This document shows positions 1 to 64,000 of a DNA stretch of 64,000 nt, piece by piece; within the stretch, counting starts at the first letter, position 1; every line of letters starts with the position of its first letter. The position numbers and the translations under genes were made by a program. Under the pieces are notes generated by a model. The model was not told the origin of the DNA. It was given only the letters and a program-made list of their open reading frames with translations, and made no database searches. Source of the DNA: Aegilops tauschii subsp. strangulata (lineage: Eukaryota > Streptophyta > Magnoliopsida > Poales > Poaceae); NCBI RefSeq assembly GCF_002575655.3, contig NC_053037.3, forward strand, positions 206,958,243 through 207,022,242, given 5' to 3'.

Positions 1-354
1 TGAGAGCGTTGCCAATTGCGGAAGGCTACCCTGCCATTCTCAACGCGGCTGCTTGAGCTGTTGAGCAGACTCGAAACAGAGCAAGCTGGTTGCCAATAGC
101 GGAAGGGCCCCTCTGCGTGCAGGTTTTCCATACATAGGGCAGGACCTTCAAGGACAATAACCATATATATAAAAAGGAATTTCTTAAAGTTTGGCACGAC
201 TTAGCTCTTCTGTCGTTGCACGGGCATCCACCGCTTCTGCAGATGGTGCCGTCAAGCTCGGTCGTCTTCTTCCTTGGAACGGCGGCCGCCATGAAGCCGC
301 TGCTCCGATCAGCCCAGATTTCCACAACTGCGCCCCTACCTGGCGCGCCAAAGA
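1..354 (-). mobile_element. TAT-type Gypsy element, leader and gag start (cut by window edge)
   Basis: This is the 5' interior of a minus-strand LTR element whose 5' LTR is at 355-1535. Reading leftward from the LTR there is a primer-binding-like site (350..336), a short leader and an ATG at 291 that opens a frame beginning MAAAVPRKK. The nested element further right has the same arrangement: PBS, then a lysine-rich start MDPKKK near 58720. The frame stays open to about position 26, but its sequence past the first 20 residues does not look like a conserved gag. The rest of the element lies outside the window. Confidence 0.6.
336..350 (-). promoter_or_regulatory. Primer binding site next to the 5' LTR
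   Basis: On the minus strand the site reads TGGCGCGCCAGGTAG and lies 4 bases inside the LTR. The intact element at 44518-59974 has TGGCGTGCCAGGTAG at the same place. It starts with TGG, as expected for pairing with a tRNA CCA end. I do not assign the tRNA. Confidence 0.6.
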
Positions 355-1535
355 TGTCAGGGGAAATCGACACCAATGGAATCACTGGGATCCCTTCTAC
401 GGTTGGCGGGCACGGGGTTGTGCAAAGAGCGGGTCTGACAGGAAGCACACAGATCGTTTACCCAGGTTCAGGGAGATGCGTAATACCCTAGTCCTGCTTT
501 GGTGGATATATTTGAGTGTTCTTGTGTTCTTGAGCTAGCAACGGGGTGTAACTTGCCCAAAAGATTCGAATCCTCCTCATGGACGCCTTGGGCCTCCTTT
601 TATAGACAAAAGGGGTTGCCACAGTGGCACACAGGAGGTGGAAAGGTGTGCAGCGGACGAGTCATCCTCTGGGACCGTCGGACAAACGCATTTAATGCGC
701 TGCCGATGTGCCCCTCTCGCTTTATCGGGGACGACATGGAAGCACGTCCCAGCTGTCGCCGCCTCGCCTGGCATCGACACGCATCCGAGCTGATGAGGCG
801 TCGTGGCGCCACGTTGGCTGGCTGCTGGGCTGGCGCGGTGGCGGAGCCTTCATGAAGATTTGCATGCCACCACGTAGGTGCTTGCTGGGTCGGTGTAGAG
901 GTCGCTCGTCACCACGCAGGTGCCTCCCCAGTTGGTTGAGCTAGTAGCTGCACCGGGACGGCAGTGGAGTCTTGGTAGGCGCAGGCCTGGCTGTGGCCCT
1001 GCTGATGTCCTCGGGAAGGATCTTGCCGGGGCCCCGGCAAGGGTCTTGCCGTGGCGTCGTGGTCGTCCCCGGCAAGGATCTTGCCGGGGGTCTTGTGGAT
1101 TTCCTCGGCTAGGATCCCGCCGAGGGTCGTCGTCTTCTGGTCCTCATCTGATCTCGTGTGTTTATGATCTTGACAAAGATCTGCATGCCACCACGGAGGT
1201 GCCTCCCGTGCCTTTGTTCCAATGTAGTTGCTGGCGGCGTTTGGAACCCTTGGGCTCAAGGGTGGCTCGCCCTGCTAGTGTTGGGCAAGCTGCCCCGGCA
1301 AGGCTCTTGCCGGGGCCGCCGAGGCCGCCCCGGCAAGGGTCTTGCCGGGGGAGTCCACCTCGCCCCTTTGCTCTTTAGTGTTTCTGGTCTTGGCGTTGCC
1401 TTGGTTTGACTTATGCTTCGGTTTCCCTCCGGCTTCCCTCCTCTTCCCTATTAAGTGTGGCCGCGGCCGCGACTTTGACTGCCCGTGCATAAGTAAAGGG
1501 GTGAAAAGGAGGGCCCCTACTTTTGTACACCAACA
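355..1535 (-). mobile_element. 5' LTR of the left-edge TAT-type element
   Basis: The 1181-bp LTR runs from TGTCAGGGG to CACCAACA. It aligns along its length with the LTRs at 44518-45703 and 58788-59974 but is clearly diverged, so it is an older copy or another subfamily. It shares the TATA box (minus strand, TATAAAAGG near 604..594), two copies of a TGCATGCCACC box (861 and 1182) and the array of CCGGCAAG/CTTGCCGG palindromes (1018-1350). The right flank CGCAG should be one copy of its target-site duplication; the other copy is outside the window. Confidence 0.8.
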
Positions 1536-1540
1536 CGCAG

Positions 1541-2428
1541 CTTAGATGCTATGGTGATACGAGTTTTTACATCGTTGGAACTGAGATCCAATAGCTTGGG
1601 TGTAGTTTTTGTAATTATGCGCAATTTCCAAACTCTCCAAGGTTTTTTTTGCAAATAAGACATTCAGGCCTCGTGTGTGCCGCTGCATGTTGGATCCAAC
1701 GGCTCCCCGTTGCTCATATTAGGTGCTCCCCGTAGCTTATTAGCCGCGACGATGATACGAGCATCTAGGTCGTATGATTGTGATCACATGCCACATGCGT
1801 AGTACTTGTACCTTCTGCGCAATTCCCAAACTCTCTCAGGCCTATATTGCAAAAACATTCAAACCTCGTACTGTGAGCCGTTAGATCTCCGTGAACTCGT
1901 ATCACCATATAATCTACAATGTGGGAGCACCTCATATTCTCCCGTGCGAGAAAACATCAGGTGCTCTCGCAGCATGGATGCTACGGTGATACGAGCTTCG
2001 AGGTCGTTTGATCTGAGATCCAACAGCATCTGAGCAGTTTTTGTTCTTGTAAGTAGTAGCCAAACTCTTTGGGGGCTTTTCTGCAAAACAACATTCGAAC
2101 CATCGAGGAGTTGTTGGGTCACAAATCCAACAGCTCCGAAGAGCTTGTATCACCAAAGCATCTAAGGTGTGGTAGCACATGATATTCTTGCATACAGGAG
2201 AATATGATGTCCTCCTTCAGTTTATATGCTACGGAGATACGAGCTTCGAGGTCGTTGGATATGGATCCAAGGGCATCTGAGTAGTTTTTGTACAAATTGT
2301 GTGCAATTCTCAAACTCATTAAGGTTTCCTGTAAAAATATTGAGACATCCTGTGAGCTTCTATATCTCAGATCTACAAGCTCCAAGCAACTCGTATAAGC
2401 ATATAGCATCTAAGTTGTGGGGGCACAT
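1541..2428. repeat. Foldback tandem repeat, about four units
   Basis: Units of roughly 200 to 250 bp start with a GGTGATACGAGC-like box at about 1553, 1751, 1984 and 2232. Several end with the inverse, CTCGTATCACC (1892, a variant at 2141, a decayed one near 2385), so each unit is foldback-like. A linker resembling ATCTAAGGTGTGGTAGCAC separates units. The array is cut at 2428 by the element 2429-27315 and its linker resumes at 27316 (CACATGATATTCT). It could be a tandem MITE-like satellite or the subterminal repeats of a CACTA transposon. I found no coding in it. Confidence 0.6.
2424..2428. repeat. Target-site duplication CACAT, left copy
   Basis: CACAT precedes the TG of the LTR at 2429 and recurs at 27316-27320 directly after the final CA. 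This fixes the ends of the 24.9-kb composite element. Confidence 0.9.
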
Positions 2429-5400
2429 TGTCACATCCCTTGTTCTGGTATGACCTAGACTAGCTAGTCATGTGTGCATCATGTTTAAATTAAAATGAAA
2501 TTTGAATTGAGGAATTTTCAAAGCCTCAGAATCCTTTTTAAAAATGATCAAGATAAAACTGCTTCAAACAAGTCCAAGAAAATGTTCCTGTTATCCTATA
2601 GAAATATTGACAAGGGTTAAAATCCAAACCAATATTTTTGGTGTCTCGGAAATATTTATTTTGGGCCTTTGAATTAAATCAATAGTTATTTGAATTGGAG
2701 ATATAAATTCCTATATATACTTTTACAACTCCAACAATTCTGAAAACTTGTGAGTGGCTCTGAATATTTTGTATCAGGCCACATAATAATTTTCAGAGGC
2801 TACAAAATGTTTTGGTCTAGAAACTAAATCAAAACAGAAAAACGAAAATAGAAAACAAAAACAGAAAGAAGTAGAAAGGATAGAAACTTACCTAGCACGC
2901 TTACCTGGCCCATCTCTGTAGCTGGCCCAGCCCACCAGGCCGAAGCGGCGTCTTCAACCTCTACCAGTAGGCAGAGGCGTGTCGCCCGCGCACGCACCGG
3001 ACGCCACCTCCTGTTTCCTCTCCCCCTGGTCCTTCTCGTGACGCCAGGAGACGTCCCTGACCTCCCCTGCCTCTCCCCTCGCTGTCTAGCCCTCTCCCTC
3101 TCCTCTAGATCTCGCTCTCTCGTAGCCCCGAGCAACCCCGAGAACTGCCGCAGCTCGCCGTCGTGCACCACCGCAGCAACCGCCCACCCGAGGTCTCCTC
3201 ACCGTGTTCCCCGACTCCACCGACCTCCTCGGCATCACCTAGTCAACGGCCACAAGCATGGAAGCGCCACAACGCTGGGCTCGTCACCGTCTTCCACCTT
3301 CGACCGCCGGATGCCGCCGTCGATTTCATCGTCGTGAGGGCCTCCCCGACCTCAACGTCGACGCCTCCGCAATCACCGTGAGCCCCGCATTCTTTCTCCC
3401 CAGTCCCCCCCCCCCTCGCACTCGAGCTCTAGCCCTGCCTGCTGCCGCACCCGAGAGCTCCCCGCCACCGGCCATGTCGCCGCCGTGAGTAGGGCCCGTT
3501 TAAGCCACACCCGAACGCGTTGTTGAGATCCTGCAAATCCCGACAACCCAACCATATGCCTAGCTTGCTTCGCCGTGCACCACAGTGCCATCCTGCTCGA
3601 AGCCGTGGCTCCGCCGCCGCGGGACCTCGACACCGTCGACGTTCCCGGCCGTCCCCATGGCACCTGAGGCCACCGTTGGATGCGCGCAAGTGTGGGCCTC
3701 CTCCTGGTGCCTTTCGCTCGCCCAGCCGCCCCATATAGCGCCGCCCCGTGTGGACTCCGCCGCGCAGGAAGGTCGCCGGCGGCTTAACTCCGGCCGTGCC
3801 GACGTGGCACCATCATTAGTGGCGAATGACGCCACTAAACTAACCCCTAGCTCACTGACGGATGGACCCCACCCCTAATTAACCCCGGGTTTACTTTCCT
3901 ACTTAGATTAGTTATAACCTAGCAGGACCCACACATCAGCATTGACTTTGCTGACGCGACAGTTGACTAGGCCCACCTGTCAGCCACACAAACCAGCCCT
4001 GGGTCACTGACCAGTGGGCCCCACTGGTCAGGTTTGACCCAGACCAGCCCTGTTGACTTGCTGACATCAGACTGACGTAGTAATTATTTTCTAGGATTTT
4101 AAAATAAATCAGAAATGATTTATTTATTTCAGAAAATGTCCTAAACTTCTAAAAATCATAGAAAATCAACCGTAGCTCCAAATCAAATAAATTATATATA
4201 AAAATGATCAGAAAAATCCAATATATTCATTGGTACTTGTTTGAAGCATGTTAAAGCAACCTAACCCTGCTGTTTAGATCAGACATGATAATGCACTCTT
4301 TTGAATTCATAACTTGAGTTAGTATTTGAATCTTTGATTCAAATAAGCTCAAACCACCATGGTTGTAGTTGCATTAGACCAACACACTCATATTACCATG
4401 TCACATTCATGCATCATATTGTTGCATTGCATTGATTGTGCTTTCTCTCTGTTGCCGGTAATTGTCCCCTCTCAGTAGACGTGTGTTTCGACGATGAATT
4501 CGACGACACCGACGAAGAGCTATACTATCTTTAGAAGTGCCAGGCAAGCAAAAACCCCTTGTTCATTTCGATACAATCCCACTCTCTCGCTCCTGCTCTC
4601 TTTTACTGCATTAGGACAACAACGATTCAACTGTTACATGCTGCGGTAGTTGAACCCCTTTCCTCTGCATGACCTGTCATTGACACAGTAAATAGATGAA
4701 ACCAACTAGCATGAGTAGGAGTTGTTTGAGCCCTGATGTGCCTACTCATTCATGCTTGTTGTCATGCCTGCTACTGCTTAGAGTTGAGTCAGGTCTGATT
4801 CATTGGGGATGAATTGGAGGTGTGTGAACATGTTCTACTGTTGAGAGCTAAGTGTGTGAACACGATTTGGTAAAGGTAGCGGTGAGAGGCCATGTAGGAG
4901 TACATGGTGGGTTGTCTCATTGAAACCATCCTCAGGAACTGAGTTCTGTTTTTGTTATCCATGAACAGCTACTACCACGTGTTGGGCCCGAAACCGATGG
5001 ACCCTCTCGACTTATTAATCGCCTTGATCTCTGTCCAGGAGTTGCAACTAGTTTCTGGTGTTTGTAGGATATGTGATGGAGGCCGTGCGTAGCGCTGACC
5101 CTAGGGGTGGGCTATGATGCGGTTGATACACCGTGGCCCGGTGTACCGGGCGCCTGTTTGGTGTCTCGGGAAACCTGCACACATCGTTTGGGGCTGTGAG
5201 CGAAACCCCGGCCGGATCTCCTCGCGGATGGAACCCGAATAGGCGATAAACCTGGACTAGAGACTTGTGTGCTTAGTCAGGTCATGGCCGACTCCCTCAC
5301 CAGGCTTCCGCTTGAAGGTTGCCGAGATACACGACGTGTGCATGGTGGTAAGTGGCGAGAGCGTGTGTGAAGAAGCACACCCCTGCAGGGTTATGAATGA

Positions 5401-6644
5401 TCTATTCGAATAGCCGCGTCCGCGGTAATGGACTTCTGGGTTGCCTGTACAGTTCATAGACAAGTGAAAGTGGATACTCTAAAATGCACAAGATAAGCGT
5501 GAGTGCTATGGATGGCGTTCTCGTAGGGAGACGGGAGTGGATCCATAGTGGTGTATTGATATGGTGAATATGTGGACTCGTGTGCGCTACCTCAAAAGAG
5601 TTACCAGCATTCGTAGTTCAGGATAGCCACTGAGTCAAAGCTGGCTTGCTGCAGGTAAACTCCACCACCCCCTTTGTTGATACCGATGCATATGTAGATA
5701 GTTCTGGTGTAAGTCTTGCTGGGTACATTTGTACTCACGTTTGCCTATTGTATGTTTTTGCAGAGAGACGTCAGTCTCGCTAGTAGTTCCGCATGGACTT
5801 CGACGTTTAGCTTGTTACCTCAACTACGATCTTTTGCCCTCGGCAGGGTCTTGTAGATAGTCAGGCTTCTCAGCCTTTTTCATTTGTAGTTGTCTGTACT
5901 CAGACAAGTTAAGCTTCCGCATGTGCTTGTTGCTTGTATGCTCTGTATGTTGGGTCATGAGACCCATGTTTGTAATATTTGGCTCCTCGGAGCCTAATGA
6001 ATAAATACTTTGAGTCGTAGAGTTTTGTTGTGATGCCATGTTGTATTTACACATATCAAGCATATTGTGTGTATGATTGAAATGCTTGGTATGTGTGGGA
6101 TCCGACAACCTAGTTGTTTATCCTTAGTAGCCTCTCTTATGGGGAAATGTAGTCCTGTGCTTCCATGAGCCATAGTAGTCCGCTACAGCCCGGTTCACCG
6201 GAGTCCTGCTAGCCCAGCACTACTGCTCCGGAACACTTGACTGGCCGGCATGTGATTCACTTCGTTCCTGTGTCTATCCCTTCGGGGAAATGTCACGCGG
6301 TGACATCCCGAGTCCTGCCTAGCCTGCTACAACCCGGTTCACCGGAGTCCTGTTAGCCCAGTGCTACAGCCCGAATTCGCACGCTGCTGACCGACATGCT
6401 CGATGTTGATTCATGTATGCTTGTCCCCATAAGTTAGTGCCACTTTGGGTTCACGACTAGTCATGTCGGCCCGGGTTCTCTGTCATATGGATGCTAGCGA
6501 CACTATCATGTACGTGAGCCAAAAGGCGCAAACGGTCCCGGGCCATGGTAAGGTGACACCCGTGGGAATACCGTGAGTGAGGCCGCAAAGTGATATGAGG
6601 TGTTACCGGCTAGATCGATGCGACTTGGAATCGGGGTCCTGACA
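2429..6644 (+). mobile_element. 5' LTR of the outer Tekay-like element
   Basis: This is a 4216-bp direct repeat of 23092-27315. It has an AT-rich start, a GC-rich block around 2930-3900 and a segment with CCCTGCAGGG (5381-5390) followed by AGCCGCGTCCGCGG, which another LTR family shares. Open frames in the GC-rich block differ between the two LTR copies, so I take them as chance. No convincing TATA box was found. Confidence 0.9.
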
Positions 6645-7188
6645 GCTTTGTTATCAGAGCCTGCCTGCCTGTAGGATTACCAAGCCGAACTGGTCGAAGT
6701 AGAGTCTAGAAATGCTTTAGTTATATGTAGGGGAATTGATTGTGGGATGGAACGTAAGGCTCTTTTTACTCCTTTACCTTATGCCTTCTGATCTGAGTCG
6801 GCCTCTTCTCTTCTACGGGGATTAAGAACTAGGCTTCTCATCTATCTATCAGGATGACGTGTTACTAATCCATAGACTTATAGGATTGATGGATTCAATT
6901 CTCAGTTCAGTTCCTACTATTTATGTGTGTTGACAGTTGATCTCGGAACCTTGATATTGTGATGTTGAGTGGTAATGCCACTATTTTTGCAGGATGTCTC
7001 AAATCTTTTTGAGCATTTACAGCCGTTATGCTGTCCGAGTCATCCCAGGTTTCTAAACAATCTGATGCATTTGTAAATCCCTTCTTCCCATTCTCGATGT
7101 TCCTTTGGGCCAGATTAAGCACACTAATCGGTCTGTTGAGGTACTCCGTTGCCTTGACATGTATGTTGGAGTTAGTATTATGACCCTA
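6645..7188 (+). mobile_element. Outer Tekay-like element, 5' interior
   Basis: This 544-bp leader lies between the 5' LTR and the nested insertion. I see no gag, zinc knuckle or open frame of note. The last 5 bases, CCCTA (7184-7188), are the left target duplication of the nested element. Confidence 0.8.
6646..6660 (+). promoter_or_regulatory. Primer binding site, initiator tRNA-Met type
   Basis: The sequence directly after the LTR contains TTTGTTATCAGAGCC, one change from the usual plant initiator-methionine primer site (TGGTATCAGAGC). Its position shows that the element runs on the plus strand. Confidence 0.75.
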
Positions 7189-10100
7189 TGTGGCACCCCG
7201 GCTCAGAGCGACCGGTTTACCCTGCATTGCCAGCCCAGAGATCATGTCTTCTGGCAACACACAACATATTGGTACAGAAAACAACCGCTTTATTGATGCT
7301 AGCGGAACAGAGTTCATATTACAATAGTGGTCGAAGCCAAGCGGCACACTCGGTGCGGCGGAATAATATGTACATTATTTAGTGAACATAAAGGGGCCTC
7401 GACTCGAACAACTACGTGGCAGCGGAATAACGTCGTAGCGGAAGCTCCATATCACAGGGACACTGATGTGGACACGATCTAGACTCGAACAGTGCTCCTT
7501 TCCAACGAGACTTTCCTGAAATCTGGCATGACACGCCAGGTCAGTACATTGAATGTACTTGCAAGCTCACAACAAGCATAATCATAATGACAAACAATAT
7601 CATGATATTTAACCAATTATTAATAATGCAACATTATATGTCAACATGCTGTGATCAAGCCCGAACGTCCCTCAGGACAGCTTACCAACTGTGATCATCT
7701 CTGGACCACAAACACACCACCATAGTGGTCTTTCTCAAGAACAACTCGTCATCCTTACGGCGATCACAACCACGACCATCATTTGGTCCCAAATACCTCG
7801 ATGGCCTTTCTGCCATCCATTGACAATGCAAAGTTCATAGCTTAGTGTGCAATTTTTATTAAACGTTGACTCATGGTGGGACCTAGTACGAGGTGTCCGT
7901 GACCGTGGACTCGGCTATCTATAGATTATACACTCTGCAGAGGTAGACAACTGTACCCACACCACGGAACCCATGGCCTCGCATTCCCAGTCGGGTGGAC
8001 CAACGGCATTCCGACAAAACCCCTCCATTGCCACAGCACTCTCCCGGCCACTCTGACCCAAATCCCCAACGGGGTGGTCCTGGGTGGCCCCGTGTCTACC
8101 AAAGACACCCCGACCACCGTCGTGGTCAAAACACTCCCACTCGGGGACTCGGTACCATAATCTCATCAACGAGCACACAAGATTATGTGTGCTTACCGGA
8201 CCAGGGAAAACACGACATAATCTTCCCTAGATGGAGGCACCGCCCAGAGGCCGTGTCAATGGACCGAATCAAGGCCTTCCCACAAGGCAAATGTGGTTGC
8301 ACTGGAAAGAACTCGATTCAGCGGCACCATGACCCAGTCAACGGTATATTCAAGTAGAGTTATATTCAGGATTAACTTTAAACTAAAAATGACCGGTGTC
8401 ATAGCATGCCATGAAATGCAAAACAACACATGCATCACATATTGATAAAAATGACCGACATCATCCATATGCACACCAAGCATAAACGTCAACAACTCAT
8501 ATTACTCTACTTGCTCAAAATGACTCACAACTTAACCAAAATATTTTGCAACAAGTTTTATTAATTTCCTACGCAAGAAAGTAACTCCGATAAATTTTTC
8601 ATATGCTTGACCAAAAGATATCATTATCAACAACTCTTAATTTCTTTATCGCTAAGTTGGGTTCAAACATTCTGTAAGACAAGTAATATGATTAAACAAG
8701 TATCTAACAGAATATTTTCTAACAAATTTTTATCAATTTAAGAATGCAAACATAAAGCTTTAAATAATTACTAACATGCATAACAAAATTATTTCTAACA
8801 TCACCTCAAATAAATTTTAACTTGCTTTACCCACTTAAACTAGTTTCAACTATTCTGTAAATCAAGCATAACAACTGACCAATACTTAACAGAATACAAA
8901 TAATTCAATAATTATTTAAATGCATGGGTTAATCATTTCATTTAAGTGATAAAATCACAAATATTGAAATGGCATCATAAAAATGTTGATGTGGCTTGCC
9001 TTAGTGCAGATGAGGTTCACAAGCCTCCTGGTGATCCTCAAGACAAGCCTCACCTTCTGAAAATAATTTTAAACACAAAAAGAAAATATCAAGAACACTT
9101 CTGAAATTCACCAGAAATTCTAAACAGCTCAGAAAAATCTCATCTTTGGTGAGCTGTTAGATTTCCTTTCAAAGAACACAATGCAAAAAGAATCATCTCA
9201 TTTGGGCTTATGGTTAAAAAGTTAAAATTGTTTGAAGCTCTCTGGATTATAAATTAATTTGAATAAAAAGAAACAGCTGGGGGGTGACGTCGAAGGCGTA
9301 AAGCCCAGGGGCGCCACCACTCGTACCGCTTCGCGCGTGTACTGAGTGGATGAATAGCGGGCCCCACTAGTCAGGTGGGGGAAGAGGGAGAGAGAAACAG
9401 AGAGGGCAGCGGCTTCGCCGGAGCTCTCGCCGGCAACGAGGGCTCCTTGGCCCAAACGAGAGGGAGGGATTGAGAGAGGGGACGATGGCGCACCTGCCCG
9501 TACCTGTAGCGTGCCTAGGGGTGGTCGGACGGCGTCGGAAACTAGCTCGCAAGCGGAGGCAGAACGTGGAGGTCACCGGAGTTGAGGAAGACGGCGAGCA
9601 GAGGTCACTCCAGAGGATCCAAGCGGGCGAGATGGACTCACCGGAGAGAGGCGGAGGCCTTGGAGGGGTCGCCCAGGCCTGGGAGGGGCTGGAGCTACCG
9701 CGGCGACCAGAGGGGATCGCCGGCGAGCTCGAGCTCGGGGATGGCGGCCCGAGGCCTGCCCGGCCGGGCTACAGCTTCCTACTCGATCGTGGGGTGTGTG
9801 TGAGTGCTGGATGGTGCTCGAGGAGGCTGGGGGTGGCTCTATTTATAGGCGAGCGGGGAGGGTGCTTCGGGCTCCACCGGTGTACACCTGTCCACGGCGC
9901 TCGGCGAAGAGCGGCATCAGTGAGAGGGGGACAAGGCGACGGAGGTCACGCGGCCACTATGGGCGAGCGGAGACGAGCACAGGATCAAGGGGATGGTGAT
10001 GAACACTGTGCGCTCCGCACTGTTGGGCTGGCCGGACCTTGCCCGTGCTCGCTGCAGCGAGCTCCGGCGTCGGCGAGTGCCAGGGAGGAGTTAAGGACGT

Positions 10101-10967
10101 CGAGACCATGATGGTGGCGGGGTTTGGCACGGTTGGGCAGGCGGGGGAAGCGAGCACGCTCGAACAGAGCGCTCGGCGTCACCCAGAGCGCGTCGACACG
10201 CATGCCTGGCATCGTGGACATGCGTGGTCACCGCGCGAACTCTCCCCTCAGGCCAGCCTTCGTCCAAAAATCATGTCTGGCATGTTGTTCGTGGTAGTTT
10301 TGAAGTTTACCATGGTTTGGTTTGGATCCAGGTGCAGTAGAGAAGATTTTACAAGCCAGGTAAGTTTCTGGTCAGTAACTTTGTGATGTTACTGTGGTCA
10401 AATGGCTGGGAGTATGGGGCTGTGCTTTGGAGGCTAGTTATAAGTTACTAAGGTAAAGATGCACAAGAAAGTTCAGGTCAAATGGAGCAAGTAAAATGGT
10501 AGTTGTTGTAGAAACCACCATTTCTGTCTAGAATAGAAAAGATTTTCTGTAGCAAAAATATTCCAAAAAGTGATGAAATATTTTTGCTCGGGGAGGTGCC
10601 CTAGGGTCCTTAAAGCAAAAAGATCTGGCTTAGGGCTTTTGAGAGATGAAATATTTCTGCTCAGGGAGGTGCCCTAGTGATGAAATATTTCTGAGCCATA
10701 AAAATTAGGGTTCCTTGAAGCAAACAGATCTGGCTTAGGGTTTTTGAGAGAAAATGAATATTTTTCATTTAAGAAAAATATTCCAAAGGTTATTTTGTGG
10801 TGGATCAGAAGTGAAGTGATGGTTTGGGAGAGAAGTGAACACTTGGGTGAAAGCCAAGGATTCCCAAGTGTTTAAGTCCAAATGAAAAGATTCAGAAACT
10901 CCAAGTTTCAAAAACTTTCAAATGAAATTTCAAGCAAATAAGAAAGGGCAAAAACCAGGCTGTCACA
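7189..10967 (-). mobile_element. 3' LTR of the nested Tekay element
   Basis: At 3779 bp it is 244 bp longer than its partner at 16673-20207. Two causes are visible. It retains a segment of roughly 150 bp around 9013-9160 that the partner lacks, and it has an extra local duplication around 10590-10690 built on the phrase GGGAGGTGCCCTAG. A TATA-type CTATTTATAG lies at 9839-9848. Confidence 0.9.
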
Positions 10968-11010
10968 AACCTCCCCCACTTAGAATGAATCTCGTCCTCG
11001 AGATTCGGTT
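10968..11010 (-). promoter_or_regulatory. Polypurine tract and conserved terminal palindrome
   Basis: On the minus strand this reads GAATCTCGAGGACGAGATTC, then AGTGGGGGAGG just before the LTR. The palindrome encodes the last residues of pol (ESRGRDSF). The same arrangement occurs on the plus strand at 23053-23091 in the outer element. Confidence 0.75.
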
Positions 11011-11147
11011 GCTTGGGAAAACCACTCTGGATACTGACTCTTAAGGAACTCTTCCTGCTCCCAAGTTGCTTCTGACTCGGTGTGATGCTCCCACTGAACT
11101 TTGAAAAAAAATTGACTTTGCTGCGAGTGACCCTTTCCACTTGATCC
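10990..11147 (-). pseudogene. Chromodomain at the C terminus of pol
   Basis: After a stop at 11148, minus-strand frames continue with residues typical of a retroelement chromodomain: an RSKVNFF stretch, then KVQWEHHTESEATWE and a LKSQYPEWF tail, ending at the terminal palindrome. The two parts lie in different frames, so a frameshift lies in the T-run near 11105. In chromoviruses this domain follows integrase and is thought to steer insertion to marked chromatin. Confidence 0.7.
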
Positions 11148-12182
11148 CTAAATTTTGGACGGTCTTTCTTCATAAGTTAAATCCTTTGCCAATTCTATCT
11201 CAGCCATTGCAGTCCTTTTCTCAGGTGGGGATATGCATCGTCTCAATTGTGAAACATGGAACACATTGTGTATTTCTGACAACTCTGGGGGTAGTTCCAG
11301 TTGGTATGCAACCGTACCCACTCGAGACATAATTGAGAATGGACCAATGAATCTGGGTGCCAGCTTTCCACGAGTCTGAAATCGCTTAACTCCTTTCATA
11401 GGAGTGACTCGGAGGTACACATGTTCTCCGGGTTCAAAACTGACCTGCCGGTGCTTTGCATCATAATAACTCTTCTGACGGGATTTCGCCAATTGCAGTC
11501 GGTCTCTGATTTCCCTGACTTGTTTCTCGGCTTCCATCATGAGATCGGTTCCGAAGATATGGCTATCTCCAGCTTGAGACCAATTTAGAGGAGTGCGGCA
11601 CTTACGACCATATAGAGCTTCATAGGGTGACATCTTTAGACTGGTCTGGAAACTGTTGTTATACGAGAACTCGGCGTATGGCAAGCAATCTTCCCAGTTC
11701 GCCCCGTTGGCTAGCACACAGGCTCGCAACATATCTTCGAGTATTTGATTTACTCGCTCTGTCTGACCGTACGTCTGGGGGTGATAAGCAGTACTATATT
11801 TTAGTGTTGTCCCCAAGGCTTGATGGAGGCGGGTCCAGAAAGCGGAGGTAAACAAAGAACCTCGATCGGAAGTGATAGTCTGGGGTACCCCATGCAGACT
11901 GATGATTCTGGATACATACAGTTGCGCCAGTTCATTTGCTCTGTATCTGGTGCTGACCGGGATGAAATGAGCAACCTTGGTTAGGGTGTCCACTATAACC
12001 CAGATTGCCTCTTTGCCTCGCGGAGTCCTAGGCAATCCGGTGATGAAGTCCATGCAAACATCATCCCATTTCCATTGTGAAACTGGCAGCGGTTGGAGAA
12101 GTCCGGCTGGCTTCTGATGCTCTGCTTTCACCTTGTTGCATATGTCGCAACAGGCTACAAAATAGGCAATGTCTTTCTTCAT
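11148..12182 (-). pseudogene. pol: Integrase, core and C-terminal part
   Basis: An open frame of about 344 residues from MKKDIAYFV. It holds the end of the zinc-binding region (CDICNKVKAEHQKP) and the DDE catalytic core: the first Asp in WVIVDTLTKVAHFIP, the second in TITSDRGSLFTS, the Glu in TYGQTERVNQ. The C-terminal region GKLAPRFIGPFSI and HNVFHVSQLRR follows. Integrase inserts the cDNA copy. It is out of frame with the upstream part because of a 1-base change at 12179-12190, so I treat it as a broken segment of the Gag-Pol polyprotein. Confidence 0.9.
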
Positions 12183-12608
12183 CCCATTCCACCAAAATAT
12201 TGTTTAAGGTCTTCATAGATTTTCGTACTCCCTGGATGAATGGAATACGAGGATTCGTGTGCTTCTGACAAGATTTTCCTCTTCAAGTCCGGTTGATTTG
12301 GTACACAAATTCGTCCACGGAATCGGAGGGTACCGAAGTTATCCTTGAAGAAATCTGGGGGCTGCCTTGCATGTTTTTGTAGCTTGGCGTCATCTGGCTG
12401 GGTCTTGCGGATTTCCATCTCAAGTGTGGGGGTAACTTCCAAAATATTAGTGAGGCCAGCATCCACGATGACCAAGTTGAGCTGAGCGATCTCCTCCTGA
12501 AGTTCGGTAGGCAATGATTTTAACATGACATTTAAGCTGACGGGCTTTCGACTGAGCGCATCGGCAACGACGTTGGCCTTGCCTGGATGGTAATTTATTC
12601 CAAGGTCA
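12179..12608 (-). pseudogene. pol: End of RNase H and start of integrase
   Basis: This frame begins with the Gypsy landmark GINYHPGKANVVADALSRK just after a frameshift near 12608. It continues through a linker to KILSEAHESSYSIHPGSTK, the His-containing zinc-binding start of integrase, and ends at YFGGMG with a stop. The expected next residues continue in another frame at 12182, so one base has been lost or gained there. Confidence 0.85.
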
Positions 12609-14024
12609 TAATACCAACTCTAACCATCTTCGCTGACGGAGATTTAAATCTGGCTGAGTGAAGATGTACTTGAGGCTTTTGTGGTCGGTAAAAATGTGGC
12701 ACCTTTTTCCAATGAGATAGTGTCTCCAAATTTTTAATGCATGAACCACTGCAGCCAATTCCAAATCATGAGTAGGATAATTTCCCTCATGTGGTCGTAG
12801 TTGTCGTGATGCATAGGCTACTACCTTGCCGTCTTGCATCAATACACAACCAATACCTTGTCTGGAGGCATCGCAGTACACGTCGAAGCTGCGATAAATG
12901 TCTGGAAGAGTCAATACGGGTGCGGTTGTCAGACGCGTCTTTAGCTCATAAAAACTCTTCTCACAGTCCTTGGTCCACTCAAACTTTGTATCCTTTTTGA
13001 GCAGTTCCATCATAGGTTTAGAAATTTTGGAAAACCCTTCAATGAAACAACGATAGTATCCAGCTAATCCAAGGAAACTCCGGATCTGTGTTACAGTCGT
13101 GGGCGGTACCCAATCGAGCACATCCTTTACTTTGCTCGGGTCCACGGCTATGCCTTCGACGGATAGTACATGCCCGAGAAACCCAACTTGCTTGAGCCAA
13201 AATTCGCACTTACTGAACTTGGCGTATAGCTGATGGTTGCGGAGCCGTTGTAGCACTGCCGGGAGGTGATCCTTATGCTCTTCTTCACTCTTGGAGTAAA
13301 TGAGGATGTCGTCGATAAAGACTACCACAAATTTGTCGAGGAAGTCCATGAACACCTTGTTCATCATATGCATGAAGAAGGCAGGGGCATTGGTGAGACC
13401 AAAGGACATCACAGTATATTCATAAAGACCGTATCGTGTAGTGAGTGCGGTCTTAGGAATATCTTCCCTTTTAATCTTGAGCTGATGATACCCGGTCCAT
13501 AAATCGATTTTTGAGAATACTTTAGCCCCACTGAACTGATCGAACAGATCATCAATCCTTGGCAGTGGGTATTTATTTTTGATGGTGACCTCATTCAGCT
13601 GGCGATAATCTATGCACATACGGAGACTTCCATCCTTTTTACCCACAAAGATTGCAGGTGACCCCCACGGTGAAGAGCTGGGATGAATATAACCTTTCCG
13701 GAGTAATTCGTCAACCTGTTTCTTTAGTTCCACTAATTCTGATGAGGGCATCCGGTAATACTTCTTGTATAATGGTGCGGTTCCGGGCACAAGATCTATG
13801 GCAAATTCCAGTTCCCGATTTGGTGGCATGCCTGGCAGTTCTTCTGGAAACACATCAGGGTACTCACTGACCATAGGAATAAATTCCAATTCGACCACAG
13901 CAGTGCACACTAGTTCTGGCTTGGGTATATGCTTGCGAGCATGGAATTTGGTGAGCTGCCCATTCAGACTGGTTAAATTGACTTCTCGGGTTGCGCAGTT
14001 TATACAAACTTGATATTTGGTCAG
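12606..14024 (-). pseudogene. pol: Reverse transcriptase and RNase H
   Basis: The frame continues directly after the nonsense codon at 14025. RT motifs are in order: [65 protein letters not shown] and the catalytic [10 protein letters not shown]. RNase H follows with [38 protein letters not shown] and [12 protein letters not shown]. The frame ends at a stop after RRWLELV where a KDYD-type sequence is expected, so a frameshift sits near 12608. All RT catalytic residues look intact. Confidence 0.93.
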
Positions 14025-15431
14025 CTAATTCATTCCCAATATAATATCCAACTGTTCAGACTCAATGATTATCAGAGATGTTGGAAAGTGGACCCCGTTG
14101 ATATTGATCTCCAGATCACGGCAGACTAGATTGCTCTTGATTATAGATCCCGGGGTTTGTACCAGCATATTTTTGCCCAAAATTGTGCAAGGAAAATTGT
14201 TTTGGGCGGCAAAACTCCGAGAAATAAAAGAATGGGAAGCCCCAGAGTCAAATAAAATTACTGCAGGTATGTCATTAACAGAAAACATACCAATGACGAC
14301 TTCTGTCTTCTCTTGGGATTCATCGGCGGAGATATGATTCACGTGCCCAGTGAAGTTTTGCTGGGTTGGCCCTAACTCCATAAAGTTGACTTGTGGCCTG
14401 CTCAGCGCATTCACCTTGTGGTTCTTGGGGCACTGTTTGGCATAATGTCCGGGCTGCCCGCAAGTGAAACAAGAATTATTGCGCTGCCGCTCCTCATGCA
14501 TTGGATTGGCCACAACATTCTTGACTTGAGTGGTGGTCTTGTTAACATTCTGCTGCCAATTTGGCCGGTATTCCACCTGAGTCTGCTGCCAGGTACGAGC
14601 CTTTTGCATAGGTTTCCCATCCTTCTTTGGCTCAAACTTGCGCTTGTTGTCATTAACAGGCCTATTATCTGATATAAGCTTGTGTTCCCGTTCAGCAATG
14701 AATGCCTTGTCTACCAGAGTTTGGAAATCCATGAAATCAAACATACTGAGAGCACACCGAAGTTGCGGATTTAAACCTCCAAGAAATCTGTCCATCTTCC
14801 TTTCTTCGGTGGCTACGTCATACAGAGAGTAACGGGCCAAATGATTGAATTTTTGCAGATACTCAGCCACAGATTGATTTCCTTGGACAAGCGCGAGAAA
14901 TTCACGCTGCTTGGCCTTCATAACTCCAGTAGGGATGTGATATTTGCGGAACTTATCCTTGAATTTTTCCCAGGTGACTTCCTCATCAATCGGCCACATG
15001 GCTTTTGTATTTTCCCACCATATGGCAGCTGCGCCTTCAAGGTAATGGGTTGCAAATGGGACTTTATCATTTCCTTCAGTACGGGCGATCTCAAGCTTTT
15101 TCTCCATGGTGCGCAACCAATCGTCTGCATCCAATGGGTCAACAACCTGACTGAAATTGGGTGGATTGGTGCTCTGAAAATCTGACAGCTTTGAGTGATG
15201 ACCATTCTGATTTCCATTTTGTCCAACTATAGCTTGCACACTTCTCAATATTTCAATCAGATCATTGTTCCTTTTTTCTTCAAACATACGCAGAACTTGC
15301 TCGGTGGAGGGAGGATCAGGCGGAGGAGGTGGTGGTTGAACGTACGGCTCAGGAGAATATCCTGCCTGTCGCGCGGAACGACGAACAGGAGTTCCCTCAC
15401 GAACGTTGCTACTGCCACCTCCCCGCGTCAT
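14025..15431 (-). pseudogene. gag: Gag and aspartic protease
   Basis: I start at the ATG at 15431 (MTRGGGSSNVREG) because the 44 codons upstream look unlike gag. There is a proline-rich start, the retrotransposon gag domain (ADDWLRTMEKKLEIA ... YLEGAAAIWWENT ... FLGGLNPQLR), a CCHC knuckle CFTCGQPGHYAKQC and a protease with VILFDSGASHSFIS. Gag forms the particle and the protease matures it. The frame stops at LGMN with TAG where Gypsy elements usually have a Trp (GMDWL), so this is a TGG-to-TAG nonsense change. RT follows in the same frame. Confidence 0.92.
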
Positions 15432-15618
15432 CCTATTGAGTATTTTCCCAAGGCAACGAAATCGAGATGAGAGACATCCAAGAATAAAATTGGGGAAAAG
15501 CCAGCAACAATTCTCGAAAAAGACAAAAGAGCGAAGACAATACGGCGATTGAAGTCCCATCATAATTATACATAGACTCGTACATGAAAATTTAACAACC
15601 TGACTGGTTCAACTACTC

Positions 15619-16503
15619 TCATACATGAAGCATCATGACTCGTACAACTACATTCGTACACCATCTAGACGACTGCGAATACTCAAAGACACTACTGCTC
15701 TGCTGGTGCCAGGTGTCCTCCCCTGAAGCGGTCTCAGATTCCGAACTGACGTGGTTAATGGAAACCTCCGGGTTAAAGGTAACACGACGACGCTGCCTCG
15801 AGGGCTCTCCCTCAGGGGCAGGGGTAGGATGAAGCATCGGGGCTGCAGGAGTAGCAAGAAGTGAGACCCACTCGGCAGGAGTACTGAGAGGGTTCACGGC
15901 CGGAACGCCTGTGCTACTCAGGGGAGTAACCGGAGAAATAGGGGAGCTAGAGCTAACTGGGACATAAGGGGTAAATCCCAGTGAGGATGGAGTAGTGGTG
16001 GATCTAGTAGTGACCAAGGTAGCGGCTAAAGCAGTACGGGCACGAGTCAGCTCTCGAGCCAGCTCGTGGATCATCAGATAGCTAGCAGTGATAAAGCGAG
16101 CAAGATGGCTAGCAACACTATCAGACTCCGGGTTAACGAGAGGAAAACGGACACGACCGTTGTCGTGCAGAGATGGGTAGTAATAGAATCCTGGGTGATG
16201 CTGCATTTGAACCTCGGTATAACGAAGCTCGACAAGGACCTCAAATGCGGTAAACTGGACAGCCTGAGAAGCGGTGGAGGCGTAACCGCTCCGAGAAGTG
16301 CGAGTGTAAGAGCAAGAATCGGAACTGGTGCGCAGAGTAACCACTGCGTGATACTCATACACTGAGTCTGCTAGACGCTCCCGGTACACACGGTAGACTG
16401 GTTCGTCTCCGTGAGGGTACAGCCGACGCCACACGTTGCGGAGAAGGTGCGGTGACGTGTACGGCATCAACTGCAACTGGCACGGATACGGCACTGGAGC
16501 CAT
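15619..16503 (-). CDS. Extra ORF upstream of gag (unknown function)
   Basis: An intact frame of 294 codons lies between the primer site and gag, in the same sense. It starts with ATG at 16503, about 165 bases inside the 5' LTR. The first 150 residues look folded: an HLLRNVWRRLYP helix-like part, PVYRVYRERL, YEYHAVVTLRT, SGYASTASQAVQFTAFEVLV and HPGFYYYPSLHDNGRVRFP. The remainder is Ser/Thr/Pro-rich. It has none of the gag, protease or pol motifs. Extra ORFs at this place are known in some plant Gypsy elements. The order helix, three strands, SxxxAxxxxA helix resembles a double-stranded-RNA-binding fold, but that is my inference. Being open while gag-pol is broken is notable. Confidence 0.6.
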   Translation of the reverse strand: MAPVPYPCQLQLMPYTSPHLLRNVWRRLYPHGDEPVYRVYRERLADSVYEYHAVVTLRTSSDSCSYTRTSRSGYASTASQAVQFTAFEVLVELRYTEVQMQHHPGFYYYPSLHDNGRVRFPLVNPESDSVASHLARFITASYLMIHELARELTRARTALAATLVTTRSTTTPSSLGFTPYVPVSSSSPISPVTPLSSTGVPAVNPLSTPAEWVSLLATPAAPMLHPTPAPEGEPSRQRRRVTFNPEVSINHVSSESETASGEDTWHQQSSSVFEYSQSSRWCTNVVVRVMMLHV

Positions 16504-16654
16504 CTACACTCACAACCATTAACAGGTTAGCATAAAAATAAAAATCAAATGACTACAATGCAACAACCAGCTATAACTGCTACCGACACTCACATTTACT
16601 CGTGTCTAGCGTCCAGTTAACACGTCGTAGTCTAGCGTGGCCTACAGTCAGCGC

Positions 16655-16670
16655 TGCTCTGATACCAACC
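16655..16670 (-). promoter_or_regulatory. Primer binding site, initiator tRNA-Met type
   Basis: Beside the right LTR the minus strand reads GGTTGGTATCAGAGCAG, containing the canonical TGGTATCAGAGC site. It sets the orientation of the nested element. Confidence 0.88.
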
Positions 16671-16672
16671 GT

Positions 16673-19600
16673 TGTGGCACCCCGGCTCAGAGCGACCGGT
16701 TTACCCTGCATTGCCAGCCCAGAGATCATGTCTTCTGGCAACACACAACATATTGGTACAGAAAACAACCGTTTTATTGATGCTAGCGGAACAGAGTTCA
16801 TATTACAACAGTGGTCGAGGCCAAGCGGCACACTCGGTGCGGCGGAACAATATGTACATTATTTAGTGAACATAAAGGGGCCTCGACTCGAACAACTACG
16901 TGGCAGCGGAATAACGTCGTAGCGGAAGCTCCATATCACAGGGACACTGATGTGGACACGATCTAGACTCGAACAGCGCTCCTTTCCAACGAGACTTTCC
17001 TGAAATCTGGCATGACACGCCAGGTCAGTACATTGAATGTACTTGCAAGCTCACAACAAGCATAATCATAATGACAAACAATATCATGATATTTAACCAA
17101 TTATTAATAATGCAACATTATATGTCAACATGCTGTGATCAAGCCCGAATGTCCCTCAGGACAGCTTACCAACTGTGATCATCTCTGGACCACAAACACA
17201 CCACCATAGTGGTCTTTCTCAAGAACAACTCGTGATCCTTACGGCGATCACAACCACGACCATCATTTGGTCCCAAATACCTCGATGGCCTTTCTGCCAT
17301 CCATTGACAATGCAAAGTTCATAGCTTAGTGTGTAATTTTTATTAAACGTTGACTTATGGTGGGACCTAGTACGAGGTGTCCGTGACCGTGGACTCAGCT
17401 ATCGATAGATTATACACTCTGCTGAGGTAGCACACTGTACCCACACCACAGAACCCATGGCCTCGCATTCCCACTCGGGTGGACCAACGGCATTCCGACA
17501 AAACCCCTCCATTGCCATAGCACTCTCCCGGCCACTCCGACCAAAATCCCCAACGGGCTGGTCCTTGGTGGCCCCATGTCTACCAAAGACACCCCGACCA
17601 CCGTCGTGGTCAAAACACTCCCACTCGGGGACTCGGTACCATAATCTCATCAACGAGCACACAAGATTATGTGTGCTTACCGGGCCAGGGCAAACACGAC
17701 ATAATCTTCCCTAGATGGAGGCACCGACCAGAGGCCGTGTCAATGGACCGAATTAAGGCCTTCCCACAAGGCAAATGTGGTTGCACTGGAAAGAAACTCG
17801 ATTCAGCGGCACCATGACCCAGTCAACGGTATATTCAGGTTGATTTATAATCAGGATTAACTTTAAACTAAAAATGACCGGTGTCATAGCATGCCATGAA
17901 ATGCAAAACAACACATGCATCACATATAGATAAAAATGACCGACGTCATCCATATGCACACCAAGCATAAACGTCAACAACTCATATTACTCTACTTGCT
18001 CAAAATGACTCACAACTTTACCAAAATATTTTGCAACAAGTTTTATTAATTTCCTATGCAAGAAAGTAACTCCGATAAATTTTTCATATGCTTGACCAAA
18101 AGATATCATTATCAACAACTCTTAATTTCTTTATCACTAAGTTGGGTTCAAACATTATGTAAGACAAGTAATATGATTAAACAAGTATTTAACAGAATAT
18201 TTTCTAACAAATTTTTATCAATTTAAGAATGCAAACACAAAGCTTTAAATAATTACTAACATGCATAACAAAATTATTTCTAACATCACCTCAAATAAAT
18301 TTTAACTTGCTTTACCCACTTAAACTAGTTTCAACTATTCTGTAAATCAAGCATAACAACTGACCAATACTTAACAGAATACAAATAATTCAATAGTAAT
18401 TTAAATGCATGGGTTAATCATTTCATTTAAGTGAGAAAATCACAAATATTGAAATGGCATCATAAATATGTTGTTGTGGCTTGCCTTAGTGCAGATGAGG
18501 TCCTTTCAAAGAACACAATGCAAAAAGAATCATCTCATTTGGACTTCTGGTTAAAAAGTAAAAATTGTTTGAAGCTCTCTGGAATATAAATGAATTTGAA
18601 TAAAAAGAAACAGCTGGGGGGTGACGTCGAAGGCGTAAAGCCCAGGGGCGCCACCACTCGTACCGCTTCGCGCGTGTACTGAGTGGCTGACTAGCGGGCG
18701 CCGCTAGTCAGGTGGGGGAAGAGGGAGAGAGAAACAGAGAGGGCCGCGGCTTCGCCGGAGCTCTCGCTGGCGACGAGGGCTCCTTGGCCCAAACGAGAGG
18801 GAGGGATTGAGAAAGGGGGCGATGGCGCACCTGCCCGTACCCGTAGCGTGCCTAGGGGTGGTCGGACGGCGTCGGAAACTAGCTCGCAAGCGGAGGCAGA
18901 ACGTGGAGGTCGCCGGAGTTGAGGAAGACGGCGAGCAGAGGTCACTCCAGAGGCTCCAAGCGAGTGAGATGGCCTCACCGGAGAGAGGCGGAGGCCTTGG
19001 AGGGGTCGCCCGGGCCTGGGAGGGGCTGGAGCTACTGCGGCGACCAGAGGGGATCGCCGGCGAGCTCGAGCTCGGGGACGGCGGCCCGAGGCCTGCCCGG
19101 CCGGGCTACGGCTTCCTACTCGATCGTGGGGTGTGTGTGAGTGCTGGATGGTGCTCGAGGAGGCTGGGGTGGCTCTATTTATAGGCGAGCGGCGAGGGTG
19201 CTTCGGGCTCCACCGGTGGACACCTGTCCACGGCGCCCGGCGACGAGCGGCGTTAGTGAGAGCAGGAGAAGGCGACGGAGGTCACGCGGCCACTGTGGGC
19301 GAGCGGAGACGAGCATAGGATCAAGGGGATGGCGACGAGCACAGTGCGCTCCGCACTGTTGGGCTGGCTGGACCTTGCCCGTGCTCGCTGCGGCGAGCTC
19401 CGGCGTCGGCGAGTGCCAGGGAGGAGTTAAGGACGTCGAGACGATGATGGTGGCGGGGTTTGCCATGGTTGGCCAGGCGGGGGAAGCGAGCACGCTCGAA
19501 CAGAGCACTCGGCGTCACCCAGAGCGCGTCGACACGCATGCCTGGCATCATGGACACGCGTGGTCACCGCGCGAACTCTCTCCTCAGGCCAGCCTTTATC

Positions 19601-20207
19601 CAAAAATCATGTCTGGCATGTTGTTCGTGGTAGTTTTGAAGTTTACCACGGTTTGGTTTGGATCCAGGTGCAGTAGAGAAGATTTTACAAGCCAGGTAAG
19701 TTTCTGGTCAGTAACTTTGTGATGTTACTGTGGTCAAATGGCTCGGAGTTTGGGGCTGTGCTTTGGAGGCTAGTTATAAGTTAAATGGTAGTTGCTGTAG
19801 AAACCACCTTTTGTGTCCAGAACAGAAAAGATTTTTTGTAGCAAAAATATTCCAAAAAGTGATGATATATTTTTGCTCAGGGAGGTGCCCTAGGGTCCCT
19901 AGAATATTTGTGAATTATCTTAGAATTTTTTGAGCCATAAAAATTAGGGTTGCCTTGAATCAAACAGATCTGGCTTAGGGTTTTTGAGAGAAAATGAATA
20001 TTTTTCTTTTAAGAAAAATATTCCAAAGGTTATTTTGTGGTGGATCAGAAGTGAAGTGATGGTTTGGGAGAGAAGTGAACACTTGGGTGAAAGCCAAGTA
20101 TGCCCAAGTGTTTAAGTCCAAATGAAAAGATTCAGAAGCTCCAAGTTTCAAAAACTTTCAAATGAAATTTCAAGCAAATAAGAAAGGGCAAAAACCAGGC
20201 TATCACA
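16673..20207 (-). mobile_element. 5' LTR of the nested Tekay element
   Basis: This 3535-bp direct repeat of 7189-10967 runs from TGTGGCACCCC to ATCACA. Near 18499 it lacks a segment of roughly 150 bp that the partner retains (GATGAGGT joins directly to CCTTTCAAAG). The first 500 bases of the two copies are close to identical. Confidence 0.92.
19175..19184 (-). promoter_or_regulatory. TATA box of the nested Tekay 5' LTR
   Basis: The minus strand reads CTATAAATAG, set in GC-rich LTR sequence and also present in the other LTR (9839-9848). It is the likely core promoter for the genomic RNA. Confidence 0.55.
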
Positions 20208-23091
20208 CCCTAGGTGTCTTCGAGAACCACTCAGTAATCTAGCAATGTTTTGTGTTCCCAGTGTGATGATTCTGGGCCCCATTCTCGAAAGCATCCCGTG
20301 ATGCCATTTAGTTAGTAGGCCTTCTATTTCTGGGTTCTTAAGCCCAAGATTCACTTTACTTACCTCGTGTTGATAGTGTTGCTCGTACCTTTAGGATATT
20401 AGTAACCTTTGCATTAGTCCTCGAGGTCCGTGGTATTTCCTTCTTCCAAATACTATGAACCACTTATGGTAGAAGTTTGTTGGATCAAAAGATCACAATT
20501 GGAGTGCTCTCGATGAGTTCCCCATTCTATATTGTGACTCTACCAATCCTACCTCTCTACATGGGTTATCCGGAAGAAATATGTTGAAGTTGTTCGGCAT
20601 ACTGATCCATGCATCCACAACTCAGAAAAACATAGGTTCCTTAGTTGTCCCTCTTTAGTTGTCTTCTGACCTTCGTCTATCAATTGATAGTCAAGAGTAT
20701 GCGTGCATTCGTTCATCGGTGCCTATCATTATTGTGGTCCGTCAAGCCATTCTAGTTCAGAATAACTAGGAGAAACAAACTCCAGTACCTTATCCATTTC
20801 TAGGATTGGGCCAAAGTAGTTGTATTCCGCAAATCAATGCCAAACCAGCTTTTGTTCTGTTCTACCTTGGAGTATTACCCTATTTATGTCAAGAATATCA
20901 TGGGAATTGCACCATCTCTTATGATTTCTTGATGCAGTGATACTTCGCACCATCATCATTCATTTCTCGGTCCTCGTGTTGTTGTAACCGGAATGTCGAC
21001 AACTGATTGTGATGTGTGAAATAATACTCCGAGCAGCTCGTTGCTTGGTAGTAAATGGACAATATTCTCATTCTTAGCGTGTTGGTTATTAAATCATCAT
21101 CCTAAGATTGATCGTGCTACCTAGTCCTTATTTCTGGTGCACTCTTCGATCAATGAGTTAGGATTAGTCAATCCCTTGCTTATTTGATCATATCGTCTTG
21201 CTCTGAAAAGCAAGATTGTTCTCGAGCTTAGTAACATATCGGTCGTTCGTGATTTTCCCATTATCTTCTCGGAAGTATCACCAGGTTGTCCCCTGACTGT
21301 TATGTTGAGCTCGTGATCAAGTTGGTTTCTTGAAACCTACCCTTCTCCAAGAATCGGTGTTGGATACCCCTGAGCTAGTTGGTCAAGCTAAACAACAACA
21401 ACTTGGAGAGCTGGAAGATAAGAGCTTGTCTAACTTAGTTCATTTCCAAAGGGATATCTTGTGTTTGTGTGTTTGTTGTAGAAAGATGATTTCTCCATCG
21501 ATTGGTCCTCGTGATCAGTTGTTGGATCTATTGCCTTGTCAAAACTTTGACTTGAGTATGGGCTATCGTCAAGTCAAATCAGAACCAACGATGTTCGTAA
21601 TGTTGTCTTACTCGTGGTTGATCCCATGAGCATACACCATTACATCTTTTGGTCTGACCAATGCTATCACCGTGTTCACATGATGGTGGAAGTCCAGTGA
21701 TATGGAATTCCGATGAGTTGCTGTTGAGCCCATCAGCAGCATTTTGTCTCCTCCATGATTCATGTTGAACATTGAGCTAGTGTTGGAAACTTTGTAAACA
21801 TTGCCTTCGTGTTCCGCTCATGAGGTATATGTTTGGGTGAAAGAAGTGACTTTCTCCAAGTTCACGTGCATTAGGTGTAAGTTGCCTCCATGAATTTGAG
21901 AAAGGTTTGTTTTGTTTCCCCTGGAATCATCCCAAATCAGTCATGCATACGCGCGAAGTATTCTATGGTTTGGTAGATTAATTACCTCCACCCCATACGT
22001 TTCCCTAGCACACCAAGCCACTGATTGATTTGTTCAAAGAGAAGAAGATCCTGCATAAGAGCTAATCATATGACTTATGCAAGGACTTCGCTCTCCGCAA
22101 TGATGGTTCCCAACTAGGACTCGATAGTGTTTCATTGTAAGACTACTATGTGGTCATGCTTGTCTGGGACAGCGTGTTCACATGTGTTTAGCAGAACCAG
22201 CTCATGTTTTGGAGCTTACTACCATAGTCCATTCCCTAAGAATCTCGCAACGTCATCTCGTCGATTTGTGTTGCTACCTTTCTTTTTCCAGACATGTTGT
22301 CTGAAATATTCCATTACCAACCAGATCTGAATCTCAGGCAGATATGATGGTTGGATCATTCCTAGCATTTGCATTTTATTCCCAGCTTGCACCGCCATTG
22401 TGCCAATTTCCCATGGGCCTCCCTCTCAGTAATTGTTGTTCCTGATCATCTTCAAAAGTGGTCCTACCATGGGTCCCATCCATTCCTGACGATAAGCAAA
22501 AATCGTCCATTGCGTTGTCTTCAACAAGGTAGTCCACATCATCCATTCTAGTCGGAGTATGCCATTCTTTCGAACCCCCTCGAACGATCGTTTGTGATTG
22601 CCTTAGGCTGACATAAAGAGTTTCAATGATCTATGTATCAAAAGTAATTCTTTTTGCCACTTGAGGGAATAATTCTACGAGTCACCTTCCCTAAGGTGCC
22701 CCGTTGTGGAATCATGGTAGTTGACTCCTCGCTACGTCATGATCGAGCATGGAATTGTTGCCTACCTAATCGAAAATCATCATCTTCTTCTATCCATCCC
22801 TCTTGATGTATGTTTTGTGTCCCAATTCAAGATATGTTTCATTGTCTCACTCCATGAGTTGATCCTGAGTGCTCGATCTTCGAGGAGATCGTTTTTTGTA
22901 GAGTTCCCTTCTGTCGTCATCGTGTTGGGTCAAGATCTCGAAAGCAAGGATGTCAAGACCAACGTGATGCAATGGATAAACATCTTCGAGAAAGGCAGTT
23001 GGATCGAGAAGATTGTGATAGTTCGAGTCCCCTCTTCCTTTTACCCTACGCTTGAATCTCGGGACGAGATTCTTGTTTAGTGGGGGTGAGT
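20208..23091 (+). pseudogene. Outer Tekay-like element, decayed pol interior
   Basis: After the right CCCTA duplication the plus strand carries a badly decayed polyprotein. Around 21505-21680 RT is still recognisable: NFDLSMGYRQVK corresponds to the usual DLRSGYHQIK, and AYTITSFGLTNA to the usual [12 protein letters not shown], with stops between them. The aspartate pair of the catalytic box is not visible. The 3' end retains LESRDEIL, like the end of the nested element's pol. No gag, integrase core or chromodomain could be read with confidence. Confidence 0.65.
23053..23091 (+). promoter_or_regulatory. Terminal palindrome and polypurine tract
   Basis: GAATCTCGGGACGAGATTC is followed by AGTGGGGGTGAG just before the 3' LTR. 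The purine run is the likely primer for plus-strand DNA. The palindrome matches that of the nested element at 10990-11010. Confidence 0.7.
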
Positions 23092-26000
23092 TGTCACATC
23101 CCTAGTTCTGGTATGACCTAGACTAGCTAGTCATGTGTGCCTCATGTTTAAATTCAAATGAAATTTGAATTGAGGAATTTTCAAAGCCTCAGAATCCTTT
23201 TTAAAAATGATCAAGATAAAACTGCCTCAAACAAGTCCAAGAAAATGTTCCTGTTATCCTCTGGAAATATTGACAAGGGTTAAAATCCAAACCAATATTT
23301 TTGGTGTCTCAGAAATATTTATTTTGGGCCTTTGAATTAAATCAATAGTTATTTGCATTGGAGATATAAATTCCTATAAATACTTTTATAACTCCAACAA
23401 TTCTGAAAACTTGTGAGTGGCTCTGAATATTTTGTATCAGGCAACATAATAATTTTCAGAAGCTACAAAATTTTTTGGTCTAGAAACTAAATCAAAACAG
23501 AAAAACGAAAATAGAAAACAAAAACAGAAAGAAGTAGAAAGGATAGAAACTTACCTGGCGCGCTTACCTGGCCCGTCTCTGTAGCTAGCCCAGCCCACCA
23601 GGCCGAAGCGGCGTCTTCAACCTCTGCCAGTAGGCAGAGGCGTGTCGCCCGCGCACACACCGGACGCCACCTCCTGCTTCCTCTCCCCCTGGTCCTTCTC
23701 GCGACGCCAGGAGACGTCCCCGACCTCCCCTGCCTCTCCCTCGCTGTCTAGCCCTCTCCCTCTCCTCTGGATCTCGCTCTCTCGTAGCCCCGAGCAACCC
23801 CGAGAATCGCTGCAGCTCGCCGTCGTGCACCGCCGCAGCAACCGCCCACCCGAGGTCTCCTCACCGTGTTCCCCGACTCCACCGAGCTCCTCCGCATCAC
23901 CTAGTCAACGGCCACAAGTAGGGAAGCCCCACAACGCCGGGCTCGTCACCGTCTTCCACCTTCGACCGCCGGATGCCGCCCTCGATTTCGTCGCCATGAG
24001 GGCCTCCCCGACCTCAACGTCGACGCCCCTGCAATCACCGTGAGCCCCGCATTCTTTCTCCGCTGTTTCCTCCCCTCGCGCTCGAGCTCTAGCCCTGCCT
24101 GCTGCCGCACCCGAGAGCTCCCCGCCGCCGGCCATGTCGCCACCGTGAGCAGGGCCCGTTTAAGCCACGCCCGAGCACGTCGTTGAGATCCTGCAGATCC
24201 CTACGACCCAACCGTATGCCTAGCTTGCTTCGCCGTGCACCACAGTGCCATCTCGCTCGAAGCCGTGGCTCCGCCGCCGCGGGAGCTCGACGCCGTCGAC
24301 GTTCCCGGCCGTCCCCGTGGCACCTGAGGCCACCGTTGGATGCGCGCGAGTGTGGGCCTCCTCCTGGTGCCCTTCGCTCGCCCAGCCGCCCCATATAGCG
24401 CCGCCCCGTGTGGACTCCGCCACGCGGGAAGGTCGCCGGCGGCTTAACTCCGGCCGCGCCGACGTGGCACCATCATTAGTGGCTAATGACGCCACTAAAC
24501 TAACCCCTAGCTCACTAACGGATGGACCCCACCCCTAATTAACCCCGGGTTTACTTTCCTGCTTAGATTAGTGATAACCTAGCGGGACCCACACGTCAGC
24601 ATTGACTTTGCTGACGCGGCAGTTGACCAGGCCCACCTGTCAGCCACACAAACCAGCCCTGGGTCACTGACCAGTGGGCCCCACTGGTCAGGTTTGACCC
24701 AGACCAGCCCTGTTGACTTGCTGACATCATTATGACATCAGGCTGACCCAGTAATTATTTTCTGGGATTTTAAAATAAATCAGAAATGATTTATTTATTT
24801 CAGAAAATGTCCTAAACTTCTAAAAATCATAGAAAATCAACCATAGCTCCAAATCAAATAAATTATATATGAAAAATGATCAGAAAAATCCAATCTATTC
24901 ATTGGGACTGGTTTCATGCATGTTAAAGCTACTTAACCCTGCTGTTTAGATCAAACATGATCATGCACTCTTTTGAATTCATAACTTGAGTTAGTATTTG
25001 AATCTTTGATTCAAATAAGCTCAAACCACCCTGGTTGTAGTTGCATTAGCCCAACACACTCATATTACCATGTCACATTCATGCATCATATTTTTGCATT
25101 GCATTGATTGTGCTTTCTCTCTGTTGCTGCTAATTGTCCCCTCTCAGTAGACATGTGTTTCGACGATGAATTCGACGACACTGATGAAGAGCTATACTAT
25201 CTTCAGAAGTGCCAGGCAAGCAAAACCCCCTTGTTCATTTCGATACAATCCCACTCTCTCGCTCCTGCTCTCTTTTACTGCATTAGGACAACAACGATTC
25301 AACTGTTACATGTTGCGGTAGTTGAACCCTTTCCTCTGCATGACCTGTCATTGCCACAGTAAATAGATGAAACCCACTAGCATGAGTAGGAGTTGTTTGA
25401 GCCTTGATGTGCGTACTCATTCATGCTTGTTGTCATGCCTACTACTGCTTAGAGTTGAGTCAGGTCTGATTCATCGGGGATGAATTGGAGGTGTGTGAAC
25501 ATGTTCTACTGTTGAGAGCTAAGTGTGCGAACACGATTTGGTAAAGGTAGCGGTGAGAGGCCATGTAGGAGTACATGGTGGGTTGTCTCATTGAAACCGT
25601 CCTCAGGAACTGAGTTCTGTGTTTGTGATCCATGAACAGCTACTACCACGTGTTGGGCCCGAAACCAATGGACCCTCTCGACTTATTAATCGCCTTGATC
25701 TCTGTCCAGGAGTTGCAACTAGTTTCTGGTGTTTGTAGGATATGTGTTGGAGGCCGTGCGTAGCGCTGACCCTAGGGGTGGGCTATGATGCGGTAGATAC
25801 ACTGTGGCTCGGTGTACCGGGCGCCCGTTTGGTGTCTCGGGAACCCTGCACACATCGTTTGGGGCTGTGAGCGAAACCCCGGCCGGATCTCCTCGCGGAT
25901 GGAACTCGAATAGGCGATAAACCTGGACTAGAGACTTGTCTGGTTATTCAGGTCGTGGCCGACTCCCTCGCCAGGCTTCCGCTTGAAGGTTGCCGAGATA

Positions 26001-27315
26001 CACGACGTGTACATGGTGGTAAGTGGCGAGAGCGTGTGTGAAGAAGTACACCCCTGCAGGGTTATAAATGATCTATTCGAATAGCCGCGTCCGCGGTAAT
26101 GGACTTCTGGGTTGCCTGTACAGTTCATAGACAAGTGAAAGTGGATACTCTAAAATGCGCAAGATAAGCGTGAGTGCTATGGATGGCGTTCTCGTAGGGA
26201 GACGGGAGCGGATCCATAGTGGTGTATTGATATGGTGAATATGTGGACTCGTGTGCGCCACCTCAAAAGAGTTACCAGCATTCGTAGTTCAGGATAGCCA
26301 CTGAGTCAAAGCTGGCTTGCTGCAGTTAAACTCCACCACCCCCTTTGTTGATACCGATGCATATGTAGATAGTTCTGATGTAAGTCTTGCTGGGTACATT
26401 TGTACTCACGTTTGCCTATTTTATGTTTTTGCAGAGAGACGTCGGTCTCGCTAGTAATTCTGCATGGACTTCGACGTTTAGCTTGTTACCTCAGCTACGA
26501 TCTTGTGCCCTCGGCAGGGTCTTGTAAATAGTCAGGCTTCTCAGCCTTCTTCATTTGTAGTTGTGTGTACTCAGACAAGTTAAGCTTCCGCATGTGCTTG
26601 TTGCTTGTATGCTCTGTATGTTGGGTCCTGAGACCCATGTTTGTAATATTTGGCTCCTCGGAGCCTAATGAATAAATACTTTGAGTCATAGAGTTTTGTT
26701 GTGATGCCATGTTGTATTTACACATATCGAGCATATTGTGTGTATGATTGAAATGCTTGGTATGTGTGGGATCCGACAACCTTGTTGTTTATCCTTGGTA
26801 GCCTCTCTTATGGGGAAATGTAGTCATGTGCTTCCATGAGCCATAGTAGTCCGCTACAGCCCGGTTCACCGGAGTCCTGCTAGCCTAGCACTACTGCTCC
26901 GGAACACTTGACTGGCCGGCATGTGATTCACTTCATTCCTGTGTCTGTCCCTTCGGGGAAATGTCACGCGGTGACATCCGGAGTCCTGCCTAGCCTGCTA
27001 CAACCCGGTTCACCGAAGTCCTGTTAGCCCAGTGCTACAGCCTGAATTCGCACGCTGCTGACCGACATGCTCGATGTTGATTCATGTATGCTTGTCCCCG
27101 TAAGTTAGTGCCACTTTGGGTTCACGACTAGTCATGTCGGCCCGGGTTCTCTGTCATATGGATGCTAGCGACACTATCATGTACGTGAGCCAAAAGTCGC
27201 AAACGGTCTCGGGCCATGGTAAGGCGACACCCGTGGGAATACCGTGCGTGAGGCCGCAAAGTGATATGAGGTGTTACCGACTAGATCGATGTGACTTGGA
27301 ATCGGGGTCCTGACA
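23092..27315 (+). mobile_element. 3' LTR of the outer Tekay-like element
   Basis: This is a 4224-bp copy of 2429-6644 with scattered substitutions and small indels, for example an extra TATGACATCA-like insertion near 24730. The LTR ends are TGTCACATCC and TCCTGACA. The shared CCCTGCAGGG core lies near 26051. Confidence 0.92.
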
Positions 27316-27570
27316 CACATGATATTCTCCCGGGGAGGAGGGGTGCAGAACAAATCATTGTTTGGGAGGGTGGGGACAAATATAATCTAAACAATCCTAA
27401 ACACAGTTTCACAATTTTATCTAAGGTCGAGGGGTTAACCCCCGACAATCTACATAGCTCCGCCTAAACACAACATTTGCATGTACTGTAGTACTAGACT
27501 TAATATTCATGTTTGAGTTTCCTGTTCATTTTAAATATTGAATTGAGGACCATGTATGTCTTCCATTTTA
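27316..27570. other. Target DNA right of the outer Tekay-like element
   Basis: The first bases continue the linker of the 1541-2428 array (CACATGATATTCT). The rest is A/T-rich and aligns with 31640-31750 (shared AAATATAATCTAAAC and ATAGCTCC). No gene is seen. Confidence 0.5.
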
Positions 27571-27729
27571 CTCCCTTTGTTCCTAAATATTAGTATCTTT
27601 AGAGATTTCAAATGAACTGCCACATACGGATGTATATAGACATATTTTAGAGTGTAGATTCACTCATTTTGCTCCGTATGTACTCACTTGTTGAAATCTC
27701 TAAAAGACTAATATTTAGGAAAAAAGGAG
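27571..27729. mobile_element. Stowaway MITE
   Basis: A 159-bp element with terminal inverted repeats CTCCCTTTGTTCCTAAATAT and its partner ending ATATTTAGGAAAAAAGGAG, flanked by TA on both sides (27569-27570, 27730-27731). The CTCCCT-CGTTCC type terminus and TA target are those of the Stowaway (Tc1/mariner-derived) group common in Triticeae. It has no coding capacity. Confidence 0.9.
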
Positions 27730-27777
27730 TATTTTTGAATTTGTGTCATACATGCATGGTTTGGAAAAATAGATGCA

Positions 27778-28475
27778 CTATACTTATTGGATTGTTGTTG
27801 TGTTCGTGTGTGTGTGTGTGGTCATATGCTTGATACATACAAAGTTTTCTCACCACCATACCGTTCATATTTAAATTTGAATTTGCAATGAAAAACTTAC
27901 TAGGGATACCATTAAATGTGAAATCCACGTTGAGATCACTATATCACAAACTCACTCTAATTCAATAACTTGTCAGAAATCAATTATCACGTTGAGATTA
28001 ATATTTGCAAGGAAAATACGGACATTGTAGTACACATAGATTCGTTCGGCAACTTAAAAGATTCCTTTAGTATACTTGAATGGTAGGACCCAACGGCGTA
28101 CCAACTAGACCTTGGCTCGTCTTGATCTATACTTATTGGATTGTTGTTGTGTTCGTGTGTGTGTGTGTGGTCATATGCTTGATACATACAAAGTTTTCTC
28201 ACCACCATACCGTTCATCTTTTAAATTTGAATTTGCAATGAAAAACTTACTCGGGATACCATGAAATGTGAAATCCACGTTGAGATCACTATATCACAAA
28301 CTCACTCTAATTCAAGAACTCGTCATAAATCAATTACCACGTTGAGATTACTATTTGCAAGGAAAATACGGGCATTGTAATACACATAGATTCGTTCGGC
28401 AATTTAAAAGATTCCTTTCGTATTCTCGAATGGTAGGACCCAACGGCGTACCTGCCAGACCTTGACTCGTGTTGA
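27778..28475. repeat. 349-bp tandem duplication, two units
   Basis: Unit 1 starts at about 27781 and unit 2 at 28130, both with TACTTATTGGATTGTTGTTG and a GT microsatellite, and both end near a CCAACGGCGTACC sequence. The copies are nearly identical, so the duplication looks recent. A single diverged unit lies at about 32920-33330. Short frames in the units carry no recognisable domain. Confidence 0.8.
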
Positions 28476-28640
28476 TCCTAAAAAAACGGGCTCGTGTCCT
28501 TCTGGTGGCGTGCATTGTACGCACATTAGCCAACCCCAACCAGTTGAGCCTCCGCATTTTGAGTCGAAATATCTGGCGGCCAGAATTCCAGCCCTAGGAA
28601 ATCCCCCTCATGTCCCCCAGTCCATAATAACTACCGATGA

Positions 28641-29440
28641 ACAATGGAGGGATGCTTTAGTAACTAGACAACATTACCTACCATGCCGAGCACGATTCAA
28701 TTCCCTCGGTCGCCGCTACCCAAGGTCACCCATCAACTTCATTGCCTAGTACTAATAGGAGTACTACACCAGGATGAGAACAGAATTGCAACCGTTTGTT
28801 CGTGCCTAGTACTTGAGTTAATATATCAAGCAATGCACTGGTACGGAGGGATTATCCTTTTACTCTGCATATATAACTTGTCTGAAGTCTAACTAAGGAA
28901 AATGTTTGACCAAATCCTTTATTAAGAAATACAACAGGAAATATGTATCGCATGAAACTGAGCATGGTCACGTGATATGGCACAAATATTCCGACGTAAT
29001 TTTTTTCTTCAATTTGAGACAAGCTGCTTATGAGAAGTTGCACAAATGAAGAGCCAAGGTATTTTGGAACAAAGACCTGTCACGTTAAGGCGAACGCTTT
29101 CACTATTGAAACCGTGGGCGTTTACGTGCCGCCACGAGTCCTGCTTCTCATTGGCAGGTGCCGTCTGAGCAAGCGTGTGAGTCGACGGGAGGCGTGCGAG
29201 CAGACCGCTGCGCCGGCTGACAGCGAGGAGTGCGAGCAGACCGCTGCGCAGGCTCACCGGGAGGCGAGCCCTTTGACCAGGCTCCGCCACGCACCTTCAT
29301 CCCAACTGCTCCCACTTTTAATGTCGCCGGCGCCGCAGTTTAAAATCAACCCCACACTACCCGGTATCGCTACAATCTTCTCTCTTCCTCTCTGATTCTC
29401 CTGTCGTCTACCTCCAACCAGCCTGACCTAACCGTACGCC
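28641..29440. other. Stretch upstream of the Pro/Ala-rich pseudogene
   Basis: No gene was recognised in 28641-29090. From 29100 the base content rises, with a direct repeat GAGTGCGAGCAGACCGCTGC around 29195 and 29228, a possible TATA-like TTTAAAATCAAC at 29339 and a pyrimidine-rich leader (TCTCTCTTCCTCTCTG) before the ATG at 29441. It reads like a promoter and 5' UTR. Confidence 0.4.
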
Positions 29441-30634
29441 ATGCCGCATCATGAAGGTTTGCCCTTAGTCTTCCAGTTTCCTAAGGAAGACACCCAGCTG
29501 GAGTCTCACGAACATAAGGTGCTTTGTGACGAGCTTGAACCGGCCTTGCAGGAAGACGCCGGGCCTATCCCCGCTCTCGTTCCGGCTCCCGTCTCCCCCA
29601 CTGCGCCAGCGCCCTTCCCCGTGGCATTGATGGGCTAGGAGCCGCACATTGTCGCCGAGCTTGATGCCACGGGGTTCCACGATGTCCCCGAGGGAGTCCT
29701 GGATTATGGGGTCCTTGGATGGCCGGGCTTTGTGACATGGGCCGGATTGATGGGTCGTTAAGATACAAGATAGAAGACCCTTCCCCGTGACCGGATGGGA
29801 CTCTCCTTTGCGTGGATGGCAAGATTGGCTTCCCAATGTGTAGTTTCCTTCCCCTGTAAACCGACTCTGTACAACCCTAGCTTCGTCCGGTGTCTATATA
29901 AACCGGAGGGTTTAGTCCGTAGAGGCTATCACAAATCATATAGGCTAGACATCTAGGGTTTAGCCATTACGATCTCGAGGTAGATCAACTCCTGTAAACC
30001 CCTATACTCATCAAAGTCAATCAAGCAGGAAGTAGGGTATTACCTCCATTAAGAGGGCCCAAACCTGGTAAACATCGCGTCCCCTTGTCTCCTGTTACCA
30101 TCGATCCTCGGACGCACAGTTCGGGACCCCCTACCCGAGATCGGCCGATTTTGACACCGACAGTCCCTGCTGACTTTCATGCACCCGTGCACCTGCTAGC
30201 GCATGCGCCTGCACGTGCACTGACACGCACGCTCGTGCACCTGCCAGCGCATGCGCCTGCACGTGCACTGACGTGCGCGCCCGTGCCGGTGCCCGTGCAC
30301 ATGAATGTCTCTGCCGCGCCATTGCCAGCGCCTGTCCCCGCGCGGGTGCCAGTGCCCCCCTCAGCGGCATGGATGGCCGCCGTCGACCACTTCCTTGCAC
30401 CAATGCCAGTCGCCTCCTCCTGCTAGTTGACTCGCTCCTAGAGACCAAAGTCTAGAACATTGTGTCCTTCCATGAAGCTAGGGCCAACGTCCAGGAGTAC
30501 GCCAACAATGGCGCGAGAAGCCGCCGCCACCGCCGCCGTCGGTCAGTGGCCCGACGACACACAGAGCACGACAGAGGAGCCGCTTCCCACAGCAAGACGC
30601 CCCCGCCGCTACCGCGTAATCTTAATTTGCCATG
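29441..30634 (+). pseudogene. Pro/Ala-rich protein pseudogene split by a solo LTR
   Basis: The frame opens with MPHHEGLPLVFQFPKED at 29441 and stops at TAG 29636-29638. Ignoring that stop, it stays open to the solo LTR (29689). With one duplication copy removed it continues in the same frame to 30426, through a repeated LPAHAPARALTR-like unit and a Pro/Val/Ala-rich stretch. In another frame coding-like sequence then goes on (ETKV, stop, NIVSFHEARANVQEYANNG, then an Arg-rich RRHRRRR run) to TGA near 30634. Lesions are therefore two CAG-to-TAG-type stops, one frameshift and the insertion. I do not recognise the family; it may be a low-copy host gene or a gene carried by some repeat. Confidence 0.55.
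29689..30162 (+). mobile_element. Solo LTR of the TGAGGGAGTCC family
   Basis: A 474-bp single LTR related to those at 39311-39787 and 63408-63857. Its first base has changed (CGAGGGAGTCC) and it ends TTTTGACACCGACA. The 5-bp duplication GTCCC lies at 29684-29688 and 30163-30167, so it arose by LTR-LTR recombination after a normal insertion. TATATAAACCGGAGGG marks its promoter. It lies in the coding part of the pseudogene above. Confidence 0.93.
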
Positions 30635-31640
30635 AAAAACGTTCGGATTGCCATGCTTAAAATCCGAGCGTTTATTATTTCCGTTTATTTTAGATCGATC
30701 GTCGTATGAATGTAAAGTCGGAGTCAGATTGAGTGAAATCTATGGTTTGATCGATTGAATGTTCTGCTAGAGCCGTATCAAATTAAATATAAAACGTCAT
30801 CAAGCCACATGTATTCCTTCTCATCCAATGACTTAGACTGCTTCAATGTCGAGCGCTCAACACGTTTAGCCTGCAGTTAATTTCATGCCAAAAATAGTGC
30901 TAATCACATAATAACATGCAAATAATATCCTACTTAATATCCGCATGCACTTAATATACTTCCAAATTAACGTGCATTGCACATACACATTGACTAGTAC
31001 TACTAGTACATGAAACTTGTGCCGTAACTTGTGAACGCGTCCAGATATGGTCAACGGCAACATCGCCCGCGAGTTCTTCGTGTTTGCCCGTGTGTCTAAA
31101 TGCAGAAGGGGAGGAGAGAGAGCGCACACATGGAACCCACCAGTAAGTGAAGGCAAATAGTACGTGCTAATGAGCCGGTCCCACTAATGTACTAAAAATA
31201 AGATTACATGTTATCCATTAAATAGGCTGTGGTAATATAAAAACATTATATGAACAAAGGGGGTAGAACAAACATTGTTGTTCTACGTATTTTGCCTATT
31301 GGCGTGCGGCTTGAAGGCCCTGGTCCCATGTTAGATCCTCGTCCTTTATTTTTTTAATTTGTATATGAGTCCAAATTTGTTTCATGACAGGTGGGCCCCT
31401 CGGTGTGTAGTTTGTAGCACTTTAATTTGTGGGTCGAAATTTGTTCCATTCCAGGTGGACTATCGGTGTGTAGTTTTGTAGCTTACTTGTAATAATAAAA
31501 GAGAACAACATAGTTTTTTTGCAATAATACCATGGTGCGGCGTTGAAGGCGAGAAAGGACGTGCGAGAGAGCGATGACCGAGCCAGAGGGAAATCAATTG
31601 GGGGAGGTGCGGGGGTTGCAACGGTGTTCGGAGTAGTTGT
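30635..31640. other. Non-coding stretch, nothing recognised
   Basis: A/T-rich sequence that probably starts with the 3' UTR of the pseudogene. Two similar sentences (GGTGGGCCCCTCGGTGTGTAG near 31391 and GGTGGACTATCGGTGTGTAG near 31454) form a short local duplication. No gene or transposon end is seen. Confidence 0.4.
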
Positions 31641-33500
31641 GGGCTGAATGCTATGAAAATATAATCTAAACCCACCGGAATAAATGCCTACACAAATTAA
31701 TCCAAGGTTGGAGTCCCCCTCGCAATGTAAATAGCTCCATCTTTGGGAGGGATGGAGATGTAGCTTCAATGTGTGGAAGATACGGCGTGAGAAACGAGGT
31801 CAATCGAGAGACAAATAGATAGAGAGACAAAGTGAGTGTGATGCGACATTCATTGAAAAGATATATATGCTCGGGAGAGATATTGTCGGATTGAGCTTTT
31901 GGGAAGGGTGAGGGCTGTAAGATAGAGCTTGAGAGATGATACAGTCACAGACATGTAGATATATTTTGTGCGTGGAAGGAAGCAAGGTCAATCAATTACA
32001 TATATAAAGGGAGAGAGATTAAGTGAGTGTGGGTCGTCGTGTGATCGAAAGAGTGAGATGGGTTGGAGAGAGTGACCTAGATAGACAGTGTGCGTGAGAG
32101 AGTATACAATATGAATATGTCGAATTGGGCTCAAACATGGAGATATATCATTTGTGTCCGAGAAAGAGCGATGTCAATCGAGACATACAAAGAGAGAGAG
32201 AGAGAGAGGGGGAGAGAGCGAGAGAGAGAAAGATTGAGCGAGCGTAGCCCGCCATCAGGTCGAAAGAGTGGGGGCGGCTTGGATGGACTGACCTAGATAG
32301 ACAATATGTATGAGAGAGTATAGAGTATGTCGATCGAGGCCCGAACAGGGAGATATATCATTTGTGTGTGAAAGAAAACGAGGTTAATCGAGACTCAGAT
32401 AAAGAGAGCAATATTGAGCGAGTGTGGCCCGCCATGCCGAAGAAAGAGTGAGACAGACTCGAGGGAGTGACCTAGATAGACAACTTGCGTGTGTGGACAC
32501 GAGAGGTTGGGGGGCTAGATAGGCAATGCATGTATCTAGCGAGAGAGGGTGGGAGGGAGAGAGAGGGAAAGAGAGAGCTCGGCATGGGGTGCAATGGCGG
32601 GTGTGTGAGGTAAATACATTTGGTAACAGAGTGGAAAAAGGGGGTTGTGTAGTTGAGATAGTTAGAGATCTAAACATGGAGAGAAAGAATGAACGTGTGT
32701 CAGAAACCGATAGCTTCCTAAGGCGGTTAGGAGAGGAAGATTGACCGATACAAGAAGTATGTAGTGTGTGTGCCGAGGGAGTGGGGCTAAAAACAACATT
32801 TGAATGTAGATAGTACGAGATTTAATATCGTACATTGTAAGATTTGAACTGAGGACCATGCATATGGGTAATTACTTCGAATTCGTGCCATACTAGGTTT
32901 GGAAAAGTTGACATTGACTTGATTGTTGTGCTATTTTGTAGTTCATATGTTTGAATCCATCCAAAGTTTTCTCACTACCATGGTGTTCATCATATACATA
33001 TGAATTTGTATTAAAAAAGTAGCGTGGATACCGTGAAATGCGAAATCCACGTTAGAATCGGAGATTGCTATGTGACACACACTCCAATTCAAATAACTAA
33101 TTATGTGACACACACTCTAATCCACGTTAGCGTGCATACCGTGGATACCGTTTCAATTTTTTTTCAAATAACTCCTCATTATTTAATTTATAGTATCTCG
33201 TTTAGAATGACTAATTATTTGCAAGGAAAACACAGGCATGGTAATACATACAGATACGTTTGCAAATGAAAGAAGATTCATTTGCATTCTCAAATGTAGC
33301 CACACCAGGCAGACCAGGGTCGTGTCGTGGTGGTCGCGTGTGTCGTACGGATGCTTAGCACCGAGCCACCCACCCCCTCCCTCCCCAATAAAAAGAACGA
33401 CGACAAAGTAAGTTCGCGCTTCTACGTTTCGGATTGAAATATCTGGCGGCCCCAATTCCAGCCCTGCAAAATCTCCCTTCTCCACCGTCCCCTTCCGCGC
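31600..33500. repeat. Duplicated block B (partner at 27340-28640)
   Basis: This is the diverged partner of block A, with the same landmarks in the same order. It carries the GA-rich array between the ATAGCTCC and ACAACATTTG landmarks. It leads directly into the gene-like region from about 33580. Confidence 0.6.
31795..32530. repeat. GA-rich tandem array, about four units
   Basis: Units of 186 to 210 bp start with GGTCAATCGAG-like boxes at 31799, 31986, 32172 and 32382. They also repeat GTGACCTAGATAGACA (near 32071, 32286, 32467) and GAGATATATCATTTGTGTG. A purine run of (GA)n type lies at 32192-32240. Purine-rich sequence continues to about 32760. The array is absent from the duplicated block A. 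Confidence 0.75.
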
Positions 33501-33579
33501 CTAGATTTCTCAAATCCCAAATTCGCCGCCAACCCAAGCAAAGTTCGAATCGCCCCTCATCTCTTCTCTTTCCCCACCT

Positions 33580-34380
33580 CTGTGCCGGATGACGGCGACG
33601 AAGACGACGGTCGCGCTTCACCACCGCACCGGAGCTACCTCATCTACGCCCTCGTCCACCGCACCGGGTGGTCCACCGACAACGTCGGCCGCCGCAACCG
33701 ACGTGCCTCATGGACACTGACTTCCACGACATTAGGTGCGCTTCACCGACGCCGTCTCCAACCTCATCGGGGCTACTTCACCAAGCACATTGTCGCACCT
33801 CCGCCCCCGGAGGCCATTGGGGCTTCACCAACAGTCTCGTCCGCTGCATCGTAGCGCTATGCTGCCACTCAAGATCTGCATACATGCGCGGCCAGCCAAC
33901 GCTAGCGAATCACCCTCAACGGCTCTAAAGTGACCCGCACTCCAGCTAGGTGAGCATGCCGAAACGCCGACCCGAACTAGGTATCCACACATCACTCCCT
34001 TGTGCACTGTTCCGACGATGTTTGGATATCCTTTCACTGCTCTCTTAGCTTGCACGCCTATGCAACTCTGACTTTAACTCTTGTTTCTTCTAGAGATATC
34101 ATCTGAAACAAGCAAAACCATTTTTTTAGTGAAGCATGACGGCGCTACGGGATCTGGTACACATCCTGCACACCCGTATAACCTTGTAAGTATCTGTCCC
34201 CTGGTACAACGACAAGGTCGATTCCTCTTATTTTATCAACCATTCGCCATGTCAAAATGCAGAGGGGGATGCAAGGAGCACAAGGGCTGCACATCCAAGC
34301 AAGTGGTAATATGGACTTGTACATGGAACATCCCAAGCACAAGTAGAGCTGCAGTGAGCATGTACAACGAGCTAGCGTAA
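33580..34380 (+). other. Gene-like region: possible first exons
   Basis: After a C-rich leader the strand has a GC-rich block (33580-33855) with no convincing ATG frame. A better exon candidate is 34095-34187: acceptor TTTCTTCTAG, an open frame reading ISSETSKTIFLVKHDGATG, and donor GTAAGTATC. A second candidate is about 34262-34376: acceptor ATGCAG, a frame ending AAVSMYNELA, and donor GTAAGT. I do not recognise the protein. It could be a host gene, a pseudogene or a gene from a DNA transposon. Confidence 0.35.
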
Positions 34381-34430
34381 GTCCATGCATTCCATTTAAT
34401 TCGTACTGGCCTGCGTGCATGATTTGTGTG

Positions 34431-35792
34431 CAGTGGCGGATCCACGAATTCAAGTTACCAGGGGCGAACATTTAACTTAAAAATACGAAGGCACTTGCAC
34501 TTCAGAAATCAACATAACTTGAGAAATGTGAAGCTACATGCACTTTGAAAACCAGCTAATGATCCAAAGTAGCTCAGATTATAAAACACTAAATGATGTA
34601 AGCACCAAAAAACACAAAATGCAACATGGTGTACAAGGACTACTAACATGGTCTGTGCCTGCTTGAATTATTCGTTCTCTGGCTGAAAATATCGAAGTGT
34701 AATTGCACCTATAACCAGTGCGCAAACTGCATATCAATATATCTATCCTGCACAACTATGCCAATATTTTCAAACAACATGTTAGAAAAGTATTTATTCT
34801 ACGTTGTCATGATACGAGGACTTTCTGGTAGATGGCCTCGACGTTTCCTCAAGCCATGAAAATGCACTATAATTTTCTTGTCATCAATGCCCGCAAATCT
34901 CTATGTCTCTCTCAACATAGCAGATCATCATTAGACACAAAATCCTTCAATGGGAGCTTGCAAAATACTTGCATTAGATCCCTCATTAGACACTATATGT
35001 TCATCACCAGGAGCATCTACAATGTTTGCATCAAATCCTTCATTAGCAGTCTGTTCATTAGACACTTCATGCTCAAGATCAATATGAGCTTGTATGTTTG
35101 CGCCGGAAACTTGATTAGATACGTCAGATTCAGTCAGTTCAGTATTGATTGGGGGAGTTATAAATAAGCAAACATTGGTTTCATTTTCTCATAGATTCCC
35201 TACATACAAGCAGTTTTACAACACCGTCAGGTTTAACTATTGGCCAGAAATTGAACAGTTGAATTAGATATAATCAGGGATGTGATGTACCTGCTCATTG
35301 CGCATGCTATTCTTGGAAGCTGCGACTGTCCGTTTGCGCAAGCTCGATGCCATGCCCGTGCTGCCGCCGCTACCTCCCACGCAGGCTACACCCAGAGTTG
35401 GATCATCATCTTCTTGTCCTTCCATTCGCTTGAAGCCTGGCGACCGGCCTCCAAGGAGGGCGTGAGGAAGTGCTATGTCGGTCTTTGCAGCGGCGGCTAG
35501 GTAAGGAGCGAACCAAACTGGAGGCTGGAGCGAACGAATTGGGATTTTTCCTGCTGTCGATCGATATGGGAGGCGCTCATTTCGGCCGCGAGCCTGCTAA
35601 AGGGCCTGCCTTGCACTTACGTTATTGGCCCATCCAAATTGAAACATTTTTCTTCATTTTTTACATTGCCTGCTCGTGTGTTGGGACAAACAAAACTAGC
35701 CTGGGCCAACCTGGACGACTCAAACTAGGTGCACACTTTCCAGCCACCCGAGGCGGCCGCCCATACCAGCCCCTACGGTGGCGTCGCCCCTT
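34431..35792 (-). mobile_element. hAT-like deletion derivative
   Basis: The left end CAGTGGCGGATCCAC is the kind of terminus seen in plant hAT elements. The right end, read inward, is a degenerate inverse (AAGGGGCGACGCCAC). The 8-bp flanks are TTTGTGTG (34423-34430) and TTTGCGTG (35793-35800), one mismatch apart. On the minus strand 35353-35291 gives a short exon MASSLRKRTVAASKNSM ending at a CAG/GTAC donor. About 35160-34925 is an acidic open stretch with repeated VSNE-type phrases, like the N-terminal part of plant zinc-finger MYM-type hAT transposases. The catalytic middle is missing, so it cannot move itself. Its ends need alignment with relatives. Confidence 0.5.
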
Positions 35793-35800
35793 TTTGCGTG

Positions 35801-36812
35801 TATGATTGAGGTAGTGAAAAATATTCCAATGACGCTTTTGATTTACCCACAGAATGGTTGAATTGCTTGTTTCTATGAACCGAGTTTGCCAATAATGTGA
35901 AGGATGCCAGTCTTTTCATCCTATTGTAGATTGCTTAGATCTCGATATGCCAAATGTAATCGCATGAAATATACAGTAAAAGCTAGTGTGATGTGTGCGG
36001 CTACAACTAGTCTGACTACACGTCCTCATATAACATATCAAGGACGCACCATCGTACTAGATTAACCATTCGACTTACCAATGCAGTGTGGGAAGAAAGA
36101 AGTATTGGGACTGTGTATCCAGGCAATTGATGCCATGGACTCCTTCGCAGAACCATGTAAGTGAAAAAGAAGTTGCAGTGTGCCTGTACAAAGAGCTAGC
36201 GTAAGTTCAGTTACCTGCTTCTCGGAATTTTAGTTAGCCACTTATTGCAAAATTGTTCAATTACGTTGCTTGGCTTAATTTAGTTTGCTACTAATTACAT
36301 AATGCCATAGCCTGTTAATCCTATTATAGACTGTGCCTATCTATGTGTTTGATACTTACTTTTAAGAATTACCTGTTTGCGTGAACTTAAATAGCTACTT
36401 AAGCACGTAGATAGCTAGTCATATGTACCTCTAGGGTGCAGCAGAATTCACGTGTAATTTACGTTCTGATACCCTGTTTGTTTAAATGGTTTGTTGTTAT
36501 CACTTGTAGCACAAGTAATGTTTGCATGTTCATAGATAGACAACTGTTAGGTTTATATGAGGGACACCATCTTTTTAACTTATACATGTGTTGGAGTCAT
36601 TTTGCTTACATCAAAGAAATTGACAGATGTCTGTGTTGCTGGTAAACAGTACCGACTTGTTACTTTAGTACGTTGCCACGAACTTGTTAGTTTTACTAGT
36701 TCATGTGAAATTAAATATGTTGCCAAAACTGGTTAGTTTTACTAGTTTGATGTTAGTTTCTTATGGCTCTTGCAAACCTTTATTTATTGATTGCTAACAT
36801 TCAAGTTTGCAC
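35801..36812 (+). other. Second copy of the NELA exon, and flanking introns
   Basis: At about 36083-36196 a diverged copy of the 34262-34376 candidate exon occurs. Its frame ends EVAVCLYKELA, with the same donor GCTAGCGTAAGT and a similar upstream phrase (AACCATTCG then ATGCAG). Together with the mini-exon array that follows, it may belong to the same gene. The rest is A/T-rich without features. Confidence 0.35.
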
Positions 36813-37391
36813 GATCCAACTAAAACTCCGTTGGCACAACAAGTATGTTTTCAGAAACCTCCTTGTTTACCTGGTTTGCTGCTGTAACTTGTTGCTGCAA
36901 TCATCTAACCAACTTCAAGTTTTCAGGATCCAATTGGAAGTCCAATTGCAAAGCAGGTACATTTTCAAAAATATATTTGTGTAACAGGTTTGCTGTTGTA
37001 ACTTGTTGCTCTAATCAAGTTACTGACTACTCAACTTTTCAGGATCCAAGAGAAACTCTAATGCCACAATAGGTTCCTTTTGCAAAACTTGTTTGTTTAA
37101 CTGCTTTGCTGCTGCAACCGGTTGCTCTAATCACGTTATTGGCTACTCAACTTTTCAGGATCCAAGAGAAATTCCAATGCCACAACAGGTACCTTTTGCA
37201 AAACTTGTTTGTTTAACTGCTTTGCTGCTGCAACAACCGGTTACAAGGATGTTAATAACTACTTTTCAGCATCCAATTGAAACTCTTTAATTCCTTGTTT
37301 GTTTAACTGGTTTGTTGTTATAACTCCCACTTGAGATGTTTTGCTAACTTCATGTTTTCGGAATCCAATTGGAACTTTAATGGCAAAACAG
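36813..37391 (+). repeat. Tandem mini-exon array (about 115-bp period)
   Basis: Six units start with GATCCAA-like sequence at about 36813, 36927, 37043, 37159, 37270 and 37362. In units 2, 3 and 4 an exactly 30-nt segment is flanked by TTTTCAG and GGT: 36927-36956, 37043-37072, 37159-37188. The peptides are DPIGSPIAKQ, DPRETLMPQ plus stop, and DPREIPMPQQ; unit 1 gives DPTKTPLAQQ and the last gives NPIGTLMAKQ. Because 30 is a multiple of 3, such exons could be skipped or included without shifting the frame. Intron-like spacers repeat TTTGCTGCTG and TTGTTTGTTTAACTG. Confidence 0.6.
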
Positions 37392-37431
37392 GTTAGCCCA
37401 AGATCAAAGAGTGAGGTCCCCATCGGAAAGG
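37362..37431 (+). other. Possible terminal exon
   Basis: The last mini-exon runs straight into a coding-like stretch, AKQVSPRSKSEVPIGKGHS, followed by TAG near 37431 and A/T-rich 3'-UTR-like sequence. There is no intron between, which fits a last exon. The protein is not recognised. Confidence 0.35.
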
Positions 37432-37850
37432 GCCACAGCTAGTAGGATGCTCTTCTAGCAAAAAAAAGTGCAGCGACCTGGCTTATGTATGTTAGTTGAT
37501 ATTATTGATCCATATACACTATAAGTGTTTATATGTCTGTTAGTTTTGTACATTATTGGTTGATTGACTCGATATTTGGATCTTGATACATCGCTTGTGT
37601 ACGTATCTAAATGGGAGTACACATTATGCTGCGTGTGACATTTGAGTTGGACATAAAGTGTTCCAAATATTTGAATTCACCTTAAACTGGATTCTAGCTT
37701 CTGAATTCGAGTATTGGCATTTGTAAATCATATTCATATATGACACTGGAATACATCTTTGTCGTGCTTTTGAAGATATATAAAAACACATAGAATGATT
37801 TATAAAGATTCATATAGGAATACAAAATAGATTCGAATTTAGTTGCCAGG
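37432..37850. other. A/T-rich stretch, nothing recognised
   Basis: It probably includes the 3' UTR of the gene-like region. No transposon ends or open frames of note. Confidence 0.4.
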
Positions 37851-38860
37851 GTAAACGTGGATGCTTATTGTCCCAAAATTCGAAAGAAGCGGCAAAATGT
37901 CCACTCCCATGTCGGCCGCCTGAAGCCAAGTGTGTGGGAAATGGAAATTACTGTCTACCCCTTACACGGACAATCCATCGGCCTAATTTCCACTGCTCTC
38001 AATAGGGGTAGTCTACTAACTTCAATTAGACGTGACACGACCGCCTCTGAGCCCATTGCGACACGGTGGGCGCCAAACATGGGCGGCAAAACACATTTGA
38101 GTCAAGATCATCCGAAAGACCTCTGTTTCTCCCTCCATTTCCCCATTCATACACGGTGGGCGGCAGGTTTGTAACTTCACTAAGACGTGACACAACCGCC
38201 CTATCTGTCAGCCCCGTTCATACACCGTGGGTGCCAATCATGGGCGCCAAAACACCCTCTCCCCGCCCGAAATCACTCTGGGAAAATATTGGCGAGATGC
38301 GAGATTACCGTCCTAGCCCCAACCGACGAGACGTCCAAATTTTAAACGGGGGATAAGTTCATAACTTTCCCATATTTCAGACAAGCGCGTCCCAAAAACA
38401 TGGTTCCTCGTACCTCTCCCTCCATTTTCCCATTCATACACCGTCCGCGCTAGAACACCATCCCCAGACCAGCCACCTTCGTCCGCCACCCCATCCATCG
38501 CCGCCGTCCTCCACCCCATCCATCGCCACCGTCCTCCACCATGCCGGAGTGCCTACCAAGACCGTGTCATCCATTGGTAGAGATGGACGTTTCTCATCCA
38601 CGGTGACGGACCAAGAGCCTTGCATTGCGTCCTCTCGCTACATCTGGGCCGTCATCCTCTTTGCCGAGGCCACTCACACGACCTTCTCTTCCACTGCAAC
38701 GGGACTTATCCCCCGATGCACCTGTCTACCGTCGTAGATCTGCTTCAACGCCACCGACAGCCATCGCACCCCCAATGCCTACACGGCGCCGCAAGAGAGA
38801 TGGTACTTCATATCTCCTCAACTTTTTGATCTCAACTAGAAAATAGATCGTAACTTGGTT
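37851..38860 (+). other. GC-rich promoter-like block with a short first exon
   Basis: Three near-repeats of CCATTCATACACCGTG-like sequence occur at about 38148, 38215 and 38431, then a doubled phrase CCCCATCCATCGCC (38490-38535). An ATG at 38541 gives only a short frame. A later ATG near 38778 begins MPTRRRKRD, followed at once by a possible GT donor. This looks like the 5' end of a gene or gene fragment whose remainder may have been displaced by the element at 39311. Low certainty. Confidence 0.3.
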
Positions 38861-39310
38861 ACTATACTTTCTTTCCAGCTCTTAGAATTTAGTTCTTAGT
38901 TCGAAGCAAACAATGGATGCTAAATAGCATTTCCCTAGTTTGCAGCTTTAAATCTGCCATGGCACAGTCATAATAGGGTTTAATTGATCATGCTTAGGGT
39001 TTAATTGATCATGTTGATTCCATGGTGGTTTCTATAATAGAACTCGGAGGGGAAACCCTTTTTTCTCAAAAAAAAAATGCTTAGGGTTTCCCCCTTTTAT
39101 GATCACTATACGATCAGCATACGTGCTTCATGTCATAATAGCACTGCTCCACCCATCAAGCTAAACAAGCTTAGTTGTTCAAATACGAATCTCATATTAT
39201 TAAAACAAAGTCGTTTAATTGGTCAGCTAAATGTTCCTAATTTAGTTTCGAAAATGCATGTTCGCCGCTCGGGTGTGTATCTCTACAGGGTGCCCACGGT
39301 GAGCCGCGAC
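38861..39310. other. Non-coding left flank of the 39311 element
   Basis: Intron-like A/T-rich sequence containing a duplicated phrase (GGGTTTAATTGATCATG near 38978 and 38997). The last 5 bases, GCGAC, should be the left target duplication of the LTR element, but no right copy can be checked. Confidence 0.45.
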
Positions 39311-39787
39311 TGAGGGAGTCCTGGATTAAGGGGTCCTCGGGCGTCCAGACTATGGTACGTGGACCGGACTGATGGGCTGTGAAGATACAAGGCCGAAGAC
39401 TCTCTCCCGTGTCTGGATGGGACTCTCCTTGGCGTGGAAGGCAAGCTTGGCGCCCTGATATGAAGATTCCTTTCTCTGTAACCGACTTTGTACAACACTA
39501 GTCCCCTCCGGTGTCTATATAAACCGGAGGGCTTAGTCCGTAGAGGCAATGATAATCATAGTCATGCAGGCTAGACTTTTAGGGTTTTAGCCATTACGAT
39601 CTCGAGGTAGATCAACTCTTGTAATACTCATATTCATCAAGATCAATCAAGCAGGAAGTAGGGTATTACCTCCATAGAGAGGGCCTGAACCTGGGTAAAC
39701 ATTCTGTCCCCCGTCTCCTATTACCATCAACCTTAGATGCACAGTTCGGGACCCCCTACCCGAGATCCGCCGGTTTTGACACCGACA
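39311..39787 (+). mobile_element. 5' LTR of the gag-protease element
   Basis: A 477-bp LTR from TGAGGGAGTCC to TTGACACCGACA. The core promoter is TATATAAA at 39516-39523, placed between the inverted arms CCCTCCGGT (39504-39512) and ACCGGAGGG (39523-39531). This short LTR is the same family as 29689-30162. Confidence 0.93.
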
Positions 39788-39834
39788 TTGGTGCTTTCAT
39801 TGAGAGTTCCACTGCGTCGTCTTCAAGAGGTTCG

Positions 39835-42470
39835 ATGGCCCCGTCAATCATCTACAACAATGCTGTCCAGGGGGAAGTCTTCCTCCCCGGACAGATCTTC
39901 GTATTCGGCGGCTTCGCACTGCGGGCCAACTCGCTTGGCCATCTAGAGAAGATCAACAGCTACGCCCCTGGCCATCAGGTCAGATTTGGAAGCTTGAACT
40001 ACGTCGCTGATATCCGGGGAGACTTGATCTTCGATGGATTCGAGCCCACTGCAGCCGCTCCCTGCCACCGCGATGACATGACTTAAATCTGTCATCGGAC
40101 CACACCTAGGAGATAGCACCTGTAACTGCTCTGGCCCTAGATCCGGAGTAGATCGCGCCATCCGAGGACAGGAAGCTCAACCCCGCCACGGAAGCCGCAG
40201 ACTCAGCGGCGTTGGAGCCGCACACAGACCCAACCTCGGGTGGAATCTGCACCACCGGAACCTCAGACTCGTTTCCGGCTACAGGTTCCGAACCACGTGC
40301 GTTCATGTACATCGAGCTTGATCAGACTTCGATCGTCGAATTCAGCTCCGCGGACATCTTCTGGCACTCACCTTTAGGCGATGTGCTAAACTCATTAAAA
40401 ACACTATCCTTAGGGGGGGACTCACAGCCGAATTATATCCGGTTTGAACTGGAGGCTGATGACGGAGAATTTCCATTCCCACCCACCGCCCACTTCATAG
40501 CCACTGTCGAAGACTTAACCGACATGCTCGATTACGGCTCCAAAGAAATCGACGGTATGGACGACGATGCCGAAGAGGAGCAGGGCCAAAACCAACCGTT
40601 TACCAGGCACTGGACGGCCACTTCTTCGTACGACATGTACATGGTGGATACACCTAAAGAGAACAATGGCGATAACAAGAAGGATCCAGCCAAGGATAAA
40701 CCTCTTGAGACACAGCCAAAACGGCGACGTCAGCGGCGCCGCACTAAATCACGCCGTGGAAAAGATAATAATACCGGCACGAGAGAAAACAATACTCCGG
40801 ACGATTCCGAAGACAAGGAATACCCTGTTGAGCCAACCTCCGAACAGGAGGAATGGGAGGACGGGCGAGTCAGCCCTGATGAACAGGCCGTAAACGAAGA
40901 CTCAGAGGACAGTAATTATCTTCCACTCTCCGAGGATGAGGTGATCCTTGGCAACGAGGATTTCATCGTGCCTAAGGAACCTCTTGAGCAAGAGCGCTTT
41001 AAGCGCCGGCTAATAGCCACTGCGAGGAGCCTGAAAAAGAAGCAGCAGCAGCTTCAAGCTGATCAAGACCTGCTCAACAACAGATGGACTAATGTCCTGG
41101 CAGCCGAAGAATACGGCCTCGATCGCCCAACCAAAAGTTACCCGAAGCGCAAATTGTTACCCCAATTCGATGACGAGGCGTTGGAGCCCATACCATTAGC
41201 GCATCATGCGGCTGACCGACCACCACGTGGCCGGGATAAAGCGGCACCTCAAGTTGAACACCAGCCCGTCCTACCTCACCGTAAAGGCAGAGATAAAATA
41301 GCTCGGGGTTATACATATGACCTGCGGCAGGACCTAAAGAACAGAACAGGTCAGACCAGATTGATGTACGGATCGCGGGGGCATGCCCTAACGCGTGATG
41401 ACGGCCATTTGGCCGGACGTGACAAACATAACCACGCCCGAGCCGAAACTTGCAGTCAGGCTACATCCGAGCTACGTCGCGACTTGGCCCGATACAGAGG
41501 CGCCGCACACCCCCTCTGCTTCACTAACGAAGTAATGGAGCATGAATTCCCAGAAGGGTTTAAACCCGTAAATATCGAATCATATGATGGAACAACAGAT
41601 CCCGCGGTATGGATTGAGGACTTTCTTCTCCATATTCATATGGACCGCAGTGATGACCTTCATGCCATCAAATACCTCCCTCTAAAACTCAAAGGGCCAG
41701 CTCGGCACGGGTTAAACAGTCTGCCTGAAAACTCTATTGGCAGCTGGGAGGACTTGGAAGACGCCTTCCGCGACAACTTCCAAGGTACATATGTACGACC
41801 TCTAGATGCTGATGACTTAAGTCACATAGTTCAACAGCCCGGAGAGTCAGCCAGGAAATTCTGGACTAGGTTCCTAACTAAAAAGAACCAGATCGTCGAC
41901 TGTCCCGATTCCGAAGCCCTAGCATCCTTTAAGCATAGCATCCGCGACAAATGGCTCGCCCGTCACCTCGGACAAGAAAAGCCGAAGTCCATGTAAGCCC
42001 TCACGGCACTCATGACCCATTTTTGTGCGGGCGAGGATAGTTGGCTAGCCCATAGCAATAACACTGCAAGCAAAGCTAGCACGTCTGAGACCAAAAACAG
42101 CAACGACAACCCCCGACGCAACAGGCTCAAGCGTCGAAGCAATGGTGAGAATACCGACGACACGACGGTCAACGCCAGATTCAGTGGCTCCAAGTCCGGC
42201 CAGCAGAAGAAGCCATATAAAAGAAACAATCCGGGCCCATCCAGCTTGGACCGCATACTCGATCGTCCATGCCAGATCCATGGCACCCAAGACAAACCAT
42301 CCAATCATAAAAACAGAGATTGTTGGGTTTTTAAACAGGCCGGCAAATTAAATGCCGAGAACAAGGAGAAGGGGTCGCGAAGCGAGGACGATGATGAGGA
42401 GTCCCGTCCGCCGAACACAGGGGGACATAAGAAGTCCCCCCCCCCCCCAAGTTAAAATAGTGAATATGAT
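39835..42470 (+). pseudogene. gag: Gag of the gag-protease element, broken
   Basis: An ATG at 39835 (MAPSIIYNNAVQGEVFLPGQ) opens the N-terminal part, which stops at 40084. Coding resumes in another frame by 40212 and stays open to TAA at 41994. It includes an acidic, Lys/Arg-rich middle (about 40560-41000) and the gag domain: ESYDGTTDPAVWIEDFLLHI, KYLPLKLKGPARHGLN, SWEDLEDAFRDNFQGTYVRP, FWTRFLTKKNQIVDCP. After the stop the same frame continues (ALMTHFCAGEDSW) through a basic region and a zinc-binding-like CQIHGTQDKPSNHKNRDC to 42455. A poly-C run at about 42437-42450 then causes a frameshift into protease. Confidence 0.85.
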
Positions 42471-43243
42471 ATACGCTACCCATATCCCCAAGAGGGAGCA
42501 CGATGGAGCCAGTCGCCCCAAAGTTCAACCCATGGTCTTCCTGCCCGATCACTTTCGATCGCAGGGACCATCCGACCAGTATCTGTCATGGAGGTTCAGC
42601 CGCACTGGTCCTCGACCCAATCATCGATGGATTCCATCTCACGCGAGTCCTCATGGATGGTGGCAGCAGCCTGAACCTGCTCTATCAGGATACAGTGCGC
42701 AAAATGGGCATTAATCCCTCAAGGATCAAGCCCACAAAGACTACCTTTAAAGGAGTCATACCAGGTGTAGAGGCCCGCTGTACGGGCTAAATCACACTAG
42801 AGGTTGTCTTCGGATCCCCGGACAACTTCCAAAGCGAAGAGTTGATCTCCGATATCGTCCCCTTCCGCAGTGGCTATCACGCACTCCTGGGATGAACCGC
42901 ATTTGCTCGATTCAATGCGGTGCCACACTATGCTTATCTCAAGCTCAAGATGCCCGGACCACGCGGCGTCATAACAGTCAATGGAAACACGGAACGCTCC
43001 CTCCGTACCGAGGAGCACACCGTTGCTTTAGCAGCAGAAGTACAGAGCGGCCTTTTCAAGCAGAACCTTAATTCGGCGGCCAAGCTCCCGGACGCTGTCA
43101 AACGAGTCCGGACTACTCTGCAGCAGGACAACCCAGCTCGTCAAGAGCTCGACTAGCAATTTGGCCTCCGTCCCAGTCTCGACCAAGCGGCGGTGTTCGT
43201 ACCGCGCGTACATAACTACGCACCCAAAATACCATGGGCATAG
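42471..43243 (+). pseudogene. Aspartic protease and natural end of the polyprotein
   Basis: The frame continues as MIYATHIPKREH, then shifts to CPITFDRRDHPTS. The protease signature is VLMDGGSSLNLLYQDTVRK, with Asp-Gly-Gly instead of Asp-Ser/Thr-Gly, as is usual for this clade. Two further in-frame stops are seen (near 42788 and 42895). The frame ends at TAG 43154-43156, but in-frame sequence goes on to IPWA and TAG at 43241-43243, which may be the original end. No RT follows. Confidence 0.8.
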
Positions 43244-44335
43244 ACGGAGGCATAACTAGATTGTGATCCATAATACGGCTCGACCTCCCCTGGACACACA
43301 TACTTTGAATTTTTCTTTTTTATCCTTTTTAGGTTTCTTTTCCACAGGCCTTTCTTAACGGCCTGATCACCGGTCCTTTCGAAAGGATAGATACACCAAG
43401 ACGGCAAGAAGCACTAACGTATAAGGGAATTTCTAGGTGGTATCTTTAACGATCACTCTACCTGTTTTCAGGACCCGCACGCAGCTCTCCCTTGGTTGTG
43501 GCTTATTAAATAGCCATGTTGCTTATTGCACTACTTGTACAAATACGCTTTGATGTATTAATCAAACTATAATGGAAACAGTTTACGGCCCAACTTCTGC
43601 GGCACTAGCTTGCTACCCCTTTTTTCTGATAATCTTATCAAATTGCACCCGTACACTTTGGTACGCTTTAATCCGCCAGGGGCTTCATTGCGCCCCATAA
43701 TACGACAACAAAGTCCGAACACTTTTTACAGTATAGTTCGGCACCCCGAATTTAGCATTATATGCATTGGCTGCGAATCATGTCTTTGGTCAATAGTTGG
43801 GTTGCTCGGCTCCTGTGCTTACTACCTTACGTTCCGTTATATCGGCTAGGGTAGTAAAGGGAAAACTACTGCGATTGTGTCCTGGTTTATCCAGATGAGC
43901 ACCTCAGTAGAGAAAGTCGAAAATTGACTGTCATGATGCGGCGTGAGCCGGTCAGCTCTTCGGAGGTTTCAAATTTTTAGCTATTTTTTCTGCATTATGC
44001 GATGGATTGGTTCTTACCCGATCAGGTGTTTACAACACCCTAGTTCAGATACTAGGGGTCAAACGCTACATAGTCCGATTGCCTGGTTCGTTGCGCTAAA
44101 CACCTCCTTCAAGGACCAAACAATTGGATCAAGAGTGTTTAGATTCCATCCCGAACACCCCTGTACTACCTACGTGGGGGCTGAAGCCGACGACTGGCCA
44201 ACTCTCAGATTTCATAAAAACGGCCGCACAGGAGGTAAAATTTTAACAAGCATTATATTACATAATCGACTTTGTTTCATAATACAGGGCAAGATAATAT
44301 GAATGTATTCATTCAAAGATCACATCTTTCGCACA
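43244..44335. other. Non-coding interior between protease and antisense gene
   Basis: A/T-rich sequence with no recognisable pol remnant on either strand. It separates the ends of two convergent coding units, gag-protease on plus and the antisense gene on minus, and probably holds the 3' UTR and poly(A) signals of the latter. Confidence 0.5.
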
Positions 44336-44517
44336 CTACTCCGCCACAATGCGGGATCCCTCCAGGACATTGTCAAAATATAACTCGAGCGTGCGGTGCT
44401 CCTTGCCCTCGGGCAGTCCCTCGGTTGCGAGCTTGACAGCGTTCATCTTTGCCCACTGCACCTTGACACGGGCAAAGGCCATCTGCGCAGCCTCGATGCA
44501 GACCGATCGCTTGATAG

Positions 44518-45703
44518 TGTCGGTGTGGAACAACACCTATGGGATCACAAGAATCCCTACTATGGTTGTCGGGGCACAGGGTGGCGAGAAGAGCAAGATT
44601 AGTAATCAGCACAAGGATCGTTTACCCAGGTTTGGGCCGCGAGGATGCGTAAAACCATAGTCCTGCTTTGGTGGATGTATTGAGTGTTCTTGAGCTCTCG
44701 AACTAGCTACGGTGGCGTTGCCGTTTCAGAGAGCCGAATCCCTCTCCAGTACGCCATGGACCTCCTTTTATTGTCGAAAGGGGCTGCCACACTGGCACAC
44801 AGGAGGTGGAAAGGCGTACAGTGCTATGAGCTTATCGCTCGTATTACAGGACAAGACACATTTAATGCGCCGCTGAGGTGTCCCCCTAGCTTTATCGGGG
44901 ACGGGAGCGAGGCCCGTCCCGTCCGTCGCCGCTCCTCCTCGCTTCGACACGCGCCCTGGCCAGCGATGCGTGTGGCGCCATGTAGGTAGGCAGGCAGCTG
45001 AGGTGGCACGGTGGTCGGGTCTTCACGAAGATATGCATGCCGCCACGCAGGCTCCTGCTGAGTTGGCCTGGAAGCTGCATGTTGCCACACAGGTGCCTGC
45101 CCAGCTGGTTTGGGCTGGCAGCTGCATGCGAACCGTGGTGGAGATTTGGTTGGTGTGGGCCTGGCAGTGGCCCTGCTGGCGTCCTCGGTGAGAGCCTTGC
45201 CGGGTGGCCCGGCAAGGGTCTTGCCGTGGTGCGCTGTCGTCCCCGGCAAGGATCTTGCCGGGGGTCTCGTGGCACTCCTCGGCAAGGATCTTGCCGAGGA
45301 CCGTTGTCTTTTAATCCTCATCTGATCTTGAATGTCCCTTGTCTTCACAAAGATCTGCATGCCACCATGGTGGTGCCTCCCGAGCACTAGTTCCAATGTG
45401 GTTGGTTGAGTTGGAACCCGTGGGCTCGAGGGTGGCTCACTCCGCTGGTGTGGGCGAGCCGCCCCGGCAAGGTCTTGCCGGGGCCGCGGAGGTTGCCCCC
45501 GGCGAGGATCTTGCCGGGGGAACCTGCTTCGCCTCTCTGCTTCTTTGTGTTCTTGGCCTTGGTGTTGCTTTGGCTGTCTTGGGCTTCGGTTTTACCTTGG
45601 TTCACCTCCCCTATTCTGCTTGGTGTGGCCGCGGGCGCGGCTTCGACTGTCCGTGCACAGGTAAAGGGGTACAATGGTGTGCCCCCTCTTTTGTACACCG
45701 ACA
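44518..45703 (-). mobile_element. 3' LTR of the nested TAT element
   Basis: It runs from TGTCGGTGTGG to CACCGACA. About 20 mismatches to the partner were counted by eye in the first 310 bases, so insertion is not very recent. The TATA box is damaged here: minus CAATAAAAGG, against CTATAAAAGG in the other LTR. It has two TGCATG boxes (45034, 45356) and five CCGGCAAG/CTTGCCGG-type palindromes between 45190 and 45520. Confidence 0.93.
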
Positions 45704-46218
45704 GGAGCCCCCGGGCCTGGCCACACATAAGCGCGACACGTTGTTGGGCCAGGCCCAAAACGGTGCGCGGGCAGGCGGGGCGGTTTTTACCGCGGTAAAA
45801 CTTTTCGCGCGCTGCGCTTCCCACGACCCGCGTTGAATGCGCGACGTGGAGGGGTGCGCGTCACGTGGGCGGCATGCGTGGGGCGGTTTCCGTGCGCATG
45901 CGTCATATCGTGGTAAAGAGCTGGCTCGCGCTTTCCCCATAAAAAGAGGGAGGCGTGGAGGCGCGGCTCATTTACTGCACGGGGCCTGGTTGCGGTCTTC
46001 AAGGCATCCACACCCCACAATCACGGGGTGGGGAGAGGTCGCTTCACCCGTCCCCTTGGTTCTGCATGTTCGCCACGCGTCCTCCATGCACTTGGGGTGG
46101 CGAGCGGTGGAGGCGGGAAACCGGGCCGTCGCTGGTTGGGCCAGCGGGTCAGTCTCGATTCCCTGTGCCCCCGGTGGCTGGATTGGCCAAGCGGGGCGGC
46201 CGAGCCCCGGTCCCGTCC
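45704..46218. other. 3' interior of the nested TAT element, upstream of the B3-like gene
   Basis: Next to the LTR the minus strand has GCCCGGGGGCTCC, a likely polypurine tract. The rest is GC-rich and holds the presumed upstream promoter of the plus-strand B3-like gene. Overlapping open frames here are frame shadows of GC-rich DNA. Confidence 0.5.
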
Positions 46219-46219
46219 C

Positions 46220-46228
46220 TTTATAAGG
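46220..46228 (+). promoter_or_regulatory. TATA box of the B3-like gene
   Basis: TTTATAAGG lies 77 bases before the ATG at 46305, in a GC-rich setting, at a spacing suited to a short 5' UTR. It faces opposite to the LTR promoter. Confidence 0.65.
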
Positions 46229-46304
46229 AGAGGGAAGGGGGATGGCATCCCGCACTCTTCTGTCATCTATCTCCTCCTGCTTCTGCTTCTTCCTTTCACC
46301 CACC

Positions 46305-46961
46305 ATGGAGAAGGGGAATCCCGGTCCCTCGATGGTGGCGGCGAGGGTCGCCGCTCGACAGCGCGTCCCTCCTCCTCCTGAGCCCGCGGTGGTGGAGCCA
46401 GCCGCGAGTGGAAGGGGGAGGGGGCGAGGCCGTGGGCGAGGCCGTGGCAGAGGTCATGGTGCTCGGGGAAGAGGAGGACGGGGCGGCGCGCCGGCCTCGC
46501 CCCCACCAATGATGCCTTTCCCGATGGAGGGCCATGTTGGAGACCAGCCCCGCGATTTCTTCATCAGGCTGCGCCGGCCTCCACATCACCGTCTTCGCCT
46601 TCCCGCCGCGTTTGCTCGGGAGATGGAGCGTGACCCGGCCCAGACCCTCAGATTGCACATGAGGGGCTCCGGGAATGGGGGCACGCGGGTCGACGTCGAC
46701 TTCCCGGCTCCTCGGGTCATGTACCTCCGCCGTGGATGGAAGACGTTCGCTCGCATCCACAGCCTGACGGCGGGGCTCGTCCTCTACTTCAAATTAATGG
46801 AGGACGGCCTGCTCTCCGTCAAGGTCTTCGGAGAGTTTGGAACTCGCCTAAAGTGCTGCATGGAGAGCTCCTCCGATGGAGACTCCGACGATGGAAGCTC
46901 TTCCTCGAGTGAGAGTGATGAGGAGGACAGCGGGGCAGATGACGGGGATGAGTCCGACTAG
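46305..46961 (+). CDS. B3-like DNA-binding protein, antisense cargo of the TAT element
   Basis: An intact 218-codon frame with start context CACCATGG, opposite in strand to gag-pol. Residues 1-34 are low-complexity. Residues 35-61 are an Arg-Gly repeat, a typical RNA- or protein-contact segment. Residues 84-185 resemble a plant B3 domain: DFFIRLRR, LRLPAAFAREME, VMYLRRGWKTFARIHSL, AGLVLYFKL, LLSVKVFG. Residues 187-218 form a Ser/Asp/Glu tail that could activate transcription. B3 domains bind DNA in plant transcription factors. No signal peptide or membrane segment is seen. It may regulate the element's own LTRs or host genes; both are inference. The domain call is from motif memory, without a profile search. 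Confidence 0.7.
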   Translation: MEKGNPGPSMVAARVAARQRVPPPPEPAVVEPAASGRGRGRGRGRGRGRGHGARGRGGRGGAPASPPPMMPFPMEGHVGDQPRDFFIRLRRPPHHRLRLPAAFAREMERDPAQTLRLHMRGSGNGGTRVDVDFPAPRVMYLRRGWKTFARIHSLTAGLVLYFKLMEDGLLSVKVFGEFGTRLKCCMESSSDGDSDDGSSSSSESDEEDSGADDGDESD

Positions 46962-48242
46962 GCGTCGGACGCCCCGCGCCTGGGCAGGTGCGATAACAGC
47001 AGCATCTGCACCTGGCCGCTCCTCCGACGGAGTTTTGCCGGGTGAGGGGCCAGCTCCTTGAACTTCTCGGGGCCGTCTCCTTGGGCGGCTGGTGTCGGGA
47101 GGCTATGGAAGAGGAAGAGGGCGGGCGACAAGGTCATCAACTCGGAGTACGCGGACACCGACGCCTTCGTCATGTGTCCGACGTCCTGCCGCCTCGTCTT
47201 CCAGCTCCTTTTCCCGGCACCGTCATCACAGGCCCACCCTTGGGTAGTCACCGCGGTATTCTTTTGCTGCTTTCCGCTGCTCGTAGCTCACCTAGGCGCC
47301 CCTTTTGCCCTTTCGCCTTCTTGACCTGCCTCCTGAGAAGAGGGACAAGAAAGGATCACGGGCATCTCATCTCTTTTTTAGTTTGTAAGCCTTCGGGCCT
47401 TCGTTAAATTTAGAACTTGTAATCCCCTTGCTCATGTTTTTCATTCCGTATGAACTGTACCTGCATGGGATGATTTTAATGAGAAAGGGATGTTTGCCGG
47501 GTTTTTCGTTCGCGAGTAGACCCCGCGACAAGGAGCGAATCCTTGTTACTATTTAAGATAAACGTTTTTTGCCCGGCAACAGGCCTTGCCGTCGCCCTCA
47601 CCTCGCTCGACCTTTCTCACGCTCTTGGCGGAGGCAGGGATGAAGTGGGCTTAGGCTCCTCGTTCTATCTCTTTGCCGCCGCGGCTACAATCCGGACCCA
47701 GGGGATAATCCTTAGGTATAGGAAAAAGGGGAGCACGGTAGCCTGGAGATAAAACGAGGTTTCACATGCCCCAGTTCCGTTCCGAAATGCATGACAGAGG
47801 ATGAAAGACTTATCTGGATCTGCAGCCCCCGGCAACCTTGTCTTGCCGCGGTTGGATCCTTGTACTTGCAGCCCCCGGCACTCTGGTTTGCCAAAGTCGA
47901 GACGCCGGTCCGTTCCCTTTCTTCCAAGTAGCTCAGCAGAAGTGCTCATGTGCCCTGCGAACCAAAGGAGAACAGAAAAGAATAGAGAGACGCGCACTCG
48001 ACCTCTAGGCTAGGGGTTAGTCGCCGCTAAGCACTATCAACCCTAACTAAGGAAGAGACTCGACCTAGCATGCATGCTATAACTTAGGGCGCCAGCGCTT
48101 CATTTATTTGTGCTCAGGGTCTGCGCCTGGCTTTGTACAAAGGGTTACATGCCTTGCCGGCAAGGCTTGTACAAAAGGTGGCTTGTTGGGGGGCCCGGCA
48201 AGCCGCGCCTTATGGGTAAAACTTGCGAAGATGCTCGATGTT
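46962..48242. other. 3' region between B3-like gene and integrase
   Basis: The plus strand just after the B3-like gene probably holds its 3' UTR, with AATGAGAAA near 47480 as a possible poly(A) signal region. A plus-strand stretch at about 47058-47200 (DKVINSEYADTDAFVM) looks coding-like but has no ATG. A repeated phrase, TGCAGCCCCCGGCA (47821 and 47868), lies nearer integrase. Nothing else is recognised. Confidence 0.4.
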
Positions 48243-49166
48243 CTAGGAGTTGCTCACTGGAACGGCATCTTCGGTCTCCAGGCGGACTGCGCCAGGCCTG
48301 GTGACTCGTATTACTCGATAAGGGCCTTCCCACTTCGGCGTAAACTTGTTGGAATTCTTGGCCGACTGAACGCACCGAAGAACAAGGTCGCCTTCCTCAA
48401 AGCTTCGGGCATGAACCTTGCGGCTATGGTAGCGGCGCAAGGCTTGCTGGTAGCGTGCTGCTCTCACAGCCGCCCCAAGACGATATTCCTCAAGGAGCGT
48501 TGCGTCATCTTGCCGCAACTGCTCTTGCTCAATCTCATCATAAGCGAGCACTCGAGGTGACCCGTATATGAGTTCCGTGGGGAGAACTACCTCCGCCCCA
48601 TATACTAGGGCGAAGGGTGTCTGACCAGTGGCTCGATTTGGCGTCGTCCTGATCGACCAAAGAACCACCGGCAACTCATCAATCCAGCGCCTTCCGCTCT
48701 TGTGCAGCATGTCAAAGGTCTTCGTTCTCAGGCCTCGCAACACTTCAGCATTCGCCCTCTCTGCTTGGCCGTTGCTCCGAGGGTGTGCCACGGAAGCAAA
48801 ACAGACCTTGCTGCCGAGGTCTTGAATGTACTGCATGATGGTGTGGCTTGTGAACTGCGTGCCGTTGTCGGTGATGACTCTGTTTGGCACACCAAAACGA
48901 CAGACTAGTCCCTTAAAGAACTTGACGGCCGACTGTGCTGTCACCTTCCTCACTGGTTCCACCTCTGGTCACTTTGTGAACTTGTCGATTGCGACATACA
49001 AGTACTCAAAGCCCCCGACAGCACAGGGGAAGGGGCCCAGTATGTCGAGCCCCCAGACTGAAAATGGCCAGGACAGAGGGATCGTTTGAAGGGCTTGAGC
49101 TGGTTGATGAAGCTTCTTTGAATGGAAATGACACGCTTCACACTTGGTTACTAGTGCCGTCGCATC
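48243..49166 (-). pseudogene. pol: Integrase core and C-terminal part (TAT element)
   Basis: The open part starts at 48962. The first catalytic region, YLYVAIDKFTK, is followed by a TGA near 48970 where Trp is expected, then PEVEPVRKVTAQ in the same frame. The second Asp lies in VITDNGTQFTS and the Glu in RSNGQAERANAEV. The C-terminal part includes NRATGQTPFALVYGAE, FEEGDLVLR and PKWEGPYRV. It ends at 48243. One nonsense codon, probably TGG to TGA, breaks it. Confidence 0.88.
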
Positions 49167-50000
49167 CTAGAGGGCGGCGGGCCAGAAGAAACCTTGCCGG
49201 AACGCCTTCCCGGCAAGGGCCCTCGACCCTATGTGGGAGCCACATATGCCTCCATGTATCTCTGCCAACAGCTCCAGTCCTTCCTCCCGGGGGATGCACT
49301 TCAATTTCACACCGTTTGGCCTTCTCCTGTACAGGACGTCATTAACGAACTGGTACAGGGCAGACCGGCGGGCTACTTTTTCCGCTTCTTCCTGCTCCTC
49401 AGGAAGTTCCCCTGTTTGGAGGAATCGGACAGTATGCTGCACCCACGCCGGAGCCAGGGGCTCGACGGCAAGGACCAAAGGCATTTCCTCTGCCATGGGA
49501 GCGGCTGTCTCCACGGCCAAGGCTTGACACCCTGCCGGAGCTAGTTTCCCTTTGGTAGGCTCAGCGTCCACGGCAGCATCCTTGCCGGCAGTACCAGGGG
49601 GATCGGTAGGAAAGTACTCGCCGGGACCTGACTTCCTTCGCTTGTTCCACCCCGTTGATGGTTCGACGGATGGCTGAGTTAACCGGAGCAAAAAGATACC
49701 TGGTTCCACAGGTAGCTTGAATGCAGCGCGCTTCGACAGGTAATCGGCCATGTCGTTCTCCGCTCGGGGAACATGCTCCGCTTGGATACCGTCAAAGCGC
49801 TTCTCCAGCTTCCTCACTTCATCTACGTAGGCCTCCATCAATGGGCTCTGGTAATCCTTGTTGACTTGTCTGACGACAAGTTGCGAGTCACCCCTGACGA
49901 TGAGCTTCTTCACCCCGATGTCCGCCGCAATCCTGAGACCGGCAAGCAGCCCCTCGTACTCAGTAGTGTTGTTTGTGGACATCTCCCTGGGAAAGTGCAT
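49167..50000 (-). pseudogene. pol: Second RNase H and integrase zinc-binding start
   Basis: It follows a TAG at 50001 in the same frame. NNTTEYEGLLAGLRIAADIG and VRGDSQLVVRQVN belong to the extra, archaeal-type RNase H that characterises TAT elements. After a linker rich in Ala/Pro/Glu comes YQFVNDVLYRR and the His-containing AEIHGGICGSHIGSRALAGK of integrase. A stop ends it at 49167 after FFWPAAL. Confidence 0.85.
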
Positions 50001-51560
50001 CTAGATCACGTACTTGAGGTGCTGTCCGGTGGGTGCGACAAGCAGCACACTGGCACCGGCGCCTTGCAGCGAGAAGGCCCCATCAAAGTACATGATCCAG
50101 TCGCGATCCGCTTCTTTGTCGGGGAGAGCGGTCTCTTGGATTTCTTCGTCAGGTGCTGAGGTCCATTCTGCAATGAACTCCACCAAAATTCTGCTCTGGA
50201 TGGTTGAGGTACTTTCAAACTTCAACCCAAAGCTCGACAACTCCAAGGCCCATTCCACAATCCTTCCGGTTGCATCTGGGTTGTGCAGTATCCGTTGTAG
50301 CAGGAGCCGGGTGACGACAGCGATCTCGTGGGCTTGGAAGTAATGACGCAGCTTCCTCGAGGCCATAAGGAGGCCGAAGAGCAATTTCTGCACACCGGAG
50401 TACCTCGACCTATCCCCCTGCAAGAGGGAGCTGACAAAGTAAACCGGGTGCTGCATCATCTTCTTCTTCTGCACCACTTCGCTTGACTGTGCGGGTGTTG
50501 CCCCGACGGCGTCAGACTCTGCCAAGGACCTTGCCTTGCCAGCACCAGGTCCTGTCGGGGGAATCTTTGGCTCGCCGTCCGCTGGTTCTGCCATCGCCAT
50601 TGCCTCCTCATCGACCTCCCTTTGGGCCACCAGTGCGACGCTGACCACTTGATTCGTTGCCGCTAGGTACAGCAGCAACGGTTCTTGTGGCTTAGGCACA
50701 ACCAGTATTAGCATGAAGGAAATGTATTTCTTCAGATCCTGCAACGTCGCCTCGGCTTCTGGGGTCCACTCCATCGGGCCTGCCTTCTTCAAGATCTTGA
50801 AGAAGGGAAGGGCGCGCTCGGCGGACTTGGAGATGAATCGGCTCATGGCGGCGATGCAGCCGGTGAACCGACGCACATCCTTGATTCGCTTGGGCGCCTC
50901 AATCTGTTCAATAGCCTTGATTTTGTCTGGGTTTGCCTCGATCCCGCGTTGCGACACAAAGAATCCGAGAAGCTTGCCGGATGGAACGCCGAAGACACAC
51001 TTCTCAGGATTCAGCTTAAGGTTGATCTTGCGCAGGTTGGCAAATGCCTCTTCCAGATCTTGCACAGGAGTTGCCCCGTCCTTGGTTTTGACCACTATGT
51101 CATCCATGTATGCCTCCATATTTTTATGGAGCTGGGGTTCAAAACCAATTTGGACTGCTCTTGCAACCGTCGAGCCAGCACTCTTTAACCTGAAAGGCAT
51201 CCGTAAAAAGCAATACGTACCACATGGGGTGATGAATGCTGTCTTCTCTTCATCTTCTCTCGCCATGAAGATTTTGTGGTAGCCCGAGTAGGCGTCGAGG
51301 AATGACAACAGATCACACCCGGCCATGGAGTCGACATTCTGGTCGATCCGCGGCAACGGGAAGGGGTCTTTACGACAAGCCTTATTGATGTCTGTGTAGT
51401 CAATACACAGCCTCCACTTCCCATTTGCCTTGCGCACCACTACCGGATTGGCCAACCATGTCGGATGGAGCACTCCTCTCACCAAACCCGCTGCTTCCAA
51501 CTTCCTGATCTCCTATGTGATGAACTCCTGCCTCTCCAGAGCCTGCTTTCTGACCTTCTG
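50001..51560 (-). pseudogene. pol: Reverse transcriptase and first RNase H (TAT element)
   Basis: From the solo LTR inward: GLVRGVLHPTWLANPVVVRK, LCIDYTDINKACRKDPFPLP, LLSFLDAYSGYHKI, and the catalytic box as MEAYMDDIVVK with both aspartates. RNase H follows as LYLAATNQVVSVALVAQRE, HPVYFVSSLLQG and WALELSSFGLKFE; then the start of the second RNase H (WIMYFDGAFSLQGAGASV). TAG at 50001 ends the frame, in frame with the next part. A TMD-type reading at SAGSTVARAVQ suggests drift (the usual Asn-Ala-Gly is Ser-Ala-Gly here). Confidence 0.9.
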
Positions 51561-54500
51561 TGTAACACCCCGCATGTAACTTGCCATATTTGTAACTCCG
51601 ACTCTTGCCATTTTCGGCTATGTGATATGTTTTTCCCTCCGTTGTCGGGTTTTGTCTTTCATTTTGTATTTTGTCATGTCATGCATTTACATATCATGTC
51701 TTCATATGCATTGCATTCGCATACGTGTTCGTCTCATGCATCCGAGCATTTTCCCCGTTGTCCGTTTTCCAATCCGGCGCTCCTATCTCCTCCGGTGCAC
51801 CCCTCTTGTTTTCTTTCGTGTGCGTGTGTCAAACTTTCTCGAAATGGACCGAGGCTTGTCAAGTGGTCTTAATATACCACCCGGAGACTACCGGTCAAGT
51901 TTCGTTCCATTCGGAGGTCGTTTGGTACTCCATCGGTTAACCGGGCATCCGCAAAGTCCATTTGAGTGTCCAGCAAAAACCCCTTCTAAAATCAGCCCAA
52001 AACCCACCAAACTCTCGTCCATGCTCTAGGTCGTTCGATCATGATCGTGTGGGCGAAAACCGCACCTCATTTGGAGTCTCCTAGCTCCCTCTACCTATTT
52101 ATAAGTGGGCATCCCGAAAAACGAAATCTCAGACGAAACCCTAAGTTTTTCCCTCCGCGCCGCCGGACGCGTCCGCCGTCGGCCGGACACGTCCGCCGTC
52201 GGCCGGACACGTCCGCCGCCGCAACCGACGAATCGCGGCGCGCCACGTCGCCCCGCCGCCGCGCCTACGCCGGCCCCCGCCGCCCCGCCGGCGACTGCCG
52301 CCTCCGGCGCCCTCCTCCGCCGCCGGCGCCCTCGCCGCGCTGGGCCCCGCCGGCCCTGCCTCGCCGTCGTCGGCCGGAGTCCCGAGCGCCACCGGGAGCC
52401 CCGATCTGGATCCGTTCGGTAGCCTCCCGTTGACTTTCTCGTCCTCGTTATTTCTTCCAAGTCCCAGAATTTTATCCGCATGTGCTCTTGTTCCCGATGC
52501 AGTACCTTCTTTCATGTAGCTCCAATTCGCACGTATAATATGTCAAATTGTTCGCCTCGTGATGCTCTTCATTTTGTTCAATTGCACCATGTTCATTAGA
52601 GGTCATCTTGATGCCCAAATCTTCGTTGGAAGAGGGCTAGTTGCTGTTATTCTCTGGTTCTTGTCAGAACTTGGAGATTTGTCATTTTTGTATCATTTAT
52701 TCTGTGCATCTTTTGAGCATGAGCTCTACATGTGTTTTAAAGCATGACATGCCATATTTCCAGTGGTTTAGTCCATGTATTTTTGTGATCTCTGTGGTGA
52801 CTAGCACAAGCATGCAAAGTAGGCCCCGTAATATTTCTGATTTCAGGGACTTCGTGATTTCTCTGTCTTTGTCTGCTGTAATTTTGTTGCCATGTAAACT
52901 TGATGCTACAGAGAGATCCATGCATATTTTGGAGATGTTAAGTAAGGATAATTTGTAGCTATAGTTGTAATTGATCCATTAATGCAATTGTTTGAAATTT
53001 TAGAGTACCATAGGATGACTCAATCTTGCTCTACTTTTGCTATAAAATATTTCTGGCAGATTCTTAACATGATATGCATTTTTGCCAAGCTTATTGTAGT
53101 TGATCCATACATGCTATGCAATTGTTCTTGCCATGGATAGCTCCATAAACATGCGATCTTGCTGTAGGTATGCTTGGTTTGTCATGAATTGCTCTGTAGT
53201 GAGTGCATCAAGCTCACAAAGAGGCCTACATATTAATATTTCTGCCATGCTCTGTTTTCTGCTAAGTCTGGAACCTGATAACGGAACTTGCTATGTTTAC
53301 ATGCTTTCCATCATATCTTTCTGTCCTTTTTGGCTTATGGTCAGTAAGGGACTTTTATCATGTGCATTTAGTAGAACACTACCATGCCTTGTTTTTCTAT
53401 GTTAAGTTCCGGTAGCGTGTTGATTTCGTGCTCTGAACACTGCTACCTGATGATGATTTCTGCCATGTCCAGTTTTTCACCAAGTCTGTGAACCTGTAAT
53501 CTTTTGCACTTTTGCCATGCTTGTTTGAGCTTGATATGTTGTGAACTAGCCATAGCTCAGTGTTCATATTTTGTCAAGAATCTCCTGTAGTTTACTGCCA
53601 TGTGCTTTTTTGCTATGTTGGGGTGCTGTAGCATTGTTACTTGTTGTATTTTAAGTGCTATCTTGCTGTATATCGCAGATTAGTGTCATTCTTGTTTTGC
53701 TTGCCATTTGCAAACCGTGCATCCGATTCCGGTGATCTTTATATCGATTTCGACCGAAATCATCTCATCTTTCCAGTGGCATGCTTGGTTTGCCATGTTA
53801 CTGCCATGTTCATCTTTTTCCTTCCGGAGCACGCATATGCATCGCATATCATATCTCGCATATCATACATGTTTTGCATCATGTTGCTTGCGCATTTCTC
53901 GTTGTTGATTGTGGTTCCGTTTGTTTGTGTTCTTGTCTTGGGTAGAGCCGGGAGACAAGTTCATGAACGAGGAACCTGTCGTGTACGCTTACGAGGATCA
54001 AGCTTTCGACAACTCTGATAATCTTGCAGGCAAGATGACCACCCCTCGAAATCACTTCTATCTTTGCTATGCTAGTTGTTCGCTCTATTGCCATGCTCCG
54101 CTACCTAGCACTTGCTATATCATGTCTCCCATTTTAGCCATGTCAGCTCTAACCATCTTTTCCTAGCAAACCGTTGTTTGGCTATGTTACCGCTTTTGCT
54201 CAGCCCCTCTTATAGCGTTGCTAGTTGCAGGTGAAGTTGAAGTTTGTTCCATGTCGGAACATGGATATGTTGGGATATCACAATATATCTTATTTAATTA
54301 ATGCATCTATATATTTTGGTAAAGGGTGGAAGGCTCGGCCTTATGCCTGGTGTTTTGTTCCACTCTTGCCGCCCTAGTTACTGTTATACCGGGATTATGT
54401 TCCTTGAGTTTGCGTTCCTTACGCGGTCGGGTGATTTATGGGACTCCCTTGACAGTTCGCCTTGAATAAAACTCCTCCAGCAAGGCCCAACCTTGGTTTT

Positions 54501-55648
54501 ACCATTTGCGACCTATACCTTTTCCCCCGGGTTTTCTAGAGCCCGAGGGTCATCTTTATTTTAAACCCCCGGGCCAGTGTTCCTCTGAGTGCTGGTCCAA
54601 ACTAGAGCCACTTGCAGCGCCACCTTGGGGAAACTCAAGGATTGGTGTTAGCTGTACGTAGTGTTCATCCGGTGTGCCCTGAGAACGAGATATGTGCAGC
54701 TCCTATCGGGATTTGTCGGCACATTCGGGCGGCTTTGCTGGTCTTGTTTTACCATTGTCGAGATGTCTTGTAAATCGGGATTCCGAGACTGATCGGATCT
54801 TTCCGGGAGAAGGTTTATCCTTCGTTGACCGTGAGAGCTTATGATGGGCTAAGTTGGGACACCCCTGCAGGGTATTATCTTTCGAAAGCCGTGCCCGCGG
54901 TTATGAGGCAGATGGGAATTTGTTAATGACCGGTTGTAGATAACTTGTCACTTGACCCAATTAAAATACACCAAGTGCGTGTGTAGCCGTGATGGTCTCT
55001 TCTCGCAGAGTCCGGGAAGTGAACACGGTCTGTGTTATGTATGACGTAAGTAGGTGTTCATGACCTCTTCTTGGTCATTGCTAGATGACGTCCGTTCCTT
55101 TGCTTCTCTTCTCGCTCTCATTTGCGCAAGTTAGCCACCATATATGCTTTTGCCGCTGCAGCTCCACCTCTTTGCACCATTTCCCCCTTTAAGCTTAAAT
55201 AGTCTTGATCTCGCGGGTGTGAGATTGCTGGGTCCCCGTGACTCACAGATTCTACAAAAACAGTTGCAGGTGCCGACGATGCCAGTGCAGATGATGGCGT
55301 CGATCTCAAGTGGGAGTTCGACGAGGAACGTGGTCGTTACTATGTGTCTTTTCCTGATGATCAGTAGTGGAGCCCAGTTGGGACGATCGGGGATCTAGCA
55401 TTTGGGGTTGTCTTATTTTCTTCTGGATTTTGACCGTAGTCGGTCTATATGATTGTATTTTGGATGATGTATGAATGATATTTATGTATTGTGTGAAGTG
55501 GCGATTGTAAGCCAACTCTTTATCCCATTCTTGTTCATTACATGGGATTGTGTGAAGATGACCCTTCTTGCGACAAAACCACTATGCGGTTATGCCTCTA
55601 AGTCGTGCCTCGACACGTGGGAGATATAGCCGCATCGTGGGCGTTACA
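51561..55648 (+). mobile_element. 4.1-kb solo LTR, Tekay-like, inside the TAT pol
   Basis: It is bounded by TGTAACACCCC and GGGCGTTACA with the duplication TTCTG (51556-51560, 55649-55653). Its single-unit structure and lack of any pol or gag frame indicate a solo LTR. A TATA box, TATTTATAAG at 52096-52105, gives plus orientation. Three 20-bp units of CCGGACACGTCCGCCGTC-like sequence lie at 52161-52220. A CCCCTGCAGGG box near 54862 and AAAGCCGTGCCCGCGG match the core of the 4.2-kb LTRs at 2429 and 23092, so it is probably another Tekay family. Confidence 0.88.
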
Positions 55649-56595
55649 TTCTGCTTGACGGGCCGTGCATGAGGACAGACAGCTAGGTGGTGCTCAATCA
55701 CCTCCCTGGGAACACCGGGGATGTCAGATGCTTGCCATGCAAGCACGTCGACATTCGCCCGTAGGAAGGTGATGAGCGCGCCTTCCTATTTGCTGTCGAG
55801 GGTGGAGCCTATGATGAAAGCCCCTCCCATGCCATCCTCTCTGACGGACACCTTCTTGGTCTACGGTGGCTCAGCTCTGGATTTCTTGCTCTTGCCGGTA
55901 GAGCTCTCTGGCACGTCCTCGACGGTCGCACAACACTCCGAGGAGGTGCGCTTGCCGGAGTGGGTGCAAGAGGTCTTGCCGGGCTTCTTCTTCCCTCCCG
56001 GTGCTTCAGCGGCAGGAGCAAGTACCTTGGCGGTAGCTGCTGCAACTGCTTCCCGGTAGAGTTGGTCGCCACAAATCAGCGCGTCCTTCTTATCGAAGGG
56101 GACGGAGATGATAGTCAACGGCCCGGGCATCTTTAGCATGTTGTAGGCGTAGTGCGACGCCGCCATGAACTTGGCTAGTGTCGGGCAGCCGAGGATCCCG
56201 TTGTAGGGCAAGGGGATCTCGGCCACGTCGAAGACGATCCTCTCCGTCCTGTGGTTCAACTCCTCTCCAAACGTCACGGGCAGCGTGACCTTCCCCTTCG
56301 GCTGGCTCCTCCCCGGATTGACCCCTTGAAACGTGCCCGTTTCCTCAAGGTCTCCATCAGGGATTTGCAGCCTTTTGATCACGACGGGTGAGATCAAGTT
56401 CAGGCCGGCCCCGCCGTCAACCAACATCTTGTTCACCTTGAGGTTGCGTATCGTTGGGGAGACCAACAACGGCAAACACCCGACCGCGGTTGTGCGGTCA
56501 GGGTGGTCCTCGGCGTCAAAGATGAGGGGCATGCTTGACCACTTCAGCGGCTTCTGAGCGTCGAACGACGGCTCCGCTGCTGTAATCTCACGCAC
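55649..56595 (-). pseudogene. Protease and protease-RT linker (TAT element)
   Basis: The frame at 56595-55861 has PLIFDAEDHPD, the protease signature KMLVDGGAGLNLISPVV (Asp-Gly-Gly), YNGILGCPTLAKFMA and a Lys-rich tail. After a stop at 55861 the frame continues toward the solo LTR with FIIGSTLDSK, TAG (55786), EGALITFLRANVDVLAWQ and SDIPGVPREVIEHHLAV, the normal linker before RT. The solo LTR interrupts soon after ARPVKQ. Confidence 0.88.
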
Positions 56596-58735
56596 CCACT
56601 ACTTGAGCTGGCGGTGAGAGGTATGCAGCTAGGCGCCACCGTCGATGCACATGGCCTCTGTGGCCTTCTGGAACTCTTGCTCGCCGGACTCGTCGTCCTC
56701 GTCATGATCATCGTCTTCTTGCTTCTTGTCACGGCCCCGGGCGGGCCTCTCTTGCTGGTTGTCCTTGTCGCAGCAGCCTCCTTGGCCGCCACGCTTCTTC
56801 GGATCCCTCGGCACCGTCCTGGCCCTTCTCCTTATCCCGCCTCTCATACTCGGCCTTTTGCTTTTCAGCAAGCAGCTCGACTTGCCGGCAGTTCTGGAGG
56901 TCGTGGCCTTTGGTGCGGTGGATCTTGCAGTACTGCTTGCCGGAGCCCCCTGGCTTGTCGGCAGTTGCTAAGGCCCGGCAGGCGATGCACCCCGCAATCT
57001 CCTTGCCGGGGTCGTCTGCCTTGACCTTCTTGGCAGCGCCGGTGTCGTCAGACCCTTCAACGGCAAGCACGGCCTTGCCCTTGCGTTTCCTGTTGCGACG
57101 CCGGCCCTTCTTCGTCGGGGCGGCGGTGTCTTCATTAGTAGAGTCGGTTTCCGCGCCGGCGTCCTCGCCGGGGTACTTCCTTCCCTCTTCAGCCCGGGCG
57201 CACCTGTCGGCCAGAACGTAGAGTTCGGCCACATCCTTAACCTTCATCATCGCCAGCTGTTCGCGCATCTTGCGGTTGCGCATGTTCTGATGGAACGCGC
57301 TGATCACAGCGGCGGGATGAACGTCGGGGCTGTTGTACTGCACTCGGCTGAATCTCTGGATGTACTTGTGCAGTGTTTCCCCTTCCTTCTGGGGAATGAT
57401 ATGCAGATCACTGGCCTGGCCATGAGCTTGGTGGCCCCTAGTGAAGGAGCCAACAAACTCATGGCACAGATCCGACCAAGAAGAAATGGAATCCGCCGGC
57501 AAGTGCATCAACGAAGACATAACATTGGGCTTCAGCGCCAACGGGAAGTAATTGGCAAGCACCTTGTCGTCGCGAGCACCGGCAGCCTGCATCGCGATGG
57601 TGTAGATGATGAGGAACTCGGATGGATGGGTCTTGCCAGTATACTTCTTGCTGACGTCGGGCTTGAACGTGCGGTGGGACGGCCACTGGAACTGCCGCAG
57701 CTCACGGGTAAAGGCTGGGCAGCCCACCTCGTAAGGTAGGCCGCCGGAGCCCCCCGGTGCTGGGTGGTCCATAGCGGGTCCCGCCCGCTTGTTCGACTGG
57801 TGGCGTGTATCACGCCGGTGCTCGATAGTGGTTCGAGCATCTTCGTGAGCTCGTTCTCGAAGAACTTGGCGCTGGTCGCGGCGGGTCTGCGGGTCGGACG
57901 ACGCTATGGAGATGTTATCACAAGCGTCGTCATGACGGGCCGACGCCCGCGGCGGCTGGCGAGGAGGAGGAGAGTGCACCGTAACCACAGCACCCCCGGT
58001 CCTCCCAGCGTTGGCATGTGGTGGCTCGGTGGGGCGCGGCCCAAGGGTCCCGCCAGTCGCGGATCATCTTTGTTGGCGACGGTGACGAGGCTCCCGATGG
58101 TGGCCCTCCACTCGTCGAGCTTCTGCGCCGCAGGAGGGAAGTCGAGGAGCAGCTGCGCGCGCGCCAAAGCTTCTGCTGGCGTGGGTGGCGGCGACAGCTG
58201 CGTGGACCGTGGCGTGCTTAGACTTCTAACCACGTTAGAAGGAGCTCTATCACGACCCAGCGCTGCGTGCCATTTTCGCCAGCACTTCGGCGGGCATGCT
58301 GAACTCCTTTGTCCCGCGGACGATGCATAGGGCACTTCCCACTGCGGTGTCCGGGGTCTTCAGCGCGGTGACGCTGCTCGTTGCGCGCAGCCTGGGAAGA
58401 GCGCGCTGTGGGCGCCGGGCGTGGGCGTCCTGGAGGTTGCTGCACCGCCCGGGGGTGGCGCAACGACACTCCTGGAGGGCCCCGCGCCGCCTGCTGGGGG
58501 CCCAGCTCCGTCTTTGGATCTGGCGACGTGCGGCCGGTCGTCTGGCACGCGCACGACGCCGCTCGCCAGGCTCTGACTACCAGGGCGATGCTGGTGCTCG
58601 CGAACCGCGGCCCGGGTCCTATCCGCGACCGGCCCGCTACTCGTCCGCACTGGCACGGGACGTTCGGCTCACAACGAGCCAATCGCTGTGGCCATCTTCT
58701 TCTTGGGATCCATGGCGATGAAGAAACACGAGGCT
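56596..58735 (-). pseudogene. gag: Gag of the nested TAT element, broken
   Basis: The probable start is MDPKKKMATA near 58710, soon stopped. Gag-like coding continues in different frames (QKLDEWRATIGSLVTVANKD near 58110) and then in an open frame 57988-56729. This last holds TRELRQFQWPSHRTFKPDV, YTGKTHPSEFLIIYTIAMQA, SWSDLCHEFVGSFTRGH, EGETLHKYIQRFSRV, a Lys/Arg-rich block and a zinc-knuckle-like YCKIHRTKGHDLQNC. At least two frameshifts and one stop are present. Gag would package the RNA. Confidence 0.85.
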
Positions 58736-58768
58736 AACTACTAGACCAGATTCTCACAATTGCGCCCG

Positions 58769-58783
58769 CTACCTGGCACGCCA
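58769..58783 (-). promoter_or_regulatory. Primer binding site of the nested TAT element
   Basis: The minus strand reads TGGCGTGCCAGGTAG, 4 bases from the 5' LTR. It differs by one base from the site at 336-350. Confidence 0.7.
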
Positions 58784-58787
58784 AAAA

Positions 58788-59974
58788 TGTTGGTGTGGAA
58801 CGACACCTATGGGATCACAAGAATCCCTACTACGGTTGCTGGGGCACAGGGTTGCGAGAAGAGCAGGATTAGTAATCAGCACAAGGATCGTTTACCCAGG
58901 TTCGGGCCGCGAGGATGCGTAAAACCCTAGTCCTGCTTTGGTGGATGTATTGAGTGTTCTTGAGCTCTCGAACTAGCTACGGTGGCTGTGCTCTTTCAGA
59001 GAGCCGAATCCCTCTCCAGTATGCCATGGGCCTCCTTTTATAGTCGAAAGGGGCTGCCACAGTGTCACACAGGACGTGGAAAGGTGTACAGTGCTATGAG
59101 CTTATCGCTCGTATTACAGGACAAGACGCATTTAATGCGCCGCTGAGGTGTCCCCCTGGCTTTATCGGGGACGGGAGCGAGGCCCGTCCCGTCCGTCGCC
59201 GCTCCTCCTTGCTTCGACACGCGCCCTGGCCAGCGATGCGTGTGGCGCCATCTAGGCAGGCAGGCAGCTGAGGTGGCGCGGTGCTGGGGTCTTCACGAAG
59301 ATCTGCATGACTCCACGCAGGCGCCTGCTGAGTTGGCCTGTAAACTGCATGTTGCCACGCAGGTGCCTGCCCAGCTGGTTTGGGCTAGCAGCTCCATGCG
59401 AACGGCGGTGGAGATTTGGTTGGTGCGGGCCTGGCAGTGGCCCTGCTGGCGTCCTCGGTGAGAGCCTTGCCGGGTGGCCCGGCAAGGGTCTTGCCGTGGC
59501 GCGCTGTCGTCCCCGGCAAGGATCTTGCCGGGGGTCTCGTGGCTCTCCTTGGCAAGGATCTTGCCGAGGACCGTTGTCTTTTAATCCTCATCTGATCTTG
59601 AATGTCCCTTGTCTTCACAAAGATCTGCATGCCACCATGGAGGTGCCTCCCGAGCCCTAGTTCCAATGTGGTTGGTTGAGTTGGAACCCGTGGGCTCGAG
59701 GGTGGCTCACTCCGCTGGTGTGGGCGAGCCGCCCCGGCAAGGGTCTTGCCCGGGCCGCTGAGGCTGCCCCCGGCAAGGATCTTGCCGGGGGAACCTGCTT
59801 CGCCTCTCTGCTTCTTTGTGTTCTTGGCCTTGGTGTTGCTTTGGCTATCTTGGGCTTCGGTTTTACCTTCGTTCACCTCCCCTGTTCTGCTTGGTGTGGC
59901 CGCAGGCGCGGCTCCGACTGTCCGTGCACAGGTAAAGGGGTACAAAGGTGCGCCCCCTCTTTTGTACACCGACA
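58788..59974 (-). mobile_element. 5' LTR of the nested TAT element
   Basis: A 1187-bp partner of 44518-45703. The first bases are TGTTGG instead of TGTCGG. The TATA box is intact (minus CTATAAAAGG at 59043..59034). TGCATG boxes lie at 59304 and 59626, and CCGGCAAG/CTTGCCGG palindromes between 59465 and 59790. Confidence 0.93.
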
Positions 59975-62970
59975 GATAGCGTCAAGACGGGGGCATGCAT
60001 TGACCAGCCGCTTCACGAGCCCGAAGTAGCTGCTGGGTATAGCTTCTGCAGGCCACAGCTGGATTATCAAATCCTTCATGGCTACTTCAGCCACCGTATG
60101 CAGTTCGACCAGCTGTTTTAGCTGGTCGCTAAAGGGCACCGGATGTTCTGGCTCAAGGTATTGCGACCAGAACAGCTTCTCCGTTGAGCCCCCCTCTTCG
60201 GCTCGGAAGAATTCCGCAGCGTCAGAAACACTGCGCGGCAAATCCACAAACGCTCCTGGAGAACTCCAAATCCGGGTTAGGAAGAGGTACCTCTTCTTCA
60301 CATATTTGCTCTGCATAATGAAGGCCTTACCCGCCGCAATCTTCTTGGCCTCCTGAATCTCCTGGAGAGCGCCCTGGGCTTCAACCCGGGCATCTTGTGT
60401 GCTTTGGTGAGCCTTGGTGAGTTCGGTCTCTTGAATCGCAATATCGCGCTCCAAGGACTCACATTTCTTCACGGCATACTGGAGCTCTTGCTGGAACTCA
60501 CCGACCCTGGCCTCGTGCTTTTTGCGGGTGGCTTGTTCCTTGGCACCTCTCTCCTTGGCTTCGGCAAGCGACTTTTTAAGGGCCTCAACCTCGGTTGCCG
60601 CTCCTACAAATATCAGGGCACTATAGTCAACACAAATCATTTATTCTTTCTAATACACAGAAGGTCATTGCATACCTTGTTTGTCTTCTAGCTGCTTTCT
60701 CACGCGACCGAGCTCTTCCTCGGCCCGCTCCAGACTCTACTTCAGTCCGGAAACCTCAGCAGTATGAGAGGTCGCAGCCAGTAACGACGCCTGCTTATTC
60801 ACATTGACTCATCTGGTTAATCTCCTGCGAAACTTGTTTGGTCCTCTTTCTGGCTGTTCTTTTCGAAAACCGGACAGTGTCTCAGGGGCTACTGTCTATA
60901 CTGTGACATTATTTTTACATAATTGCGTTGCTTACCTCAAAGCCTGTTAGAAGGCTTGTGCAGGCTTCGGTCAGTCCGCTCTTCGCGGACTGAATCCTCT
61001 CAACCACCGTACCCATAAGGGTACGGTGTTCCTCAACAATGCAAGCACTTCGGAGCGCTTCCATTAGAGTTTCCGGCGCCTCTGGCTGGACAGAGGTCAC
61101 CCACAGAATAGGCGCACATCCTCCTTTCGAAGGAGGTTGCTTGTCGGGTTCCGGTGCCGCACAGGCCTCCGGGACTGTATTCGGGTGGAGTCCGAACTGA
61201 ATGTGGCCCCCATCGCCAGTCTCCATGGGGATTTGCTCCCCCATGTGTTCGGCGGCCGAGGTTTCACCCTCTGGCTCCGCCCTGGTGGCGTCCTGCGTCT
61301 CCCCCTGGCCTGGGATCCTTCGGGACAACACCTCGGTGTCATCCATGGCCCTGGGAGAGGACGCCGCCAGAAGGGACCCACTGTCCATCACCTTCGGGTC
61401 CAACAAATTCCCCGAAGATGAGGATCGCTCGAGGTCGGAATGGGCCGGACTGCAAGTGCATGACTCAACACGTTAAAACTATGAACTGAATAGGCTGAAT
61501 ACATATATGTGTTAGGGTCTTTGAGTACTCACGATTCGGGCCGGGGCTTATCTCGGGGGCGCAGCTCTGGGCTGCTAGCGATGTCCCACGCGGAGTTACC
61601 CGTGCGGGAGAGCTTCCCTTTCTTGGACGCATATACCTCCAGATTTGTGGAGGCCGCCCCCTTCTTGGTTCCCCCCTTAGGGGGGAGTTGCTTTCTTCCT
61701 CGTCCTCGTCGTCGTCTTCGGCGGCGGAGGAGTAAGTCTCGGTGTCTTCGGACGTCACGTCCGAAGCGCCCTTGCGGCGGAGGCTACTTCTGCCCCTCTT
61801 GGTCTTCTTCTTGGCCTTCTTCTCCGGCGCCTGGTAAGGCACCGGGACCAGCATCTTCGTCAGAAGCCGGATGGCTGGTTCCTCGGGCAGCGGAGCCGGA
61901 CACCGTATCCGCTCCGCCTTCTTTGTCCAGCTCTGAAAAAATAAATAGTGAGGTTTAGGTATCTTCTCTGAATAAGCAAGTAAAGGATACACCTTGAAAC
62001 GCGAAAGACTTACCGCACTGGCGGGATGGGCCAGGGGGTGGCCCACGGTCCTCGGTCGTCTCCGGCCGCGTCTTGTTGCCCTTAATTAGCACCTTCCAGA
62101 TGTCTTCGTGCGTAGTTCCGAAGAACCGTTGCAAGGTCTGGTGCTCGGCCGGATTGAACTCCCATAAATGGCAAGTCCGGATCTGGCATGGAAGGATCCG
62201 GCGAACTAGCATCACCTGGATCACATTGACGAGCTTGATGTTCTTGTCCACCATGCTCTGGATGCGCGTTTGCAGCGCTGTCAGCTCGTCCGACGAAGAC
62301 CAATTTAGGCCCTTCTCTAGCCAGGAGGTGAGCCGCATTGGGGCTCCAGACTTGAATTTGGGAGCCGCGGCCCAGGTGGCGTCGCAGGGCTCTGTGACAT
62401 AGAACCACAGTTGCTGCCACCCTTTGACGGTCTCCACAAAGGTACCTTTGGGCCATGTGACATTGGGTATCTTGCTCACCATGGCACCTCCGCACTATGC
62501 GGGTTGGCCGTCCACCACCTTCGGCTTCACGTTGAAGATCTTAAGCCACAGTCCGAAGTGGGGTGGAATGCGGAGGAAGGCCTCGCACACGGCAATAAAT
62601 GCCGAGATGTTGAGGAAAGAGTTTGGGGCTAGATCATGGAAATCTAGCCCGTAATAGAACATGAGTCCGCGGACGAAAGGGTGGAGAGGAAATCCTAGCC
62701 CGCGGACGAAGTGGGGAATGAACACCACCCTATCATTGGGCTTTGGGGTAGGGACGATCTGCCCCTTGGTCGGAAGCCGGTGGGCGATTTCTTTGGCCAG
62801 GTACCCGGCCTCCAAAGACGGAGGAGGCCATCCACTTGCCTTGCGCTCCAGATCCGGACATGGTCGAGTGCTTTCTTGGGGCGGAAAGGATGACGACTTG
62901 GGCGTTGGAGCTCGAGAATGGGAGGGCAGAGAGAGAGAAGGCGTGGGTGAAATAAAGGAATCCTTATCTC

Positions 62971-62980
62971 CTTATAAAGG
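62971..62980 (-). promoter_or_regulatory. TATA box of the antisense Transposase_28 gene
   Basis: The minus strand reads CCTTTATAAG about 110 bases before the ATG at 62861. The B3-like gene of the nested element has the similar CTTTATAAGG ahead of its own start. Confidence 0.55.
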
Positions 62981-63407
62981 CAGTGAATATCAAGCGCCTC
63001 CCCACTCGCCTTAAAACTCGCCTGTTCCCAAGGGCTGTGCAGACAGCACGGTTGGATTACCCACGCCTGTATTGATGAGAATCCCGTAATGAGGGGACAC
63101 GATCTCTGCTGCGACAAGACGTGCCACTAGAACCCGCATCTTGAAATGTGAAGCGGTAGGCCAAAAAACGGTTCAAAATAATAACCAGGCAGGGACGTGA
63201 TATCACGCTACAAAAAGTTGTTAGCGGATTGGACTCGTGAAATATTATACTCTCTGCGGTGGTGTGTGGTACTTGTTTTGCAGAGCCGGACACGTTCGTT
63301 GTGTTGGAAGACTGTGTTGGAGTATTCGGAGAAGGAACCCGCCTTGCAATGCCGAAGACAATCTGTGCGCCGGACACCTCGTCATTGAAGCCTGGTTTAG
63401 GGGCTAC

Positions 63408-63857
63408 TGAGGGAGTCCTGGATTAAGGGGCCCTCGGGCGTCCGGACTATGGTACATGGACAGGACTGATGGGATGTGAAGATACAAGACCGAAGACCCT
63501 CTCCCGTGTCCAGATGGGACTCTCCTTGGCGTGGAAGGCAAGCTTGGCGCCCTGATATGAAGATTCCTTTCTTTGTAACCGACTTTGTACAACCCTAGTC
63601 CCCTCCAATGTCTATATAAACCGGAGAGCTTAGTCCGTAGAGGCAATGATAATCATAGTCATGCAGGCTAGACTTTTAGGGTTTTAGCCATTACGATCTC
63701 GAGGTAGATCAACTCTTGTAATACTCATATTCATCAAGATCAATCAAGCAGGAAGTAGGGTATTACCTCCATAGAGAGGGCCCGAACCTGGGTAAACATC
63801 GTGTCCCCCGTCTCCTGTTACCATCAACCTTAGACGCACAGTTCGGGACCCCCTACC
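63408..63857 (+). mobile_element. 3' LTR of the gag-protease element, incomplete
   Basis: It starts TGAGGGAGTCC after GGTTTAGGGGCTAC, a likely polypurine tract, and matches 39311-39787 to GGACCCCCTACC. The last 28 or so bases (to CACCGACA) are missing. The TATA palindrome is damaged on the left arm (CCTCCAATG instead of CCTCCGGTG). Confidence 0.9.
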
Positions 63858-64000
63858 AGGCCCTGATTCCCCTCTGTTCTGCTACGCGCTTCCGATCTCT
63901 ACTCGCCCCCAGCCGCCTGCCTCGCCGGCGACTTGCCGTCCCTGGACGGCATGACTCTAGGAGGAGACGCCGGACTAACAGGAGGTCAGCAGCCTCTTGG
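63858..64000. other. Unassigned sequence after the truncated LTR
   Basis: GC-rich sequence beginning AGGCCCTGATTCC that is not found elsewhere in the window and does not match the left flank of the 39311 element. It could be another element's interior joined by deletion, or an insertion into the LTR. Confidence 0.4.

Follow-up and report, generated by a model that had tools for sequence, protein, structure and literature searches.

What is a putative gene for a DNA-binding protein doing inside a retrotransposon, on the strand opposite to gag-pol, and what might its product bind? The question is raised by a stretch of 64,000 nucleotides from Aegilops tauschii (the window, to which all positions refer), where a plus-strand gene of 218 codons plus stop (46305..46961) lies between the integrase piece and the 3' LTR of a minus-strand element; an upstream ATG at 46242 would lengthen the frame to 239 codons. 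A preliminary description had reported this open frame, with its own TATA box and a strong start context, and had read its Arg-Gly run and acidic Ser-rich tail as the layout of a regulator. All of these features are present, and the frame is real, not an artefact. A TATA-type box, TTTATAAGG, stands at 46220..46228 on the plus strand, and the ATG of the 46305 frame is embedded in CACCATGG; a promoter region of its own is further suggested by homologous upstream sequence in the relatives P0051 and P0005. The encoded protein consists of an Arg-Gly-rich run (residues 35-62, 46407..46490), a B3 domain (residues 83-178, 46551..46838; Pfam span residues 94-175) and an acidic Ser-rich tail (residues 186-218, 46860..46958), with a charge of about -14 over residues 183-218. 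A search of the 64-kb window with a profile built from 143 domain sequences revealed no further B3 frame.

The enclosing element is a complete Ty3/gypsy element of Tat type on the minus strand (44518-59974), with paired LTRs, dual RNase H and the target-site duplication GATAG bordering both ends (44513-44517 and 59975-59979). Its 3' LTR (44518..45703, minus strand; TGTCGGTG...CACCGACA) is 95% identical to the 5' LTR (58788..59974, minus strand), where CTATAAAAGG lies at about LTR position 933. The two LTRs differ at 56 of 1186 compared sites (K2P 0.049), which at a substitution rate of 1.3e-8 gives an insertion age of about 1.9 million years. The interior follows the gypsy order, all on the minus strand: gag (56732..58063; PF03732, E 3.8e-8), protease (55864..56598; PF13650, E 5e-4), reverse transcriptase with the first RNase H (50004..51512; RT_RNaseH match), the second RNase H (49170..50000; RVT_3, PF13456, E 1.4e-19) and integrase (48246..48968; rve, E 2.4e-6), the protease and integrase matches both being under the Pfam curated cut-offs. 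Dual RNase H is described as a mark of Tat elements in the available text of PMC9289625. Between reverse transcriptase and protease is an unrelated-looking stretch of 4.35 kb (51513..55863, strand unassigned), probably a nested insertion of unspecified kind; clear terminal repeats were looked for in it and none were found. The earlier statement that gag and pol are broken is correct in part: pol is split over several frames and has this stretch inside it, but one gag piece is still open over 444 codons.

The product of the antisense frame is predicted to be a DNA-binding protein of B3 type. It matches PF02362 with E 1.2e-8 and 35.2 bits, above the curated cut-off of 30.1 (one relative, P0084, falls narrowly under it at 29.3 bits), and its AlphaFold2 model, of moderate confidence (mean pLDDT 61, pTM 0.42), resembles solved B3 domains, best those of At1g16640 and VRN1. 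Fold matches were obtained with Foldseek, and re-alignment with VIA-align 2 was restricted to Foldseek's list. PDB sequence searches gave nothing but Arg-Gly-rich matches, and for the domain alone no match; the assignment to B3 rests on Pfam and fold. Both the profile search and the structure prediction, which the preliminary description had proposed as tests able to refute its B3-like domain, thus returned a B3 match. The REM-type proteins At1g16640 and VRN1 are alike in having a basic B3 domain (pI 11.4 here), but identity over the alignment is 18-22%, and the present protein is retrotransposon-encoded and has an Arg-Gly arm and an acidic tail. Derivation from a host REM-type gene is plausible, judging from the modelled fold and from the names that NCBI gives to relatives (Os03g0212300-like).

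Separate searches returned 208, 420 and 348 protein relatives at E <= 1e-3, so this is a family-wide gene and not a single copy. The best 120 of each set were listed; in one search, 107 of the best 120 carry a precomputed B3 domain, and all 34 aligned members (34/34) have a B3 match at E up to 1. The named organisms among the matches listed are Aegilops geniculata or Ae. tauschii. The MEKGNPGPS N-terminus, Arg-Gly run, B3 domain and tail are all kept in P0001, P0002, P0009, P0021, P0025, P0030, P0034 and others, including relatives of only about 60-66% identity (P0021 and similar), while many listed relatives start near residue 69-76, without the Arg-Gly arm. Six overhangs of relatives were compared with the flanks of the frame in the window: significant homology was seen for two of the three upstream overhangs, whose matches cover the TATA stretch, and for two of the three downstream ones, but not for P0096 upstream (E 0.064 at the place concerned) or P0136 downstream. 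The viral-contig and genome-contig collections searched yielded no DNA relatives. Several Ae. tauschii gene models (P0103, P0106, P0127 and others) are close relatives of the element-borne frame, and NCBI names them "B3 domain-containing protein Os03g0212300-like".

Does the open frame reflect selection? By itself it is weak evidence, its length being unremarkable in a G+C-rich region: frames of at least 239 codons arise in 3.4%, and of at least 218 codons in 6.4%, of 1000 first-order Markov copies of the surrounding 2.5 kb, and a frame this long survives neutrally over the age of the element (K2P 0.049) in 51-52% of simulations. With a neutral survival of about one half, little weight attaches to the contrast drawn earlier between a broken gag-pol and an open B3 frame. 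Selection was instead assessed from amino-acid changes in protein sequences, not from codons. Among 149 sequences (148 relatives and the window), the 143 that cover residues 76-186 were kept and six gappy ones dropped; on a FastTree tree, parsimony assigned 324 changes to internal branches and 992 to terminal ones. The fold core was defined as 36 hydrophobic columns in predicted strands or helices, picked regardless of conservation between members. It received 49 of the 324 internal changes and 246 of the 992 terminal ones (odds 0.54, p 0.0002), a depletion that random sets of 36 columns matched in 1 of 5000 draws and that recurred on a second tree. The depletion persists when CpG and Arg columns are removed (31/153 internal, 164/482 terminal, p 0.0012) and when branch support of at least 0.7 is required (43/278 internal, p 0.0009); at support of at least 0.9 it is not significant (19/99 against 246/992, p 0.27). 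Relative to a neutral codon model, the core ratio with a CpG boost of 5 is near neutral on terminal branches (0.93) but not on internal ones (0.50); the two values are 0.66 and 0.35 without the boost, and 1.15 and 0.62 at a boost of 10. Internal changes do not score clearly higher in mean BLOSUM62 than the neutral expectation (z 2.4 at boost 1, 0.8 at boost 5 and 0.4 at boost 10), and the Arg/Lys columns, where DNA contacts are likely, show no sparing on internal branches (odds 1.29). Neutral evolution, the other outcome named beforehand as refuting, is not what this protein-level comparison points to, and there is moderate evidence, drawn from sequence comparison, that lineages maintained the fold while they spread and that constraint was lost afterwards.

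These results bear on several readings of the gene. One possibility is that it is a passenger, descended from a host REM gene that a single successful element picked up by transduction and then propagated without function; its conservation would reflect recent shared ancestry. Frame survival near 50% under neutrality would suit such a history, as would the nearly neutral terminal changes (the core/non-core value of 0.93 at CpG boost 5) and the weak result of the BLOSUM test; depletion of the fold core on internal branches, and retention of the full layout in relatives as distant as P0021, argue against it, and we consider it unlikely. Less likely again is that the antisense transcript, not the protein, is what acts: being complementary to the genomic RNA, it could form double-stranded RNA and damp the element, as proposed for antisense ORFs in the available text of PMC7264820, and homology of the TATA region in relatives is consistent with this, but conservation concentrated in the fold core would be left unexplained. 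That the frame is a genuine host gene outside the element, as the NCBI naming of relatives might suggest, is very improbable; for the copy in the window it is refuted by position, between LTRs with a flanking target duplication. The finding of at least ten Ae. geniculata relatives on eight chromosome-size contigs, among the matches listed, fits a dispersed repeat, and B3 is reported in Ae. tauschii LTR-element consensuses (PMC9289625, in the text available).

If the protein binds DNA, candidate targets are found within the element itself. Its LTRs hold arrays of a near-perfect 23-bp palindrome of the form CCCCGGCAAGGNTCTTGCCGGGG, the half of which is CCGGCAAG, grouped at steps of about 35 bp. 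The 3' LTR has three of this type at 45206..45300 (17-base cores at 45210, 45244 and 45280) and two more at 45461..45520 (45465, one base shorter; 45500, with one arm mismatched); the 5' LTR has them at 59476..59570 (cores at 59480, 59514 and 59550) and 59731..59791 (59735 and 59771), about 450-750 bp upstream of CTATAAAAGG, and this zone should be the U3 part of the LTR. With up to three mismatches allowed, the 17-base pattern has 35 matches on both strands of the window, against 0.6 expected, and 31 of the 35 are in LTRs; exact GGCAAG/CTTGCC arms occur 13 times, 4 in the 3' LTR, 5 in the 5' LTR and 4 in a related LTR at 311-1535. The latter is 77% identical overall and 83-86% in the palindrome stretches. 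It is a 5' LTR, most of whose interior falls outside the window; a reading as a 3' LTR, with the interior on its right, was rejected because the alignment continues into the PBS side.

The half-site is similarly restricted. All 37 copies of CCGGCAAG in the window, on either strand, are in the B3 element or the related LTR: the element's two LTRs account for 14, the related LTR for 8 and the element's own interior (8.7 kb) for 15, with none in the 4.35-kb stretch inside pol or the remaining 47.3 kb (51.7 kb together), and none in the B3 coding sequence. The five gag-pol pieces contain 15 copies of CGGCAAG, whereas synonymous shuffling that leaves codon-border dinucleotides free to vary gives 3.5, and none of 2000 shuffles reached 15. 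Among 3360 7-mers in these coding pieces CCGGCAA ranks first and CGGCAAG second; because the motif was picked from the LTRs, the coding-sequence test is independent of its choice. In coding pieces of the window's other elements CGGCAAG is not enriched (1 against 0.93). A favoured codon pair was rejected as the source, the 15 coding copies lying in phases 0 and 2, in both orientations and in several amino-acid contexts. Within the window the motif is concentrated in the element's own copies, here one element and one related LTR, the pattern expected of a target like that of VANC.

There is a somewhat better than even chance that the LTR palindromes and the CCGGCAAG sites are unconnected with the B3 protein, and serve instead as RNA hairpins (for packaging, dimerisation or 3' end formation) or as host-factor sites. 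In favour of this, 45200-45300 folds as minus-strand RNA at -55.7 kcal/mol (z -6.6), one palindrome departs from the common form on both arms with pairing kept (CCTCGG/CCGAGG), and the central bases of every copy are asymmetric. Single internal half-sites are unable to form a hairpin, yet they are enriched beyond codon constraint and in both orientations. A host-factor or hairpin role fits the LTR part equally well, but not the single half-sites in coding sequence.

How does this compare with known systems? Antisense extra genes are usual in Tat/Retand elements and normally encode TRP28: antisense TRP28 frames are described for 97% of 122 Retand clusters, with five other domains listed (PMC11963269), so that the preliminary description's view of antisense cargo as something not usually described for TAT elements is not supported as it was put. 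The terms "B3 domain", "B3 DNA" and PF02362 are absent from the main text of that paper. Nor is B3 cargo undescribed: one sentence and a discussion list in PMC9289625, from 2022, report B3, for Ae. tauschii alone, in consensuses of LTR elements, the sole such report in the literature searched, with subscription papers and supplements outside its scope. Those consensuses likewise place B3 in Gypsy-type elements from one Triticeae genome, and very probably represent elements of the kind described here; orientation, position, layout, selection tests and targets are absent from the available text. The presence of B3 was therefore already known, and anatomy, selection and a candidate target are new relative to that text, as are the LTR palindrome arrays and the confinement of CCGGCAAG to these elements within the window.

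The TRP28 genes of Retand/Tat elements (Grande gene23, RIRE2, Retand; PMC11963269, PMC7264820, in the text available) share with the present gene the Tat-type carrier, the antisense position between pol and the 3' LTR, a family-wide distribution and a proposed role as DNA-binding regulators; here the domain is B3, and the region between pol and the 3' LTR is about 2.5 kb, as against 2.9-6.6 kb (PMC11963269). The window itself contrasts the two kinds of carrier: the B3 element is nested in an older element, with LTR-like ends at about 39306-39760 and 63403-63857 (95.6% alike), a gag at 40152-41993 and an antisense TRP28 frame at 62498-62971 (minus strand; PF04195, E 1.7e-19). With that frame as positive control, the PF04195 search found no TRP28 in any of the 20 plus-strand frames of at least 45 codons at 45704-48300 of the B3 element. 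Elsewhere in the window are two pairs of long direct repeats of 90-98% identity (2417-6644/23080-27315, about 4.2 kb; 7189-10967/16673-20207, about 3.5-3.8 kb), likely the LTRs of mutually nested elements, and tandem repeats with unit lengths of about 350 bp (27778-28477) and about 116 bp (36801-37285).

The reading that we favour, with a probability of about 0.55, is that the antisense B3 protein is a self-regulator resembling VANC and acting on its own element's DNA. The nine-base motif to which VANC21 binds is strongly enriched in the VANDAL family that encodes the protein but seldom occurs outside that family, and VANC targets are often tandem repeats (PMC5735166, in the text available). 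The likeness is one of pattern: both proteins are transposon-encoded and predicted to bind DNA, and in both cases a short motif marks the element's own copies and forms arrays, although VANDALs are DNA transposons and the VANC motif is mainly non-coding, whereas CCGGCAAG is also found in gag-pol. On the self-regulator reading, a Triticeae Tat-type family would carry its own antisense gene, in the slot filled by TRP28 genes in related elements, for a small nuclear protein with an Arg-Gly arm, B3 domain and acidic tail. Transcription of the gene would start from a TATA promoter of its own and run against gag-pol, and the protein would return to the nucleus and bind the element's own DNA, possibly at the CCGGCAAG sites and at their palindromes within U3 of the LTR; once bound, it might adjust LTR transcription or silencing to the element's benefit, as VANC does for VANDAL. 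That B3 is the reader of CCGGCAAG is our inference. It is doubtful that the complete circuit exists, in which a host-derived B3 was selected for CCGGCAAG and the element accumulated the word in gag-pol codons and in U3 dyad arrays, giving family-specific activation or anti-silencing.

The function of the antisense extra genes of Tat elements is presented as an open question in the available text of PMC11963269 and PMC7264820. B3 is a well-understood DNA-binding fold, so the B3 variant allows a direct test of binding to the element that encodes it, and the CCGGCAAG set provides a concrete candidate target for the antisense protein: together they make up a candidate cis-trans pair. For annotators there is also a warning, in that Aegilops models named "B3 domain-containing protein" may be transposon genes; since the Os03g0212300-like models at NCBI include close relatives of the element-borne gene, counts of REM genes in the Triticeae may be inflated.
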